A stretch of DNA of 64,000 bases. Origin: Gammaproteobacteria bacterium (GTDB taxonomy: Bacteria > Pseudomonadota > Gammaproteobacteria > Pseudomonadales > Azotimanducaceae). A program made the position numbers and the translations under genes. The stretch spans positions 1-64,000 of the forward strand of contig JAPOTJ010000085.1 in NCBI GenBank assembly GCA_026709225.1, read 5' to 3'. Shown here one piece after another: positions 1-64,000 of the stretch (its first letter is position 1; each line of letters starts with the position of its first letter). The notes beneath the pieces are model-generated. The model was not told the DNA's origin, searched no databases, and worked only from the letters and a program-made list of their open reading frames with translations.

Positions 1-39
1 TTGGTCTTTGAGTATGGATTGTTCTTCTGTCAATTCCAT
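1..39 (-). CDS. Acyl-CoA dehydrogenase, N-terminal fragment cut by window edge
   Basis: Only the first 13 codons lie in the window. Reading leftward from an ATG at 39 the peptide begins MELTEEQSILKDQ, and the M-x-L-T-E-E-Q-x-x-L-x-D pattern is typical of the first helix of acyl-CoA dehydrogenases. A good ribosome-binding site (AAGGA) lies just upstream. It follows the NTF2-like gene by 23 bp in the same direction, so it probably continues the same catabolic operon. The family assignment rests on 13 residues and could change when the full gene is seen. Confidence 0.5.
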   Translation of the reverse strand, partial: MELTEEQSILKDQ

Positions 40-62
40 CGCTTTTCCTTAGCCTGAAGTTA

Positions 63-617
63 TCACTTTGGATTCTCGCTCCAGAACCGGTTCCAGCTTG
101 GCCACGCATCGGGAAGAAGCGCTGTGGTCAGGCCGTGGTCGCGGAAGTCCGTGTCGGCCCGCTTGATCTGATCGACGACCCCCCAGCGATTGTAGTGACG
201 CCGCTGAAAGTACCAGCGCCCATCGCGCCGCTCGTAACGGTCCCAGTACTGCAAGTGCCCGACAGTCCACCCGCCATTCTCTTCAACCTCGTCGCGACAG
301 TAGACGACGCCCCTGGCGTGATCAGCATCGAGAAAACTGATCACGTGATTTCCGACCAGATGAATCGTGCGATCAATTTTTGACAGGGCGCCCGTCATCC
401 ACTGCTTCAAATGCTCGCGTCCAATCGCGTCTCGGCCAATTTGCACATCGGCCACAAAAAGCGCGACGAGATCGTCCATATTGCGCGAATCCACCGCCAG
501 CGCGTAGCGCACAGGCAACTGCCGAATTTGCGCAGTGGAATCCAGTCGGTCCAGACGTTCTTCGTTGTTGGCGGGTTGCCATTCGGCATCGCGCGACAAG
601 ATATGATCAGCGCTCAT
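63..617 (-). CDS. SnoaL/NTF2-like fold protein
   Basis: A 184-residue protein of the NTF2-like superfamily (SnoaL-type small hydrolases, isomerases and dehydratase-like proteins). The N-terminal helix with YALAVDSRNMDDLVALF is the usual opening of this fold, and the later WTVGHLQYWDRYERRDGRWYF run matches its last beta strands. The start at 617 is chosen because ATG overlaps the stop of the upstream oxidoreductase (ATGA, 614-617) and a GGAGGT site precedes it; a longer reading frame exists but lacks such a site. It is the downstream partner of the OYE-type reductase, so it may isomerise or hydrate the same intermediate. The reaction cannot be told from sequence. Confidence 0.75.
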   Translation of the reverse strand: MSADHILSRDAEWQPANNEERLDRLDSTAQIRQLPVRYALAVDSRNMDDLVALFVADVQIGRDAIGREHLKQWMTGALSKIDRTIHLVGNHVISFLDADHARGVVYCRDEVEENGGWTVGHLQYWDRYERRDGRWYFQRRHYNRWGVVDQIKRADTDFRDHGLTTALLPDAWPSWNRFWSENPK

Positions 618-1789
618 GTCAACACCTCCAAGGACTTTGCGTCGAAAGGGGACGGGGCAATGCCCCGCTTCACTTTCCGGCTCCACGCGGGATCGTGCAG
701 GATTGCCCGCCCGACCCCGACCAAATCAAATTCATGCCGATTGAATCGCGCAAGAAGCAAAGGCAAATTGTCCACTGACTCCCCCTTGTCACCCTTGAGG
801 GTGTCGTACATGCCGGTATTTATGCCAACGCCGCCAATCGTCATACTCATCTTGCCGGTGACCTTTTTCGCCCATCCGGCCAAGTTCAATTCAGAATCCG
901 GAAACGCCGGCGTGTTGAAGTAGCGCGTACTGGCATCGAACACATCGACGCCAGCCTCGGCGATTGGCACAAGAATGCGTTCCAGTTCAGCGGGCGAGCC
1001 CGCTAATCGCGCCTTGAAGTCCTGCTGCTTCCACTGGGAGAATCGAAACAAAATGGGCAGTTCGTCACCCACTGCCCCGCGAATAGTTCTGACCACTTCC
1101 ACGGCAAAACGACTTCTTGCGGCCAGGTCACCGCCCCACTTGTCTGTTCGGGTATTGGTTTCACGCCAGAGAAAGTTGTCAATCAGGTAGCCGTGCGCCG
1201 CATGAATGGCAATGCCGTCAAAGCCGACATGCTTGGCATTGGCCGCGCTCCGCCCATACGCCGCAATCACATCGGCAATGTCCGTTTCACTCATGGGGCG
1301 TGTTGGCTGTATTTGCCGAGCGATGTGCTCGTCGCTGAAGTCGGGTGGGGTCAGGCCCTGCGCCGGGCCCCAGAGCCCGGATGGCCTGCAGCTCGGCGCC
1401 TGCGGGTGGGGACCGGTGCCCTCCACACGCATGACGCCTTGATGCCAGAGCTGCGGAAAAATGACCCCGCCCGCGGCATGAACCTGATCAACAACGCTGC
1501 GCCAACCCTGCAAGGCGTCGTCACCGTACATATGGGGAATATCTGTCTCACCCAAGCCAGCACTGCCCAAGGCAGCCGCGTGGTCAACGCCAACGCCTTC
1601 GGTAATGATCAGGCCAGTTTCGCCCTCGGCTCGACGCCGATAATAGGCGGCCACATCTTCGCCTGGGATGCCGTTTGGAGAAAAGCTCCTCGTCATGGCG
1701 GACATGACGATGCGGTTTTGCAGTGTGACCGAGCGAATCGACAGCGGGGTGTACAGGGCGCCAACGGCTGAATTCATGTCGGTACTCAC
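614..1789 (-). CDS. Old Yellow Enzyme family NADH:flavin oxidoreductase
   Basis: A 391-residue FMN-dependent TIM-barrel enzyme of the Old Yellow Enzyme / 12-oxophytodienoate reductase family. It begins LYTPLSIRSVTLQNRIVMSAMTR, the usual first strand with the FMN-contacting M-x-x-M-T-R, and has FPQLWHQG near residue 110, HAAHGYLID near 205 and a C-terminal VGVGRAILHDP loop that binds phosphate. Such enzymes reduce activated C=C bonds of enones and enoyl esters. The start is a GTG at 1789 overlapping the crotonase stop by 4 bp (GTGA), with AAGGTG upstream; an internal ATG at 1777 is possible. It sits in an operon with two crotonases and an NTF2-like protein, suggesting a ring or enoyl-CoA reduction step. 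Confidence 0.88.
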   Translation of the reverse strand: MSTDMNSAVGALYTPLSIRSVTLQNRIVMSAMTRSFSPNGIPGEDVAAYYRRRAEGETGLIITEGVGVDHAAALGSAGLGETDIPHMYGDDALQGWRSVVDQVHAAGGVIFPQLWHQGVMRVEGTGPHPQAPSCRPSGLWGPAQGLTPPDFSDEHIARQIQPTRPMSETDIADVIAAYGRSAANAKHVGFDGIAIHAAHGYLIDNFLWRETNTRTDKWGGDLAARSRFAVEVVRTIRGAVGDELPILFRFSQWKQQDFKARLAGSPAELERILVPIAEAGVDVFDASTRYFNTPAFPDSELNLAGWAKKVTGKMSMTIGGVGINTGMYDTLKGDKGESVDNLPLLLARFNRHEFDLVGVGRAILHDPAWSRKVKRGIAPSPFDAKSLEVLT

Positions 1790-2694
1790 CGGTTCACCTT
1801 CGCAAAACCATCACCGAAAGGGGCGTCCCGATTGGTGAGCGCCACCTTCAAGCCGTGTTCCGCCATGTCTTTTTTGAACTGGGTTCTGCGCGGGCCGGTG
1901 GACAGGTGTGCTCGCGCGTCCGCCTCAATCGAATAGGACTGCAGCGCAGTTGATCCCATTTGCTCCATCGCCATATTGACCACGCGCTTGTGGGACGCGA
2001 GCAATTCGGGATCGACAGCGGCGATTTTCCGAGCCAGCTCGCTCACGTGTTGGTCGAGGCGATCCGCGGGCACGGCTTCAAGAACGAGGCCGATCTTGGC
2101 GGCGTCCTCGCCCGACAGCCTGTCACCGGTAAACAGCAACCGCTTCGTCCACTGCGGTCCCATGTGATAGAACCAGGTCTGGTTGGGCGGCGTGCCGTTG
2201 GCCCGTGTCGCAGGGTGGCCGATCTTCGCATCTTGCGCCGCGATGATCAGGTCGCAGACAAAGGCAAGCTCTGCGCCTCCCGCGAGGCAATTCCCGTGAA
2301 CTTTCGCAATCACCGGCTTGTGGAGCTTCGGGATCAGGTGGAAGAGCCGCTGCACATTGTGCTGCATGTTCCAGATGTCATCGTCATAGGTGGCTGAGTG
2401 GCTGCGATAGCTGACCTCTTCACCCGAGGCATCAAGCGCCTTGCCTTTCTCTGCGTAGAGTCCAGCCAAGTCATATCCCGCGCAGAAGTCTTTCCCCGTG
2501 CCGGACAAGATGATCACGTTCACGTCAACGCGGTCATCGGCCTCCAAGAGTGCATGATGCAGTTCATCAAGCATGTCGAACGACAGGCAGTTGCGCTTTT
2601 GCGGGCAGTTCATGGTGATGCTGGCCACAGAATCCTTCACTTCGAAGGTCAGGCTATTCGGGCGCTGCAGCCATTTTCCGCTGTAATTTGTCAT
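1786..2694 (-). CDS. Enoyl-CoA hydratase/isomerase (crotonase family)
   Basis: A 302-residue crotonase. The oxyanion-hole segments are visible: GTGKDFCAGYDLAGL about residue 65 and GNCLAGGAELAFVCDLI about residue 135. The catalytic acid positions cannot be assigned without alignment. The ATG at 2694 is chosen over an upstream TTG because GGAGAGG lies 4 bp before it. The gene is slightly longer than a typical 260-residue hydratase because of an insertion after the first oxyanion loop and a C-terminal tail. It is flanked by a second crotonase (stop 13 bp upstream) and an OYE reductase (4-bp overlap), so these are co-transcribed. It may be a hydratase, an isomerase or a C-C hydrolase. Confidence 0.87.
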   Translation of the reverse strand: MTNYSGKWLQRPNSLTFEVKDSVASITMNCPQKRNCLSFDMLDELHHALLEADDRVDVNVIILSGTGKDFCAGYDLAGLYAEKGKALDASGEEVSYRSHSATYDDDIWNMQHNVQRLFHLIPKLHKPVIAKVHGNCLAGGAELAFVCDLIIAAQDAKIGHPATRANGTPPNQTWFYHMGPQWTKRLLFTGDRLSGEDAAKIGLVLEAVPADRLDQHVSELARKIAAVDPELLASHKRVVNMAMEQMGSTALQSYSIEADARAHLSTGPRRTQFKKDMAEHGLKVALTNRDAPFGDGFAKVNR

Positions 2695-2706
2695 AGACCT
2701 CTCCAA

Positions 2707-3501
2707 TTACCGACCCTTGAATTCTGGTTTTTCGCCATCCATGAAGCCTCGCACCGCCGACCGGTGATCCTCGCTGAAGAGCGTAAACACCTCCATGCCC
2801 CAGTGCGCCTCAACGAGGCCCTCTATCTGGCGCTTCAACAGCATGTTGACGCTACGCTTGGTGGCATTGAGCGCCATGGACGGGCCGTTCGCCAATTTCT
2901 CGGCGAGCGCATCGACGAAGGCATCAAGCTCGTCAGCAGGCACGACTTTGCTGATCAGGCCCATTTGCTCCGCCTCTTCGCCGGTCAAGGCTTCGCCGGT
3001 CAGCAGATGCCATTTCGCCTTGGCAAAGCCGATATTCAGCGGCCACAGATAGGAGCCGCCATCGCCGGCGGAGATGCCCATCACGACATGAGGATCGGCT
3101 ATTTTTGCGTGGGGCACAGCGATGCTTAGGTCGCTCAATAGCGCGACAGTTGCGCCCACGCCAAAAGTATCGCCGTTGATTTTGGCGATGATGACCTTGT
3201 CGAGGTTGATCATCCCGTAGGCGATGAGGTACGTGTAGGGGCTAATCGCTTTTGCCAGATAGGCATTGGCATCGTCCATGTTTTCAGCCACGAGCTGCAA
3301 ATCTCCGCCGGCCGAGAACGCCCGCCCTCGACCAGTGATCACGACCACATTCACCTCATGGTCCTGAGCGATATCGGGAAATATCGTCATCAGTTCGTCA
3401 TGGATTCCCTGACCGATGGCGTTGAGCGGCGGGTTGTCCAAGGTCATGGTCAACACCTTGCCTCGGCGCGCCAACTTAAGATGTTGGTATTTTTCGTACA
3501 T
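2707..3501 (-). CDS. Enoyl-CoA hydratase/isomerase (crotonase family)
   Basis: A 264-residue standard-length crotonase. The motif GRGRAFSAGGDLQLV (about residues 57-71) is the first oxyanion loop, and INGDTFGVGATVALLSDLSIAV (about 104-125) is the second, here with GVGAT in place of the common GGG. This suggests a specialised member rather than a generic beta-oxidation hydratase. The ATG at 3501 is the first start in the frame. It is the promoter-proximal gene of a leftward operon with a second crotonase, an OYE reductase, an NTF2-like protein and an acyl-CoA dehydrogenase. It differs clearly in sequence from the neighbouring crotonase, so the two probably act on different intermediates. Confidence 0.87.
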   Translation of the reverse strand: MYEKYQHLKLARRGKVLTMTLDNPPLNAIGQGIHDELMTIFPDIAQDHEVNVVVITGRGRAFSAGGDLQLVAENMDDANAYLAKAISPYTYLIAYGMINLDKVIIAKINGDTFGVGATVALLSDLSIAVPHAKIADPHVVMGISAGDGGSYLWPLNIGFAKAKWHLLTGEALTGEEAEQMGLISKVVPADELDAFVDALAEKLANGPSMALNATKRSVNMLLKRQIEGLVEAHWGMEVFTLFSEDHRSAVRGFMDGEKPEFKGR

Positions 3502-3558
3502 GAGCCATAAAAGTCCTCAAGCGACCGCATCGCTACTCAAGGTGTTCTCCACTCTTGC

Positions 3559-3660
3559 CTAGCGGAAATTGAACTTGAAGCGAGCACCGTAATACGCTTG
3601 GGCATCGCGCGGAAGAATGCCGGACTGTCGACCAACAACGAACTCACTTATGTGTTTTAT
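3559..3660 (-). pseudogene. Remnant of a TonB-dependent receptor C-terminus
   Basis: Between the crotonase operon and the P450 gene, the minus strand reads about 33 codons ending in ...LPRDAQAYYGARFKFNFR and a stop (CTA on the plus strand at 3559-3561). The pattern of a proline-arginine turn, Y-G-A-R and alternating aromatic residues with a terminal F-x-F-R strand is how TonB-dependent receptors finish. Upstream the frame closes at a stop just above 3660, so only the last strand survives. This is a short remnant, and chance resemblance cannot be excluded. Confidence 0.45.
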
Positions 3661-3673
3661 CTATCTGTCTTAT

Positions 3674-4870
3674 TTACTGTGTGATTCGAATAGGTACGTG
3701 TGAGTATCCCCTAACCGTACTTGTTCGAACGCGCACCATGTTATCCCAATCGACATCCCAATCGGGAATGCGCTTCAGCACTTCTTCCATCGCGATACGG
3801 GTTTCCAGCCGCGCAACGGACGCACCGAGGCAGCTATGTATACCATAGCCCAAGGCAACATTCCGGGCGGGCTTGCGTTCAATATTGAACACTTCCGCAT
3901 CTTCATACTGTCGCTCGTCACGATTCGCCGATGCGGTGAGCAACCCTATTTTGCTGCCTTCCGGAACGACGGTGCCATGCAGCTCCACATCTTTCATGAC
4001 ACGTCTGAACTGAACGGGCGAGGGCGGCTCAAAGCGCAGCACTTCCTCAATAGCTCTGGGAATTAGACGTGGGTCATCGCGCAGCATTTGTCTTTGCTCA
4101 GGATGCTTGGCCAACAACCAGCAGAACGATGCCAGCAGTCTGGCAGCGGTTTCATTGCCCGCCAAGCCTACCGTCATCGCCATTTCAATGGCTTCCTTTT
4201 GAGTCAGCGGTCGTTCGCCCTCTTCATCTTTGAGCTTCCCTGTAGCAATCAACGAAGCCAAATCATCCTGCGGATTTTCACGCCGCAGGTTTATCAAGTT
4301 GGTGAAGTACTCTGAGCTTTTTTGCATGGCCTCAATTTGCGCCGGCCCTGGTCCATCCTGACCTTCATCGCGGTGTAATACGTCATTGCCCCAATCGTTA
4401 ATTTGTTTGCGCTCTTCCTCTGGCACGCCAAGCAATACGCTAATCACATCCATGGGCACCCAGCGGCAAAAGTCCTCCACAAAATCGAACTCACTTCTTC
4501 CTTCCAGCGGTTCCAAGTAGCCGACAACAATTTCCCGTATTTCGTCTCCGAGCTTTGAAATATTGGCCGGCGAGAAGTGCGAGGCAACAGCACCGCGCAA
4601 TTGGTCATGGTAAGGCGGATCTTCATAGATGATTGTGCCGAGAGAGCTCGGTTCCTCGGACATCTGGTCAAGCACAGTGCCCCAGCGACTGCTATACGTC
4701 TCGGTATCCAATGAGGCTTTGATCAGATCTTCATAGCGGCTCAGAACCCAAAAGTCGTATCTATCGTTATGCCAGATCGGCGCTTCGTCGCGCAGCCGCT
4801 TAAACAATTCATAAGGGTTGTCATCGATTTTATAGTCCCAAGGGTCGTAGTAGATTGGTTCGCCGCTCAT
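3674..4870 (-). CDS. Cytochrome P450 monooxygenase
   Basis: A 398-residue soluble bacterial class I P450. The I-helix oxygen-activation motif AGNETAARLL (about residue 240), the ExxR motif in EEVLRFEPP and the haem loop GYGIHSCLG with ligand Cys347 are all visible. The usual phenylalanine seven residues before the cysteine in the haem loop is leucine here (ALGYGIHSCLG); its paralogue at 6148-7344 keeps Phe. A strong GGAGG site precedes the ATG at 4870. It shares near-identical upstream DNA with the paralogue. A TetR-type regulator is divergent at 5043, and a 2Fe-2S ferredoxin gene nearby likely supplies electrons. It probably hydroxylates the hydrophobic growth substrate. Confidence 0.95.
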   Translation of the reverse strand: MSGEPIYYDPWDYKIDDNPYELFKRLRDEAPIWHNDRYDFWVLSRYEDLIKASLDTETYSSRWGTVLDQMSEEPSSLGTIIYEDPPYHDQLRGAVASHFSPANISKLGDEIREIVVGYLEPLEGRSEFDFVEDFCRWVPMDVISVLLGVPEEERKQINDWGNDVLHRDEGQDGPGPAQIEAMQKSSEYFTNLINLRRENPQDDLASLIATGKLKDEEGERPLTQKEAIEMAMTVGLAGNETAARLLASFCWLLAKHPEQRQMLRDDPRLIPRAIEEVLRFEPPSPVQFRRVMKDVELHGTVVPEGSKIGLLTASANRDERQYEDAEVFNIERKPARNVALGYGIHSCLGASVARLETRIAMEEVLKRIPDWDVDWDNMVRVRTSTVRGYSHVPIRITQ

Positions 4871-4944
4871 GTATGGTGCCTCCGAAACCTTATATTAAAT
4901 CTATATTGGATTTGCGTTAAGGTGCGCTTGCTGGCTTGTAACAA

Positions 4945-4954
4945 AGTGCGCACT
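4945..4954. promoter_or_regulatory. Palindrome AGTGCGCACT in P450/TetR divergent promoter
   Basis: A perfect 10-bp palindrome lies in the 172-bp space between the leftward P450 gene and the rightward TetR-type gene. The surrounding 4915-4985 DNA is conserved in front of the second P450 gene, including the GCGCACTGTAACA run and the TTCTCTTTT tract. A conserved palindrome near a TetR gene is a natural operator candidate. Binding by the 5043-5708 product is inference. Confidence 0.45.
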
Positions 4955-5042
4955 GTAACATTGTTTCTTCCAAATAAGAATTATGTTCTCTTTTATTCTA
5001 CTCATTTTGAATACTCACAAGTTATAGATACACTGGGATTGA

Positions 5043-5708
5043 ATGTCCATGAATCAGGCGATAGGTTGGAAGCAGCGTTCCGCTGAGCAAATGCTCGGTA
5101 GAACGCGTAAAAATGCCGAAGCACGCACCTTAAAGATTGTCGATGCAGCCATAGAGCAGATCACTGAATCCGGCTTAAGCGGTTTTACCGTGCAAGCGGT
5201 ATTAGGCCGGTGTGGGCTGGCGCTGAGCACGTTCTACTCGCGCTTTAGTGGCAAAGATGACTTGATGCTAGCGGTATATGAAGAGACGATTCACCGATCA
5301 TCCAAAGACCTGTCAAACATGCTCGACGGCGTTGACGGCTCACCAGTTGATCGTTTGCGTGTGCTGGTGCGGTTTCAGATGGAGGGATCCTTGCGCAGCA
5401 AAAGTGACAATCTAATTACCGCACTGAAACATGAATACAACCGATTAGCCGATGAAAGACCAGAGCAACTCGAATTCGTGATGCGGCCTTTGCATGAGCT
5501 GATTGCATCGCAAATACAGCTCGGTCAACAGGCGGGCCTGATACGCGATGCTGATCCATTAAATTGCGCAGTCATGATTCGAAGCCTGATTACAACCTCC
5601 ACCTTATATATTCCCGCGGCGCTCACTCGCGAGAGCGAGATTGCCGAATTCATTGAGAAAGCTGCCGAGGAGGTTTGGGACTTTTGCTGGCATGCAATAA
5701 AGCGGTGA
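5043..5708 (+). CDS. TetR/AcrR family transcriptional regulator
   Basis: A 221-residue regulator with an N-terminal TetR-type DNA-binding domain (about residues 25-75). The pattern KIVDAAIEQITESGLSGFTV, then QAVLGRCGLALSTFYSRFSGKDDLML, is the usual helix-turn-helix followed by the F-Y-x-x-F-x-x-K-D-x-L junction. The C-terminal part is the ligand domain and has no nameable motif. It is transcribed away from the P450 gene at 3674-4870, with a shared 172-bp promoter region containing a palindrome repeated before the second P450. It probably represses both P450 genes until substrate binds. Two ATGs (5043 and 5049) are possible starts. Confidence 0.9.
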   Translation: MSMNQAIGWKQRSAEQMLGRTRKNAEARTLKIVDAAIEQITESGLSGFTVQAVLGRCGLALSTFYSRFSGKDDLMLAVYEETIHRSSKDLSNMLDGVDGSPVDRLRVLVRFQMEGSLRSKSDNLITALKHEYNRLADERPEQLEFVMRPLHELIASQIQLGQQAGLIRDADPLNCAVMIRSLITTSTLYIPAALTRESEIAEFIEKAAEEVWDFCWHAIKR

Positions 5709-5756
5709 GGTCGGCTGCCAAGGTAAGAGGCAGCTATGATGATCGGCAGGTCGCTT

Positions 5757-6071
5757 TTAGCGATGCGCCACGGTCACTTGCATACCATCCATCTCGTCGG
5801 TCACGATAATCTGGCAGCTCAGCCGACTGTTATCGGTCACATGATCTTCGACTTCCAGCATCTGCGACTCGATAAGGGTTTTTTCGTCCAATGTGCTTTG
5901 CCATCCGGCAGGCACATAAATATGGCAGGTTGCACAGGCGCACTGACCGCCGCAATGTGCATCAATACCCTGTACGCCTACTGAAAATGCTGCAGACATC
6001 AAGGTTTGACCAGTTTCTGCTTCAACGACAGTATCCTCGCTGTTGACATCTGTAAAGGTGATTTTCGGCAC
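5757..6071 (-). CDS. 2Fe-2S ferredoxin, adrenodoxin/putidaredoxin type
   Basis: A 104-residue electron carrier. Cluster ligands are Cys40, Cys46, Cys49 and Cys86 in the C-x5-C-x2-C...C spacing of vertebrate-type ferredoxins (adrenodoxin, putidaredoxin); an extra Cys44 lies inside the loop CGGQCACATC. It follows the P450 at 6148-7344 by 76 bp in the same direction and lies between the two P450 genes, so it is the likely redox partner of one or both. No ferredoxin reductase gene is seen in the window, so that component must lie elsewhere. It is convergent with the TetR gene, 48 bp apart. Confidence 0.93.
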   Translation of the reverse strand: MPKITFTDVNSEDTVVEAETGQTLMSAAFSVGVQGIDAHCGGQCACATCHIYVPAGWQSTLDEKTLIESQMLEVEDHVTDNSRLSCQIIVTDEMDGMQVTVAHR

Positions 6072-6147
6072 AGTTTTCTCTCTTGAACAAATTCCTGTTC
6101 GGCCATGAATGAAGTGTTACCTATCACCGAGCCGTCATGAATAGTGT

Positions 6148-7344
6148 TTAACGTTTGATCCGCACAGGGATATTCTTGAACCCCCTGACTGAGCTGGTTC
6201 GCACGCGCACCATATTGTCCCAATCGACGTCCCAGTCGGGAATGCGTTTCAGGATTTCTTCCAGTGCGATACGCAATTCCATTCTTGCCACTGAAGAGCC
6301 GAGGCAGTTATGTATGCCATAGCCAAATGATACATGGCGACGAGGATCTCGCTCGATATCGAATACTTCGGGGTTTTCGTATTGTCGTTCATCGCGGCCG
6401 GCAGATGCCGTTAATAAGCTGATTCTGCTGCCTGCTGGAACCACGGTGCCATGTATCTCAAAATCTTTCATGACACGTCGGGACTGGATGGGTGAGGGCG
6501 GCTCAAGGCGCAGCACTTCCTCAATCGCTCTTGGTATCAGGCTTGGGTTTTCGCGCAGTTTTTGTCTCTGTTCAGGGTGCTTGGCTAGCAACCAGGAGCA
6601 TGACGCCAACAGTCTGGCCGCGGTTTCGTTACCAGCCACGCCAACTATAAAGATCATGGCGGTTGCTTCATCGTCCGTTAACAATCGTTCGCCGGTTTCA
6701 TCCTTGTACAGACCTGTTGCGATCGCGGTTGCTAGATCGTTCTGAGGATTTGCGCGCCGTTTCTTCAGCATATCCATAAAATATGCATTTGTTTTATCGT
6801 TGACCTCTTGGTGTTCCGGCCCCCGCTCGAATTGGCCATCTTCGATGTGCACCATGGCGTTGACCCAGTCATTGACCATTCTCCGCTCTTCAACGGGTAC
6901 ACCTAACATCGCACTGACGACATCCATAGGAATCCAACGCGCAAAATCCTCGACAAAATCAAACTCATCTTTTTGTTCGAGTGGTTTGAGGTAGCCAAGA
7001 ACGATCTCGCGAGTTTCATCTTCGAGAGCTGCAATGCTTGCGGGCGTGAAATGCGGTTGCACAAGTGTCCGCAAATGGTCATGGTAAGGCGGGTCTTCAT
7101 AGATGAGTATGCCACTGTTTTTTGGAACGTCGTCAATAGATTCCAGAGTTGTTCCGTAGGCGGAGCTAAACGTCTCGGTATCCAATGAGGCTTTTACCAC
7201 ATCGTCATAGCGGCTCAGAACCCAAAAATCGTATTTATCGTTATGCCAGATCGGCGCCTCGTCGCGCAGCCGTTTCCATATTTCATGGGGATTGTCATCG
7301 ATTTCATAATCATAGGGGTCGTAGTAGATTGGTTCGCTACTCAT
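6148..7344 (-). CDS. Cytochrome P450 monooxygenase, paralogue of 3674-4870
   Basis: A 398-residue P450 of the same length as the other copy, sharing the opening EPIYYDPYDYEIDDNPHEI and most of its later blocks. It has the I-helix AGNETAARLL, EEVLRLEPP for ExxR, and the complete haem loop FGYGIHNCLG with Cys347. The start at 7344 is supported by an identical GGAGGCACCAT segment before both P450 ATGs; reading upstream would add 27 residues without homology to the paralogue. The pair arose by duplication that included the promoter. The ferredoxin gene lies downstream. Sequence differences in the middle third (substrate region) suggest separate substrates or successive oxidation steps. Confidence 0.95.
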   Translation of the reverse strand: MSSEPIYYDPYDYEIDDNPHEIWKRLRDEAPIWHNDKYDFWVLSRYDDVVKASLDTETFSSAYGTTLESIDDVPKNSGILIYEDPPYHDHLRTLVQPHFTPASIAALEDETREIVLGYLKPLEQKDEFDFVEDFARWIPMDVVSAMLGVPVEERRMVNDWVNAMVHIEDGQFERGPEHQEVNDKTNAYFMDMLKKRRANPQNDLATAIATGLYKDETGERLLTDDEATAMIFIVGVAGNETAARLLASCSWLLAKHPEQRQKLRENPSLIPRAIEEVLRLEPPSPIQSRRVMKDFEIHGTVVPAGSRISLLTASAGRDERQYENPEVFDIERDPRRHVSFGYGIHNCLGSSVARMELRIALEEILKRIPDWDVDWDNMVRVRTSSVRGFKNIPVRIKR

Positions 7345-7404
7345 TATGGTGCCTCCGAAACCTGACATTGAAATGTTGACTAAAAGTGCGCTTGCCGATT
7401 TGCA

Positions 7405-7420
7405 ACAATGCGCGCACTGT
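7405..7420. promoter_or_regulatory. Imperfect palindrome before second P450 gene
   Basis: ACAATGCGCGCACTGT is an inverted repeat with 7 of 8 base pairs matching. It sits about 60 bp upstream of the P450 start at 7344, at the same relative place as AGTGCGCACT before the first P450, inside a conserved block ending in GTAACACTGTTTCTTC. It is a candidate operator for the TetR regulator at 5043. The spacing of the two palindromes differs by 2 bp, so the exact half-site is uncertain. Confidence 0.45.
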
Positions 7421-7514
7421 AACACTGTTTCTTCTATAAGAGAACTATATTCTCTTTTTTGTCCATCCCCTCGCGCAGGAAGGTCAACAGGCCTTGATTT
7501 CTCGGCAGCGCATT

Positions 7515-7536
7515 GGCCTCGCTAAGCAGCGAGGCC
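7515..7536 (-). terminator. Strong hairpin downstream of short-chain dehydrogenase
   Basis: GGCCTCGCT-AAGC-AGCGAGGCC forms a perfect 9-bp stem with a 4-base loop. It begins 10 bp beyond the stop of the dehydrogenase at 7546 and lies before the P450 promoter. There is no T-run after the stem on either strand, so it may terminate poorly or act as an mRNA end stabiliser. Confidence 0.5.
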
Positions 7537-7545
7537 TTCAACGTC

Positions 7546-8379
7546 TTATCGTGGCACAGCTGCTTGTCTTTTCACAGAACTGGTTGAGCCACCGTCGACC
7601 AATAAGTCGATGCCAGTAATAAATGATGCGTCAGCCGAGCACAGGAAGCGGGCAGTTCCAGCAATTTCATCGGCCTGAGCGAAACGCCCCAACGGCGAAG
7701 CTTTAAGCAGTTCGGCCATGGCGGGTTGATGCTCATTTTCCCGCAGTCCCATTGGTGTATTGACCATCCCCGGTGACAATGACACGATTCGGGCATTGTT
7801 TTGACCCCAGGCGAGCGCATATTTTTCCACCAGCAGTTGCACGCCGAGCTTGCTCAAACTGTAGGCGTATTCTGAAGCCCATTCTTCGCCGCGGTAGGCT
7901 CTTATATTGGAGAGAAAATCGTCGCGCAATGGATTTTCCGGCAAGTCGCCTAGCTCGGGATTCAACTCCCCTTGCATAAATGTTCCCGCTTGCGATGCAA
8001 TGCAGACTGCGACCGCGCCGTTTTTCATGTGCGGGGACAAGGCTTCAATTAATAGCGCTGTTCCAATCAAATTGACCTGCAAGATTTTGTCGCCTTGTCT
8101 ATCCATCGTGGGCGACAGGCCGGCGCAGTGCACCAACGCTTTAATGTCGCCAGCGTCGCAAGCCTTCGCGACAAGCTCTTGAATGTGCTCTTCGTTCGAG
8201 ATGTCGCTGGTAACGCCGCTGACCGCAGCGCCTTTTTGCAGCAATAGCTTTTCCAGATCGGCAAGGGGTTCAGAGGAAATGTCGCTAAGTATGAGCTGGT
8301 AGTCGTCAGCAAAGCGCAAAGCGCTCGCAAGCCCTATTCCGCTGGCGGCTCCGGTAATAATTGCAACAGGCTGTGGCAT
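7546..8379 (-). CDS. Short-chain dehydrogenase/reductase
   Basis: A 277-residue classical Rossmann-fold SDR. The cofactor motif TGAASGIG is at about residues 9-16, the CIAS serine strand follows about residue 135, and the catalytic pair Tyr-x-x-x-Lys is in YSLSK. The start at 8379 is preceded by GAGGAAAACC; a longer frame upstream has no family resemblance. Its sequence resembles the SDR at 8900-9727 (shared NLIGTALLIEAL and GVQLLVEKYA-type segments), so these are paralogues arranged divergently around the cupin gene. It likely oxidises or reduces a hydroxyl formed by the P450s. The coenzyme preference is not clear. Confidence 0.9.
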   Translation of the reverse strand: MPQPVAIITGAASGIGLASALRFADDYQLILSDISSEPLADLEKLLLQKGAAVSGVTSDISNEEHIQELVAKACDAGDIKALVHCAGLSPTMDRQGDKILQVNLIGTALLIEALSPHMKNGAVAVCIASQAGTFMQGELNPELGDLPENPLRDDFLSNIRAYRGEEWASEYAYSLSKLGVQLLVEKYALAWGQNNARIVSLSPGMVNTPMGLRENEHQPAMAELLKASPLGRFAQADEIAGTARFLCSADASFITGIDLLVDGGSTSSVKRQAAVPR

Positions 8380-8482
8380 GTGGTTTTCCTCGTATTGCAG
8401 TTTTCTTTTAATCAGAATATGATTCTTTTTATTCATGCGACATTCTAGACGCAGGCATGTCGAGAGTCGAGGAGTCACTTGT

Positions 8483-8851
8483 ATGAAAGCGTATTGCGCG
8501 AAAATTGATGATGTCCCTTGGGTGGAGCTGCCGGAGCCGTTTGTCGGAAACCGCGTCAAAAGCTTCGGAGAACAAGAGGATGGGCCTTACGTCTACCTAG
8601 TGGAACAGGCTGCGGGATACACTGAAAAAAGACATTGGCACGAGAGTGACACAATCTATATTGTGACTCGAGGCGAGCTCCACATTGACAGCGAAACTGA
8701 AGGCCAGGCTGTGTGTCGACCTGGCGACATCCGTTGGGTCCGGCGCGGAGTCTACTATGTCGAATCCGCCGGGCCGGAGGGCGTGGAGTTCTGGCTCATT
8801 GGCAGCAACGGAAGTCCGATGATGCACTTCGATTCTCCAGAGAGCGAATAG
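8483..8851 (+). CDS. Small cupin-domain protein
   Basis: A 122-residue single-domain cupin. The first cupin motif is recognisable as HWHESDTIYIVTRGEL, followed by the second motif region with RPGDIRWVRRGVYY. Only two clear metal-binding histidines are seen in the first motif, and the glutamate position is not obvious, so metal binding is uncertain. The start at 8483 has GAGGAG upstream; an earlier ATG at 8435 lacks a site. It precedes an SDR by 48 bp in the same direction. Its role may be as an isomerase, lyase or dioxygenase-like protein, or as a ligand-binding accessory protein. The function is unassigned. Confidence 0.8.
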   Translation: MKAYCAKIDDVPWVELPEPFVGNRVKSFGEQEDGPYVYLVEQAAGYTEKRHWHESDTIYIVTRGELHIDSETEGQAVCRPGDIRWVRRGVYYVESAGPEGVEFWLIGSNGSPMMHFDSPESE

Positions 8852-8899
8852 CTTCGATATCCCAACTCACGGGACAGCAGTGATTGAGGAGATAAAAAC

Positions 8900-9727
8900 A
8901 TGAGTAAGCCTGTTGCGATCATTACCGGTGCAGCAGGGGGAATGGGAACTGCCACCGCCCTGCGTTTTGCCGAGAACTACAATCTGGTATTGGCGGATGT
9001 TTCTGAAGAGCGGTTGGCCGCGCTCGAAAAGCGATTGTTGCAAAAGGGTGTCTCGGTTGAGGCTCAAGTAGTCGATGTATCCGAAAAAAAGGATATTGAT
9101 CGATTGGCTGAGGCGGCGCGTCATGCGGGTGATCTCAAAGCGCTTGCGCACACGGCAGGGATATCTCCGGGCATGGGCACACCTGAAAGACTCGTCGAAG
9201 TCAACCTGATTGGCACTGCCTTGTTGCTCGAAGCGCTGCAAGCACAAATGACTGACGGTGCGGCGGCTGTCTGCATTGCTTCGATGGGCGCTTATATATA
9301 TCAACCTTATGTAACTCCTGAGTTGAATTCACTGATTGAGGATCCCTTACAGCCAGAGTTTTTAACTAAGCTCAAGCAAATGGTGGGTGATGAAGCGTTC
9401 GAACAAAATGCCTACAGCATTAGCAAAACGGGCGTGCAATTGCTGGTGCAAAAATATGCTGGCATCCTAGGGCAAAACAACGCGCGAATTAACTCTTTGT
9501 CGCCAGGCATCATTGATACGCCTATGACGCGCCTCGACATGCCCCCGGGATCACCGCTAGACCTTGCGGTGAAGGCGTCTCCAGCAGGGCGTGAGGGAGT
9601 GGCTGATGAGATTGCCACAACGATAGGTTTTCTCTGCTCAGCGGATTCTTCATATATCACCGGCATCGATGTGCTTGTCGATGGTGGCGCGACCCGTGTT
9701 GCCATATCGCAGCTCGGTATGCTCTGA
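8900..9727 (+). CDS. Short-chain dehydrogenase/reductase, paralogue of 7546-8379
   Basis: A 275-residue SDR with TGAAGGMG at about residues 9-16 (the usual third glycine-isoleucine is methionine here), NLIGTALLLEAL, a CIASM serine strand and the catalytic YSISK. It ends with the SDR family C-terminus SSYITGIDVLVDGGATR. A GAGGAG site lies 8 bp before the ATG. It is in a rightward set with the cupin gene, a third SDR and an esterase. It is similar in length and blocks to the SDR on the other side of the cupin gene, indicating duplication and inversion. It probably acts on an alcohol or ketone of the same substrate. Confidence 0.9.
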   Translation: MSKPVAIITGAAGGMGTATALRFAENYNLVLADVSEERLAALEKRLLQKGVSVEAQVVDVSEKKDIDRLAEAARHAGDLKALAHTAGISPGMGTPERLVEVNLIGTALLLEALQAQMTDGAAAVCIASMGAYIYQPYVTPELNSLIEDPLQPEFLTKLKQMVGDEAFEQNAYSISKTGVQLLVQKYAGILGQNNARINSLSPGIIDTPMTRLDMPPGSPLDLAVKASPAGREGVADEIATTIGFLCSADSSYITGIDVLVDGGATRVAISQLGML

Positions 9728-9756
9728 TCAAGTCTATCCGTGGAGTAGAGGCGATT

Positions 9757-10512
9757 ATGTCGGATGCTAGTTTGAATGGTCGGGTAGCTGTGGTCACCGG
9801 TGGTGGCAGTGGTATCGGCTATGCGATCACCAAGGCTCTGGTCGATAAGGGATGCAAAGTAGTCATTACAGGGCGAAATGAAGGAAGGCTTCATGCTGCC
9901 GCTGAATCCATCGGGAAGGCAGTGGAAACTTGCGCAGCCGATGTCGGCAACCCAGATCAAGTACGACAAGTGTTTGATCTAGTAAAGAAGCGCTACGACT
10001 GCTTAGATATATTGATGAATAACGCAGGTGTTTTCCCGTTGGTTGACATTGCTACTGTTACTGACGAGACATTACGTGGCTTAGTTTCTACGAACGTGCT
10101 TGGTCCTCTGCATTGCACCCGAGAGGCTGTCAAATTAATGCGCGAGAGCGGTGGTGGCGATATCGTCAATATTTCTTCTGAATCAGTCATGTATCCAGTA
10201 CCCCTTCTGGGAACCTACTCGGGCACCAAATCCATGTTGGAGACGGTCTCCCGAGAGCTGAGACAAGAGCTGAAGAGAGATAATATCCGAGTAAGTATTC
10301 TCCGTTCAGGAACAGTACATACTCAGAGCGAGAGCTCTGGCGGTTGGGATGAAGAATTGCTTGCCAAGTGGATGGAGCGGACGGCTAAAACAGGTTTCCA
10401 TGAAATTAGCGGCACAGGAATTCAGCCTGAAACCACGGCAGGTGCGGTGGTGTCCATTGTGAGCCAGCCAGAAGGTGCGATTTTTGATGTGGTGGAGTTG
10501 CGCTCTCTGTGA
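9757..10512 (+). CDS. Short-chain dehydrogenase/reductase
   Basis: A 251-residue classical SDR, not a close relative of the other two nearby. It has TGGGSGIG (about residues 15-22), the NNAG motif at ILMNNAGVFP (about 88), NISSES for the catalytic serine and YSGTK for the Tyr/Lys pair. The C-terminus VVELRSL lacks the common VDGG ending. It follows the 8900-9727 SDR by 29 bp, and the next gene, an esterase, starts about 20 bp downstream, suggesting one transcript. The substrate is unknown. Confidence 0.9.
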   Translation: MSDASLNGRVAVVTGGGSGIGYAITKALVDKGCKVVITGRNEGRLHAAAESIGKAVETCAADVGNPDQVRQVFDLVKKRYDCLDILMNNAGVFPLVDIATVTDETLRGLVSTNVLGPLHCTREAVKLMRESGGGDIVNISSESVMYPVPLLGTYSGTKSMLETVSRELRQELKRDNIRVSILRSGTVHTQSESSGGWDEELLAKWMERTAKTGFHEISGTGIQPETTAGAVVSIVSQPEGAIFDVVELRSL

Positions 10513-10531
10513 ATCTAAAGGCTTTTTCGCA

Positions 10532-11512
10532 GTGAAGGTCACCAAAGAGATGCTCCATGAGGACTTGCGTCCCTACTTCAATCGGGCAAAGCTTGTTCCG
10601 ATCATAGCCAGAAACAAATGGCTTACACAATTACTCAACAAATTGTTGAACAGAGCGGTTTCGGGCAAGGACCATGATGACTTGGACTGCAGCGAAACGT
10701 ATATCCAGAGCAGCGATGGCAATACAGAAATTCGGGCCAGAATATACCGGCCTTTGAATCATGAAGGCAGGCTGCCTGTCATGCTTTACCTGCACGGTGG
10801 AGGTTTGCTGTTTGGCAATCCGGAAATGAATATTGAAATTTTTAGAAGATTTATACAAACAAGACCTTGCGTTATCGTGTCCCCGGATTACCGCAAATCG
10901 TACACTCAACCCTATCCTGCCGCGTTCAACGACTGCTACGACACCTTATTGTGGATAAAGGCCAACGCGGATATGTTGGAAGCATCAGCCGATAAAATTA
11001 TCGTAGCGGGGCACAGTGCGGGTGGCGGCCTTACCGCTGCAGTCACGCTGAAGGCGAGGGATACGCGAGATGTCAATATCGCATTCCAAATGCCTATATA
11101 TCCTATGCTCGATGATCTGCAACCTGGCGACCCCGAACGCTATATCGATTGCCCGATGTGGAATTCAGAATGTAGCAGAGTCGCTTGGAGCGCCTACTTG
11201 GCGGACCTTCACAAACAAAATGCCGAGATTCCCGCCTATGCGGCGCCGGCAAGGAATTCAGATTATCGCGACTTCCCCCCTACAATCACTTTTGTAGGTT
11301 CGCTTGAACCGCTCGTGCAGGAGACTGTTGCTTATGTGGAGCGGCTCAGACAAGCAAATGTCGAAGTGGCTTTTAAGGAGTACGAAGGCTGTCTTCACAA
11401 TTTTGAAGGTTTGGCGCGCGGCACAGCGTTGAGCGAGGATGCCGACGACTTCCTCTACAAAACACACTATGCGGACTTTTATGATCGATATGCGAGTGCT
11501 CCGTCAAACTGA
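10532..11512 (+). CDS. Alpha/beta hydrolase, hormone-sensitive-lipase family (family IV esterase)
   Basis: A 326-residue esterase. The oxyanion motif HGGG starts at His88, the nucleophile elbow GHSAGG places the serine at about 162, and the catalytic histidine is in LHNFEG at about 289. The acid position, normally Asp in a D-P-L segment, reads S-L-E-P-L, making Glu259 the likely acid; this is unusual for the family. The GTG start at 10532 leaves a 19-bp gap after the SDR; an ATG at 10550 is an alternative. It may hydrolyse an ester or lactone made during catabolism. It converges with the acyl-CoA dehydrogenase gene, 55 bp away. Confidence 0.87.
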   Translation: MKVTKEMLHEDLRPYFNRAKLVPIIARNKWLTQLLNKLLNRAVSGKDHDDLDCSETYIQSSDGNTEIRARIYRPLNHEGRLPVMLYLHGGGLLFGNPEMNIEIFRRFIQTRPCVIVSPDYRKSYTQPYPAAFNDCYDTLLWIKANADMLEASADKIIVAGHSAGGGLTAAVTLKARDTRDVNIAFQMPIYPMLDDLQPGDPERYIDCPMWNSECSRVAWSAYLADLHKQNAEIPAYAAPARNSDYRDFPPTITFVGSLEPLVQETVAYVERLRQANVEVAFKEYEGCLHNFEGLARGTALSEDADDFLYKTHYADFYDRYASAPSN

Positions 11513-11567
11513 TATGCCGTATCGGGGGCGACAGGCACGCTGACGCTGTAGTCAATGCCGTCAACTG

Positions 11568-13781
11568 CTACCTGTTTCGCGAGCGTGGCAACCCCAAGGC
11601 TTGCTCGGCAATCTTGCTGAGGTGCACCTGGGTTGTTCCCGCATAGATGGTGGATGCAAGGGAGGCGCGCCAGCCAGCTTCGATCTCGCCAAGTCCACGC
11701 TTAGAACTGTACAGCGCATCCGGGCCGACAATATTGAGCAGGTCCGCGCTGCACTTCTTCCAAGCCTCGGAACTAAAGGCTTTGCAGATAGAGCCGTAGT
11801 GTCCCGACTTGATCCCTTTGATGTCATCGTGCGTTGCCCGCAGTTTCAGGGCTTCTGAGACATAGAAATGCGCCAAAGCCGCGCCGAGCCGCGCCTGAAC
11901 CAGCGGGCTGTCAAACACCGTTTGACCATTGCGTTCAGTGGATTTTGCCCAGGTGACGGTTTGCTGCATCGCCCCTTCGAGCTCCTGTGCCATGCTGCCG
12001 CCACCTTGCTCAACGGCCAGCATGTAGCCAAGCGTGCGGGCGGCATCGTTGACCGCGCCGATGCGATATTCGTCGGACAATTCGACATCGGTGTAAAAGG
12101 TCATGTTGGTGACATCGCCGGAGATCGTTTCAACCGGGCGAACCTCCACCCCGGGCGTATCCATTGGCACGAGGAACATAGTTTTGCCGACATGCTTGGG
12201 CAAATCAGGATCGGTGTTAGTCAGCAATAACACATACTTGGCACGGTGAGCGCCGGTGGTGTACATCTTCTGACCGTTGATAATCCACTTGTCACCCTTC
12301 TTCACCGCGCGGGTTTTGGCGGCAAACACATCCGAGCCGCCACCGGGTTCGGTAAGACCGATCGCGATCACACCTTCGCCGCTGATGATACCCGGCAGCG
12401 CATCTTTCTTGATCTTGTCACTACCGAACTTCAGCACGACTTCACCGCACACGCGCGTGCCGCCTTGCGGGTACGTCGTAACGCGATTCCTGAAAAAGGC
12501 ATCGTCGATCGCAGCCACTTCTTCGACGCTGGCATTGAGGCCGCCGTACTCTTCCGGCCACTGTGGAAACAGAAGTTTTTCCTTGGCGAGCGCCCGGTAC
12601 AAATCCGGGTGGAAGCCGTCCCAGGAATGCTTGCGATAGTCGTCGTACTTTTCGGTCAGGAGCTTGTCAAAGACTTCCTGAGCCTGTTGGCCTCGCGCTT
12701 GAGCGGCAGCACCGAGTTCAAAGTCGATGGTCGTTTCGCCAGCTTCTGGCAGGGCGCACTGCTCTTCGCCCCAGTAACGGCCGGCGATTGCAGCGGCCTG
12801 TTCTTGCCGATCACCGAGAATGCTCGTGAGCGCCATGCCGCGCCTGGCGAATAACTGAATGTCATGTTCGGACGAGACGCCTAGACCACCAAACACCTGG
12901 ATGCACCAAGGGATCGTTTTGCTCGTGGCTTCGGTGGCCCACCAGTAGACCATGGCGGGGAACGCAGCCGCGTCATCGTGCTTGCGCTCCAGCTTCCAGA
13001 GTGTGTACTGCAGCAGTACATTGATGCCTTCAACGGCGCTTGCACACTCGGCGAGCGGATGAGACAGCCCTTGAAAGGTACCGATCTTGACGCCAAAGGC
13101 CTCTCGATCGCAGCAGTATTCACTCGCATAGGCCAAGGCCCGATTGCAGATACCGCTCATCTGCGCAGCAGCGAGCAATTTCCATTCCTCTCGCGCCGCA
13201 GTCCAAGCATTGGCGGCAGCTTGGCCTTCGGCCAGCAGCAGGCGATCATCCGCTCGCAAATCCCATGTGGCGATGGGCTGCGAACCGAGATTTTCCGCGC
13301 CCACAGGCTTGTCTGCATCGGCTGCAATGAGCACGAGCGAAGTGCCATCGAGCGCGATCACTGCATCAGCTACGGCGCCGCCGGAGATCACTTGCTTCGC
13401 GGCGTAAGCGACAGGCTGCAAGGCGATGGATACGATCACGCTGCCGTCAAGAATTCCATTCAACCATTCAAGGGCGAGTTCACAACCGATATCGGAGAGA
13501 AGCTTGGCCGCAACCGAGCATTCGACGACGGGGGCCGGCGCTGCGTAGTGACCAGCCTGCTCGCAAATGAGCGCGATCTCCCGCAGGCTCATGCCCGACC
13601 CGCCATGCGCTTCGGCCACACGGATACCCGGCGCACCCATCTCAACCAACTGTTGCCACAGGTTCTTGTCGTATCCGGAAGGCTCGGCAGCACGAATACG
13701 CTCGCTGGTTGATTCGCTTCTGAATAATCTACTGAAGGTGTCCGTCAGCAGATTCTGCTCTTCCGTTCGCTCAAGATTCAT
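11568..13781 (-). CDS. Fused double acyl-CoA dehydrogenase (FadE34-like architecture)
   Basis: A 737-residue protein containing two acyl-CoA dehydrogenase units in tandem, about residues 1-360 and 385-737. The signature GLTEPGGGSD, which lines the FAD and substrate pocket, occurs only in the second unit (about residue 476-485). The first unit keeps the overall fold segments but lacks this motif, so it is probably structural. This matches fused enzymes such as mycobacterial FadE34, and the split alpha2-beta2 dehydrogenases of steroid side-chain degradation. The ATG at 13781 is chosen from the MNLERTEEQNLL start typical of the family. The divergent thiolase begins about 80 bp away, so both may share a control region. 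Confidence 0.9.
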   Translation of the reverse strand: MNLERTEEQNLLTDTFSRLFRSESTSERIRAAEPSGYDKNLWQQLVEMGAPGIRVAEAHGGSGMSLREIALICEQAGHYAAPAPVVECSVAAKLLSDIGCELALEWLNGILDGSVIVSIALQPVAYAAKQVISGGAVADAVIALDGTSLVLIAADADKPVGAENLGSQPIATWDLRADDRLLLAEGQAAANAWTAAREEWKLLAAAQMSGICNRALAYASEYCCDREAFGVKIGTFQGLSHPLAECASAVEGINVLLQYTLWKLERKHDDAAAFPAMVYWWATEATSKTIPWCIQVFGGLGVSSEHDIQLFARRGMALTSILGDRQEQAAAIAGRYWGEEQCALPEAGETTIDFELGAAAQARGQQAQEVFDKLLTEKYDDYRKHSWDGFHPDLYRALAKEKLLFPQWPEEYGGLNASVEEVAAIDDAFFRNRVTTYPQGGTRVCGEVVLKFGSDKIKKDALPGIISGEGVIAIGLTEPGGGSDVFAAKTRAVKKGDKWIINGQKMYTTGAHRAKYVLLLTNTDPDLPKHVGKTMFLVPMDTPGVEVRPVETISGDVTNMTFYTDVELSDEYRIGAVNDAARTLGYMLAVEQGGGSMAQELEGAMQQTVTWAKSTERNGQTVFDSPLVQARLGAALAHFYVSEALKLRATHDDIKGIKSGHYGSICKAFSSEAWKKCSADLLNIVGPDALYSSKRGLGEIEAGWRASLASTIYAGTTQVHLSKIAEQALGLPRSRNR

Positions 13782-13859
13782 GCCTTGTCCTTTTTCCAAT
13801 GCTTGATAAACTCTTCCGAGACCTATAATAACTTCTAGATTTGTGCTGTATTGAGACTC

Positions 13860-15029
13860 GTGGCGGCCAGCAAACCTGTGATCAGCGGTATCGGGCAATC
13901 TGCCGTCGGGCGCCGTCTCGGGCGCTCCGGCCTCGACCTGACCGTTGAAGCCGTCAAGGATGCCTTGCAACATTCCGGCCTATCCATCAAAGATATCGAC
14001 GGCGTGGCGTGCTGGCCGGGGCGCGCCGCGGCCTCACCCGGGTTTTCGCCGGTCTCCATCCCCGAGCTGCACGACGCGATGGGCATGGACCTCAATTGGT
14101 ACAGCGGCGGCGGAGAGGGGCCCGGTCAGTTGAGTTCTGTCATCAACGCCGCCGCTGCGGTAACTACCGGCTTGGCTGATCATGTGATCTGCTTTCGCAC
14201 GGTCACTGAATCGTCCGCGCGCACAGACTTGCGATCTAGCGGACCGCTCACGGATTGGATGCAGTGGCTGCTGCCGTTTCACGCCTATTCGGCTGCGAAC
14301 TGGACAGCACTCTACGCACAGCGCTACTTTCACGAGTTCGGCGCGACCCGGGAGTCTCTCGGGGCCTTGGCAGTTCACTCACGCAACAATGCGGCACTGA
14401 ATCCAAAGGCCATATACAGGGACCCGTTGACCCTAGATGACTACCTGTCTTCGCGCATGATCTCCAGCCCGCTTTGCCTCTACGATTGCGATGTTCCGGC
14501 CGATGGTTCAACCGTCGTGATCGTGTCTCGCCGGGAGTGCACGTCGGGCTTACGTCGCGAGCCCATCCAAATCGAAGCGACGGGCTGCCGACTGGAAAAA
14601 CGCCACTCATGGGACCAAGCGCCTGATCTCACAACGATGTCGATGAGTAGCGCGGCAAAGTCAATGTGGTCGCGGACCGGACTTACTCCCAATGATGTGG
14701 ACTTCGCCGAACTTTACGACGGCTTTAGCATCATCACCCTATTCTGGCTCGAAGCGTTTGGATTTTGCGGCCGAGGAGAGGCAGCTGACTTTGTCATGGA
14801 CAACAGCAACATCGCGCTGAATGGGAAACTCCCTCTCAACACGCACGGTGGCCAGCTATCTGCCGGGCGCACGCACGGCTTAGGCTTTGTCCATGAAGCC
14901 TGCGCGCAGATTTGGCGGGAAGCCGGGAGGCGCCAAATACAAGGGCCTTGTAACATCGCGGCCGTGGGCGTCGGCGGCGGGACGGTGGCCGCAGCAATGA
15001 TTTTGCGCGGTGGCAACCCTATTCGATAA
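13860..15029 (+). CDS. Thiolase-fold lipid-transfer protein (Ltp2/SCP-x type)
   Basis: A 389-residue thiolase-superfamily protein of the SCP-x/Ltp group. The N-terminal PVISGIGQSAVGRRLGRSGLDL block, the FAELYDGFSI segment (about residue 285) and NTHGGQLSAGRTHGLG near the C-terminus are characteristic. The canonical condensing cysteine of true thiolases is not evident at the usual place, as in Ltp2-type proteins that perform retro-aldol cleavage of branched side chains together with a DUF35 partner. Such a partner lies at 17015-17443, with a foreign-looking gene pair between. The start is uncertain: GTG at 13860 or TTG at 13851, neither with a strong ribosome site. Confidence 0.85.
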   Translation: MAASKPVISGIGQSAVGRRLGRSGLDLTVEAVKDALQHSGLSIKDIDGVACWPGRAAASPGFSPVSIPELHDAMGMDLNWYSGGGEGPGQLSSVINAAAAVTTGLADHVICFRTVTESSARTDLRSSGPLTDWMQWLLPFHAYSAANWTALYAQRYFHEFGATRESLGALAVHSRNNAALNPKAIYRDPLTLDDYLSSRMISSPLCLYDCDVPADGSTVVIVSRRECTSGLRREPIQIEATGCRLEKRHSWDQAPDLTTMSMSSAAKSMWSRTGLTPNDVDFAELYDGFSIITLFWLEAFGFCGRGEAADFVMDNSNIALNGKLPLNTHGGQLSAGRTHGLGFVHEACAQIWREAGRRQIQGPCNIAAVGVGGGTVAAAMILRGGNPIR

Positions 15030-15040
15030 AAGGCCGCTTC

Positions 15041-16357
15041 ATGATTACATCTCTACAGCTAAAGAGCTTCAAGAATTTTGCGGATGAAAGGCTACCGGTG
15101 GGCGCTTTTACGGTGATCGTAGGCGCGAACGCCAGTGGCAAGAGCAATATTCGCGACGCGTTCCGCTTCCTGCATGGAATCGGTCGCGGCTATCGCTTTG
15201 CAGATATCGTTGGAGGCAAGTACGGTGCCGGAGGACAGGCGGAATGGGAAAAAATCAGAGGCGCTGCGGATGAAATAGTGCGTCTTGGCGATTCCACCTT
15301 CGGAATGTCTATGACCATGGATTTGCGCGAGAGAGGTTCCAATACTGCATTCGGCAATGATTCAGGACCGCAGTCAGGTCAGACAAAGGCGCACTACGAG
15401 ATAGAAGTAAGCAATCACCACGTGTCGGGGGGCTATGAGGTCGTCAAGGAGACGCTGAAGGAGCGGTATGACAACGTATATACGAGTCATCCTCCTTTCG
15501 GGGACCCAGTGCAAGATCAGGATGACGATACGCATCTGTTGCTGCGAATGGGCAAGACACGGCAACAACGCAAGTTCGGGGATCGCATTGCGGTTCGTCA
15601 GGATCAGCCGGCACTGACCCAGATTCAGGAGCACAAAAGAGTGGTGCAACGCCAAAAGGCATTGGCTCGCCATGTGATTGCTGTCCTCAATAGTATGCGT
15701 TTTCTGGACCTGTCGCCTGTCAACCTTCGCCAACCCGCTTTCCCGGGTCAGACCGTCCTCGGAGATTCCGGCCAAAACTTGCCAACTGTGCTCAAGGAGA
15801 TTTGCGAGGACGAAGGCCGCCGGAGGAATCTGGTCGAGTGGACTCGTGAATTAACACCAATGGATGTGGACGAATTTGAGTTCCCCGAAGATCCAACCTC
15901 CGGCCATATTCAGCTCGCGCTCAGGGAAAAGATCGGAAAAACAATTTCTGCCTACTCGGCCTCTGATGGGACGTTGCGGTTTTTGGCGATGTTGGCGGCA
16001 TTGCTGGGCAAAAATCCAGCCGGTCTTTATGTTTTTGAAGAGATCGATAACGGTATTCACCCCTCTCGATTGCGCCTTCTGCTCGAACTGATCGAGAACC
16101 GGACAGCCAAGGGCGACATTCAGGTTGTCACCACCACGCATTCGCCCGAACTACTCTCGATGATCAGTGACGAAACATTCAAGAGCACTTCCGTCATATG
16201 CCGTAACCCCGATACGGACGACGCCGTCATACGACCCATAGCGGAACTGCCAAACGCGAGGGAGCTCAGGAAGTCGCAAGGTCTCGGGAGACTTCATACG
16301 GGAGGCTGGCTGGAGAATGCGGTGTGGTTTGACCAATCTGGAACTGACACCGGATAA
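15041..16357 (+). CDS. AAA ATPase of the RecF/OLD-like group
   Basis: A 438-residue ABC-type ATPase. It starts ITSLQLKSFKNFADERLP, then Walker A GANASGKSN (about residues 28-36). Walker B is GLYVFEEIDNGIHP (about 328-341) and the switch histidine is in TTTHSPELL (about 366). This is the arrangement of AAA_21 ATPases found in OLD-family, Gabija-like and other anti-phage systems. It begins only 11 bp after the thiolase stop and overlaps no catabolic gene. The next gene encodes a TOPRIM-like protein in a pair typical of two-component OLD-like defence systems. Its presence within a catabolic operon suggests an insertion that uses the operon's transcription. Confidence 0.85.
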   Translation: MITSLQLKSFKNFADERLPVGAFTVIVGANASGKSNIRDAFRFLHGIGRGYRFADIVGGKYGAGGQAEWEKIRGAADEIVRLGDSTFGMSMTMDLRERGSNTAFGNDSGPQSGQTKAHYEIEVSNHHVSGGYEVVKETLKERYDNVYTSHPPFGDPVQDQDDDTHLLLRMGKTRQQRKFGDRIAVRQDQPALTQIQEHKRVVQRQKALARHVIAVLNSMRFLDLSPVNLRQPAFPGQTVLGDSGQNLPTVLKEICEDEGRRRNLVEWTRELTPMDVDEFEFPEDPTSGHIQLALREKIGKTISAYSASDGTLRFLAMLAALLGKNPAGLYVFEEIDNGIHPSRLRLLLELIENRTAKGDIQVVTTTHSPELLSMISDETFKSTSVICRNPDTDDAVIRPIAELPNARELRKSQGLGRLHTGGWLENAVWFDQSGTDTG

Positions 16358-16373
16358 CCGAACGCAAGGGCGC

Positions 16374-16935
16374 ATGAATATTCTGATCATCCCTGAAGAC
16401 TTCCGTAAGGATCAGTACCTGTTGCGCCCCTTGTTCCGGCAGCTATTCAAGCGCATCGGCAGATCGTCGGCAAAAGTGACCGTATGCAGCGACCCTTTGC
16501 TCGGCGGAGTCAGGGAAGCATTGAAATCAGAGCGGCTGAAGGAAATTGTCGAGCAGTATGACGGAATGGTTGACATGTTCATATTGTGCGTGGACCGTGA
16601 TGGTAAAGCGGGTCGCCAGCAACGCTTGGATGGGATCGAGTCCGAATTTGGCATTGAGCGGTCATTTCTTGCCAGCAATGCTTGGGAAGAATTGGATACT
16701 TGCTGGTCTGCAACTTCCCGCTCGCTGGAAATGGCCGGATGTTCGTGCGGAAGTAAACGTGAAGGAGCGCTACTTCGAGGCGCTTGCAGAAGAGCTTGGT
16801 GTTGCCGGCGCTCCCGGTGGCGGACGCAAGCCGCTCGGCGAAGAGGCATCTCGAAACATCAGCGCAGTCCGCTACAAGTGCCCCGAGGATTTTGATACTC
16901 TCGCAAGAAGAATAGAAGCGCTACATTCATCTTAG
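16374..16935 (+). pseudogene. TOPRIM-like partner of the AAA ATPase, frameshifted
   Basis: From ATG 16374 the frame reads MNILIIPEDFRKDQYLLRPL with FILCVDRDG about residue 75, an acidic pattern as in TOPRIM-like nucleases (DUF4276-like). After AWEELD (near 16695) the frame loses resemblance, while the +1 frame continues with AGLQLPARWKWPDVRAEV and ends at a stop at 16935 after EALHSS. Joining the two gives one protein of about 187 residues of expected size. A single extra base near 16695-16702 explains it. It may be a true inactivation, a sequencing or assembly error, or, less likely, programmed frameshifting. Confidence 0.7.
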
Positions 16936-17014
16936 AAGTGAAACGCTCGATGAAACGCCAGCTTCGCTGGAATCGCAGCCGATTTGCAAGGCCTCCATTG
17001 CTTGCTCGTGAGAT

Positions 17015-17443
17015 ATGCGGGTCAAGATGAACGATTCCTCCAACAGGATGCTCCCTCAACTCGATGACACCAATCGCTTCTTCTGGCAGAGCGGCAAAGA
17101 CGGGAAGCTCAGGCTGTTGCGGTGCGAATGCTGTGCACACTATGTACACCCACCCGCGCCCGTATGTTCGAACTGCCTTTCGACACAGCTCTCCCCGCAA
17201 ATCGTATCCGGCAAGGGCCGCGTCGCGTCCTTCACCGTCAACCATCACCCGTGGAACCCAGCCGTGGAGACGCCCTATGTCATCGCGCTCGTCGAACTCG
17301 ATGAGCAGGAGAACCTGCGCCTGACCACCAATCTCGTAGACTGTGATCCCGAAAGTGTGCGCATCGGTGATCGCGTCTCAGTGCGGTTCACCCAATGCGG
17401 TGACATCTACCTGCCGCTGTTTGCGCTCGCCGATACCGATTGA
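17015..17443 (+). CDS. DUF35 OB-fold/zinc-ribbon protein, thiolase partner
   Basis: A 142-residue protein with an N-terminal rubredoxin-like zinc ribbon (Cys37, Cys40, Cys51 and Cys54 in C-x2-C...C-x2-C) and a C-terminal OB fold, including GKGRVASFTVNHHPW and the YVIALVELDE strand. DUF35 proteins bind acyl-CoA and form complexes with Ltp2-type thiolases and MaoC-like hydratases in steroid side-chain cleavage. The usual neighbour, the thiolase at 13860-15029, is separated here by the ATPase/TOPRIM pair. An internal ATG at 17027 is an alternative start. The stop is 17 bp before the acyl-CoA synthetase ATG, so these are co-transcribed. Confidence 0.88.
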   Translation: MRVKMNDSSNRMLPQLDDTNRFFWQSGKDGKLRLLRCECCAHYVHPPAPVCSNCLSTQLSPQIVSGKGRVASFTVNHHPWNPAVETPYVIALVELDEQENLRLTTNLVDCDPESVRIGDRVSVRFTQCGDIYLPLFALADTD

Positions 17444-17460
17444 CCATCAAGACAGAACGC

Positions 17461-19017
17461 ATGAAAACCGAACTTCCAGGCTTCTGGCAATATGCTGAGC
17501 AGAACCCCAAGAAAATCGCCGTCGTCGAACCGGGCATTGGCGAACGCACCTTTGGTGAACTGCTCAGCAACTGCAATCGCCTCTCACACGCACTGAGAGA
17601 CAGAGGCCTCTCGAGGGGCGACGCCATTGGCGTCATGCTGCCCAACTGCGCGACGATCTTCGAGATCTACTTTGCCGCGATGCAATCGGGCGTGTACTAC
17701 ACCGCGATCAACCACTATCTGGCACCTCCAGAAATCGCCTATGTGCTTGAGAATAGCGAAGCCAAGCTGCTCTTTATTCACGAACAGTACAGAGCGCAGA
17801 TTGAAGCTGCGTTAGGCAAGTCGGATTTCGAGGCCGGAAACTGCATCTGGCTGTCCGACGACACTGCCAAATGCGGCTATTCGGCGCTGCTAAGCGACTA
17901 TCCCGACCACTTGCCGGAAACCCGCCCGGCGGGCCAGACCATGTTGTATTCGTCCGGAACATCCGGGCGCCCGAAGGGAATCCGACCTCCTCTGCCCGAA
18001 CTGCCGCCTGACGATTACATGATTGCCCGAGGTTGGATGGTCGAGCAGTTTGGGTTTCGGGTGGGTGATGGCACACACCTGCTGAACGGCCCAATGCACC
18101 ACTCCGGCCCCCTGTCCTACGCCGCAGTGTCAATGCACTTTGGCCACACCATCGTCATTACCGGCAAATGGGATGCGGAAAACGCCTTGCGGTTTATCGA
18201 ACGGTACAAGGTATCCACGACGTTTATGGTGCCCACGATGTTCTCCAGGATCCTTGCCCTTCCCCAAGACATTCGCTCACAGTACGACCTCGGTTCGTTG
18301 GAGGCGGTGATCCACGCGGCCGCGCCCTGCCCAGTCCCAGTAAAACAGGCGATGATCGAATGGCTGGGGCCCATCATCTATGAAACCTACGGCGGCACGG
18401 AAGGTGCGGGCACGAGTTGCAACTCCGAACAGTGGCTCAAGAAGCCTGGCACGGTCGGCCCCCCGGCGCCCGGGATGAGCTTGAAAGTGCTGGACGACGA
18501 TGGCAACGAAGTGCCCACCGGCGAGGTCGGTCTTGTCTATCTCGCCTCAACGCCGGGGCTGGGGCTGCCGAGCTACTTCAAGGATGAGGAAAAGACCACC
18601 GCCTCGCGGCGCGACGAGTTCTACACGATCGGTGACATGGGACGAGTCGATGAAAATGGCTGGCTGTTTCTGGTTGATCGTCAATCAGACATGATCATAT
18701 CGGGTGGCGTCAACATCTACCCTGCGGAAATCGAGCAAGCGCTCGTGCAGCACGCCGCGATTGAAGATGTGGCAGTCATCGGCCTGCCGAACGAAGAATG
18801 GGGTGAGGAGGTGAAGGCTGTCATCAAGCTAGGCGCCGAATATCAGGCCAGCGATGAACTCACGGAAGACATCAAAGCGTTTTGCGCGGCGAATCTGGCC
18901 AAGTACAAGCATCCGCGCAGCATTGATTACATCGACGAACTGCCACGCGCGGACAACGGCAAATTTTATAAGCGCAGACTGAAGGAACAATACCTCGCGG
19001 CGAAAACGGCCTCTTGA
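17461..19017 (+). CDS. Acyl-CoA synthetase (AMP-forming)
   Basis: A 518-residue member of the ANL adenylating family. The phosphate-binding loop is YSSGTSGRPKGI (about residue 162-173), the A5 motif is YGGTEGAG (about 310), GDMGRVDENGWLFL is the A7/A8 region and the C-terminal lysine motif is PRADNGKFYKRRL. It activates a carboxylic acid side chain to its CoA ester, the entry step for the dehydrogenase, hydratase and thiolase of this cluster. A TTG at 17440 overlapping the DUF35 stop is an alternative start; the ATG at 17461 is preferred. It overlaps the sulfatase start by one base (TGATG). Acid substrate unknown; FadD-type acting on branched or steroid acids is plausible. Confidence 0.92.
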   Translation: MKTELPGFWQYAEQNPKKIAVVEPGIGERTFGELLSNCNRLSHALRDRGLSRGDAIGVMLPNCATIFEIYFAAMQSGVYYTAINHYLAPPEIAYVLENSEAKLLFIHEQYRAQIEAALGKSDFEAGNCIWLSDDTAKCGYSALLSDYPDHLPETRPAGQTMLYSSGTSGRPKGIRPPLPELPPDDYMIARGWMVEQFGFRVGDGTHLLNGPMHHSGPLSYAAVSMHFGHTIVITGKWDAENALRFIERYKVSTTFMVPTMFSRILALPQDIRSQYDLGSLEAVIHAAAPCPVPVKQAMIEWLGPIIYETYGGTEGAGTSCNSEQWLKKPGTVGPPAPGMSLKVLDDDGNEVPTGEVGLVYLASTPGLGLPSYFKDEEKTTASRRDEFYTIGDMGRVDENGWLFLVDRQSDMIISGGVNIYPAEIEQALVQHAAIEDVAVIGLPNEEWGEEVKAVIKLGAEYQASDELTEDIKAFCAANLAKYKHPRSIDYIDELPRADNGKFYKRRLKEQYLAAKTAS

Positions 19018-21344
19018 TGAGCCCGACAAGGAACGCTTCAATTCCAACGAAGAATGTTCGCCACCACGTTTGTGCTCGCCTGCTTTGGCTCTGCTTGGCT
19101 CTATCTCCACACGGGCACGCGACAGACCAGGCTTTTGAGGGCGTCATTGGACGAACAGAAGCAGATTCAAGGCCGCACTGGCCAGATGAGCCAAAAGCCG
19201 GAAAAAATGCCCCGAACGTTCTGATCTGGCTGATGGATGATGTCGGCTTCGGCCATGCATCGAGCTTTGGCGGAGTGATTGAGACCACCACAATGGACAA
19301 GCTGGCTGCAGACGGCTTGCGCTTTACCAATTTCCACTCGACACCTCTGTGCTCCCCCACCCGCGCTTCGTTGCTCACCGGCCGAAACCCGCACAACGCC
19401 GGCGTCGGCGCCCATGCGGGCACAGCCTCCGGCTACCCTGGATATAACGCCCGCATTCCAAAATCAGTCGGCGGCATCGGGCAGATATTGAATGATCAGG
19501 GCTATGCGACCTATGCGGTCGGCAAATGGGACCAGCTTCCGATGGAACACGCTTCGGTCGCCGGCCCATTCGATTACTGGCCGAGTGGACAAGGTTTCGA
19601 TCACTTCCATGGATTCCTGCATTTCGACGCCAATCACTTTGACCCCACCCTCTGGGACAATCACTCCCCGGTCCTTCAGCCAGCCGAACGTGGAGAGGAC
19701 TACCACCTGACCACCGATCTCGCCGACCGAGCCATCGACTACATCAATCAGCTCAATGCGGTTGATCCCCACAAACCATTTCTCTTGTACTGGTCAACCG
19801 GTGCGGTGCACGCACCGCATCATGCACCGCAATCGTATATTGACAAGTACACGGGCCGATTTGACCGGGGCTGGCATTGGGCGCGCGAGACAATCCTGCA
19901 CAATCAGATAGCGGCTGGCATTGTTCCGGCTGATGCTGAGCTTCCCGACTGGCCGACAAGCGTTCCCATCTGGGATGATCTCAGCGACGACCAACAGCGC
20001 ATGGCGGCCCGCCAGATGGAAGCCTTCGCTGGCATGCTCGACCATGCCGACGATCAGTTTGGTCGCATCCTTTCCGCCTTGGAAGCGATCGGGGAACTCG
20101 AAAACACGATCGTTCTGGTGATCTCGGACAACGGCGCGAGTGCCGAGGGCGGCCTTGCGGGCACCTATAACGAAGCCACTTTGGGCGGGGCGACCTGGGC
20201 AGAGAATCTAAAATTCTTCGAGCAATGGGGCGGCCCGAACACCTATCCACACTATGCTGTCGGCTGGGCGGCCGCAGGCAATACGCCGTTCAAATACTAC
20301 AAGCAAAGCGCGTTCGAGGGCGGCCATCGCGTGCCGATGATCATCTCTTGGAAACGACGGATACGAAGTACAGGCGGACTGCGGCCACAATTCCACCACG
20401 TCAGCGACATTGTGCCCACTGTGCTCGACCTCGCCGCCATAGGCCCCCCGGCAATGATCAATGGCGTCGAACAAGCGCCAATGGACGGCATCAGTTTCCG
20501 CTACGCCTTGGAAGATGCGACGGCCCCCACCAAGAAAGACGCTCAGTATTTTGAACTTTGGGGCAATCGCGGCATCTGGGCGGATGGATGGAAAGCCAAT
20601 ATTCATCTTCGCCCCACACCTTGGAACCCCTATGCGCGCCCGCAAGTAGACAGTGCCGAATGGACGCTCTATCACGTTGATACGGATTTCAATGAGCGCA
20701 TCAATTTGGCGGCCAGCCACCAAGAAAAGCTCGAGGAAATGAAGGCGCTATTCCAGCGGGAAGCGCATCGCAACCAAGTCTACCCGCTCATGCCCGACAG
20801 CTTCGCTGCACTCGCGAAAAAACACGGCGAGTGGCTGCGAAGTAGAGACTATCGCTTTGTCTATGGCGCAGATGCGGTACGCATTCCCCTATCGCTTGCG
20901 CCGCCTCTCTATAGCGCTTCCTTTGAAGCCGTTGCAGAATTGGAATTGACGGCTTCAGATCAGAGCGCTGTGCTGTTTTCATACGGCGGTGACGATGGCG
21001 GCTTCGCCTTGTACCTCAAGGACGGCGTGCCAGTGTTCATGTACAACGAGCGCGGCTTGACACGGCATGTCTTGCGCGCGGCCGGGAAGCTACGGGAGGG
21101 TCCAATCGCTGTCAGCCTCAAGGTCAACCGCGATCACCAACGGGCCGACATCCGCCTTCAGGTTGACGGTGAAACGATTGCCGCGGGAACGTTCGATTCG
21201 ATCGCTCCGGGGGCCGTTCATGAAACCTTCGATGTCGGTGCGGATTACGGCAGCCCCGTGAGCGAGGAATACTTGCCGCGCACACCCGCAGCCGAAGGGC
21301 TAATCAAACGGCTTACCGTCAACATATCGCCGTCCGCGTCTTAA
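19017..21344 (+). CDS. Arylsulfatase, secreted
   Basis: A 775-residue sulfatase. The N-terminus has a basic stretch, a hydrophobic run (LLWLCLALSPHGHA) and a likely cleavage after HA, indicating export. The metal site begins at WLMDDVGFG; the formylglycine signature C-x-P-x-R is CSPTR with Cys112; SDNGAS about residue 370 is a further metal ligand. The common GKWHLG reads GKWDQL here. The last ~150 residues form a beta-rich domain. Length and layout resemble the long AtsA-type sulfatases. The start overlaps the synthetase stop (TGATG). It would remove sulfate esters from substrates in the periplasm, suggesting the cluster's substrate can be sulfated. No formylglycine-generating enzyme gene is in the window. 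Confidence 0.93.
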   Translation: MSPTRNASIPTKNVRHHVCARLLWLCLALSPHGHATDQAFEGVIGRTEADSRPHWPDEPKAGKNAPNVLIWLMDDVGFGHASSFGGVIETTTMDKLAADGLRFTNFHSTPLCSPTRASLLTGRNPHNAGVGAHAGTASGYPGYNARIPKSVGGIGQILNDQGYATYAVGKWDQLPMEHASVAGPFDYWPSGQGFDHFHGFLHFDANHFDPTLWDNHSPVLQPAERGEDYHLTTDLADRAIDYINQLNAVDPHKPFLLYWSTGAVHAPHHAPQSYIDKYTGRFDRGWHWARETILHNQIAAGIVPADAELPDWPTSVPIWDDLSDDQQRMAARQMEAFAGMLDHADDQFGRILSALEAIGELENTIVLVISDNGASAEGGLAGTYNEATLGGATWAENLKFFEQWGGPNTYPHYAVGWAAAGNTPFKYYKQSAFEGGHRVPMIISWKRRIRSTGGLRPQFHHVSDIVPTVLDLAAIGPPAMINGVEQAPMDGISFRYALEDATAPTKKDAQYFELWGNRGIWADGWKANIHLRPTPWNPYARPQVDSAEWTLYHVDTDFNERINLAASHQEKLEEMKALFQREAHRNQVYPLMPDSFAALAKKHGEWLRSRDYRFVYGADAVRIPLSLAPPLYSASFEAVAELELTASDQSAVLFSYGGDDGGFALYLKDGVPVFMYNERGLTRHVLRAAGKLREGPIAVSLKVNRDHQRADIRLQVDGETIAAGTFDSIAPGAVHETFDVGADYGSPVSEEYLPRTPAAEGLIKRLTVNISPSAS

Positions 21345-21414
21345 GTGCGGTGCAAGGTGACAATAGGTTAGGATGAGGGCATTCACAACGGGTGGGGCAG
21401 AGAAGGGTTCAACC

Positions 21415-21624
21415 ATGGCGAAACTGATCATCAAGACCGAAACCAGTCGCTGCATGGGCCATGCGATGTGCGCCAACGCGGCGAGCGATATTTTCGAGCT
21501 AGACGACAACGGCTACAACATGACGGAAATTCGAGAGATCGAAACCGATGACGTCGACTATGTGCGCCGCGCAGTTGCGTCCTGCCCGGAAGTCATTATC
21601 ACCCTAGAAGAGGCAGACTCATAA
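21415..21624 (+). CDS. Small 3Fe-4S/4Fe-4S ferredoxin, P450-associated type
   Basis: A 69-residue ferredoxin with Cys13-x2-His16-x2-Cys19 (CMGHAMC) and a third cysteine-proline at Cys57. The C-x2-H-x2-C...C-P pattern is that of P450-linked ferredoxins of actinobacteria and some proteobacteria, usually carrying a 3Fe-4S cluster. The ATG at 21415 has AGAAGGG upstream and gives the normal short length. It is a second electron carrier in addition to the 2Fe-2S protein at 5757, so the two P450s may use different partners. It is transcribed just before the alpha/beta hydrolase, with overlapping stop. Confidence 0.9.
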   Translation: MAKLIIKTETSRCMGHAMCANAASDIFELDDNGYNMTEIREIETDDVDYVRRAVASCPEVIITLEEADS

Positions 21625-22556
21625 GCTCAACGGAGTTACCGCCGGCACCGGAGTGGTTTGATCAGGCAGCCGCAGAGGCGGCGACAAGCCACTTCATCGA
21701 TGTAGAAGACTGCCCCATACACTATATAAGCTGGGGGAAACGCACAAATCCGGGCGTTCTTTTCATCGCTGGCATCGGCGGGCATGCCCACTGGTTCAGT
21801 CATATCATCCCGCTGCTGGCCGATCAGTATCATGTGATCGCCATGGACGTTGGCGGGAGCGGCGATTCAGGCTGGCGCGCCAGCTATTCGCGCGAGCAAA
21901 TTGTCCAGGAGATCCTGTCCGTGTGTACCAGTGCCGGCCTGTTTGAGGCCGCCAGACCACCGGTGCTCGTGGGACATAGTCTGGGGGGCCAATACTGTGT
22001 GGAGGCCGCAATCGCCTGGGGCGAGAAACTCCTTGGTGTGATCGGCGTGGACTGCCTGCGCCAGGAACTGCTGGACAAGGACCCGGCAAGGCGTCTGTTC
22101 AACGCCGATGCACCGAAGCGCATCCGCACGCGGAAAACCTTTCCGCATGAAGCCGACCTGATTTCACGGTTCCGACTGTACCCGGACCCGGGCCCGATAC
22201 ATCAGCCTCATGTGATCGCGCATATTGCCACTCATTCCGGCCGCAAGGAGGCTGACGGCTGGACTTGGAAGGCGGATCCAAATCTCGTCCTGACCAGTGG
22301 CCACGGCCTGCATCTAAAAGATAGGTTGCGAGAACTAGCGTGTCGCTCCGCCGCGGTCTACGGCGAACACAGTTTCATGGTGAGCGACAACAAGCTCTCC
22401 CTGCTGCGGGAATCGAGCGACGGAAGAACGTCCGGCGTCATCATCCCCGGCTCAACGCATTATCCGATGCTCGATAATCCGGTCGCGTTCTTAACAGCCG
22501 TTCGCGCCATTATCGCCGGATGGGAATCTGATAGCGCACTCACAGCCCGAACATAG
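21621..22556 (+). CDS. Alpha/beta hydrolase with apparent AUA start
   Basis: A hydrolase with HYISWGKRTNPGVLFIAGI at the first strands (oxyanion region about residues 55-60), the nucleophile elbow GHSLGG (Ser about 120) and a late GSTHYPML containing the catalytic histidine. The frame is open upstream of the first ATG (21834), which would delete the first strand and oxyanion loop, so that ATG cannot be the true start. The only plausible start close to a ribosome site (GAAGAGG at 21606-21612) is ATA at 21621, overlapping the ferredoxin stop (ATAA). It gives 311 residues. Alternatives are a CTG at 21582 or a mutated ATG. It overlaps the convergent SDR gene end by 17 bp. Confidence 0.75.
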   Translation: MSSTELPPAPEWFDQAAAEAATSHFIDVEDCPIHYISWGKRTNPGVLFIAGIGGHAHWFSHIIPLLADQYHVIAMDVGGSGDSGWRASYSREQIVQEILSVCTSAGLFEAARPPVLVGHSLGGQYCVEAAIAWGEKLLGVIGVDCLRQELLDKDPARRLFNADAPKRIRTRKTFPHEADLISRFRLYPDPGPIHQPHVIAHIATHSGRKEADGWTWKADPNLVLTSGHGLHLKDRLRELACRSAAVYGEHSFMVSDNKLSLLRESSDGRTSGVIIPGSTHYPMLDNPVAFLTAVRAIIAGWESDSALTART

Positions 22557-23361
22557 CCGCGCCGCGTGAATCGCGCTCATCTTCGGCCGTTTCTCGGATG
22601 TATTGCACGACCCGCTGTTCTTGGTCAACGGGTGCGATATAGCCAACTCGCGGGCTATCGCTGGTAATGATCTCGTGTACGACTTCAGACACACACACTG
22701 GGTCAGCCCCTTCTGCCTGGGTTTTTGCCATTGCCTTCAGGAAATTTGCATAGACGTCCTGCCACTCCCCTGTCCACGCGAGTTCCTCTTTCGTCTGGTT
22801 GACGATATTGTCGAATATCTCGCTCTTTACCGAACCGGGTCTTATCAGTGAAACTTCCACGCCGAACTTCTTGACTTCCTGCTTCAGGGTTCTCGACCAG
22901 CTTTCGAGCGCAAACTTGGCCGACGAATAGGGGCTATTGAACGGCGTACAAAATAGCCCGCCCATGGAGCTAATATTGATCACGCGGCCCCAAGCCTGCG
23001 CCTGCATATGGGGCAAACACTTCTGCGTGAGATCAACCAAGCTAAAGAAATTGACATCAAACAGGTAGCGCAAATCAGCCATTGGAACCAGCGCCGCCGG
23101 ACCCATGACCTTGGTGGCCGCATTGTTGATGAGAATATCGATCGCGCCGACATCACGGACGATACATTCCAATGCGGCGTCCACGGACTTCAGGTCTCCG
23201 ACATCCATCGCGATGGTATAGATGCCCTGCTCTTTCAGCGGATGCATCCTTTCAAGCCTGCGCGCCGCGGCGACGACGGAGAAGTCCTTGCGATTGAGAT
23301 ACTCGGCAATATCCCAACCGATACCGGCCGAAGCGCCGGTGACTAAAGCGATTTTTTTCAT
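22540..23361 (-). CDS. Short-chain dehydrogenase/reductase
   Basis: A 273-residue SDR with TGASAGIG at about residues 8-15, NNAAT about 80, NISSMGG for the catalytic serine and YSSAK for the Tyr/Lys pair. The region INISSMGGLFCTPFNSPYSS resembles SDRs that act on steroids and retinol, but that is only a general likeness. The ATG at 23361 has AAGGAA upstream. It is followed upstream in the same direction by the amidohydrolase (20 bp between the stop and this start). Its 3' end overlaps the hydrolase stop by 17 bp on the opposite strand. The substrate is unknown. Confidence 0.9.
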   Translation of the reverse strand: MKKIALVTGASAGIGWDIAEYLNRKDFSVVAAARRLERMHPLKEQGIYTIAMDVGDLKSVDAALECIVRDVGAIDILINNAATKVMGPAALVPMADLRYLFDVNFFSLVDLTQKCLPHMQAQAWGRVINISSMGGLFCTPFNSPYSSAKFALESWSRTLKQEVKKFGVEVSLIRPGSVKSEIFDNIVNQTKEELAWTGEWQDVYANFLKAMAKTQAEGADPVCVSEVVHEIITSDSPRVGYIAPVDQEQRVVQYIRETAEDERDSRGAAMFGL

Positions 23362-23381
23362 TCGCGTATTCCTTCCCGCAT

Positions 23382-24224
23382 TCAATCCCAATCAAGAACA
23401 GTTTTGGCGGTCTTTCCCAAAATCCATTCCTTCTCGTCAGGTGTGAGCTCGGTGCTATGCAGCAGATACAAAAGGAGCTCGGCCCAAGTATCGTTGGTGA
23501 CACTGCCACCGATGTCGCTCGCCCACATGATTCGCTCTGCACCATAGGCGCGAATCGCTCTGCGCAGGTGCGTCAAAATGCCTTCATACGGGTAGGTGAG
23601 CTCTCCGAAGAGCCTTTGCGCGTGACTCCACTGAAGGTACACATTTGGATATTCGGCCAGCTCCAGTATCTTGTCCAAGTGAGCGATATCGGGTTCACCG
23701 AAGGGAAACTCCTGCGTTGGCATTCCGGTCGCAAGCCCACAGTGATTGATAATGAACCGCTGCTTGGGAAACTTCTTGGCGTAGCGAGCCAGCAAATGCG
23801 CCTGCCCCATCACGAGCAAATTGAGTGGCTTGCCAGTCTCCTCAACAACAGCAAACACGTCCTCATAGCCACCGTCCGCAAACACCTCCATCTCGTTTTC
23901 TCCGGGTAAGGCCACAAGCATTCGCAGGCAACGAAGATGGGGCGTATCTTTCGCCATTCGTATAAGGCTGTTCACTTCAGGGTCCAAGCGATGAATGCGC
24001 AGCAGATAGGAGAAACGATCAGGATGCTGCGCGCAGGCAATCTCTGCAGTCGGCGCAGTTGCCCGAAACCCGCCGCCCGCGAGCGGATAGCCTGGCGGCA
24101 AGTTAATCCCTTGGCCCCAGTACTCATCAATCAAAGCCTTGTGAACCCCAACGCCGTCCATGGCCCCGATGACCTTATCTATCCCGCCTGGGCCAAAGTG
24201 TATTTGCGTGTCGATGATTTCCAA
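23382..24224 (-). CDS. Amidohydrolase-family protein (amidohydrolase 2/decarboxylase type)
   Basis: A 280-residue TIM-barrel protein of the PF04909 group (aminocarboxymuconate- and dihydroxybenzoate-decarboxylase relatives). The N-terminal metal motif normally D-x-H-x-H reads DTQIHFG, so the first histidine is glutamine; a later FIINHCGLATG and MWASDIGGS carry the remaining metal ligands (His and Asp). These features suggest a hydrolase or decarboxylase with modified metal site, or a non-catalytic relative. It precedes the SDR at 22540 in one operon and lies beside the first TonB receptor gene, so it belongs to the catabolic cluster. Confidence 0.83.
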   Translation of the reverse strand: MEIIDTQIHFGPGGIDKVIGAMDGVGVHKALIDEYWGQGINLPPGYPLAGGGFRATAPTAEIACAQHPDRFSYLLRIHRLDPEVNSLIRMAKDTPHLRCLRMLVALPGENEMEVFADGGYEDVFAVVEETGKPLNLLVMGQAHLLARYAKKFPKQRFIINHCGLATGMPTQEFPFGEPDIAHLDKILELAEYPNVYLQWSHAQRLFGELTYPYEGILTHLRRAIRAYGAERIMWASDIGGSVTNDTWAELLLYLLHSTELTPDEKEWILGKTAKTVLDWD

Positions 24225-24253
24225 TGATGCAATCGTCCATATGCCGCACGGGA

Positions 24254-24272
24254 AGCTCTGACAATCAGAGCT
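24254..24272 (-). terminator. Hairpin after TonB receptor 1
   Basis: AGCTCTGA-CAA-TCAGAGCT forms a perfect 8-bp stem with a 3-base loop, 14 bp beyond the stop of the receptor gene at 24287 on the minus strand. No T-run follows, so termination strength is uncertain. Confidence 0.45.
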
Positions 24273-24286
24273 TGTCTATGCTGCGG

Positions 24287-26635
24287 CTAAAACTGATAGC
24301 CAACGCGAAGGCCATAGGTTCTCGGCGGCATGAGAATCGAGATGGCGCCAATCACGGTTTGACGGATATTTGACCGGATATCATCGTCCTCAAGATTACG
24401 AGCCCACAGTTGAACGAGCAATTTTTCGTCATTGCTGTGGTAGGTAACGCCTACATCGGTACGAGACCAAGAGCGCTGAAGATCGTATTCACGATTCACC
24501 AAGTCGTGGTAGACATCGTCCTCCCAATAGAAATCGAGCCGAGGCACCAGATCTCCCCAAGAAAACCGGAAAGTGTGTTCCACGCCTAGGCGAAAAGAGG
24601 AATCGGGCGCTTTCCGCATTTTATTGCCACTCACGTCGACTTGACGTGATACGGCGCCGGTTAGGGATTCATCAACTATCATGCCCTTCTGGATTTCAGT
24701 CTCCAGCATCGCAAATGCCCCGTCCAGTCGAAGGTCGGGCGTCGCCTGCCAGATCCATTCGACTTCAGCACCGTACATTTCAACATCACTGACGTTAACA
24801 ATCAACTGTTCCAATCTTGCCGCAAGAAAGGAGCCGGGATTTTCGGGATCCGGTAGAGGGTTGCCGTCGTCATCAAGTTGCAGCGCTGCAACCAATCCGT
24901 CATTCTGTAGGTCGGTGTAGTCATTGAAGAACAAACTGCCGTTGAGCTGCAGCGCACCGTCCAGCAATGTATTCTTGCTACCAACTTCATAGGTGATCAC
25001 CGTCTCTTCGTCGTAGCTAGCGACTGATGTGCTACCTAAATTCACTCCGCCGGTCTTGTAGCCAGAGGAAATCGTCGCATAGAGCATGGATTCAGCACTG
25101 ATGTCCCAGTCAACAGACAGCCGTCCGCTCCAGTTTTGGAAATCGACGGCTTTGTCATCAGGAGGGAGTGGTGGATCGGCCGTGCTCAGTGAAGAGCCAT
25201 CGATCTCATCTTCGCTATAGCGAGCGCCAACCGTGAGACGCAACGCATCGGTGAGTTCCAAGGTGCTCGTGCCAAAGAGCCCTAGAGACTCCTCATCAAT
25301 AGATCTGATGACGCTTGTGATGCCTGCATCTTCATACGCCTCCTGTTGATAATAGTAGAGGCCTGATTGCCAATAGAAACGATCCCCTCCAGAGACTCGC
25401 AGCTCATAGGATTGCTCCTTGTCCTTCGAGTCAAAATTTGCGATCGTGGGGAAACCCCACTGGCCACCACCGCCCAGATACAAATCACGAGAATCGCGAT
25501 AACCCACCAGGAAGCTCAGCTCGATTTCTTCGAAATCGATTCTGAGGTCGGACAGATACGCATCGCTGCTGAGGTCGGTGTCAAATGCCCAAGCCTCCAC
25601 GGGCGGATCCGCGGTTGCGAGGAAATTACGGGGGTCAATCGGTGCCGGTACTCCCGCGAAATTATTGAGACCAACGACGTTTACGGCGCTGATGGGGCTG
25701 AACCGCACATCAGAAGCGATTCTGGCTTGGATATCTGCGGGCAACAGACCGTAGTAACTTGAAGGAGATAGGAAGGCCAATGTTCCTATTTCGGTCATAC
25801 CCGCACCTGCCGCTATCGCCGCCGGCAACTTATCTTGGAATGGAACACTGTGATCGAGGTCGAGTAGAAGCCTCGGGCCGGGGCCTTCCTGACTGACCGT
25901 TTCCGCACCGAGCAACCAAGATACACGGTCAGTCGGCGTCCACAGCAAACGCGCCTTGAACGCTTTGTTGTCGCGATTGTCACTGTCTTCGGACGGAACT
26001 CCTAATCCGTCATGTTCATTGAATCCCTGACGATCTTCGTAGAGGCCGGAGAGCCGAACCGCCAATTGTCCGTTCACAATTGGCACATTGACCGCGCCCT
26101 CGGTGCGGAACAAATCGTAGTCGCCTGCAACCACGTCCACCCGACCCTCCATCTCAGTCAAGTTTGGTCGCTTGCTAATGACGTTGATCGCCCCCGCCGT
26201 CGAGTTCCTGCCGTAAATGGTGCCCTGCGGCCCCTTGAGCACCTCCACGCGCTCCACGTCGAGAAACGCCAGCATGCCGGTCTGCGGTATGCCGGAATAT
26301 ATGCCATCTGCATGAAAAGCTGTGGAAGGAGGCACGAATTCACTATTCGTCACACCTCGAATAGCAATCTGGATGCCGTTCTTGTCGTTCGTGATCGTCA
26401 CGTTGCTCGCCGCGGAGGATATATCACGCAAATCCGATACGCCCATGCGTCTCAAGTCAGCATTATTGATCGCCGTAACCGTGAAGGGCACATCCTGAAG
26501 GCTCTCCGTGCGCTTCTGAGCCGTGACGATCACTTCCTCGATCACTTGCCCAGCGTCCGCTGTCTCTTCCCCATGAGCCAAGCCACTCAGGAACACGGCA
26601 CCAGCCAATGCGGCTGCGTACATTGTCTTATTCAT
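24287..26635 (-). CDS. TonB-dependent outer-membrane receptor 1
   Basis: A 782-residue receptor. The start at 26635 gives MNKTMYAAALAGAVFLSGLAHG, a clear signal peptide, with GGAGAGGG upstream. The TonB box region EEVIVTAQKR follows directly, then the plug domain (LRDISSAASNVTITNDKNG, YGRNSTAGAINVISKRP) and the 22-strand barrel, ending in aromatic F (GLRVGYQF). It takes up a large or hydrophobic molecule by TonB-driven transport. It is a close paralogue of the receptors at 28914 and 31358. A DUF3604 gene on the opposite strand separates it from those. Substrate is probably the compound degraded by the neighbouring cluster. Confidence 0.95.
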   Translation of the reverse strand: MNKTMYAAALAGAVFLSGLAHGEETADAGQVIEEVIVTAQKRTESLQDVPFTVTAINNADLRRMGVSDLRDISSAASNVTITNDKNGIQIAIRGVTNSEFVPPSTAFHADGIYSGIPQTGMLAFLDVERVEVLKGPQGTIYGRNSTAGAINVISKRPNLTEMEGRVDVVAGDYDLFRTEGAVNVPIVNGQLAVRLSGLYEDRQGFNEHDGLGVPSEDSDNRDNKAFKARLLWTPTDRVSWLLGAETVSQEGPGPRLLLDLDHSVPFQDKLPAAIAAGAGMTEIGTLAFLSPSSYYGLLPADIQARIASDVRFSPISAVNVVGLNNFAGVPAPIDPRNFLATADPPVEAWAFDTDLSSDAYLSDLRIDFEEIELSFLVGYRDSRDLYLGGGGQWGFPTIANFDSKDKEQSYELRVSGGDRFYWQSGLYYYQQEAYEDAGITSVIRSIDEESLGLFGTSTLELTDALRLTVGARYSEDEIDGSSLSTADPPLPPDDKAVDFQNWSGRLSVDWDISAESMLYATISSGYKTGGVNLGSTSVASYDEETVITYEVGSKNTLLDGALQLNGSLFFNDYTDLQNDGLVAALQLDDDGNPLPDPENPGSFLAARLEQLIVNVSDVEMYGAEVEWIWQATPDLRLDGAFAMLETEIQKGMIVDESLTGAVSRQVDVSGNKMRKAPDSSFRLGVEHTFRFSWGDLVPRLDFYWEDDVYHDLVNREYDLQRSWSRTDVGVTYHSNDEKLLVQLWARNLEDDDIRSNIRQTVIGAISILMPPRTYGLRVGYQF

Positions 26636-27098
26636 GAAACCCTCTCCTACGTCTGTGGTTGCCAGCGTAATGGCTGAACGATGAATCAGAATTCCGACAC
26701 CCAAAATCTCGCTGTTTCTGATAACGGATTAAAGCATATCTATGCAGTATATCTAAATCAACCTTGTTGGAGTGAGGTCAGCAATTCCCGCTAAGAGAAG
26801 TTTGCCGCTGATCGGGGCTGAGTTCCGCCCTTGATCGGTTTCCGGGAATGGAGCAGGGAGGCGAGCCCCTCCGGCATCGCCGGACGTCCCTTCCGCCACG
26901 CTGCCCCGGCGCGCCGGGCGTCTTGCGAAACAGAGTCTTGGACATGATCCCCCACACCGAGCCTGCAAAACCATGCGCATCCTACTCTCTCCCTTCCGAA
27001 AGTCTACGAAATCACTGGCCTCAATGGCCCAGCAGGAACTGCTGGTTGCCAGACGTGATAGGTTTCATATACTGTCCGCCGTGCATCGTGGCTTGGCT
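26636..27098. other. Intergenic region between divergent TonB receptor 1 and DUF3604 genes
   Basis: This 463-bp space separates two genes transcribed away from each other and must hold both promoters. A GC-rich stretch (about 26840-26930) contrasts with an AT-rich block near 26730-26760 just upstream of the receptor, where its promoter probably lies. No reading frame with family resemblance, clear palindrome or repeat was found. Confidence 0.5.
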
Positions 27099-28886
27099 AT
27101 GCGGATGAGCGAGAAGTTCCGCAGACTCATCATTGCGTTCGCTGGCATCGCGGGCTCCTTCTCAGTGAGCGCGACAGATTATCCAGAAAAGCTTCTCTGG
27201 GGCGACACCCACGTTCACTCAAACAACTCGCCCGATGCCTACTTTCTCGGCAATCGGGCGTTCTCTCCCAAGGACGCCTACGACTTCGCCAAGGGCAAGC
27301 CGCTGACGCTCGCTGGGACCGAATATCACATCAACCGTCCGCTCGATTTTCTGGTGGTCGCCGACCACGCCGAGTATCTTGGCGTCTTTCCCAATCTCGA
27401 CGCGGAGAACCGGTCCCTGCTCGCCACTGAACTGGGGCGCCGCTGGATTCGCTATGTCAGAGACGGTGACTACGAAGCCATTTTCGACGAGTTTGTCGCG
27501 AGCCTGTTCTCCGACGAGCACCGCTACGAGACATCGGCGGCCTTTGAGCGATCAGTCTGGCACGAGTCCATCCGAGCGAGCGACGATGCGAACGAGCCAG
27601 GCGAGTTCACCGCCTTGACCGGGTTTGAATGGACTTCGATGCCGAGCGGCAACAACCTTCATCGCAACGTGATATTCGCGGACGGCTTCGACAGGGTGTC
27701 CATGGCGCTGCCGTTCTCTCAGCTCGACAGTGACCGGCCCGAGGACCTATGGCGCTACATGGCGAACTACGAGGCCAAGACCGGCGGGCGCGTGCTGGCG
27801 ATTCCCCACAACGCGAACCTGAGTAATGGCCTGATGTTCGCGCTGGAAGACCGCGAAGGACGGCCGATGACGACAGAGCACGCGCGCGAGCGGCGGCGGT
27901 GGGAGCCCATTGTCGAGGTCACGCAAATCAAAGGCGACAGCGAAGCACATCCGCTGCTTTCGCCGGAGGATGCCTGGGCCGACTTCGAGACTTGGGAGAC
28001 CTGGAGCGGCGCCGATGTCGGAGGTACTGAACGCAAGACTGAGGCGATGCTTGAGTTCGAGTATGCGCGCGCGGCACTCAAAAACGGACTGCGCCTCGCG
28101 GCCGCGCTCCCGGTCAACCCCTTCGAGTTTGGCATGATCGGTAGTTCGGACTCGCACACCTCCATGGCCGCCGTTGAAGAAGACAACTACCTCGGCAAAT
28201 TCATTGTGGGCCTGCCGAAGCCCGGGCGTTGGCGGACAAGCGCCACGGGCGGCACGGCGGACGCCGATCAAGGCGACGAAGGCATTTGGCGGCAAGCCGC
28301 GTCAGGCTATGTCGGCGTGTGGAGCACAGCCAATACGCGCAGCGCCATATTCGACGCCCTGCTCCGCCGCGAAGTCTACGCAAGCACCGGGCCCCGCATC
28401 GCGCTCCGCTTCTTCGCAGGGTTTGGGCTAGAAGAGACCAACCTCGCGGGGCATGACCTTGTGGGTCACGCCTACGCAGCCGGAGTCCCCATGGGCGGCA
28501 AGCTCACGGCGGCGGATGGGGATGCAGAACTGGATTTCTTCATCATCGCCGCCAGAGACCCGGAGGGACAGGCACTTTCGCGACTACAGGTCGTCAAAGG
28601 AGGCTTAACCACGGAAGGAGAGGTGTACGAGCGGGTCTTCGACGTCGAGGTGGCAGGTGAAGCCGGCGTGGGCCAGTTCGCCACGTTCTGGCGGGACCCC
28701 GAGTTCGACCCACGTCAGCGGGCCTTCTACTACGTGCGCGTGCTCGAAGTGCCGAGTCCGCGCTGGACCGCTTTCGACAAGGCGCGATTCAATGAGCACA
28801 TGCCTGCCAAGGTTCCGCTTGTGATTCAGGAGCGGGTCTATTCGTCGCCGATCTGGTACGAGCCTCGGGGCCGCGTCATCAATTAG
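27099..28886 (+). CDS. Secreted DUF3604 protein
   Basis: A 595-residue DUF3604 protein. It begins MRMSEKFRRLIIAFAGIAGSFSVSA, a signal peptide, followed by the family opening LLWGDTHVHSNNSPDAY with a D-x-H-x-H metal-like motif at about residues 35-39. Further family blocks are LDFLVVADHAEYLG, GGRVLAIPHNANLSNG and GMIGSSDSHTSM. DUF3604 proteins resemble PHP-type phosphoesterases or sulfatase-like metal enzymes, but their reaction is unknown. It lies on the opposite strand between TonB receptors 1 and 2. The exact start (27099 or 27105) is uncertain because no strong ribosome site is present. Co-occurrence with receptors suggests periplasmic processing of an imported substrate. Confidence 0.9.
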   Translation: MRMSEKFRRLIIAFAGIAGSFSVSATDYPEKLLWGDTHVHSNNSPDAYFLGNRAFSPKDAYDFAKGKPLTLAGTEYHINRPLDFLVVADHAEYLGVFPNLDAENRSLLATELGRRWIRYVRDGDYEAIFDEFVASLFSDEHRYETSAAFERSVWHESIRASDDANEPGEFTALTGFEWTSMPSGNNLHRNVIFADGFDRVSMALPFSQLDSDRPEDLWRYMANYEAKTGGRVLAIPHNANLSNGLMFALEDREGRPMTTEHARERRRWEPIVEVTQIKGDSEAHPLLSPEDAWADFETWETWSGADVGGTERKTEAMLEFEYARAALKNGLRLAAALPVNPFEFGMIGSSDSHTSMAAVEEDNYLGKFIVGLPKPGRWRTSATGGTADADQGDEGIWRQAASGYVGVWSTANTRSAIFDALLRREVYASTGPRIALRFFAGFGLEETNLAGHDLVGHAYAAGVPMGGKLTAADGDAELDFFIIAARDPEGQALSRLQVVKGGLTTEGEVYERVFDVEVAGEAGVGQFATFWRDPEFDPRQRAFYYVRVLEVPSPRWTAFDKARFNEHMPAKVPLVIQERVYSSPIWYEPRGRVIN

Positions 28887-28913
28887 GGCGTGTTCACACT
28901 ATGCCCGCTGACG

Positions 28914-31238
28914 CTAAAACTGATAGCCAACACGAAGGCCATAGGTTCTCGGCGGCATGAGCATCGAAAGGGGGCCAACCACGGTTTGACGGATATTTGA
29001 CCGGATATCATCGTCCTCAAGATTACGAGCCCACAGTTGAACGAGCAATTTGTCGTCATTGCTGTGGTAGGTAATGCCGACATCAGTACGAGTCCAAGCT
29101 TCCTGAAGATCTTGATCACGATTCACTAAGTCGTGGTACACGTCGTCTTCCCAGTAAAAGTCAAGCCTAGGCACCAAGTCTCCCCAGGGAAGCCGCCAAG
29201 TATGTTCCACGCCTAGGCGAAAAGAGGACTCGGGCGCTTTGCGCATTCTATTGCCAGTCACGTCGACTTGGACGGATGCGGCACCGTTTAGGGACTCGTC
29301 AAGTATCTCACCCTTCTGGATTTCAGTCTCCAGCATCGCAAATGCGCCGTCTAGCCGAAGACCGGGCGTCGCCTGCCAGATCCATTCGACTTCAGCGCCA
29401 TACATTTCAACGTCGCTGACGTTAGAAACTACCTGTTCCGTTGCCACAAGAAAGCGACCGGGAATGTTTGGATCCGGTATAGGGTCGCCGTTCTCATCAA
29501 GTCGCGGTACCCCAATCAATCCGTCATTCTGGAGGTCGCTGTAGTCATTGAAGAAAATACTGCCGTTCAGCTGCAACGCACCATCGAGCAAGGTATTCTT
29601 GCTGCCAACTTCATAGGTAATCACTGTCTCTTCGTCGTAGGTAGGAATTTGTGTGCTAGCTAAATTCACGCCGCCTGTCTTATAGCCAGAAGAAACCGTC
29701 GCATAGAGCATGGATTCAGCACTCATGTCCCAATCAACAGACAGCCGTCCGCTCCAGTTTTGGAAATCGACGGCTGTTTCACTAGGAGGGGCTTCTGGCA
29801 TGGCCGTGCTTTGATCAGAGCCTTCGATTTCATCTTGGCTATAGCGAGCCCCAACCGTGAGACGCAACGCATCGGTCAATTCCAAGGTGCTCGTGCCAAA
29901 GATCCCAAGAGATTCCTCATCAATAGATCTGATGGCACGTAGGAGGGATGCTTCCTCTTCCGCCTCCTGTTCATAATAGTAGAGGCCTGCTTGCCAATAC
30001 AAACGCTCCCCTCCGGAGACTCGCAGCTCATAGGACTGCTCCTTGTCCTTCGAGTCAAAATTTGCGAGCGAGGAGTACGCCCACGCACCACCGCCCAAAT
30101 ACAAATCTTGAGAATCGCGATAACCCACTAGGAAGCTCAGCTCGATTTCGTCGAAATCGATTCTGAGATCGGATAGATACGCATCGCTGCTGAGGTCGGT
30201 ATCGAATGCCCAACCGTCCAGCGGGGGAGGGAACCCTATTCCTTGGCGAATAAGGGGACGGGGATCAATCGGCGGCTGTGCTCCTCGTGCTTGGAGGCCA
30301 ACGAGGTTAATCGCGCTAATGGGGTTGAACCGCACATCAGAAGCGATTTTGGCTTGGATATCTGGGGGCAACAGACCGTAGTAACTTTGAGGATGCAGGA
30401 ATCCCGCTATTGGTACGGTCGCTGCCTGACCTGCCTGTATCAGCTTTTGCACCTGCTCTTGGAATGGAATTATGTGATCGAAGTCGAGCATAAACCGTGG
30501 ACCGGGGCCTTCCTGACTGGCCGTTTCCGCGCCCAACAGCCAAGTCACACGGTCGGTCGGCGTCCACAGCAAACGAGCCTTAAACGCCGTGTTGTCGCGA
30601 TTGTCACTGTCTTCGGACGGGACCCCAAACGCGTCATGTTCATTGTATCCGTCACGGTCTTCGTACAGGCCAGAGAGCCGAATCGCCAGTTGTTCGGCCA
30701 CAATCGGCATACTGATTGCGCCCTCGGTGCGGAACAAGCCGTAATCGCCTGCAACCACATCCACCCGACCCTCGATCTCAGTCAAGTTTGGTCGTTTGCT
30801 AATGACGTTGATTGCCCCCGCCGTCGAGTTCCTGCCATAAATGGTGCCCTGCGGGCCTTTGAGCAACTCCACCCGGTCCACATCAAGAAACGCCAGCATG
30901 CCAGTCTGTGGTATCCCGGAATAGATGCCATCTGTATGGAAAGCTGTCGAAGGAGGTACGTTTTCGTTATTCGTGACACCTCGTATGGCAATCTGGATGC
31001 CATTCTTATCATTCGTGATCGCCACGTTGCTGGCCAAGGCGGATATATCGCGCAAATCCGATACGCCTATGCGTCTCAAATCAGCATCGTCGATCGCGAG
31101 TACCGTTAAAGGTACTTCTTGGAGACTCTCTGTGCGCTTTTGAGCCGTGACAATCACTTCTTCTATCACTTGCCCATGAGCCAAGCCGCTCAGGACTACA
31201 GCACCGGCCAACCCTGCGGCATACGTCAGCTTATTCAT
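28914..31238 (-). CDS. TonB-dependent outer-membrane receptor 2
   Basis: A 774-residue paralogue of the receptors at 24287 and 31358. The signal peptide MNKLTYAAGLAGAVVLSGLAHG is followed at once by QVIEEVIVTAQKR; the short spacer ETADAG seen in the other two is missing here. The plug (YGRNSTAGAINVISKRP) and barrel end GLRVGYQF are conserved. The central barrel loop (residues about 300-360) differs from its sisters, with PPIDPRPLIRQGIGFPPPLDG, which is where substrate selectivity would lie. A GGGGAGG site precedes the ATG. Confidence 0.95.
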   Translation of the reverse strand: MNKLTYAAGLAGAVVLSGLAHGQVIEEVIVTAQKRTESLQEVPLTVLAIDDADLRRIGVSDLRDISALASNVAITNDKNGIQIAIRGVTNNENVPPSTAFHTDGIYSGIPQTGMLAFLDVDRVELLKGPQGTIYGRNSTAGAINVISKRPNLTEIEGRVDVVAGDYGLFRTEGAISMPIVAEQLAIRLSGLYEDRDGYNEHDAFGVPSEDSDNRDNTAFKARLLWTPTDRVTWLLGAETASQEGPGPRFMLDFDHIIPFQEQVQKLIQAGQAATVPIAGFLHPQSYYGLLPPDIQAKIASDVRFNPISAINLVGLQARGAQPPIDPRPLIRQGIGFPPPLDGWAFDTDLSSDAYLSDLRIDFDEIELSFLVGYRDSQDLYLGGGAWAYSSLANFDSKDKEQSYELRVSGGERLYWQAGLYYYEQEAEEEASLLRAIRSIDEESLGIFGTSTLELTDALRLTVGARYSQDEIEGSDQSTAMPEAPPSETAVDFQNWSGRLSVDWDMSAESMLYATVSSGYKTGGVNLASTQIPTYDEETVITYEVGSKNTLLDGALQLNGSIFFNDYSDLQNDGLIGVPRLDENGDPIPDPNIPGRFLVATEQVVSNVSDVEMYGAEVEWIWQATPGLRLDGAFAMLETEIQKGEILDESLNGAASVQVDVTGNRMRKAPESSFRLGVEHTWRLPWGDLVPRLDFYWEDDVYHDLVNRDQDLQEAWTRTDVGITYHSNDDKLLVQLWARNLEDDDIRSNIRQTVVGPLSMLMPPRTYGLRVGYQF

Positions 31239-31357
31239 ACAAACCTCCCCGATGTTTGTTTTTGTTTACCAGCACCCTAGCTGAACAATCAATCAGAATG
31301 CCATGGCGCGGAATCCTGCTATTTCCATTGTGTGATTCGTGCTGCCGCTAAATGCCG

Positions 31358-33730
31358 CTAAAACTGATAGCCAACACGAACGCCGTAGGTTCTTGGTGGC
31401 CTGATCGACGAAAGGGGGCCAACCACGGTTTGACGGATATTCGCCCGGATATCATCGTCCTCGAGATTGCGAGCCCACAGTTGAACGAGCAATTTGTCGT
31501 CAGTGCTGTGGTAGGTAATGCCGACATCGGTGCGAGTCCAAGACTCCTGAAGATCGTACTCACGATTAATCAGGTCGTGGTACACATCGTCCTCCCAATA
31601 AAAATCAAGCCGAGGCACCAGATCTCCCCAAGGAAACCGGAAAGTGTGTTCCACGCCTAGGCGGAAAGAGGAATCGGGAGCTTTGCGCATTTTATTGCCA
31701 CTCACGTCGACTTGGACGGCTGCGGCACCGGTTAGCGACTCATCGGCTATCGTGCCCTTCTGGATTTCCGTCTCCAGCATCGCAAATGCCCCGTCCACCC
31801 GAAGAGCGGGCGTCGCCTGCCAGATCCATTCGACTTCAGCGCCATACATTTCAACGTCGCTGACGTTATCAACTACCTGTATCGTTGCCGCAACAAGATT
31901 ACCGGCGGAATCCGATCGAGGTTGGCCGTTCTCATCAAGTTCCAGTTCCGCAACCAATCCGTCATTCTGCAGGTCGCTGTAGTCATTGAAGAACACACTG
32001 CCGTTCAGCTGCAGCGCACCATCTAGCAACGTACTCTTGCTGCCAACCTCATAGGTAATCACCGTCTCTTCGTCGAATCTGGGGTTTTGTGTGCTACCGA
32101 AATTCACGCCGCCAGTCTTATAGCCGGAGGAAACCGTCGCATAGAGCATGGATTCAGCACTCACGTCCCAGTCAAGAGACAGCCGTCCGCTCCAGTTTTG
32201 GAAATCGACGGCTGATTCAATAGGAGGGGCTTCTAGCGTGGCCGTGCTGTATTCCGCGCCATCTATCTCATCTTCGCTATAGCGAACCCCGGCCGTGAGA
32301 CGCAACGAATCGCTCAGTTCAAAGGTGCTCGTACCAAAGAGCCCCAGAGACTGCTCATCAATAAAGTAGAGTTCCCCTAAGATGACTCTCTCTTCTTCTG
32401 ACTCCAGTTCATAATAGTAGAGGCCCGCTTGCCAATACAAACGATCGCCTCCAGAGACTCGAAGTTCATAGGATTGCTCCGTATCCTTATAGTCAAAATC
32501 GCCGAGCAAGTTGACCCCCCACGAGCCACCACTGCCCAAATACATCTCGGCAAAATCGCGGTACCCTGCCAGAAAGTTCAACTCGAATGCGTCGAAATCG
32601 ATTCTGAGGTCGGAAAGATACGCATCGCTCGTGCTGTCTATATCATATGCCCACCTCTCCACCGGAAGTCCTCCAATGGGGAACGGATACGCTGCTGCTG
32701 AACTAACAAATTGACTGGGATCAATCGGCGGCGGAAATCCTACTCCATTCGGCGGCGGCGTGGCGAGGAGAAGGGTGTTAACCGGACTAACGGGGCTGAA
32801 CCGCACATCAGAGGCGATCCTAGCTTGGATATCTTGGGGTAACAAATTGTAGTAATTTTGAGGATGTAGGAATCCTAAATTTGGTAAGCCCGCTGCCTCA
32901 CCTGCCTGTATCAGTTTTCCCACCTGCTCTTGGAATGGAATCATGTGAGCGAAGTCGAGTATCATCCGTGGACCGGGGCCTTCTTGACTGCCCGTTTCCG
33001 CACCCAACAGCCAAGATACACGCTCGGTCGGCGTCCACAGCAAACGCGCCTTAAACGCCTTGTTGTCGCGATTGTCACTGTCTTCGGTCGGCACTCCAAA
33101 TCCATCATGCTCGATGTATCCTTCACGATCTTCGTAAAGGCCGGAGAGCCGCAGCGCCAATTGTCCTTCCACAATTGGCATATTGATCGCACCCTCGGTA
33201 CGGAACAAATCGTAATCGCCTGCAACCATATCGACCCGACCCTCGATCTCGGTCAAGTTTGGTCGCTTGCTAATGACGTTGATTGCCCCCGCCGTCGAGT
33301 TCCTACCGTACAGGGTGCCCTGCGGCCCCTTCAGCACCTCCACACGCTCCACATCAAGGAACGCCAGCATGCCGCTCTGTGGTATCCCTGAGTAGATGCC
33401 ATCTGCATGAAGGGCCGTTGAGGGAGGGACGTTCTCGTTATTCGTCACACCTCGAATCGCGATCTGGATACCGGTCTTATCATTCGTGATCGACACGTTG
33501 CTCGCCGCGGCGGATATATCACGCAAATCCGATACGCCCATGCGTCTCAAGTCAGCATTGTTAATTGCTGTGACCGTAAACGGCACATCCTGAAGACTCT
33601 CACTGCGCTTTTGAGCCGTGACGATCACTTCCTCGATCATTTGCCCAGCGTCCGCCGTTTCTTCCCCATGAACCAAGCCACTCAGGACCACAGCGCCAGC
33701 CAGTCCGGCAGCATACATCGTTTTATTCAT
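31358..33730 (-). CDS. TonB-dependent outer-membrane receptor 3
   Basis: A 790-residue receptor, closest in its N-terminus to receptor 1 (MNKTMYAAGLAGAVVLSGLVHG plus EETADAG). It has EEVIVTAQKR, YGRNSTAGAINVISKRP and the terminal GVRVGYQF. The loop between about residues 310 and 370 is again different and longer (SAAAYPFPIGG). GGAGAGGG precedes the ATG. It lies 119 bp upstream of receptor 2 in the same direction, with its own leader, so the two may be transcribed separately or together. Three divergent copies with variable loops suggest uptake of related substrates. Confidence 0.95.
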   Translation of the reverse strand: MNKTMYAAGLAGAVVLSGLVHGEETADAGQMIEEVIVTAQKRSESLQDVPFTVTAINNADLRRMGVSDLRDISAAASNVSITNDKTGIQIAIRGVTNNENVPPSTALHADGIYSGIPQSGMLAFLDVERVEVLKGPQGTLYGRNSTAGAINVISKRPNLTEIEGRVDMVAGDYDLFRTEGAINMPIVEGQLALRLSGLYEDREGYIEHDGFGVPTEDSDNRDNKAFKARLLWTPTERVSWLLGAETGSQEGPGPRMILDFAHMIPFQEQVGKLIQAGEAAGLPNLGFLHPQNYYNLLPQDIQARIASDVRFSPVSPVNTLLLATPPPNGVGFPPPIDPSQFVSSAAAYPFPIGGLPVERWAYDIDSTSDAYLSDLRIDFDAFELNFLAGYRDFAEMYLGSGGSWGVNLLGDFDYKDTEQSYELRVSGGDRLYWQAGLYYYELESEEERVILGELYFIDEQSLGLFGTSTFELSDSLRLTAGVRYSEDEIDGAEYSTATLEAPPIESAVDFQNWSGRLSLDWDVSAESMLYATVSSGYKTGGVNFGSTQNPRFDEETVITYEVGSKSTLLDGALQLNGSVFFNDYSDLQNDGLVAELELDENGQPRSDSAGNLVAATIQVVDNVSDVEMYGAEVEWIWQATPALRVDGAFAMLETEIQKGTIADESLTGAAAVQVDVSGNKMRKAPDSSFRLGVEHTFRFPWGDLVPRLDFYWEDDVYHDLINREYDLQESWTRTDVGITYHSTDDKLLVQLWARNLEDDDIRANIRQTVVGPLSSIRPPRTYGVRVGYQF

Positions 33731-34091
33731 GAAACCCTCTCCTATATATATGGTTACCAGCGCACTGGCTGAACGATGTGAATCAGAACTTCGAGATGCA
33801 AAATCCCGCCATTCCCATTAACAAAACAATGTGTACCACATATCTAGTTCCTAATCAACTGATAGTTGCCCAGCGCGGGATGATGCTGCGCGGGAGCGAA
33901 TGTCGAGTCCGGTGGCTCTGTAGTGTCACGATCATCATCCTCCAATGATCCTTGACACGCCCCCTCAGCATCACTTCGCCTTGGATTCAGCCCTCCCGTT
34001 CAGCATCATGTCGCATTGGACAACTCTGCCGTCCGACGGGCGCACGCTGTCGGGGTATACTTAGGCGCCAACCCGCCGGAAGGCTGCTTCC
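33731..34091. other. Boundary region between receptor 3 and the mosaic segment
   Basis: This 361-bp space holds the promoter of receptor 3 (rich in A and T near 33810-33860) and, from 33936, a 53-bp repeat copy. To the right of the repeat begins a gene set unrelated to catabolism, so the edge of the acquired DNA is probably close to 33930. Confidence 0.55.
33936..33988. repeat. 53-bp repeat, copy 0 (left of PD-(D/E)XK-like gene)
   Basis: CATCCTCCAATGATCCTTGA and the following CAGCATCACTTCGCCTTGGA match the segments at 34683-34736 and 40237-40290, differing by two substitutions and one missing base. Copies thus flank the gene at 34092-34625 in direct orientation. Confidence 0.8.
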
Positions 34092-34625
34092 ATGACCGAC
34101 GAGGAACTGAAGGCGCTGGTGGCTGGCTTGGCCGCTGCCCAGGACCGCACCGATGAACAGCTCGCGAAGACCGACGCTCAGCTGGCGAGGACCGACGCCC
34201 GGCTCAACAAGCTGGCGGAGATGTACAGCGACGACGGCCCCAGCCTGAGGGAAGTGGCCAAGGAGTTCTTCTACAACAGCCTCGAGGCCGACCCGATGTT
34301 GGGCGGGGTGCGCTTCGACTACATATGCAGCATAGGCACGCGCAGCCACGCCGGCATCAGCGACTATTTCGACCTGCTGCTAGTGAACGGCCGTGAGGTG
34401 TTCGTCATGGAGGTGAAGCACAAGGCGCACGAGAACGACTTGGAGCGCCTGCTCGGCGAGAAGGCGCCCAACTTCCGGCACCTGTTCCCGGAGCACGCTG
34501 GCCGCCGGCAGCGGCTCGCGCTGGCCACCTTCCACATCCACGATGATCTGAAGAAGTCGGCCCTCGCGCGCGGCGTGACCGTGCTGCAGCGCAGGGGCGA
34601 CGTGATCGAAACCTTCGCGGCCTGA
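34092..34625 (+). CDS. Coiled-coil protein with PD-(D/E)XK nuclease-like domain
   Basis: A 177-residue protein. Residues about 1-45 contain a heptad-like run of DRTDEQLAKTDAQLARTDARL, a coiled coil made of repeated seven-residue units. The second half has YFDLLLVNGREVFVMEVKHKA, where D...E-x-K resembles the PD-(D/E)XK nuclease core (DUF3782-like proteins). GGAAGG precedes the ATG. It is flanked by a 53-bp repeat on both sides, and its last 20 codons are duplicated at 40117-40179. Such proteins are common in mobile or decaying islands. Nuclease activity is inferred from the motif only. Confidence 0.7.
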   Translation: MTDEELKALVAGLAAAQDRTDEQLAKTDAQLARTDARLNKLAEMYSDDGPSLREVAKEFFYNSLEADPMLGGVRFDYICSIGTRSHAGISDYFDLLLVNGREVFVMEVKHKAHENDLERLLGEKAPNFRHLFPEHAGRRQRLALATFHIHDDLKKSALARGVTVLQRRGDVIETFAA

Positions 34626-34785
34626 GGCCGGGAGCCGCCGCTTGAGCGGCATCGGGATGTGCGCATTCGTAAAGATCGACAACATCCTCCAGTGATCCCT
34701 GACACGCTCCCCTCAGCATCACTTCGCCTTGGATTCCGGTGAAATCACCGTCTCACCAAGCGTTGCACTTGACGGTTGAATGTAT
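34562..34785. repeat. 224-bp perfect direct repeat, copy 1
   Basis: Starts CCTCGCGCGCGGCGTGACC inside the last codons of the gene at 34092-34625, includes a GCCGCT-TG-AGCGGC hairpin (terminator-like), the 53-bp element, a GGTGA-AA-TCACC hairpin, and ends GACGGTTGAATGTAT. I see no difference from the copy at 40116-40339 (offset 5554 bp). Confidence 0.95.
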
Positions 34786-34827
34786 GCGACATAATGCCTC
34801 GACACAAACCCCTATAGCGGTTCCTCG

Positions 34828-35058
34828 ATGATCCATCGCCACCTCATCAACTCAGATTTGACCAACCCGATGTGTGTCGATGATGTGATTTGTCGGGGGG
34901 TAATGAGCGATTGGGTTGAGCTCCAACGTGCCGCAATGACACATTCGGCGACACGAAATGCGATTCGGCAAGTGTGCCTCCCGCATCTCAACAACCCCTA
35001 CAATCAACAATATATATTTTGGTACCGCAATCTTGAGTCAGGATTCGGCCAACGCTGA
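34828..35058 (+). CDS. Small protein upstream of nucleotidyltransferase, antitoxin-like
   Basis: A 76-residue protein, HLINSDLTNPMCVDDVICRG then DWVELQRAAMTHSATRNAIR and CLPHLNNPYNQQYIFW. Small proteins with a D-W-x-x-L helix and a C-terminal N-P-Y-x-Q-x-Y-x-F-W segment often precede AbiEii-type nucleotidyltransferase genes and may be their partners. It overlaps the start of the following gene in another frame. No strong ribosome site is seen. The function is unproven and the assignment is from context and pattern only. Confidence 0.45.
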   Translation: MIHRHLINSDLTNPMCVDDVICRGVMSDWVELQRAAMTHSATRNAIRQVCLPHLNNPYNQQYIFWYRNLESGFGQR

Positions 35059-35644
35059 TTGGGAAGCTGTGCTGTCATCGGCCTCTCGGCTTCAGACACT
35101 CTTGCATGTCGTCACCGACCTGAAAGATCGCTTTGATGACGTACTCACTGATCTTGAATCCGTCGCCGGTTGGAAAACAGCACGGGTGCGGCGGCCTGTG
35201 CTGATCCTGGGAAGTCTTGACGGGATCGAAACAGGTGTTCGGCAACTTATCCGAAGTCGCCCTTTAGAGACCACATCTATCAAAATACAGGGTATGGAGG
35301 TGACGGTGCCGACGTTTGCTGAAATACTTCGAATCAAAGCGTTTCTCGCACTCAAACGCAACGCGACACGCGATTATGTGGACTTTGCGGCACTGTCTGA
35401 TACGCTTGGCACAAAGGGAACTGTTGAAGCGTGTCGAAATTTCGATGCGTACTATCCGCTCGACAACGGTCAGTCCGCGCTACAACAAACAATCAAGCAA
35501 CTCGCATCACCGGTTCCATATGATCTTGAGCAGATTGATCTCTCTTTGTTCAAGGGGCTTGATGCTCAATGGCATCATTTTGAATCTGTAGTGCAACAGT
35601 GCGTTGCTGTGAGTATCGCGCTTTTGCATGATGCAGCCGCATAG
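35033..35644 (+). pseudogene. AbiEii-like nucleotidyltransferase with deleted catalytic segment
   Basis: The C-terminal two thirds (TDLKDRFDDVLTDLESVAGW, VPTFAEILRIKAFLALKRN, TRDYVDFAALSDTLG) match AbiEii/MNT-type nucleotidyltransferase toxins. The expected N-terminal catalytic loop (G-G-T-A plus a D-x-D pair) is absent: ASRLQTLL runs directly into HVVTDLKDRF where about 20 residues should intervene. An in-frame deletion of that part would abolish transfer activity. The start is probably TTG 35033, after which SQDSANADWEAVLSSASRL follows. It may be a dead toxin. It is possible that the gene is intact under a different fold, but I consider that less likely. Confidence 0.55.
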
Positions 35645-35690
35645 ACGGATCTGTCTCGAATCGGTGCGAGCGATGATGGGAGCAACGCAA

Positions 35691-36821
35691 CTACCGCGTC
35701 ATTTCCAGATACCCATCCCCGAGGTATTCGCCGTTCAGGTCGCTCACTCGCACTAATCCCTCCCAGTAGCGCACTGACGTGCGCATCAGTTGGTCATCGA
35801 CCGCCGCTTCAACGAAATAGGCACCAGTTCCATCGAGTTCGACCTGCCATGCGACGACGTAGGTGTCGCCGTCAAACCGGACCTCCCGTCGCGGCAACAT
35901 GCTGAACTCATGACTCGTGAACTTTCTCGTGTTTCCCGCTGCATCGCGGTGCACTGCGTAATTGAACGCGTCGCGCTCCCCTGATTCACGGACGAGCTGG
36001 TAGAGCATGATCTCACTGCCATCCTCCAGCATGAGCGCCATCCAGTCCCAGCCGACCAAGCCTTGCGGCAGCGGCTGAGTGCTCCACTCGCGGTCGAGCC
36101 ACGCCCATCCGACCACCGGCACTTGCCTGCCATCCCAGTCCAAGCTGCCTTGCACCGACATGCGCGGAATCGAATAGTAGTGGGAAGCGGCCTGCTCGGA
36201 CTTGGCCGAATAGCCTTCATCGCCCTGCAAAATAACGGCTTCCGCGGACTCCAAGCGCAAGTCCACGCCCGCGCCCCCGCCTTTCGCGGTGAGCAGAAGC
36301 GGCGAGAACGTGTCGCCGACGCTCCGCACCGAAGCGCCGGGCAAGCGCAGGCTGAATGGGTCGCCTTGCGCGTGCGCGAGCCCCGGCACTTTCCGTGACA
36401 ACGCCTCATGGAACCTGTGTGCGCCAGCCGCCACATTAGTGACGGCAAAATGGCTCATGTACACCTGCGTCGCGCGCCAGCCCTCCGGGTCCGGACGCGG
36501 GCTGAGCGCTCGGCGAAAGAATACGAGCTGCGCGCCAAACTCGGCCGGGCGACCGAGCGGCGGGGCCTGTCCCTGATCACGCCACAGGGCAAACGTCCAA
36601 TACCACCATTCTTGCCGAAAGGCGGGATGTGGACCGTGATCTCTCGGCAATTTAATCGTCGAATCTGGCGAGACCTGGGCGAACGGCTCGCTGTCGGTCG
36701 CGGGCTCGGACTCGGTGAGCACTGCGCCCGCGCGTGCGCCGCCGAACTGCTCCGAGCTTGGCGCTTCGGCGCAGCCGGCGAGCAGCAGCAGGCTAAATAC
36801 GCTCGTCAGTCGTCGCCACAT
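35691..36821 (-). CDS. AttH/CrtC-like lipocalin-domain lipoprotein
   Basis: A 376-residue lipoprotein. The N-terminus MWRRLTSVFSLLLLAGCAEA has a lipobox LAGC with the lipidated cysteine at 17. The body has the DUF/AttH hallmark HPAFRQEWWYWTFALW (about residues 65-80) and WAWLDREWSTQPLPQGLVGW (about 220-240), as in carotenoid 1,2-hydratase-like and AttH proteins. Members sit beside FtsX-type permeases and bind hydrophobic ligands. The gene overlaps the permease stop by 29 bp. The role is probably periplasmic lipid handling or a pump component. Confidence 0.88.
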   Translation of the reverse strand: MWRRLTSVFSLLLLAGCAEAPSSEQFGGARAGAVLTESEPATDSEPFAQVSPDSTIKLPRDHGPHPAFRQEWWYWTFALWRDQGQAPPLGRPAEFGAQLVFFRRALSPRPDPEGWRATQVYMSHFAVTNVAAGAHRFHEALSRKVPGLAHAQGDPFSLRLPGASVRSVGDTFSPLLLTAKGGGAGVDLRLESAEAVILQGDEGYSAKSEQAASHYYSIPRMSVQGSLDWDGRQVPVVGWAWLDREWSTQPLPQGLVGWDWMALMLEDGSEIMLYQLVRESGERDAFNYAVHRDAAGNTRKFTSHEFSMLPRREVRFDGDTYVVAWQVELDGTGAYFVEAAVDDQLMRTSVRYWEGLVRVSDLNGEYLGDGYLEMTR

Positions 36822-39174
36822 GCGAGGCCTCCCGAGTCATCCGCCATGGAACAAGCGCTGCCGTCACCACCACGAGCAGGCCAATGCTTGAGAACAGAGC
36901 CATCAACCAGCCGTCCATGTGCGGGCGAATCGAGAATCCGAACGCCAGCGGCGTCACGCGCTGGCAGAGCGTCCAATTCATGATCAAGGCAAGCACGAGC
37001 GAACACGGCAGCACCAGCGCGGCAAGGAGCGCTGATTGGCCTGTCAAGAGGGCAAGCAATCGTCTTCGAGACATGCCGACCGCGCGCAATAGGCGCAGCT
37101 CCCGCAGGCGCGTCAAATGCAGCTGGTTGAACCCGCTGAACACCCCGAAGATGGCCACGAGCAGCGCGACCATGCTGAGCGCGTCGCTGACCCAGAAGGT
37201 GTCTTCCAAGGCGTGCATGGCGCGCTCGCGCAGTTCGGCGGTGGCTTCGGCTTGCAGGCCGAATTCGGTTTGGATGCGAGAACGCACCGCGGTTTCCGAA
37301 CCGGGTTCGACATGGATTCGCACCGCATCGATGCGCGTGCCCTCGAAATACCTGTCCGCGACCGCCCTCGACATGACGAGTCTCGGGCCGGCGGCGCCGA
37401 AGTCGTTGAACACGTGCGCAACCGGCAAAAGGGCCTGTCCCTTGTCGCCTGTCACGCGCACCGTGCCCGCCTCGCGCGGGCTCACGAGTTGACTGTTGAT
37501 CAAGACGGCATCAAGCGGCGTGTCGATCGGCGCGCCGTAGCGCGCAAGCTCCTGAGCGGTGTAGTCAATCAATCGCACTTCGGTGCCGAGCGTCCCGACA
37601 CGCGCTGTCGCAGTGTGCGAGACGCGCGTCGAGCGCACGCCGGACAGCGCCTCGACGGCATCGACGAGGATCTGCGACAGCGCTCCGGCGTCCGCATCCA
37701 ACGACAGCTCGCCGTCGAGTCGCATCTCGAGGAACTCGTCAAAGTCCAGCTTCAGACTTGCCACCATCAACTGCATGGAAAGCGCTACGCTAAGCGCCAG
37801 AATGAAGGCGCTGACGACAGGAAACAGGCGCAACCCTAGCGCGGCGGCGCCGCGGACGATCTGCCTGGTGATGAGACGAATCCGAAGACCGGCGAACCCA
37901 TGCCGCGAAATCCAGTTCAATTGCATCCAAGCGACCTGCGCGAACAGTGCAAACACGGCGCCGAGCAAGAGAAACGCACCGGCAAGTCCCAAAAATAGAC
38001 TGATGAGGAGTGCGCCGAGCGCAAGACAAGCGAATCCCGCCTGCAGAAGTGGGCGGAGACGTTTCGCTTGCGTTCGCGGCTGCGCGAGCGAGGTTCCCAG
38101 AACGCTGACGCCGATCCCGACCAGCGCCGCCTTGATCACAAGCCAGCCGTCGAAAAGCGACCTGTCCAGACTGCCCATGCCACCGAACTCAATGACGAAC
38201 GTCGCCAGCCCGAAGCCGAGCGGCAGCCCGACGAGACACGCGAGGACGCCGAGCGCCCCCGCCTCGCGATGCACGTAGCCGGAAATATCGCGTGTCGCAA
38301 CGCCCAAGCCTCGCAGTCGATGCAGGGTCGGCGCCCGGCGCAAGGCCATTCCAGCAGCGCTTTGATAGGCGATGAACGCGGCCACCAACAGGCAAAGGAC
38401 AGACAATACGCCGAGATTGAACATGATTGACTTGGCGAAACGGCGGACGGGCAGCTCTTCGTCGGGCGTTGAAATGACGTAGCCCGCGCCGAGCAGATGC
38501 TGGTCAATTGAACTCCGATAGGCCGCGCCCAGTCCAACGAATACCTGATCGAGCAGGTCGAGAAGACCTCGGCGCTCAGGGACAGGCACCAGCGCCAGCG
38601 CGGAGATTTCGTCTTGACCGAGCAATTCGGACGCGGTGGCGATATCCGCGATCAGCAAACGCTCATCCGAGCCGCTGTGGGTGCCTATGACCGAGAGGCC
38701 TTGCGCTTCGATGTCGGCTCGCGTGTTGTCCGCAAGTCCTTCGGGCGCAAGCACCGACTTCTCGGTCATCAGCCGCGTCCAATCAGCCTCGGCGGCGACG
38801 CCGACATTCGCGCGCATCCTGATCGTCGCTACCCAATCGATGCCAAAGATGCGGAAGTTGCGGAAATTCTCACCCGCCCGCCCTTCAATCAAGGGAACAA
38901 GAGAATCAACGCCCGGCAGCTGCCCTTCGGCCAGTCGATTTTGCAGACCGGCATAGTCGGCAAGCGCGATGTTCGCGCCGTCTTCCCGGCGCGCAATCGT
39001 GCCGAGCAATTCAAAAGGCTGGAGGGCTTCGAGGTTTTGGTCGACGCGCGCGTTCAACAGGTGCACGGCCGTGACCGACGCGACTGCGACCGATACGCCG
39101 AACAGCGCCGCCGCGAGCGACCACTTGCCTCGCACCAGTTCGCGTAGTAGTGCTTGGCGCAGCAGCACCTTCAC
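36793..39174 (-). CDS. FtsX-type ABC transporter permease
   Basis: A 793-residue permease with an N-terminal membrane segment (WSLAAALFGVSVAVASVTAVHLL), a long periplasmic domain, and two groups of membrane helices around residues 250-430 and 690-785 (MacB/FtsX-like core plus extra helices). Such long permeases work with a LolD-like ATPase and an AttH-type lipoprotein to move lipoproteins or hydrophobic molecules. The lipoprotein gene is downstream, and a TetR gene overlaps upstream by 4 bp, but no ATPase gene is next to it. Either the ATPase is elsewhere or it was lost at the repeat junction. Confidence 0.9.
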   Translation of the reverse strand: MKVLLRQALLRELVRGKWSLAAALFGVSVAVASVTAVHLLNARVDQNLEALQPFELLGTIARREDGANIALADYAGLQNRLAEGQLPGVDSLVPLIEGRAGENFRNFRIFGIDWVATIRMRANVGVAAEADWTRLMTEKSVLAPEGLADNTRADIEAQGLSVIGTHSGSDERLLIADIATASELLGQDEISALALVPVPERRGLLDLLDQVFVGLGAAYRSSIDQHLLGAGYVISTPDEELPVRRFAKSIMFNLGVLSVLCLLVAAFIAYQSAAGMALRRAPTLHRLRGLGVATRDISGYVHREAGALGVLACLVGLPLGFGLATFVIEFGGMGSLDRSLFDGWLVIKAALVGIGVSVLGTSLAQPRTQAKRLRPLLQAGFACLALGALLISLFLGLAGAFLLLGAVFALFAQVAWMQLNWISRHGFAGLRIRLITRQIVRGAAALGLRLFPVVSAFILALSVALSMQLMVASLKLDFDEFLEMRLDGELSLDADAGALSQILVDAVEALSGVRSTRVSHTATARVGTLGTEVRLIDYTAQELARYGAPIDTPLDAVLINSQLVSPREAGTVRVTGDKGQALLPVAHVFNDFGAAGPRLVMSRAVADRYFEGTRIDAVRIHVEPGSETAVRSRIQTEFGLQAEATAELRERAMHALEDTFWVSDALSMVALLVAIFGVFSGFNQLHLTRLRELRLLRAVGMSRRRLLALLTGQSALLAALVLPCSLVLALIMNWTLCQRVTPLAFGFSIRPHMDGWLMALFSSIGLLVVVTAALVPWRMTREASHVATTDERI

Positions 39175-39848
39175 TGCGAGACATCTCGCCCTGTTGCTGT
39201 TGCATCCAAGTAGCGAAACGCGATGTCGGCGAGGCTCGACTTGACCCGCGCGACGCCGCGCGCGTCATGTCCGGGCAGCAGCAGCGCATCTTCGGGAAAG
39301 ACCAGCTCGATGAGCGCTGTGCTGTACACGACGCGGTAGAAGCGTAGCGGGTCGCACTTGCGGAACTCGCCGAGGCGGGCGCCTTCGTTCAACACCCTGC
39401 GCAGCCGCCTGTGCATTGATGAGAGCGGCCCGTGCGAAAAGTTGTCTTTGAAGGGGCCGCCAGCCGCGAGCTTGACATACTCCATGCCGCCTTCAGGCGT
39501 CGCAAAGTCAATGAGCGCCAGTCGCACATACGCCGGATGCGCAATATTGAAATCGACAAAAGCGTCTAGCGCTTGCGCGATACGCGCGCGAATCGGAAGC
39601 GCGGCGTCGAACTGAAACTGCTCGGACAGAAGCCCGATGAACCGACGACTCACCGCAATCAGCACGTCGTCGCGGTTGCGAAAGTGCTTGTAGATGGCGG
39701 GCACGCGAATACCGAGCGGGCCCGCGATGTCCTGCAGGCGAAAGCCGAACACGCCCTGCGAGGCGATGAGCGCCTCGGCTATGTCGAGTATGCGGTCGCT
39801 TGTGTGTTTCTTGTCGGTCGCCTTGCGCGAGGAAGCGGCGCTGACCAC
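39171..39848 (-). CDS. TetR family transcriptional regulator
   Basis: A 225-residue regulator with an N-terminal TetR DNA-binding region: DRILDIAEALIASQGVFGF, then RLQDIAGPLGIRVPAIYKHF and RNRDDVLIAV. The start is a GTG at 39848. Its stop overlaps the permease start (ATGA), so it heads the operon TetR-FtsX-AttH, probably controlling it by binding to DNA just upstream at 39850-39950. The ligand is unknown. An ATPase gene would be expected in this position in comparable operons. Confidence 0.9.
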   Translation of the reverse strand: MVSAASSRKATDKKHTSDRILDIAEALIASQGVFGFRLQDIAGPLGIRVPAIYKHFRNRDDVLIAVSRRFIGLLSEQFQFDAALPIRARIAQALDAFVDFNIAHPAYVRLALIDFATPEGGMEYVKLAAGGPFKDNFSHGPLSSMHRRLRRVLNEGARLGEFRKCDPLRFYRVVYSTALIELVFPEDALLLPGHDARGVARVKSSLADIAFRYLDATATGRDVSQ

Positions 39849-40082
39849 GGTTGATTCTCTGCGTTTGAGTCCACGCGAGACACTACTACATGTGGACGGG
39901 GCGCACAGCGGCTTTGGCGCAAGCGGAGTTGCAGCGGCACTGCGAGATTACTCGCCAAGCGGAGATCAGCGGGTTGTAGCGTGGATGTTCGGTCTCGTTG
40001 TGCAATTTCCGGACAGGTTGCTAAGGTGTGCTGCAAGCTTAAGAGGGAGACACAGGAATGGGTCAATAAAGGAGAGGCTTCC

Positions 40083-40115
40083 GTGCCGAAGAGCACTGGT
40101 CGCCGCTGTACTTGT
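40083..40115 (+). pseudogene. 5' end of a gene truncated at the repeat
   Basis: GTG at 40083 preceded by GGAGAGG at ideal spacing starts a frame reading VPKSTGRRCTC that ends exactly where the 224-bp repeat begins. Past this point the frame continues in repeat DNA without family resemblance. This looks like a gene cut by the event that placed the repeat here. Only 11 codons remain, so its identity is unknown. Confidence 0.45.
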
Positions 40116-40339
40116 CCTCGCGCGCGGCGTGACCGTGCTGCAGCGCAGGGGCGACGTGATCGAAACCTTCGCGGCCTGAGGCCGGGAGCCGCCGCTTGAG
40201 CGGCATCGGGATGTGCGCATTCGTAAAGATCGACAACATCCTCCAGTGATCCCTGACACGCTCCCCTCAGCATCACTTCGCCTTGGATTCCGGTGAAATC
40301 ACCGTCTCACCAAGCGTTGCACTTGACGGTTGAATGTAT
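40116..40339. repeat. 224-bp perfect direct repeat, copy 2
   Basis: Identical to 34562-34785 as far as I can see. It carries the last 20 codons and stop of the gene at 34092-34625 (here 40117-40179) without the rest of the gene, plus the 53-bp element. It lies between a truncated gene start and the restriction-modification pair. Together the copies bracket 5.3 kb. Confidence 0.95.
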
Positions 40340-40392
40340 AAAAGCATTCGTTTCCCATGTCGTGGGTATGCTTCCGACTCCGAAACGCGCCG

Positions 40393-41871
40393 CTACGCGG
40401 GCGCAGAAGTGCGACTGACCGACCACAACGAACTTTGCTTGCTCGCCCAGTTCGAGCCACATTCCAACGCCAGCAAGTCCAGATCCAGCATCGAGAGCAA
40501 TCCGACGGTAATCGGACGCTTCGCGTCCCAAAATACAAACGCATCAAAAAACGCACTTGCTTGGTCCGAATTGAGAAGAGACGCCAATTTCTTTGCTTCA
40601 GATTCTGTGTCGCACGGTAGGAAATAGCATGTGTCGTCCAGCACCACTGGCTTCCCTCCTCTCGGAGCAACAGGGAAGAACCTGAGTTGCTTGTGGAATC
40701 CTGAGATCGCGACTTTCCACGGTGCAAAGCTGTAGTCACCCACTCCAAAGATCGAAAATCTCGGTCTATTCTTATAGATGGAGCTCGCTCGTGAATCAAG
40801 CAATTCGGAGTGGGACTGGAGATATCGCCATGTCAGCGGCGCCTTCGCGGCAACCGGAGAGGTGTCCTCTCCTATGGACCTTTGTGGAACGAGCATGAAC
40901 CGAGCAGGAGAAGCACGCTTGATTAACTCAGAGCCCTTGAGCATCGGGTAGAGGTAGTCATCCTCTAGCTGCACTGCCTCCCCAAGACCATTCACGTAGA
41001 CATCCTCTCCGTCCGCAGGTCGAATCTCCATGATTCGGGAGCAGTCGTGCTTTATTCCCGACCGCCATTTGATCGGCGATGTTCCGAGAAGATGACCGTG
41101 TGATAGATGCGCGTCTAAATCAGCAATCAGCCTATTGCCTCGCAAAGCAATCTTAGAACTGGGATCTGACGCACCCAAGCTCTCAAATACGGCACACTCT
41201 GTTGAATGTGCTCCCGGCTCCAATTGGCATACAAGAAGACATGCGTCTACAGCGGCACCAAACTCCGCCATTGCATCGATTCCGAATGTGGTCGATTGCT
41301 GAATTTGCATCTTTGTCTTCCATGCGTGATGGAGGACTTTGCGAGCAACGGCTGTTTTGCACAGCATTGCCAGCACCGCCGAACGGCCGGAAACTTGCTC
41401 CAGTAGCTGAATTAACATCCACTCGGAAATATCGAAGTTACTTTTTCCGGTGATCGCGTCGAATCCGTTCAAGCCTTGAAAATTCGACTTGACTGGCAAA
41501 TTCGTTCCACCAACTACGCTTACACCCGAATTGGTCACCCAAGGCGGGTTGCCAAGTATGAGTATCGGATCACTTAAGGATCGGATGATCTCCTGCCAGT
41601 CGGCTTGGAAGAAATCCTTATGAAAAACTTCGGACTTTCTTGCAGCTTCTCGTGCAGTCTGAACATAGTCCGGGTTGATATCGTACCCTCGGAACAGGTC
41701 GCAGTCTTGGAACGTATCTTCCGAAGCTGCAAGAAAAGAACCAACGCCGCAAGTTGGCTCCATGACAGAAGATGGAGATAGCCCGAGACGTTTCAGTAGC
41801 GCGCACGCCTCGAGCGCAAGTCCCGGAGGCGTCTGAAAGTCGCCGTACTCAACCCTTTGCTTCGTTGTCAT
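40393..41871 (-). CDS. DNA adenine-N6 methyltransferase of a restriction-modification pair
   Basis: A 492-residue methyltransferase. It has the SAM-binding region VMEPTCGVGSFLAASEDT (about residue 37-54), FRGYDINPDY, and the catalytic motif NPPWV in ILGNPPWVTNS (about 105-115). The sequence MTTKQRVEYGDFQTP at the start is common in N6-adenine methylases that recognise DNA with a separate target domain in the C-terminal half. It lies 10 bp downstream of the putative endonuclease. It protects the host DNA at the site cut by that enzyme. Recognition sequence cannot be predicted. Confidence 0.9.
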   Translation of the reverse strand: MTTKQRVEYGDFQTPPGLALEACALLKRLGLSPSSVMEPTCGVGSFLAASEDTFQDCDLFRGYDINPDYVQTAREAARKSEVFHKDFFQADWQEIIRSLSDPILILGNPPWVTNSGVSVVGGTNLPVKSNFQGLNGFDAITGKSNFDISEWMLIQLLEQVSGRSAVLAMLCKTAVARKVLHHAWKTKMQIQQSTTFGIDAMAEFGAAVDACLLVCQLEPGAHSTECAVFESLGASDPSSKIALRGNRLIADLDAHLSHGHLLGTSPIKWRSGIKHDCSRIMEIRPADGEDVYVNGLGEAVQLEDDYLYPMLKGSELIKRASPARFMLVPQRSIGEDTSPVAAKAPLTWRYLQSHSELLDSRASSIYKNRPRFSIFGVGDYSFAPWKVAISGFHKQLRFFPVAPRGGKPVVLDDTCYFLPCDTESEAKKLASLLNSDQASAFFDAFVFWDAKRPITVGLLSMLDLDLLALECGSNWASKQSSLWSVSRTSAPA

Positions 41872-41881
41872 TGAGACACTC

Positions 41882-42571
41882 TTAAGTGACCCCTATCACA
41901 CCGTCGACTTCGCCAGCGTAGCTAATTACTCGCGCGTACTGAAGTCGCCACTGCAAGGCATTGGAAATCGTCAGATAACCCTGCTTTGGAGGGCTGCCCA
42001 GAAGTTCACGGGCGAGCGTTCGAGCCTCATCTTCATCAATATGCAAATTACGATCAAGCATCAATGCCATCAAGTCATCTTCGTTGCCATCTCGCATGAT
42101 GATCTCCCTAATTCCGCGCGTCATCTGATAATCAGCGGTGCGCGACTCGTCTACAAACACTGTATTCAATATGCTCAGCCTTGCCGTGCGCTTCCGTCCG
42201 TCATCCGACTTCTGATACACGAACAAGAGCAGAGAATATCCAAGACCCAATACCTTTTGACGTGCTGACCTAAAGGGAGATGAGGACTGCGGCTGCTTGG
42301 TGCTGGTCACTTTCATATCAACGTTCAGACTTGGGAAGTCGATGCCTTTTGCGGAGCTACCTGTCTCAAAGATATAACGTTTCTTCAATACCCGCTGAAA
42401 CTTGTGTTCAAGATAGGTGCCCACCGCCTTTCCGTCGGTCACTCCGTAGAGCGTGGGTTCGTCGTGCATCGACTCAATCGCAGCAAAGCCTGCGGCCTCG
42501 GATAACAAAGTTTCCAACGTGAGCTGCGGCTTCTCACCACTCCCTGCCAGATCAGTTGTAGAGAGACTCAC
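41882..42571 (-). CDS. Type II restriction endonuclease
   Basis: A 229-residue protein with GKAVGTYLEHKFQRVL, then GSSAKGIDFPSLNVDMKVTS, a PD-(D/E)XK-type core where D...D-x-K carries the metal site. The block KQPQSSSPFRSARQKVLGLG is common in a family of putative type II endonucleases next to adenine methylases. The start is a GTG at 42571. Cutting specificity should equal that of the adjacent methyltransferase. Endonuclease order first, methylase second on the same transcript. No control (C) protein gene is seen. Confidence 0.75.
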   Translation of the reverse strand: MSLSTTDLAGSGEKPQLTLETLLSEAAGFAAIESMHDEPTLYGVTDGKAVGTYLEHKFQRVLKKRYIFETGSSAKGIDFPSLNVDMKVTSTKQPQSSSPFRSARQKVLGLGYSLLLFVYQKSDDGRKRTARLSILNTVFVDESRTADYQMTRGIREIIMRDGNEDDLMALMLDRNLHIDEDEARTLARELLGSPPKQGYLTISNALQWRLQYARVISYAGEVDGVIGVT

Positions 42572-42642
42572 GGCTTATTTCCGCTCATATATAACGCGCA
42601 TTTTCACACGAAACTATGGATCTCGCGCTTTCGAAGCGATAC

Positions 42643-42673
42643 AAAAAAGAAGCCCCGCGAATGCGGGGCTTCT
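42643..42673 (-). terminator. Rho-independent terminator of groESL
   Basis: On the minus strand, GAAGCCCCGC-ATTC-GCGGGGCTTC folds into a 10-bp stem followed directly by six T residues (AAAAAA on the plus strand at 42643-42648). It lies about 25 bp after the groEL stop at 42698. Confidence 0.9.
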
Positions 42674-42697
42674 CCGAGGGAAATGGAAGCAGTTCGC

Positions 42698-44341
<1,644 letters not shown>

Positions 44342-44385
44342 TCAGTTACTCCTAGATTAGTTGATTGTATTGGCTTGGATGGTGC

Positions 44386-44682
44386 TTAGTCTTCGAGGAC
44401 GCCGAAGATTTCGCTTTCGTTCATGATCAACAGCTCTTCGCCGTCAACCTTGACAGTGCTTCCGCCGTATTGGCCGAAGATAATCTTGTCGCCGACCTTG
44501 ACATCGGGCGCGCGGACGCTGCCATCGTCAAGTGCCTTGCCGGGGCCAACTGCGAGCACTTCGCCTTGCGAAGGCTTTTCAGCAGCGGAATCGGGGAGAA
44601 CGATGCCGCCCGCGGTTTTGGTCTCTTCTTCTAAGCGACGAACGACAACACGGTCGTGCAGGGGTCGAATTTTCATTGACAA
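44386..44682 (-). CDS. groS: Co-chaperonin GroES
   Basis: A 98-residue Gro[22 protein letters not shown], the mobile loop [14 protein letters not shown] (about residues 18-31) and [18 protein letters not shown]-type C-terminus are diagnostic. It forms the lid of the GroEL ring. The first gene of the groESL operon, with GGAGATG before the ATG and a CIRCE operator 62 bp upstream. Confidence 0.99.
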
Positions 44683-44743
44683 TCATCTCCTTTGTCTGAC
44701 TGTGGCTTGAATTGATTGATTCCTCCCGGTTCTTTCGAGCCAA

Positions 44744-44770
44744 TTAGCACTCTCAGCGGGAGAGTGCTAA
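44744..44770. promoter_or_regulatory. CIRCE operator of groESL
   Basis: TTAGCACTC at 44744-44752, nine bases, then GAGTGCTAA at 44762-44770 match the CIRCE consensus perfectly. HrcA repressor binds it and releases it on heat stress. The hrcA gene is not in this window. Confidence 0.97.
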
Positions 44771-44844
44771 TCATACAGCAGCAAGGCACCGAAGTTGTCA
44801 AGTCACCGCATGAGGGAGTTGGATGCTGTTATGGGGATGGGCTT

Positions 44845-44878
44845 TCAGAATTCAAGAGCCTGCACGAAATCGACGCGC
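44845..44878. repeat. 34-bp imperfect repeat, left copy (candidate attachment site)
   Basis: TCAGAATTCAAGAGC, two differing bases, GCA-GAAATCGAC and GC match the sequence at 49323-49356 in 30 of 34 positions. On the minus strand the segment encodes ARRFRAGS and a stop, similar to the last residues ACRFHARS and stop of the permease at 49330, so it looks like a duplicated gene end. Confidence 0.6.
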
Positions 44879-45019
44879 TGACTGCTTCGTATACTACATT
44901 TAGATGTATCCTAGTGAATCTCGGAGCTCGATGTTTAACGCAACGTGAAAGTCGTCAAACATCCAGCTTCAAAGATAATGACTCAGGAGAAGCTCGGTAG
45001 CTATTGAGAGAACTGCCTC

Positions 45020-46138
45020 ATGGTCAACAAGAAACACCATACATTTGCATCCCCACTATCGTCCGCCGAGCCACCGGAACCAGACGGACTAGACGAGAGC
45101 GAGCCAATCGAGTTGGATGACTACCCATTAGACAGCTTAATGATTAGGACGGACAAGCGTTCAGCATTTGAGGTATGCCGTCGAATAGACAGTCGGGCGT
45201 ACATCCTCGATCCAGATTTTCAGCGCGATTTCATATGGGATGAGGGCAAGCAATGCAAGCTCATTGAATCTGCCATTATGCGCATTCCTCTTCCTGTCTT
45301 TTACTTGGCCGAGACAACAGAGGGCAAGAATGTGGTTGTCGACGGCTTACAACGTCTTTCCACTTTCCACCGATTCCTAAAAAACAAACTGCGACTAAAG
45401 GGTCTGGAGTACGCCAAAACCCTCAACGGAAAGCGCTTTGACGATCTGAGTCCGAAACTTCGCAACCGTATTGAAGACACAAGCCTAACCCTGTACCTGA
45501 TAGATAGCCAGGTGCCGGAGCAGGCCAAGCTGGACATTTTTGAGCGCGTCAATAGTGGTCAGCCATTGACAAAACAGCAGATGCGGAACTGTCTGTATCT
45601 TGGCGAAGCAACCCGATGGCTTGCGAACATGGCGAAGTCAGAGCAGTTTAAGTTGGCAACGAACGAGGGCCTGAACTGGAGAACAATGCGTGACAGAGAG
45701 TGCATCAACCGTTTCCTCGCTTTCCACGAGAACGGACTCAACGGATACACAGGCAATATGGACAACTTTCTGCGTGACGTGCTTGCAGAAAAACAAGCGG
45801 CGGATGATGCCTACTGGCAGGACATAACCCTTAAGTTCAAGCTCAGCATGGAGATCAGTAGGCGTATCTTTAGAGGCGATGCTTTTCGCAAACCGCGAGA
45901 CGAGAATGAACGCCGAAGTGTTATTAACGTAGCCCTGTTTGATGTCTTTTCGGTATTGTTCGCCAAGTATGGCGACCGTATTCAGCCGCAGTACGATGAA
46001 GCAATTCGACAGGGGTTAGCATCCCTTGTTGAACAAAACGACTACTTTGACGCTATTTCTTTGGCTACCAATGGCGTCCAGAAGGTTACGCTCCGATTCG
46101 AGCGCACTGAGCAGATGCTGAGAAATGTACTTCAATGA
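45020..46138 (+). CDS. DUF262 (GmrSD-type N-terminal) protein
   Basis: A 372-residue protein. The DUF262 domain shows PDFQRDFIWDEGKQCKLIES (about residues 73-93) and VVDGLQRLSTFHRF (about 107-120), the family's D-G-x-Q-R-L nucleotide/DNA-binding core. The rest is mostly helical without a known nuclease motif; the DUF1524 H-N-H domain of full GmrSD enzymes is missing. It overlaps the next gene by 4 bp (ATGA). Many DUF262 proteins act in phage defence, often with a partner. It may sense or process modified DNA, which is inference. Confidence 0.85.
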   Translation: MVNKKHHTFASPLSSAEPPEPDGLDESEPIELDDYPLDSLMIRTDKRSAFEVCRRIDSRAYILDPDFQRDFIWDEGKQCKLIESAIMRIPLPVFYLAETTEGKNVVVDGLQRLSTFHRFLKNKLRLKGLEYAKTLNGKRFDDLSPKLRNRIEDTSLTLYLIDSQVPEQAKLDIFERVNSGQPLTKQQMRNCLYLGEATRWLANMAKSEQFKLATNEGLNWRTMRDRECINRFLAFHENGLNGYTGNMDNFLRDVLAEKQAADDAYWQDITLKFKLSMEISRRIFRGDAFRKPRDENERRSVINVALFDVFSVLFAKYGDRIQPQYDEAIRQGLASLVEQNDYFDAISLATNGVQKVTLRFERTEQMLRNVLQ

Positions 46139-47289
46139 CCATTGACTTCCTTTCCTTGCGAGATTTCAAATGCCATGTCGCATTGGATATACAGTTGGCA
46201 CCCTTTACAGTCCTGACAGGGTTGAACTCTTCAGGAAAATCGAGTGTCTGTCACGCCTTGGCACTGCTGGCACAGAGCTTTCGAGAGCCAGGGCGTCAAT
46301 CGGGTAATGAACTCTTGTTGAATGGGGATCTTGTCCGACTTGGAACTTTGGGAGACATTCAGAATCAAACGACGGACAATCAGTTTTTTGAGGTCTCTTT
46401 GCGTGATGAGACATCAGAGGTTGCTTGGCAATTCGCCGGCGACCGACGAAACTCAAAAGCAGTGTTGCACAACGCTGAAAGCCGCACGCTGAATGGAACA
46501 GGAGAAAAGGTATTCTCGGATGTTTCGCTTGACGGGAATGGCGAACACTTTGTCGTGGATATTTTGCGGAATCTTGAGTTTTTGACAACGCTTCGAAGTG
46601 ACCCCGCAGAAATCATCTCAACAATCGGAAGCGATTTCAATAACCGGATTGGTCCGCTGGGGAAGGGTGCTGTCCCAATCCTGTACCTCAACGACCAAAC
46701 GCACGTCTCAGAATCGCTTCGTATCGGCAATGTGCCGCCAACTCTCCCTCGACAGGTCGAAGCTTGGATGCGGCATTTCTTCCCCGGATTCGCTATGGAA
46801 ATTCAGCCCGTGGACAGCGCGATGGACCATGTGACGCTGCGCATTCGCACTGAATCTTCGGGGGAGTTCCACCTTCCGTCTAATGTTGGCTATGGACCTT
46901 ACTATTTGCTGCCCGTTGTGGTTGCAGCACTGACCCGGACACCGGGGCAGTTGCTCATGCTCGACAGTCCGGAAGCTCACCTGCACCCGTCATGTCAGAA
47001 TGAGGTTGCCAAGTTTCTGGGCTTGGTTGCCGCATCGGGTGTGCAGGTTCTTGTTGAGACACATAGCGACCACTTTGTGAACGGCACTCGGATTGCCGTC
47101 TACGAAAAGAAGATTGCTGCCGAGAATGTCATCCTTCACTACTTCGGAGGGCTTTTGGAGGATGGGGATGCGCACCGACACAGCACAATCTCGATTGATA
47201 GCGAAGGTTTGCTGGACCACTGGCCTTCGGGTTTCTGTGACCAATACGAAACTGACCTTTCGAGCCTGACAAAATGGAGCAGGACGTGA
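46135..47289 (+). CDS. DUF3696-type ABC ATPase (AAA family)
   Basis: A 384-residue SMC/OLD-like ATPase. The sequence DFLSLRDFKCHVALDIQLAP leads to Walker A GLNSSGKSS (about residues 29-37). Walker B is LLMLDSPEAHLHP (about 277-289), then the switch histidine VETHSDHFVNG (about 309), and the C-terminal DUF3696-like segment. This group (COG4938-like) occurs in defence operons. The gene overlaps DUF262 upstream by 4 bp and the next gene by 16 bp, so the three are translationally coupled and one system. Confidence 0.87.
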   Translation: MTIDFLSLRDFKCHVALDIQLAPFTVLTGLNSSGKSSVCHALALLAQSFREPGRQSGNELLLNGDLVRLGTLGDIQNQTTDNQFFEVSLRDETSEVAWQFAGDRRNSKAVLHNAESRTLNGTGEKVFSDVSLDGNGEHFVVDILRNLEFLTTLRSDPAEIISTIGSDFNNRIGPLGKGAVPILYLNDQTHVSESLRIGNVPPTLPRQVEAWMRHFFPGFAMEIQPVDSAMDHVTLRIRTESSGEFHLPSNVGYGPYYLLPVVVAALTRTPGQLLMLDSPEAHLHPSCQNEVAKFLGLVAASGVQVLVETHSDHFVNGTRIAVYEKKIAAENVILHYFGGLLEDGDAHRHSTISIDSEGLLDHWPSGFCDQYETDLSSLTKWSRT

Positions 47290-48266
47290 CACCGTCCCTC
47301 TATGTCAACGAACACTCGTTTCACGGTCAATTTGCTTCTCGCGAGGATACCATCGCCGCTATTCACCGCCTCTGGATACTGAATAGGGTGTGCCGGGAAT
47401 ACTCAGCGCAGTGCCTGTGCTCTCGCGAGCTTTTGGGTTTGCGTTCTGCGTTGTCCGACACAACCTTGCGAGAAGTCGTAGTCCAATACCCCAACCCCGA
47501 TACTCGGAAGCTCGTATTGAATTGGCTCGATAAACACGGGCCGTTCTGGGACGCAAATCGGCGGCATGACGCAGACGATTGGTATTTTGCGGCTCATGGC
47601 AGTGAAGAACTCCTGGCCACAGGCTCCGCACTAGCCGAATGTGCCCGTCAGGTACTGGCAGAAGAGAATGCGGCGCTTTTGAGTGCAACTCCCTCTGATT
47701 TCACTTACACACCTGTTCAGGCAGGTATTCTCAACGACGATGGTACGAGAGACCAGTGCGAGCTTTCCAATCATTGGTCTGAACCGCCGCTGAGGCAGTA
47801 TCTTGAAAATACGATCCGCTTGGGCAGTTGGCTGGAACTACGCGATCATGCAAAGCAACGCTTCGCCAACCTCGTATTTGCGGCGGATACACTCGAACCG
47901 ATGATGAAATCCCCATTTTCGTTGGCACTGTGTCAGCGAATCACTTCGCTCCTTGCAAATCTTGATCAACTGAGCGGTGAGATGGATGCTCGGACGGGAG
48001 CATTGAGCCCAGCTGGAGAGATACTCCGGCAGTCCTTCTTTGAGGGGCGCAACGCTCTTTTCTCTGATTCCTCGGATTCGGAAAAGGCGGCATTCAAGTC
48101 GGCTCTAACATTTCGCTGCCCCGTCAATCAAGATATGCGGCTTTTTTCTTGGCACGGAAAAGCGAGAGGAACCGATCAGTATCGCGTTCACTTCGGCTGG
48201 CCCAAATCGAACCCCGCTCGCGGGTTGCCAATAGTATATATCGGCCCGAAAATTACCAAGCGCTGA
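47274..48266 (+). CDS. Unknown protein, third gene of DUF262-ATPase operon
   Basis: A 330-residue protein I do not recognise. It begins MEQDVTPSLYVNEHSFHGQF and is predicted to be mixed alpha/beta with no signal peptide or membrane segment. A conserved-looking middle (PDTRKLVLNWLDKHGPFWD, DADDWYFAAHGSEELLATG) and a C-terminal YRVHFGWPKSNP and GLPIVYIGPKITKR stand out. No nuclease, HNH, TOPRIM, TIR or Toll-like motif is visible. The gene overlaps the ATPase by 16 bp, implying tight coupling. As the least-known part it is the likely effector. Possible counterpart in published three-gene systems with DUF262-like and DUF3696-like proteins was not checked. Confidence 0.65.
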   Translation: MEQDVTPSLYVNEHSFHGQFASREDTIAAIHRLWILNRVCREYSAQCLCSRELLGLRSALSDTTLREVVVQYPNPDTRKLVLNWLDKHGPFWDANRRHDADDWYFAAHGSEELLATGSALAECARQVLAEENAALLSATPSDFTYTPVQAGILNDDGTRDQCELSNHWSEPPLRQYLENTIRLGSWLELRDHAKQRFANLVFAADTLEPMMKSPFSLALCQRITSLLANLDQLSGEMDARTGALSPAGEILRQSFFEGRNALFSDSSDSEKAAFKSALTFRCPVNQDMRLFSWHGKARGTDQYRVHFGWPKSNPARGLPIVYIGPKITKR

Positions 48267-48501
48267 TCGCTAGTGTTTCAACAGCGAGTGCATATATCAT
48301 TGCAAAGCACTGTCGGCTATCCCTCGAATCTCCCAGAGAAAATGCTTTGCACGACCCCTGTTCACTTCTGTCAAGATTCTGCTCGCAGATTTGATGCACC
48401 ACCCTTCCTTGAACGATTGATCACTCGAATTATCGATCGCCGTGAATGAAGTCAGATGTGCAGTCGATACCGCGCACCATGCACTTAAGCAACCTAGAGC
48501 A

Positions 48502-48828
48502 TCAATCAGAGTTACATGCAAAAGTAAAGTGATAAAAGCCTCTACGGATTGAAACGGAGCCGTCTCCGAAAGGGACATCATCACGACTTCTGCTACGTCT
48601 ATGACGTAACAACGTCACTTGTTCCGTTCCGCATTCTTCTATCGCAGACTTTTGCGCAGCTGCTCTGGCGGCCGAAAGGCTGAGAGGTTTCGCGAGGGTT
48701 TCGGAAGCCTTCACCTTAAACTCGACTACGTGGGCGGGTTCATATGTCGCTTGCTCCAAAATAGGCTTTGGAGTGATGGCACATCCAGCGAGCAAAGCAG
48801 CAAGCGAGCCGAGTATCAATCTCCTCAT
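48502..48828 (-). CDS. Small predicted lipoprotein
   Basis: A 108-residue protein starting MRRLILGSLAALLAGCAITP, a lipoprotein signal with lipobox LAGC. The rest is short with a basic RHRRSRSR stretch and a cysteine-containing C-terminus FACNSD. It may be exported to the membrane. The start at 48828 is chosen because the frame's earlier TTG lacks a ribosome site. Neighbours are the island genes; no functional assignment is possible. Confidence 0.6.
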   Translation of the reverse strand: MRRLILGSLAALLAGCAITPKPILEQATYEPAHVVEFKVKASETLAKPLSLSAARAAAQKSAIEECGTEQVTLLRHRRSRSRDDVPFGDGSVSIRRGFYHFTFACNSD

Positions 48829-49004
48829 AGCGTTATAGCCGTTCAATAGACTTTTGTGATGTAGTTAATCGCACTGCAAGATCATACGAATGCGATGCTG
48901 CTGTTAGGTTGCTATCGCGGAAGCATATCGTCGCTTCCTCAATTGCTGTCTGCATCGCGGTTGTGTTTACTAATCAGATTGAATTGATAAGAGAGCAATC
49001 TATC

Positions 49005-49187
49005 TTATCCCCTCTTCGAGTCATCGTCACTCAGCGCACCTATGCAGGCAGGGCACTCCTCATTCGGCCCTTTGGCTACACCGTAGGGAATCACCGCACT
49101 ACACACCCAGCATCTCCGACCATGCCGCTCAGCGGCCGCATAACAACCCTCTTCCTGTCTTTCAAGTTTCTCCTTGTGCCGTCCCAT
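49005..49187 (-). CDS. Small zinc-ribbon-like protein
   Basis: A 60-residue protein from ATG 49187, preceded by GGAGG at 10 bp spacing. It has CWVC and ECPAC pairs (C-x2-C ... C-x2-C), as in small zinc ribbons. N-terminal half is charged (MGRHKEKLERQEEGCYAAA). Too short for a family name. It lies between the lipoprotein gene and the right island repeat. It may be a stand-alone regulator or a remnant. Confidence 0.5.
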   Translation of the reverse strand: MGRHKEKLERQEEGCYAAAERHGRRCWVCSAVIPYGVAKGPNEECPACIGALSDDDSKRG

Positions 49188-49322
49188 TCCTTTAACCTCC
49201 AGTGCCATTACTTGAATCTGGGAAGACAAGACTAACCGCTGTTCGTTTTTCCGTCAATCTTCAACACCCGAACCAACACCTCTATCGGAGGTGTATACCT
49301 TCAAGCATCAAAGGGACATGTG

Positions 49323-49356
49323 TCAGAATTCAAGAGCGAGCATGAAATCGACACGC
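49323..49356. repeat. 34-bp imperfect repeat, right copy (permease 3' end)
   Basis: Matches 44845-44878 in 30 of 34 positions. Most of it (49330-49356) is the final codons and stop of the permease gene, so the right copy is the native target and the left copy a duplicate with four changes. This is the usual arrangement for an element inserted into a gene's 3' end. Confidence 0.6.
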
Positions 49357-50610
49357 GATCCATGCCAGCAGCAGTAGCGAGGGCACCACCATCAACGCGG
49401 TGATGACGAAGAACAGCGCCCAGTCGCCGTCAAGTTGGGTGACGAGGATGCCGCTCGTTGCCGAGAGCAGTGTTCGGCTTGAATTGCCGAGCGAGGCGAG
49501 CGCCGCATACTGGGTCGCCGAGTGCAATCGGCTGGTGTATTCGGAGATGAAGGCGACGAAGGCAACTGTCGAGACGGCAGCAGTGATGCCATCGACGACC
49601 ACGGCAAGCGCGAATAGTTTGGTGTCCGGGCCGACCACCGCGATCCACGAAAAGAGGAGATTGGCCGCCGCCATGGCGACGCCGGCTGCGAACAACACCC
49701 GAATCACGCCGTAGCGCACCGAGATGAAGCCCGCAAGCAGCGAGCAGACGACCGTCACCCACCAGCCAACGAGCTTCGAATAGGTGCCGATTTCTTCGCT
49801 GGTGAAGCCGACTTCCTTGTAGAACACGATCGCCATGCGACCAAGAAATGCCTCCCCGATCTTGAACAGAAAGATGAAGCCAAGCACCGCAAGCGCCATC
49901 TTCATCCCATTGCGCCGGAAAAACTCGGCAACGGCATCGAAGTAGCTGCTGTCGAGCCACGCTATCAAATTTGCAGCACGCCGAACAGATGCTGCCGGGC
50001 GCTCAGGTTCACGAATAACGAGGTAGGTAAAGAGAGCGACTGCCAGCATGAACAGGGCGAGGCCCTTGTAGACGAGCGGCCAGCCGAGATCATCGGCAAG
50101 CCAGAAGGCTGCCACGCCCGGCAAGCTCGCCCCCGTCCACCAGCCGCAGGTTGTCATAGCAGCCGCCGGGCCGACGAGATGCGGTTCATCCGCACGAATC
50201 ACGGTGATGCGATAGGCATCGATTGACAGGTCTTGAGTCGCCGAGACAGTCGCAACGATAAGCGCAATAGCCGCAGTGAGCCACAGGTCGGACGACGGAT
50301 CATTCAGTGACAAGACGAGTATCAGAAGCACCAGCAGCGCTTGGCAGAGCAAAGTCCAAGAGCGCCTTTGACCGAGCGCACCGAGCACCGGAAGGCGCAG
50401 GTGATCAACGACGGGCGCCCACAGAAAGTTGATCGTGTAGGCGACGAAGATGACCCCGAAGAGACCGACACCGCTGCGCGACAGGCCTTCGTCGGTCAGC
50501 CACGCCGACATCCCCGAACCGATGATGAGCCACGGAAACCCGCTCGACACGCCGAGCAGGAAGATGCGCCAGAGGCGGCTGTCGAGGATGACGGACGTTA
50601 AAGCGGGCAA
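49330..50610 (-). CDS. AmpG-like MFS permease
   Basis: A 426-residue membrane protein with about 12 predicted transmembrane helices. The block SATQDLSIDAYR (about residue 122-133) is a hallmark of AmpG, the muropeptide importer of Gram-negative cell-wall recycling, and the N-terminal GFPWLIIGSGMSAWLTDEGL fits. It would import anhydro-muropeptides into the cytoplasm. The start is a TTG at 50610 with GGTGGAG just before it. It is probably a core gene; the defence island to its left ends at its stop codon. Related AmpG-like permeases with other substrates exist, so the exact substrate is not sure. Confidence 0.85.
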   Translation of the reverse strand: MPALTSVILDSRLWRIFLLGVSSGFPWLIIGSGMSAWLTDEGLSRSGVGLFGVIFVAYTINFLWAPVVDHLRLPVLGALGQRRSWTLLCQALLVLLILVLSLNDPSSDLWLTAAIALIVATVSATQDLSIDAYRITVIRADEPHLVGPAAAMTTCGWWTGASLPGVAAFWLADDLGWPLVYKGLALFMLAVALFTYLVIREPERPAASVRRAANLIAWLDSSYFDAVAEFFRRNGMKMALAVLGFIFLFKIGEAFLGRMAIVFYKEVGFTSEEIGTYSKLVGWWVTVVCSLLAGFISVRYGVIRVLFAAGVAMAAANLLFSWIAVVGPDTKLFALAVVVDGITAAVSTVAFVAFISEYTSRLHSATQYAALASLGNSSRTLLSATSGILVTQLDGDWALFFVITALMVVPSLLLLAWIACRFHARS

Positions 50611-50625
50611 GCTCCACCCCTTGGT

Positions 50626-51459
50626 TCACAAGTCAATGACCGACTGCCGATCAAAAGGGATTGGGAGCACTCCAATGATGACCCATGGATTTGGAGCCAT
50701 CTGATGAAAAAGCTGCGTCGTGCCCAAGTAGAAGTGGAGATCCGACTTCATGAAGTCGTCCCAGTACTTTCGCTTCACCTTCTCCAAGGCTTCGCTATCA
50801 TTTGCAGATGATCGGCGGCAGTTCCAATACAGTGCGCCAATCTCCCAGTCGAGAATGATGAGGCGACTTTCCCGACCATCCGCATCCGTGAACCGATAAT
50901 AGAAGTTATATGGCAGTTTTGGAATTACCTTGAATATCCTATCGCGCCAAGACACTTCATCAAACAAGTCAAGTTGATTGTGTCGCGCGCGCATAGCCGC
51001 CAGCTTTCTGGCATCCCACTCTGGCTCGTCTACCTCCCAAGTGAACTCGATGATCTTCGTGGGCTTGAATATAGCTAAGGAGCGTACATTGCTCTTGGCG
51101 TCCTCAATTAGCGAGCCGATAACCCTGAATACCATTCCATCCTTAAGCAATAGGTGGCGTCGCGCTCTCCATCGCCCCGACGTACCCAAATGATCGACCT
51201 GAGTAAACCCCTCCCTGTAATCCGGACTGTAGGACTCGGGTCGGTGGTCGTTTGATCGTCGAACCAGTTTGCACTCAACCCAATCGTACTTCTTATATTG
51301 TTCCTCAGACTCGAGACCTCGAAAGGGTACTGGGTAGATGCGCACCCAAGAACCATCCTCTCGCAGACCCGCTGTACAAACGGTTTCGCCGTACTTGGCT
51401 GAAAGCGTCGGATAGGTTTTGACTGTGATGAGAATGCGCTCAAGAGCCTCACCGGTCAT
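50626..51459 (-). CDS. Unknown protein, partner of DUF488 gene
   Basis: A 277-residue protein I do not recognise by name. It starts MTGEALERILITVKTYPTLS and continues ETVCTAGLREDGSWVRIYP with a likely beta-rich N-terminus, then YDWVECKLVRRSNDHRPES. No catalytic motif is evident. Its start overlaps the DUF488 stop by 4 bp (ATGA), so the two are co-translated, and its stop is 16 bp before the AmpG-like gene. Similar pairs occur near defence genes. Its role in the Ssp locus is speculative. Confidence 0.6.
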   Translation of the reverse strand: MTGEALERILITVKTYPTLSAKYGETVCTAGLREDGSWVRIYPVPFRGLESEEQYKKYDWVECKLVRRSNDHRPESYSPDYREGFTQVDHLGTSGRWRARRHLLLKDGMVFRVIGSLIEDAKSNVRSLAIFKPTKIIEFTWEVDEPEWDARKLAAMRARHNQLDLFDEVSWRDRIFKVIPKLPYNFYYRFTDADGRESRLIILDWEIGALYWNCRRSSANDSEALEKVKRKYWDDFMKSDLHFYLGTTQLFHQMAPNPWVIIGVLPIPFDRQSVIDL

Positions 51460-52349
51460 AGGTTCACCACGTCAAATGGGTGGTTTCGCCGATCACTTTC
51501 GGCCTCACCGAGAATTTCCCGGCTCGCCTTCGCAACTTGCGCCGCAACTCGATGTCGATGGCACTGCGTCGCGTGTCGCTCAAAGCACGTCAGCGCCACA
51601 CGACGACCTGTCAGCACCATATCGCGTATGCCTGTGATTGCTGCTGACTCTCTCACCAAGATAGTTGCCTCATAGTCGGAGAATAAAGCGTCTCGGTCAT
51701 CTTGCGATACGATCTGCCGCCTGTTGGCAGAATCAATGCCGAGTTCGGGCAGGTGCTCATATCCGATCCCGACATCTCCACAGGCCGATGAAAGTGCTCG
51801 CTTCGAAAACCCGAATTTGCGACTAATCGCGTTGCGCCGAACATCCACAAGCATGGACACGCTTGAAGAAAGAAGCTGATTGAGGTATTCCTCCAAGCTC
51901 TTGCCCTCATACCCAATAGTCATGAGCTTCGCGCCGCCCTGAGAAGCGTGCGAGGCGGCATCAATACAAATGGCTCGTCGTTCAACTTCCATCTTCAAAG
52001 GCTCGCCTCTCAGGTGACTAAAGCCGGAAAAGATCGATGGGTCGAACTCAGCGGCGTGAGCTACAGCGAGCTCGCGGCCAGATTGAGTCAAATGCCACTC
52101 AGTCTGACGCTGCTCCACGAGTCCATGGCGCTCCATGCGATGGCAGTCTTGAGCGCAGGAATAAGAATACGCACCGGAACCAAGCGGCACAAAATAGTAG
52201 GCGGGTTTGGCTACGGTTCCGCGACCTGCCGCTTCAAGTCCGTAGAGGAATACGAGGCTTTGAAGGTCTGCATCTTCCAATCTACCGCCGACCGACGCGA
52301 CGAGAGAGATCAGGAGTCGTTGATGATGAGAAACGGATCTTGCGTTCAT
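51456..52349 (-). CDS. DUF488 protein with N-terminal winged-helix-like region
   Basis: A 297-residue protein. The C-terminal half (from KLMTIGYEGKSLEEYLNQLL, about residue 140) is DUF488, with the signature CFERHATQCHRHRVA (about 255-269). The N-terminal half (MNARSVSHHQRLLISLVASV, then FLYGLEAAG, CHRMERHGLVEQ) resembles a winged-helix sensor domain. DUF488 has unknown enzymatic function, possibly nucleic-acid related. The gene is divergent from the cysteine desulfurase with 246 bp between and is followed by an unknown partner. It may be a regulator or component of the phosphorothioation locus. Confidence 0.75.
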   Translation of the reverse strand: MNARSVSHHQRLLISLVASVGGRLEDADLQSLVFLYGLEAAGRGTVAKPAYYFVPLGSGAYSYSCAQDCHRMERHGLVEQRQTEWHLTQSGRELAVAHAAEFDPSIFSGFSHLRGEPLKMEVERRAICIDAASHASQGGAKLMTIGYEGKSLEEYLNQLLSSSVSMLVDVRRNAISRKFGFSKRALSSACGDVGIGYEHLPELGIDSANRRQIVSQDDRDALFSDYEATILVRESAAITGIRDMVLTGRRVALTCFERHATQCHRHRVAAQVAKASREILGEAESDRRNHPFDVVNL

Positions 52350-52595
52350 CAGCTATTAGAGTTGCCATTTCGGCAACCATTATGCGTGTTCGCGCGATCT
52401 TCGTCACCAGCTGCTGTGTGCGAAATTTGCTCGATTTAGGAACCAGCGCGATAAGCCAAGTACTTTCACGTCCAAACTCCCAAAAACAAAGTGTCAATCT
52501 GTCATACTTCGGCCATCGCCCTTGTCGTCGTAGAGGATGTGAGGAGATTCCGGTCGAATCTTCATGTGCACAGTTGTCTCAACGAGAAATCCTTT

Positions 52596-53828
52596 ATGAC
52601 TACAAATACTAAAATTGTAAGCCCGTTGACTGACCAGAGGATGAGAGCGCTTGCTGGCAGTCTCCAGCTTGGGAACTCGGAACATGCGGAGGTTTATTTG
52701 GACTCTAATGCGACCGTCAAGCCCTTCGAATCGGTCGTAGAAGCAGTCGTAGACATCATGCGTGCTTCTTGGGGCAATCCTTCAAGCGGGCACTTTGCAG
52801 GACTAGCGGCGCGCCATGTACTTGAACGAGCAAGAGAAGCAGTCGCGAAACTGTTGGTCGGGGTTGACCCGGACGACGTAATTCTTACGTCAGGAGGCAC
52901 CGAAAGCTGCAACACCGTGCTAGCCAGTGCTAGCGCCGATGCTACTGTAATCATCTCCGCAGTGGAACACCCTGCGAACTCGGTTCCTGCTGAACTGGCG
53001 GCAACACGCGGAGCCAACCTGATTGTTGTACCAGTAGACGCAAACGGACTTACGGATCCAGAGGCTTTTCGCCGTGCAGTAGTAAAGACGAGAACATCTA
53101 AGTTATATGTCTCGGTGCAATGGGCAAGTGGCGAGACAGGAGTGATTCAGCCAATAGGTGAAATTGCCAGCGCGGTTCACGAATCTCGGCCCGATGCCTT
53201 GCTGCATGTTGATGCGGCTCAAGCTGTGGGACGCATTCCGACTCCCGTTCCGGCAACAACGGGCTTAACGGCGTTTTCCTTCTCCGGTCATAAATTACAT
53301 GGACCGCAGGGTATAGGTGTGCTAGCGTATAGCGGACGCAAGAATATTCCAAGCATGGCGCTGATCGCAGGCGGAGGACAAGAACGAAATCGACGATCTG
53401 GCACCCAAAACGTCTCGGGAGCGGCCGGTCTGGCGGCAGCACTTGAGGAGCGTGCAAAGCGATTTGACGAAGCTGTGGAGAGCATGGGTAGGTTGCGCGA
53501 TGCGTTTGAATCGCGTGTGACCGAACTGACTCCCAATGCAACTGTTAACGGCATCAATGCACCGAGAACGCGGAACACATCAAACATATGCTTTCGCGGA
53601 ACTGACGGCATATCTCTAGTTGCGAAACTAGACGCACTTGGGATTAGATGTTCTCAGGGATCGGCATGTTCGTCAGGACATCCTGCTCCCTCCCATGTAC
53701 TTCATGCAATGGGCATAAGTGAAGAGGATGCCTATTCGAGTTTGCGATTCTCCTTCTCTGTACTCAATTCAATGGAAGATGTTGAGACGAGTTTGGACAC
53801 TATCGAGCATGTTCTCAATAGTAGTTGA
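52596..53828 (+). CDS. sspA: Cysteine desulfurase (SspA/DndA/IscS-like)
   Basis: A 410-residue class V PLP enzyme. The PLP lysine is in SFSGHKLHGPQG (about residue 228), GGGQERNRRSGTQNV is the usual phosphate region, and CSQGSACSSGHPA carries the persulfide-forming cysteine (about 355). It takes sulfur from L-cysteine and passes it to the PAPS-reductase-like protein at 58254. The ATG at 52596 is chosen over an upstream in-frame ATG (52491) lacking homology; 52641 is another. It heads the rightward operon with helicase, GHKL ATPase and PLD genes. Placement opposite sspBCD genes supports the SspA name. Confidence 0.85.
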   Translation: MTTNTKIVSPLTDQRMRALAGSLQLGNSEHAEVYLDSNATVKPFESVVEAVVDIMRASWGNPSSGHFAGLAARHVLERAREAVAKLLVGVDPDDVILTSGGTESCNTVLASASADATVIISAVEHPANSVPAELAATRGANLIVVPVDANGLTDPEAFRRAVVKTRTSKLYVSVQWASGETGVIQPIGEIASAVHESRPDALLHVDAAQAVGRIPTPVPATTGLTAFSFSGHKLHGPQGIGVLAYSGRKNIPSMALIAGGGQERNRRSGTQNVSGAAGLAAALEERAKRFDEAVESMGRLRDAFESRVTELTPNATVNGINAPRTRNTSNICFRGTDGISLVAKLDALGIRCSQGSACSSGHPAPSHVLHAMGISEEDAYSSLRFSFSVLNSMEDVETSLDTIEHVLNSS

Positions 53829-53899
53829 AGTCGCAAGGAATATAACGAATAGCCATCATCTTCTGCGATACTTACCTACTCCATGCTCCAATAGATCTA

Positions 53900-55150
53900 A
53901 TGACAACGTTCAAGTTGATTGAACCTTCCTATTCGCTACGCCCTTATCAAAAGCGCGCCGTAGATGATATTCTTACCGAACTCGAAACACATGGACGGGC
54001 TTTGTTGCATGCCCCCACGGGCGCAGGCAAGACCCGAATGGCTATGTCTGTTGTGTCCCTGCACCTTCGGAAAAACGCGCCCACCATGGTGCTTTGGCTC
54101 GCACCGACCAAGGAGTTGGTGGTGCAAGCAGCGGAGGACTTCAGCGTTGCTTGGAAATTCCAAGGGGACGTTGATGCAGCAGTCATTCAGTGGCGCGGAG
54201 GAGGTGAGCGTTTTTCAGACGGCACCACTATCAGGCGCAATACGGTCATTGTCGCGGGAATCCAGATGGCTGGTCAGTCGGTCAGTTCCGACCCGTGGAT
54301 CGAACAGTCGCTGCTCGACAGGGTCAGCTTGGTAGTGTTCGACGAGGCACATCATTCGGTAGCCCCCTCGTTTCGTAGCCTTGTGGAGAGCATCTTGGGT
54401 GGTGCTGGCGTTGCAGAGCGCAAACTCTTGGGTCTCAGCGCGACACCTGGCCGGGCGAATACTGACGAAACCAAAAGGCTGGTCGAAATGTACGAAGGGC
54501 GCAAGGTTAGCGTGGGAGACGGAGGCAACCCGGTGCGATTCTTAGTTGACAACGGATATCTTGCCCGCGCAGCCATTAAGACGCACGGGTTTAGTGGTGC
54601 GCCAGCTCCCGATGGGCAAGGGGCGGAATACTCAGATCGTGCGCTTGCGCGCTTGGGCGAGGATAGAGAGCGCAACCAGCAGATCATCTTACTCGTACAA
54701 GAACTTTTCGACCAAGGACACAAGCGCGTCATTGTCTTCACGCCATCCGTTGACTCCGCTGAGGAATGTGCTGCAGCCATGCGAGACCGCGGATATGCGT
54801 ATGCGCATGCGGTCTCTGGGAAAACCCCTATGGAAGCCCGAGACCACTACACACGCACATTCCAAAAGTCCGTGGCCTCGATCCCTTGCCACCAAGCACT
54901 GTTCAACTGCAACGTGCTTACTGCGGGGTTCGACGCCCCGGAAACCAGCGCTGCGGTGATCGGCCTACCAACAAAGAGCGCCGTTCGACTTCAGCAGATG
55001 GTCGGCAGGGCGTTGAGGGGCCCAAAATCGGGCGGAACAGAAAAAGCCATCATTCATATGATTGTGGATGAGTCCTACAGCGAGTTCGCTGATTTGGCTG
55101 ACATGTTTTGTCAGTGGGAGAGACTTTGGGAGGAAGGCATCCGCACATGA
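53900..55150 (+). CDS. Superfamily 2 DEAD/DEAH helicase, Ssp-associated
   Basis: A 416-residue SF2 helicase. Motif Q/I region: RPYQKRAVDDIL then APTGAGKTRMA (Walker A, about residue 40-50); motif II FDEAHHS (about 148); motif III GLSATP (about 176); C-terminal lobe with FTPSVDSAEECAAAMRDRGY and LQQMVGRALRGPKSGG (motif VI, about 368). It is short, with no extra nuclease domain. It lies 71 bp downstream of the desulfurase and 46 bp before the GHKL gene. In SspABCD systems with a three-gene restriction part (SspFGH) a helicase is expected; assignment of the letter was not checked. Confidence 0.88.
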   Translation: MTTFKLIEPSYSLRPYQKRAVDDILTELETHGRALLHAPTGAGKTRMAMSVVSLHLRKNAPTMVLWLAPTKELVVQAAEDFSVAWKFQGDVDAAVIQWRGGGERFSDGTTIRRNTVIVAGIQMAGQSVSSDPWIEQSLLDRVSLVVFDEAHHSVAPSFRSLVESILGGAGVAERKLLGLSATPGRANTDETKRLVEMYEGRKVSVGDGGNPVRFLVDNGYLARAAIKTHGFSGAPAPDGQGAEYSDRALARLGEDRERNQQIILLVQELFDQGHKRVIVFTPSVDSAEECAAAMRDRGYAYAHAVSGKTPMEARDHYTRTFQKSVASIPCHQALFNCNVLTAGFDAPETSAAVIGLPTKSAVRLQQMVGRALRGPKSGGTEKAIIHMIVDESYSEFADLADMFCQWERLWEEGIRT

Positions 55151-55196
55151 CCGGCACGACTAAAAATTAACTTTCTCATCGAAGAAGGACAAGAAA

Positions 55197-57131
55197 ATGA
55201 CTGATCATATTTTCCCACCAAGCTTAGCTCTCAAGGCGCTTAGTTTTGGCCCATACCGTAATGCGGCCTACGCAATCTCTGAACTCATAGACAACAGTGC
55301 GGATGCAGAGGCCAAATTCATCGCTGTAGCACTCATCGTCGATGGGAGCAATCGTCCCTCGGAAATCGCGGTTCTAGACAATGGAATCGGCATGGACAGG
55401 GAATTGTTGCGACGTTGCGTTCAGTACGGTTACGGGGCAGCAGGCAACGACAGTGATCCCAGCGAAGGCGCAAAGTCGAGAGCTGGAAAACGCCTTGGAA
55501 AATTCGGAGTGGGGCTTGTCGCTGCCTCTTTCAGCCAGTGCTTGGACTTGCAGGTGATGTCTTGGCAGCAAGGGGAAAGCTCAGCCGGTGTGCTGCCATC
55601 GACTCGACTACGCCTGTCTGATGAAAGTGAAATCAACGAGAATTTGCTACCGGATACCTTTGACGAGAAAATTCCAGATTGGGCGAATTTGGCTTTTGAC
55701 GGCCTGCCTGAGCCAATTTCAGCGATGAAGAGCGGAACGCTGGTTGTCTGGAGGGACGTGTCAACAACACATCGGAGGCGAGCAAAAACGCTGCGAAAGC
55801 ACATCTGCGATCTGTGTGGACGGATTCACCGCGAATTTATTCGAAGTAACAAGCTGCGGATTCTAGTGAATGTTTTTGACAAGTCCTCAAGCAAGATTAT
55901 TGACAGGGCATGGGCAGAACCTGTGGACCCCACGTTTCTTACCAACTGGGACGAAGATGACTTGAAGAAGGATGGCTTTGTTGGCAACCAAACGTTGTTT
56001 ACCCCGTACACAGGACACCCCGATGACACAGGAGAAGATATTGACGGTGAATACCAACCCCAGATGAAAACGGTCAAGGGGCCAGATGGAGAGATGGTTG
56101 GGCACTATTTACTTACCTCTTCGTACCGTAGGCCTCACGTTGTGGAGGATGAAAAACTCACAAAATACTATAAGGACCCGGGTCTAGCACCCTTCGGCAA
56201 ACTCGCGAATAATCTTCGAGGGGTTTCGCTGATGCGGTCCGGTCGCGAAATCGAACTCGACCCGGCATGGCTTAGGGGCGACCGTACCGTAGACCGTTGG
56301 GTGTCCGTAAGCATTGACTTTGATCCCGATCTAGATGACGTATTTGGCGTTTCTAACGACAAACAGCAAGTCCGAGGCCTTTCCGATCTCGCTTCTATCC
56401 CGCTAAAGGAAATCAAAGAACGCTTGACGGAGTTACAGGAGGAAAACAATCCGGAAGAGGATTGGAGGAACATTCAGTGTTTGGAAGTCGCCAAGCAGAT
56501 CAAGGAAAGGCTTGCCGACATGCAAAGGATCGTCGGAAAACAAAGAGAGAAGACCCGAAGCAGAGCTGGAAGACCTGGCTCCAACGATCCTTACACCCCG
56601 CCCGTGGAAGAGCTGACACAAGACGGAGGCGCACTGTCCACAAACGGACGTCAAATACCGATGGACGGCACGAAGCCGTCTTCGGACCCGGAGAAAACCA
56701 CCGAGGTGTATGGAAATACTCTGGCGGGTGGAAAGCCTGCCCGAGAAGTGAGACCCTCGGAGATAATAGAAAATGATCTTAAGCTGGATTACGTACTAAA
56801 CCCCCATGGACCAGCTACCAAGATGTTCGGCTTCTCATTAGGGCCTGGGCATTTGGTAGTGCAGTTCAACGAAAAACACCCTTTAAGCGAGACAATGGCA
56901 AGGCTTTTGGCCTTCGAAGAGGGTGATGACGATGAGGGCGACAACGAAAATGTAAGCTATCAGCTCGGTGTAGGAGATGCCCTGCGCGTGATTCGCGGAC
57001 TGGTTGCATCTTTCGTTCGTGCGCAGGCTGAAGCCGACAACCTAGGAAAATTCGACGAAGTGCGAGCCTTGGACGTGAGCCTTGCCCTTTGGAGCGAAAA
57101 GGCTACGCATGTGCTGGAATCGGAGGAATGA
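55197..57131 (+). CDS. GHKL-type ATPase (MutL/Hsp90-like), Ssp-associated
   Basis: A 644-residue protein with an N-terminal GHKL ATP-binding fold: FGPYRNAAYAISELIDNSAD (N-box E...DN, about residues 16-35), VLDNGIGM (G1, about 62-69) and GKRLGKFGVGL (G2, about 100-110). The middle and C-terminal parts are largely helical and charged without a known motif. Its stop overlaps the PLD gene start (ATGA), so these are translated as a pair. Such ATPases can act as conformational switches in defence complexes. It is likely one of the SspFGH-like restriction components. Confidence 0.85.
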   Translation: MTDHIFPPSLALKALSFGPYRNAAYAISELIDNSADAEAKFIAVALIVDGSNRPSEIAVLDNGIGMDRELLRRCVQYGYGAAGNDSDPSEGAKSRAGKRLGKFGVGLVAASFSQCLDLQVMSWQQGESSAGVLPSTRLRLSDESEINENLLPDTFDEKIPDWANLAFDGLPEPISAMKSGTLVVWRDVSTTHRRRAKTLRKHICDLCGRIHREFIRSNKLRILVNVFDKSSSKIIDRAWAEPVDPTFLTNWDEDDLKKDGFVGNQTLFTPYTGHPDDTGEDIDGEYQPQMKTVKGPDGEMVGHYLLTSSYRRPHVVEDEKLTKYYKDPGLAPFGKLANNLRGVSLMRSGREIELDPAWLRGDRTVDRWVSVSIDFDPDLDDVFGVSNDKQQVRGLSDLASIPLKEIKERLTELQEENNPEEDWRNIQCLEVAKQIKERLADMQRIVGKQREKTRSRAGRPGSNDPYTPPVEELTQDGGALSTNGRQIPMDGTKPSSDPEKTTEVYGNTLAGGKPAREVRPSEIIENDLKLDYVLNPHGPATKMFGFSLGPGHLVVQFNEKHPLSETMARLLAFEEGDDDEGDNENVSYQLGVGDALRVIRGLVASFVRAQAEADNLGKFDEVRALDVSLALWSEKATHVLESEE

Positions 57132-58015
57132 TTGATACGCCACTGCGACAAATCCAAGAGTTGTTCGCAAAGGCGAGGAAGCGAGTCATCATCATTTCGG
57201 CCTTTGTAGGATCAGAAGCGTTGGATTTGCTGCTCAAAGCGGCTAAACAAGTATCCGATCGCAGTGTTTACGCTAGGTGGGACTGGCATGACATTGCATC
57301 GGGTGCGTCCGACTGGCGGGCATGGGATGTAGCTCACCGACATAATGCTCCCATGTTTGCCTGCCCCGGGCTTCATGCCAAAGCTTACATCGGCGACAAT
57401 AAAGCGCTCATCGGGTCAGCGAACGCCACGACCCCCGGGTTAAGCGGACTTCCCGACGGCAATCTTGAACTGCTTGTTCCAGAAAGCGCGGACACAGTTC
57501 AAGTTGAGCAAGTTGTTCGTCGCATCAAAGCAATCTCATCCTTGGCCCGCCCGATGGGAGATGACATCACACGCTATGAACCACAACCTAGTGATCGCAG
57601 CGATGACGCGTACTCAATCTGGCTTCCCAAATCAGCCCCTGACCGTTTCCTGAGTGCAATGACCGGACACGCATCCCACGATGCGGAGTCCGCACAAGAT
57701 AAGACTGCGCTAAGGCTCGGCGAGAGTGTCTCTGGACGGACCGAAATTCGCAAGACAGTGTTTGATACGACAGTTTTTCGGGTCGTGCGATCTGCATTTG
57801 AGGGCAGAGTTCTTCCTATGGACATCGCGGAGCTTCGAACTCTTCTTGCAAGTCAAGCGTCTCCGACAGTTCAGGAATTGCCAGAAGAACAACTGCGCCG
57901 TCTATGTCAGTGGCTGGGTGAGTTTGGCGAGAACACCGTGATGGGACCTTCTACTGATCCATCGTCGGCACAATTAAAGCCTGGTCGGCTTCTTTCATCA
58001 GAGCACTTTGCCTAA
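57128..58015 (+). CDS. Phospholipase D-like nuclease, Ssp-associated
   Basis: A 295-residue protein with a single HKD motif: HAKAYIGDNKALIGSAN (about residue 88-104), the H-x-K-x4-D pattern followed by the G-S-x-N tail. Most PLD nucleases with one HKD motif dimerise. The N-terminal part RKRVIIISAFVGSEALDLLL is the usual first strand. The ATG at 57128 is preceded by GGAGGA and overlaps the ATPase stop (ATGA). It likely nicks or cuts DNA in the restriction step directed at DNA lacking phosphorothioates. It ends the rightward operon and converges with sspD-like gene, 238 bp apart. Confidence 0.87.
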   Translation: MIDTPLRQIQELFAKARKRVIIISAFVGSEALDLLLKAAKQVSDRSVYARWDWHDIASGASDWRAWDVAHRHNAPMFACPGLHAKAYIGDNKALIGSANATTPGLSGLPDGNLELLVPESADTVQVEQVVRRIKAISSLARPMGDDITRYEPQPSDRSDDAYSIWLPKSAPDRFLSAMTGHASHDAESAQDKTALRLGESVSGRTEIRKTVFDTTVFRVVRSAFEGRVLPMDIAELRTLLASQASPTVQELPEEQLRRLCQWLGEFGENTVMGPSTDPSSAQLKPGRLLSSEHFA

Positions 58016-58253
58016 TGGCTCCTGTCGGCCTCCTAGCCGTGTTGGGTATCTGATTACAATGTGCTCTGTAAGCGTGCAAAGTCAACTTAGTGGTACGGCG
58101 GGAACTTCATAACAGTGGGTCCCACCCCGAGGCAACATGCGCCCCCACTAGAAATACGTATAAAAGCAAAGCTCCATCGCTTGTCGTCTCAACGCTGACT
58201 CCACATACAGCTTCTCGCCGTGGCAGAATTGAGATAAATACGACTTCCCTAAA

Positions 58254-59153
58254 TTAAATTGAACAAACTGCGCACGCATGATCTGCCCTATCATCATCAC
58301 TTAAGTGATCAGAAATCAAGTCAGCTTGCCATGTCGATTGTCTATCGGAAGCGATCATTTCTGCGCCTGCTTGCATACTGCTTGCCTCCTCTTCCAGTTC
58401 GGCTAATGACATCCTGTCCATCCATGTATACATTCGCCCTGTGTTTGGATCGAAGGTTTCGTTCTCGTAACGCATCGCTTTTTCGAACAAGTCTGGATGA
58501 TGCTCTCTCAAGCCAAGCCACTCGCTTTTGCGTTGAAAGAAACAGAAGTAACAGCCCGACCGAGAGCGCCAGGAATAGTATTTGGGCAAGCCGGTTGTCT
58601 CTTCAAGTAAGGACACAATATCCTGCCTCACTAGGCCATCCGACATAAACGGATAGACCGCAGTGACGTTCGTCAAAGAACTAAGCTTGGAGCGAGAAGA
58701 TTCGTCGGCGCGAATACCCACATAGTTGACGGTCGGAGCGTCTCCCACGAACAAACCCATGGGCTTAATCTTCATCTTGTAAGTACACCACCGCTGGTGA
58801 CGCGATGGAAGCAATCCACCATGTTCGGCCCACAGGAAATGATCAAACGGAGCGGTATTGTCGTCCTCCACAAGGGAGAAGGGAGACAGGCGGACTATCG
58901 GTTTATCGAGATATTTTTCCAAGATTTCGAGATATTCGTAAACCTCCGGCAACTCCTTTCCCGTATCAGTGAAGAAAGACTCAATTTCGGGCGCCTGCTT
59001 TGCGGTTTCGATTTCGCGCGCAGCATCGCTGCAACCAGCTTCCGCAGCAAGATCGCGAAAGTAACGCCAATCTTCGCGCTTGCGAGTCAGGTAAATCGCA
59101 AGGGCTGCTGAGTCTTTGCCCCCTGATATGCCAATAATGTGTCGTGTTCTCAT
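58254..59153 (-). CDS. sspD: PAPS-reductase-like ATP pyrophosphatase (SspD/DndC-like)
   Basis: A 299-residue protein. The PP-loop is SGGKDS (about residues 10-15). A cysteine in RWCTYKMK (about 135), and two C-x2-C pairs, SGCYFCFF (about 215) and HACAVCS at the C-terminus, could bind an Fe-S cluster. DndC and SspD use ATP to activate DNA for sulfur insertion. Its start overlaps the ATPase stop (59150-59153, ATGA), so it is third in the leftward operon DUF4007-ATPase-this gene, matching sspBCD order. Sulfur would come from the desulfurase at 52596. Confidence 0.85.
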   Translation of the reverse strand: MRTRHIIGISGGKDSAALAIYLTRKREDWRYFRDLAAEAGCSDAAREIETAKQAPEIESFFTDTGKELPEVYEYLEILEKYLDKPIVRLSPFSLVEDDNTAPFDHFLWAEHGGLLPSRHQRWCTYKMKIKPMGLFVGDAPTVNYVGIRADESSRSKLSSLTNVTAVYPFMSDGLVRQDIVSLLEETTGLPKYYSWRSRSGCYFCFFQRKSEWLGLREHHPDLFEKAMRYENETFDPNTGRMYTWMDRMSLAELEEEASSMQAGAEMIASDRQSTWQADLISDHLSDDDRADHACAVCSI

Positions 59154-62100
59154 ACGTCCTCCCTCAATGAACGAGCCAAATCAGTGACAACCGTCAGTCG
59201 AAAGTCCTCGGGAACCTCATCAACGATTGAAGAGAGTCTTCGAACAAAATCCTCAATATCATTTCGAGCACTAGCAACACGCTGATTAGGCCAAAATACG
59301 GCAAACGGAGCACTACTTTGATGAACTTGCCCGTTCGCCACAAGCTGACCTGCACTCTCCAGACCCAACACACTTTGTCGGAGGAGAAACTCCGCTTGAG
59401 TTGCATGCGAATCGTTCCAAGACGTGATCGGCAAGGTGATTCCCAAGCCTTCGCTCACAACGCCAGCAAGCCACCTGCGATCATCCGAAACAGACTCATT
59501 GAGAACTTGGGAAAGAAACTCATGATAGCCGTGGTACATCTGCCTTTTCGACATCAAACACATCGCGAATTTAGTGCAATGGGCCCTCGCAGCTTCTAAA
59601 CTTTCACACGCGAGGGTGTCAACTGTCACATCTTCAAGCCGCTGGAGAAGTGCCGCATCGGCTCCTTCAAGCTCGGCTTGGACCCGCTTGACGCTTGAAA
59701 GAAAACTGCGAAGGTCTATTCCTGCAGATGGTGGCGACGAATACCCCAACGCGCTCGGAATTGTATGAAACAGCATGTCTCCGGGCGATTTTGCTACGCT
59801 GAGGGCGCGTCGGAATGCCTGAGCGCTTTCGGAGACGGTCGTTGTGTGGCGAGCATATGCTGAAAGAGCAGAGTGGCGAATCAGCAGATCGCGTGCGATA
59901 GCGACTGGCGCATGGTTCGCTTTCGCCCCACCTTTGTCGATGAGCGCCTTTCGGTAGGCAGCCAAAAAGGATTCGCTTATGGGTATTTTGGTTGTTGCAG
60001 TCACACTGAAACGGCTAGGTGCCTTTAACATTCTCAAAAGTGTCTGCGGACCCCACCGGGGAACGTATTGGTGGTCTTCGTATACCTCGTGGCTATCCCT
60101 GTCAGCAACTACAACCAGAATGCATAGCAATATGGCAGGAACACGATTAACCCCGAAAGGGGGCTTACTCAGTATAGTAACTACTTCATCAATACTAAGG
60201 CCAGAGCCATGCCCAGACTCTAAGTAGTGTTTACGAATCTCGTTTATGACAGGCTGGTAGGCTTGCGGTAGATTCTTCTCGTCGAGTTGAAGATTCCAAG
60301 TTTGATTTTGCGACGTATGTAAACCGCTCTGCCTAAGAAGGGATTGATAAATGATCCGTTCCGCCGGGAACTTTGTAATACCGAGGTTTTCTTTGTCAAT
60401 ATCTGTGTGCAGATGCTCAAGAAGCTTCCGAAGCGCAGCGGTCACCTGTCCGCTTACCTTGTCTTTGTTGATCAAATCGTTGTGTAGGGGAAATGCCCGA
60501 GGATATGCTCTATCCATAGCCGCCGAAATTGCTTTCTGCAAACTCGGATACCGAGCTTCCTCCACCTGCCACTGCAAATCCGACTCCAACAATTCATCAC
60601 AAAGCGCTGAAACTCGCGCTTTGTGAAAGTCCTGACGAAGCCTCATTTCTTTTTTTGCCACTTCGTCATGTATAAGACTGGCATCATCTGTCAGCAGGCT
60701 TTGGATTGCGCTCACTTCCTTGAGATGTGGCTCCAACAACCGGCTATTCGTGATACCGGTGACATCAATGGCAGCAGAATCTGGTGGCTTCTGGCCGCCA
60801 ACGTAAATGAGTATGCGTGGTCTTCCCTCTGCATCCGGTGGTTCGTCTTCGGTTCGCAACCAATAAACCTTCGCGCCTCTGCGATTACCTGTTTGAATGA
60901 AGTGGCTATGTGCAAGTATTGTCCTTGCCGCTACTCGGTTCATTTCCGCTGCCATGTCTAGATTCGCGGCAGCTATTTCTTGATCAACCTTTCGAGCAAC
61001 ATCATAGTCACTACCATCCCAAATTGCGTATTCATCGCGGTAACGTCGATAGACCACCAAAGAACTTTCTGTCAACTCCGCAATGCACTTTTCAAATGGA
61101 AACCCTGTGGGAAGACAGGCTAGAGCAGACACCTTATCCGCCGAAAGCCCTCTGCCCGCCACAAAATTCAACATAGCAATAATTTGGAGAAGTGTTCGAG
61201 CATCTGCGGTGACCCGGTCGCCCACCCTTTCTCGCGCTGCGTGGATTGCCGCAAACCGCATCGCCAAAGCAGGATTCGATGGAACCAGAAGCGCGTCTCC
61301 AAAAAAGTGCTCGAATAGGGAGTGCGGGTATATCCAGTCATCGCCCGCCCTGCGATGTTGAGCGTCAAACCCTGTTGCCAAGTCTGACGTTAACCAGCCA
61401 ACGACTGTACGATCCTGTTGTCCCAAGAGTCTTGCAAGACGTGACAGGAGAACAATGGTCATCGGATGCAATGGACGACAATTGCTCGCGGCCGCCATAA
61501 ATCGTGAGTCTTGGAGAAGCTTTGGGCTGGATCCGGCAGGCTTGGAAAATTTCAATTTCTCGGCATCGCCTTGATGCAAAGACTGAAGTGCCCGTGCGAT
61601 GATATGAGCCGTGTCGGTCTCCGTATTATGAAGTATCGTCTCACGGAATCTCCCCCTCACCTTCTCCCATTCAACTCGCCTATCGCCGAAAAATCTGCGC
61701 GAATAGTGCTCCAAACCGAAGTGCTGAATAATAAGAAGTGATAATGGGGATTCAGTGCGGCCTGTCAACTCTGCCAAGCTCTGTAAGAAATGAAAATCTG
61801 CATCGCTTGCCGTCGCAGCCATATGATCGAGATGACGTCCAAATTCATCTATCACAAGCAGTACGCCAGCCAAGCCTGTTCGACGAGCTTCCTGCGTGGT
61901 TCGGACAACTAATCGGAGCGCCTGTTCACTTGTCACATTGTCAGAATGCAGGTCGGCAAAGGGTTTCAATGTCGATTCCCCTAGCGACATGCCCATGCTC
62001 TGGGCAAAAACACTCATGGCACATGTCACTCGGTATGCTAGAGATTCGGAGGCTCCAACAACGGTAATTGGCGCTAGGCCTCCTGATTCAAGCAACTTGG

Positions 62101-62371
62101 CAACGACGGACTCTTCCGGGAACGAATCTCGCGCTCTGTATGGTACAAAAAAAGAAGTTGGGCAAGATAACTGGTTGAGTGCAAATGCTGCGAGTGAGGA
62201 TTTTCCGGCCCCATAAGGACCAAGCAATGCATGCGCCTCGCCACCTTTGAGAGCAGCGTTCGCGAGGCTATCTATGAACTCAATAGCTAGGCCGGTCGGA
62301 TGGTACGATTTTGCACAGACAGTTAGGTCTTCTGCACTCTCCAAGTTGACTGACAGGCGTATAGCTTTCAT
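59150..62371 (-). CDS. sspC: Large P-loop ATPase (SspC-like)
   Basis: A 1073-residue protein. Walker A is GPYGAGKSSLA (about residues 52-62), with GVLLVIDEFGRHL as Walker B (about 175-187). The C-terminal two thirds are helical with no motif I can name. Large ATPases with this start and the order after a DUF4007 gene match the SspC component of the single-stranded phosphorothioation system. It probably powers DNA remodelling during sulfur insertion. It overlaps both neighbours by 4 bp, so the three proteins are made in fixed ratio. Length and lack of other motifs leave some doubt about the exact family. Confidence 0.8.
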   Translation of the reverse strand: MKAIRLSVNLESAEDLTVCAKSYHPTGLAIEFIDSLANAALKGGEAHALLGPYGAGKSSLAAFALNQLSCPTSFFVPYRARDSFPEESVVAKLLESGGLAPITVVGASESLAYRVTCAMSVFAQSMGMSLGESTLKPFADLHSDNVTSEQALRLVVRTTQEARRTGLAGVLLVIDEFGRHLDHMAATASDADFHFLQSLAELTGRTESPLSLLIIQHFGLEHYSRRFFGDRRVEWEKVRGRFRETILHNTETDTAHIIARALQSLHQGDAEKLKFSKPAGSSPKLLQDSRFMAAASNCRPLHPMTIVLLSRLARLLGQQDRTVVGWLTSDLATGFDAQHRRAGDDWIYPHSLFEHFFGDALLVPSNPALAMRFAAIHAARERVGDRVTADARTLLQIIAMLNFVAGRGLSADKVSALACLPTGFPFEKCIAELTESSLVVYRRYRDEYAIWDGSDYDVARKVDQEIAAANLDMAAEMNRVAARTILAHSHFIQTGNRRGAKVYWLRTEDEPPDAEGRPRILIYVGGQKPPDSAAIDVTGITNSRLLEPHLKEVSAIQSLLTDDASLIHDEVAKKEMRLRQDFHKARVSALCDELLESDLQWQVEEARYPSLQKAISAAMDRAYPRAFPLHNDLINKDKVSGQVTAALRKLLEHLHTDIDKENLGITKFPAERIIYQSLLRQSGLHTSQNQTWNLQLDEKNLPQAYQPVINEIRKHYLESGHGSGLSIDEVVTILSKPPFGVNRVPAILLCILVVVADRDSHEVYEDHQYVPRWGPQTLLRMLKAPSRFSVTATTKIPISESFLAAYRKALIDKGGAKANHAPVAIARDLLIRHSALSAYARHTTTVSESAQAFRRALSVAKSPGDMLFHTIPSALGYSSPPSAGIDLRSFLSSVKRVQAELEGADAALLQRLEDVTVDTLACESLEAARAHCTKFAMCLMSKRQMYHGYHEFLSQVLNESVSDDRRWLAGVVSEGLGITLPITSWNDSHATQAEFLLRQSVLGLESAGQLVANGQVHQSSAPFAVFWPNQRVASARNDIEDFVRRLSSIVDEVPEDFRLTVVTDLARSLREDV

Positions 62372-63282
62372 TCGAGCACGCGCCCGAAAATATGAGCATC
62401 AATCGCCTTTGTGTCGCTCGACGTGCATAGCGAGTCAAAGCCTGATTTAGCAGTTACCATAGCGTCCTCTCCGGGCATTGTTGACAACGACAATTCCTTG
62501 CAGCCAGACTTATCCAACCGCTCCACCGCAGCAAAAAATCCATCCTTGCTGAATCCAAATATGGAACCTGGTGATGCTTGAGCAGCGGGCGTGATGTAGA
62601 GGTCGGAGAGGGCGGAGGACGCTGTTCCTCGGCTCGCTAGCGTTCCCAGTAGCGAATACAACAAAATTTTATCCGAAACGTGAGGGCGTTCATGGTGCCA
62701 AGTCCTCTTGTAAGCAGAATGTCCCTCAATCCGTGTTGCCGTCAGCATCCTCAACTGCGAGAAAAAACGATCATCGTGATCATCCGCGTGGCTTTCCGGC
62801 GGAACTAAGTGCATCCGGAGCACTGGTTCCATATCTCCACGAAGAGTGCCATCTGCGTAGAAGGCATTGTTTGAACACAAAAAATCCTTGAATCCTGATA
62901 TCGCATTCTGCAAAGAAAAAATATCAACGTGAAGATAGTTGAAAACCCAAGCGGCCGCGGAAAAATTTCGAAAATTAGACGTAATGAGCCAATGCAGGAG
63001 CGCAACTGTCTCGCCACGTTCCAAGTAGGGGTCCATAGTAAGAAATATGCGCTTAGCCATATCAGAGATACGTCCATCATGGTGAAGCAACATGGCTGTC
63101 CGCGCCCACGCTTTCAACGCCTTGGCCATATTCTTGCCAATGCCCAATTGACACGCCACGGTCTCCAAGTTCGATGGAACCTGCCCCTCCTTGCCGTAGC
63201 AATCGATCATCCGAGGAAGCCATGAAAGGCGGAGAGGGAATCCACCAAAATTCCCTACGATATTATTGACTGAATGAGCCAT
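62368..63282 (-). CDS. sspB: DUF4007 protein (SspB-like)
   Basis: A 304-residue DUF4007-family protein. GNFGGFPLRLSWLPRMIDCYG near the N-terminus, PSNLETVACQLGIGKNMAKA (a winged-helix-like segment, about residues 36-55) and the RYF-like repeats of helices fit the family. SspB proteins of phosphorothioation systems are DUF4007 members reported to nick DNA as the first step of modification. It is the first gene of the leftward operon; its stop overlaps the ATPase start. Promoter lies in 63283-63479. Confidence 0.8.
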   Translation of the reverse strand: MAHSVNNIVGNFGGFPLRLSWLPRMIDCYGKEGQVPSNLETVACQLGIGKNMAKALKAWARTAMLLHHDGRISDMAKRIFLTMDPYLERGETVALLHWLITSNFRNFSAAAWVFNYLHVDIFSLQNAISGFKDFLCSNNAFYADGTLRGDMEPVLRMHLVPPESHADDHDDRFFSQLRMLTATRIEGHSAYKRTWHHERPHVSDKILLYSLLGTLASRGTASSALSDLYITPAAQASPGSIFGFSKDGFFAAVERLDKSGCKELSLSTMPGEDAMVTAKSGFDSLCTSSDTKAIDAHIFGRVLE

Positions 63283-63479
63283 CCCAAGAGAATCGTAAAC
63301 GGGGTTCGGTAGAGATCATACCGAACGTTCGCCATTTGCTCAACACACCAACGCCCCAATGCAACGGACGCTCCTAAATTACTTGGAAGTTGGCAAACTG
63401 CTTAGTCTGTACACACGACACAGATGGCCTTGTAAAGCGCTTTGATAGGTTACGTTTTGAATGAAAGAGAGCTAAATCC

Positions 63480-64000
63480 CTAGCTGTTCCGTCGTCGTTG
63501 CTCGCGCCGCTTAAGCTTCAATCTAATCTCCTCCGGCTTTGTGTAAACTCTATTGAGCAACTCGACTGTAAAATCCAGCAAGTCTTGAGCATCTGCCATC
63601 GCGAGTGTCCCGTCATGTGCCCCTGCATTGCCGTCCTCTCGAATGCAGTTTGCGAGTTCCTGTAAATCTGATGAAAGATGCTCTTCGTCGAACAGAAATG
63701 ACAATCTATGCGCGAGGGACCTTTTGCGAACTACAGAATCTGCATGCTCATCAATAAGTGATTGTATAGCAAGCTCGATACAGAGTCGAAACATGGTCGC
63801 GGCGGCATTTGGGCACTTAGAGGTAATGCATACCGCGCCTTCTTTGAAGCAGGCATTGATATTGTCAGGTAAGTGCTTTGGAGGACGAACTTGGACAACG
63901 TCGCGGGTGCTTATGTAGCCGACGACATCGAAAAATCTGTTTATTACGCCCGGATATTGAGTCGGAGCTTTGCCAATCTGAGCATTTCTCGGATCAGAGT
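63480..64000 (-). CDS. DUF4145 protein, 5' end beyond window
   Basis: The minus-strand frame is open from the window end to a stop at 63480. In it the first ATG is only at 63794, but codons continue beyond to position 64000 with KHLPDNINACFKEGAVC and NAAATMFRLCIELAIQ, the usual core of DUF4145 (a small domain in restriction and defence proteins). The rest, MFRLCIELAIQSLIDEHAD then SSDLQELANCIREDGNAGAHDG, completes it. So the true gene is longer and partial here, with at least 173 codons visible. It lies 197 bp upstream of the DUF4007 gene in the same direction. Function unknown. Confidence 0.75.
   Translation of the reverse strand, partial: SDPRNAQIGKAPTQYPGVINRFFDVVGYISTRDVVQVRPPKHLPDNINACFKEGAVCITSKCPNAAATMFRLCIELAIQSLIDEHADSVVRKRSLAHRLSFLFDEEHLSSDLQELANCIREDGNAGAHDGTLAMADAQDLLDFTVELLNRVYTKPEEIRLKLKRREQRRRNS

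Follow-up and report, generated by a model that had tools for sequence, protein, structure and literature searches.

An SspABCD locus carrying a helicase, a MORC-like GHKL ATPase and a PLD protein as a candidate third type of Ssp restriction module

The window (the whole stretch of DNA analysed here, 64,000 nucleotides) carries genes for an SspABCD phosphorothioation (PT) cassette together with a trio of genes encoding an SF2 helicase, a MORC-like GHKL ATPase and a single-HKD PLD-family protein. We propose that the locus is probably a PT restriction-modification system whose restriction module represents a third Ssp type, with PT marks most likely blocking the trio on host DNA. The initial annotation had picked out the trio as the likely restriction part, and its recurrent, near-exclusive association with ssp genes supports that choice.

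The locus and its genes

All seven genes, each with an open frame (7/7), lie where the initial annotation had put them (Table 1), and the profile searches that it had proposed against SspA-D returned strong matches to all four families (PADLOC, Pfam). The trio sits between sspA on the plus strand and sspB-C-D on the minus strand and is read in the same direction as sspA. Partial co-translation of the trio, also suggested from the first reading, fits a 4-base overlap (ATGA) of the GHKL and PLD genes. Since sspB/C and sspC/D overlap by 4 bases too, translational coupling is plausible at all three junctions. The convergent layout had been called unusual, but it recurs in L010, L011, L032, L038 and L075; convergent arrangement of ssp genes is common.

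Table 1. Genes of the ssp locus, with positions in the window
Gene or product	Length (aa)	Position	Strand	Evidence
sspA, cysteine desulfurase	410	52596-53828	+	PADLOC SspA 2.3e-97; Pfam Aminotran_5; Cys358 in SACSSG
SF2 helicase/translocase (trio)	416	53900-55150	+	ResIII 2e-25; Walker A and DEAH intact
MORC-like GHKL ATPase (trio)	644	55197-57131	+	HATPase_c_3 3e-19; N-, G1- and G2-type motifs intact
Predicted single-HKD PLD-family nuclease (trio)	295	57128-58015	+	HKD at residues 83-90; weak PLDc_2
sspD, PP-loop (PAPS-reductase-like)		58254-59153	-	PADLOC SspD 2.6e-85
sspC, large P-loop ATPase, BrxC-like	1073	59150-62371	-	PADLOC SspC 6.6e-162; GPYGAGKSS
sspB, DUF4007 protein	304	62368-63282	-	PADLOC SspB 5.6e-37; DUF4007 9.5e-32

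SspB, SspC and SspD are recognised by profile, adjoin one another and are accompanied by the cysteine desulfurase. Catalytic motifs are intact where checked: the SspA cysteine (Cys358, with the SACSSG motif kept), the Walker A of SspC, and the SspD PP-loop (SGGKDS) with cysteines 123, 201, 204, 294 and 297, 71 of 80 conserved SspD positions being kept. Judged from these sequence features, sspA and sspBCD form an SspABCD cassette. A type 4 BREX system was considered and rejected, because SspC beats BrxC (7e-162 versus 6.5e-56) and SspD beats BrxP; profiles for PglZ and BrxL found no match among the ten genes scanned.

The helicase keeps 61 of 65 conserved positions, Walker A and DEAH included, and is without the N-terminal extension of about 100 residues that the alignment shows in most relatives. 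Against the PDB, the best match of its family profile is RadD (3.5e-42), followed by 7clg, which we take to be SauUSI, a PLD-helicase type IV enzyme; 7clg is matched by the PLD family profile as well. The GHKL ATPase keeps 68 of 83 conserved positions, including the E-L-x-D-N and G-x-F-G-x-G motifs. It combines GHKL and S5-type domains and is nearest to MORC: its family profile finds MORC2 best in the PDB (7.5e-10, over the ATPase domain), and its structural model, of moderate confidence (pLDDT 64.5), resembles SMCHD1, Hsp90 and MutL. The PLD protein alone falls below the Pfam cut-off (PLDc_2, E 8e-4). It keeps 22 of 22 conserved positions, and its motifs, H83-x-K85-x4-D90 and GSAN, are conserved throughout true PLD homologues. 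The HKD motif and the PLD fold place it with the Nuc-like PLD nucleases, and its model, also of moderate confidence (pLDDT 73.7), resembles the PLD nucleases Nuc, NucT and Zucchini. As families, PLD nucleases need no metal for cleavage and GHKL ATPases act as closing clamps; MORC-type ATPases are known in eukaryotic silencing.

The window's SspB, SspC and SspD are divergent, with nearest sequences at about 30% identity and a long branch on the SspBCD tree, and their activity and motif are therefore uncertain. The same genome holds a second sspABCD (L036, contig C66, 13000-32999), followed by a convergent SNF2 helicase, a DndB/DGQHR protein and a GIY-YIG protein, which may together make up another partner module for Ssp. 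Both the long branch and the second locus would suit a degenerate, inactive locus retained by chance, yet the open frames, the conserved positions kept in the PLD protein, helicase and SspD, and a GHKL relative with 79% identity in another genome make that very improbable. A search of genome contigs found a single near relative of the locus. In L002, the near relative, two frames share the helicase coding sequence (1999-3439), owing to sequencing error or decay.

Other defence genes lie in the window. An NsnABC operon, presumably Menshen, occupies 45020-48266 with a DUF262 protein (45020-46138), an AAA ATPase and NsnC. A PDC-M19 A/B candidate defence pair, one member with DUF488, lies at 50626-52349, divergent from sspA. 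A DUF4145 protein (L026 3481-4164) with a weak PD-T7-4 match is encoded at 63480-64000, on the strand of sspB and upstream of that gene.

Recurrence of the trio and exchange of modules

In a sample of 398 Pseudomonadota genomes, SspD was found in 11 (12 loci). A profile of the trio GHKL gave six full-length matches there (426-743 bits), 6/6 beside SspD, and the next-best match fell to 125 bits over the ATPase domain only. The hypergeometric probability of six GHKLs falling among the eleven SspD genomes is about 9e-11. A second sample, 357 genomes of one Pseudomonadota class (the class of G573), contained four full-length trio GHKLs, again all beside SspD (p about 1e-7); both p-values assume independent genomes, an assumption that related genomes violate. 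Chance linkage of the trio to ssp is ruled out by these two samples. More distant GHKL relatives in L071 and L073 had no ssp genes in view. In L072 (232-2010), a full-length trio-like GHKL lies at a contig end beside prophage tail genes, with no ssp visible.

The two samples gave 17 evaluable ssp loci, at which the partner is the trio in ten (counting the window's own locus and one that has SspE too), SspFGH in three, a PbeA-type protein in two and other neighbours in two. This count leaves out L081, which is SspD-like with no SspB or SspC near and looks prophage-borne, and L077, which ends too soon. A further six-gene cassette, sspBCD-HEL-GHKL-PLD, was seen in G185 of the Gammaproteobacteria sample.

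Plasmids (72,556 records) were surveyed with the GHKL protein as tblastn query, followed by inspection of neighbours. Helicase-GHKL-PLD genes occur with ssp genes on plasmids of Pannonibacter, Hymenobacter, Trichormus, Roseobacter, Mesorhizobium, Pleomorphomonas, Planktothrix, Geminocystis, Cyanobacterium and Treponema; the Treponema locus has no adjacent sspD, and the stretch from Cyanobacterium HL-69 yielded no ssp genes other than sspD and sspA. With the Trichormus GHKL as query at a coverage of at least 80%, 12/12 plasmid records were SspD-bearing, as read against a list of 69 SspD-bearing plasmids, and trio-type GHKLs on such plasmids span Proteobacteria, Cyanobacteria and Bacteroidota. 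For comparison, SspG was found on 33 plasmids and SspE on four (one query). On plasmids, SspFGH thus outnumbers the trio, in counts to which near-identical records from Rhizobiales and Sphingomonadales contribute much. In a viral collection, four contigs have both sspABCD and the trio.

Alternatively, the trio could be a defence or repair module in its own right, found with ssp only because both are carried in defence islands. The window is indeed such an island, given its NsnABC operon and PDC-M19 pair, and the trio often stands in its own orientation. The linkage speaks against this: SspD is adjacent in 10/10 full-length relatives of the genome samples, and 12/12 plasmid relatives are in SspD-bearing records. 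In addition, sspA shares the reading direction of the trio in our locus, and in L008 it lies directly 3' of the PLD gene. We therefore regard independence as improbable, and a role for the trio as the restriction arm of the PT system is preferred.

Distances correlate strongly within the modification genes (Mantel r 0.85-0.88, C versus B or D) and within the trio (0.69-0.79, GHKL versus helicase or PLD), but less across the modules (0.36-0.52, GHKL versus B, C or D). On a concatenated SspBCD tree, quickly built, with long branches of which the window's is the longest, the trio label is not clustered and needs at least six changes; the close sisters L043 and L044 carry FGH and the trio, respectively. 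Such a pattern of weak cross-module correlation and scattered labels is what one would expect if restriction cassettes were swapped around a common modification core, and the sequences thus indicate that the two modules, BCD and trio, exchange partners.

The nuclease itself appears to be replaceable. At L009/L021 and L018 (Agrobacterium and Aminobacter; two plasmids), the PLD protein gives way to a Cap4-like endonuclease protein, the Cap4 match being weak (E 2e-10 to 7e-10). The third gene position thus seems to hold a DNA-cutting enzyme that can be swapped. The helicase of these variant loci has lost its DEAH motif in the alignment, suggesting that translocation may not always be needed.

Comparison with known partners and related systems

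Kinship of the trio to SspFGH, raised in the initial annotation, did not hold up. The trio gave zero matches to the PADLOC models for SspE, SspF, SspG and SspH, and no PADLOC Ssp model describes it, whereas an Agrobacterium plasmid used as positive control matched SspF, SspG and SspH at 3e-237, 6e-219 and 0. Agrobacterium has trio-type genes directly beside genuine SspFGH. SspG was not found in the window's genome, in a search that had no positive control. The SspABCD-SspFGH system of Vibrio anguillarum FF-93 shares with our locus an SspBCD core and an adjoining three-gene partner, but its SspF has a Walker A and its SspH an FtsK/SpoIIIE-like C-terminus (PMC8092258), and the trio is without an FtsK part.

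The earlier remark that SspE is absent next to the locus stands: no DUF262/DUF1524 protein matching SspE lies beside the ssp genes. SspABCD-SspE shares the modification core and differs in its partner, which is a single protein of that kind. The best SspE-profile match in the window's genome has an E value of 2e-8; generic GmrSD proteins can score as high, and the match is not regarded as a genuine SspE. Two hidden SspE candidates were rejected: the DUF262 gene of the NsnABC operon, which belongs to that system, and a GmrSD fragment at the contig end (L026), which matches Orf5 and type IV enzymes best.

PbeABCD, for which the published PT partner is Dnd, likewise has PLD and SF2 helicase parts (PMC6459918, PMC10853773). 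However, PbeA is a PLD-SF2 fusion and PbeC a CxC ABC ATPase, while the trio splits PLD from SF2 and adds a GHKL protein. This system was rejected here as well, because the PbeA match (1.8e-23) is limited to the helicase stretch, compared with 1e-185 for a full-length PbeA in L039, and no PbeC was found. In L039 (10364-14805), sspABCD lies beside a PbeA-type PLD-SF2 protein, with PbeC by profile; in L078 (558-2732), it lies beside a protein that is PbeA-type by size and sequence resemblance only. DISARM, which needs DrmA, DrmB and DrmC together, was discarded on a lone weak DrmC match (2e-5) from the PLD protein.

CglI and NgoAVII (PMC4267653) and SauUSI-like enzymes (7clg) also have an SF2 ATPase and a nuclease acting together. 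The first two are methylation systems and the last a single protein, and none has a GHKL subunit. In the MORC/paraMORC restriction systems, a GHKL ATPase, an SF2 helicase and a nuclease share a single operon (PMC2292703). The recipe is therefore already known in methylation systems; the portion of PMC2292703 drawn on here describes it with DNA methylases and leaves phosphorothioation unmentioned. Pairing of the trio with phosphorothioation (GHKL, PLD, helicase or MORC with SspBCD) had no description in the open-licence literature searched.

A candidate mechanism and its meaning

The sequences show the gene content, the intact motifs, the conserved linkage, two modules that exchange partners and a third-gene nuclease that can be swapped; the biochemistry throughout, the sequence motif and the way in which PT acts on the trio are inferred. 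By analogy with their families, SspA would supply sulfur, SspD would activate and insert it, and SspB with SspC would select where host DNA is marked and drive its single-stranded PT modification. The trio would serve as the restriction arm: the SF2 protein may move along duplex DNA, the MORC-like ATPase may close as an ATP-driven clamp that gates the cut, and the PLD protein, probably as a dimer, may cleave without metal. PT marks would distinguish the cell's own DNA from foreign DNA; most likely they would block the trio on the host, as for SspFGH/DndFGH. The second sspABCD locus of the genome could supply PT marks, and it counts against this explanation.

The published partners differ in this direction. 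SspFGH damages DNA that lacks PT and is toxic in the absence of PT, while SspE needs PT (PMC8092258). Like SspE, the trio might be switched on rather than blocked by PT marks on host DNA: PbeABCD, too, is published as PT-dependent (PMC6459918), a DndB/DGQHR-family protein, a possible reader of the marks, is encoded at some trio loci, and near-exclusive linkage to ssp fits either direction. Yet the trio has no recognised PT-reading domain (neither DUF262 nor a sulfur-binding domain among its Pfam matches), and a translocase, clamp ATPase and nuclease resemble the motors of restriction-modification systems. On balance, these parts seem to favour an SspFGH-like mode, which we consider probable, over PT sensing, which we consider rather unlikely.

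In a survey of 2,678 sspBCD loci, SspFGH accompanied 7.3% and SspE 7.4% (PMC8092258). The partner of most sspBCD loci had thus been unknown, and the trio fills this gap at 10/17 of the sampled Pseudomonadota ssp loci. Taken together, our results make it likely that the trio is an undescribed third Ssp restriction class, the commonest sspBCD partner in the sampled Pseudomonadota, in which a MORC-type clamp would license an exchangeable nuclease according to PT status. The three trio genes are small enough for direct testing. If our proposal is true, MORC-type ATPases would be linked to bacterial self/non-self recognition via a mark in the DNA backbone.
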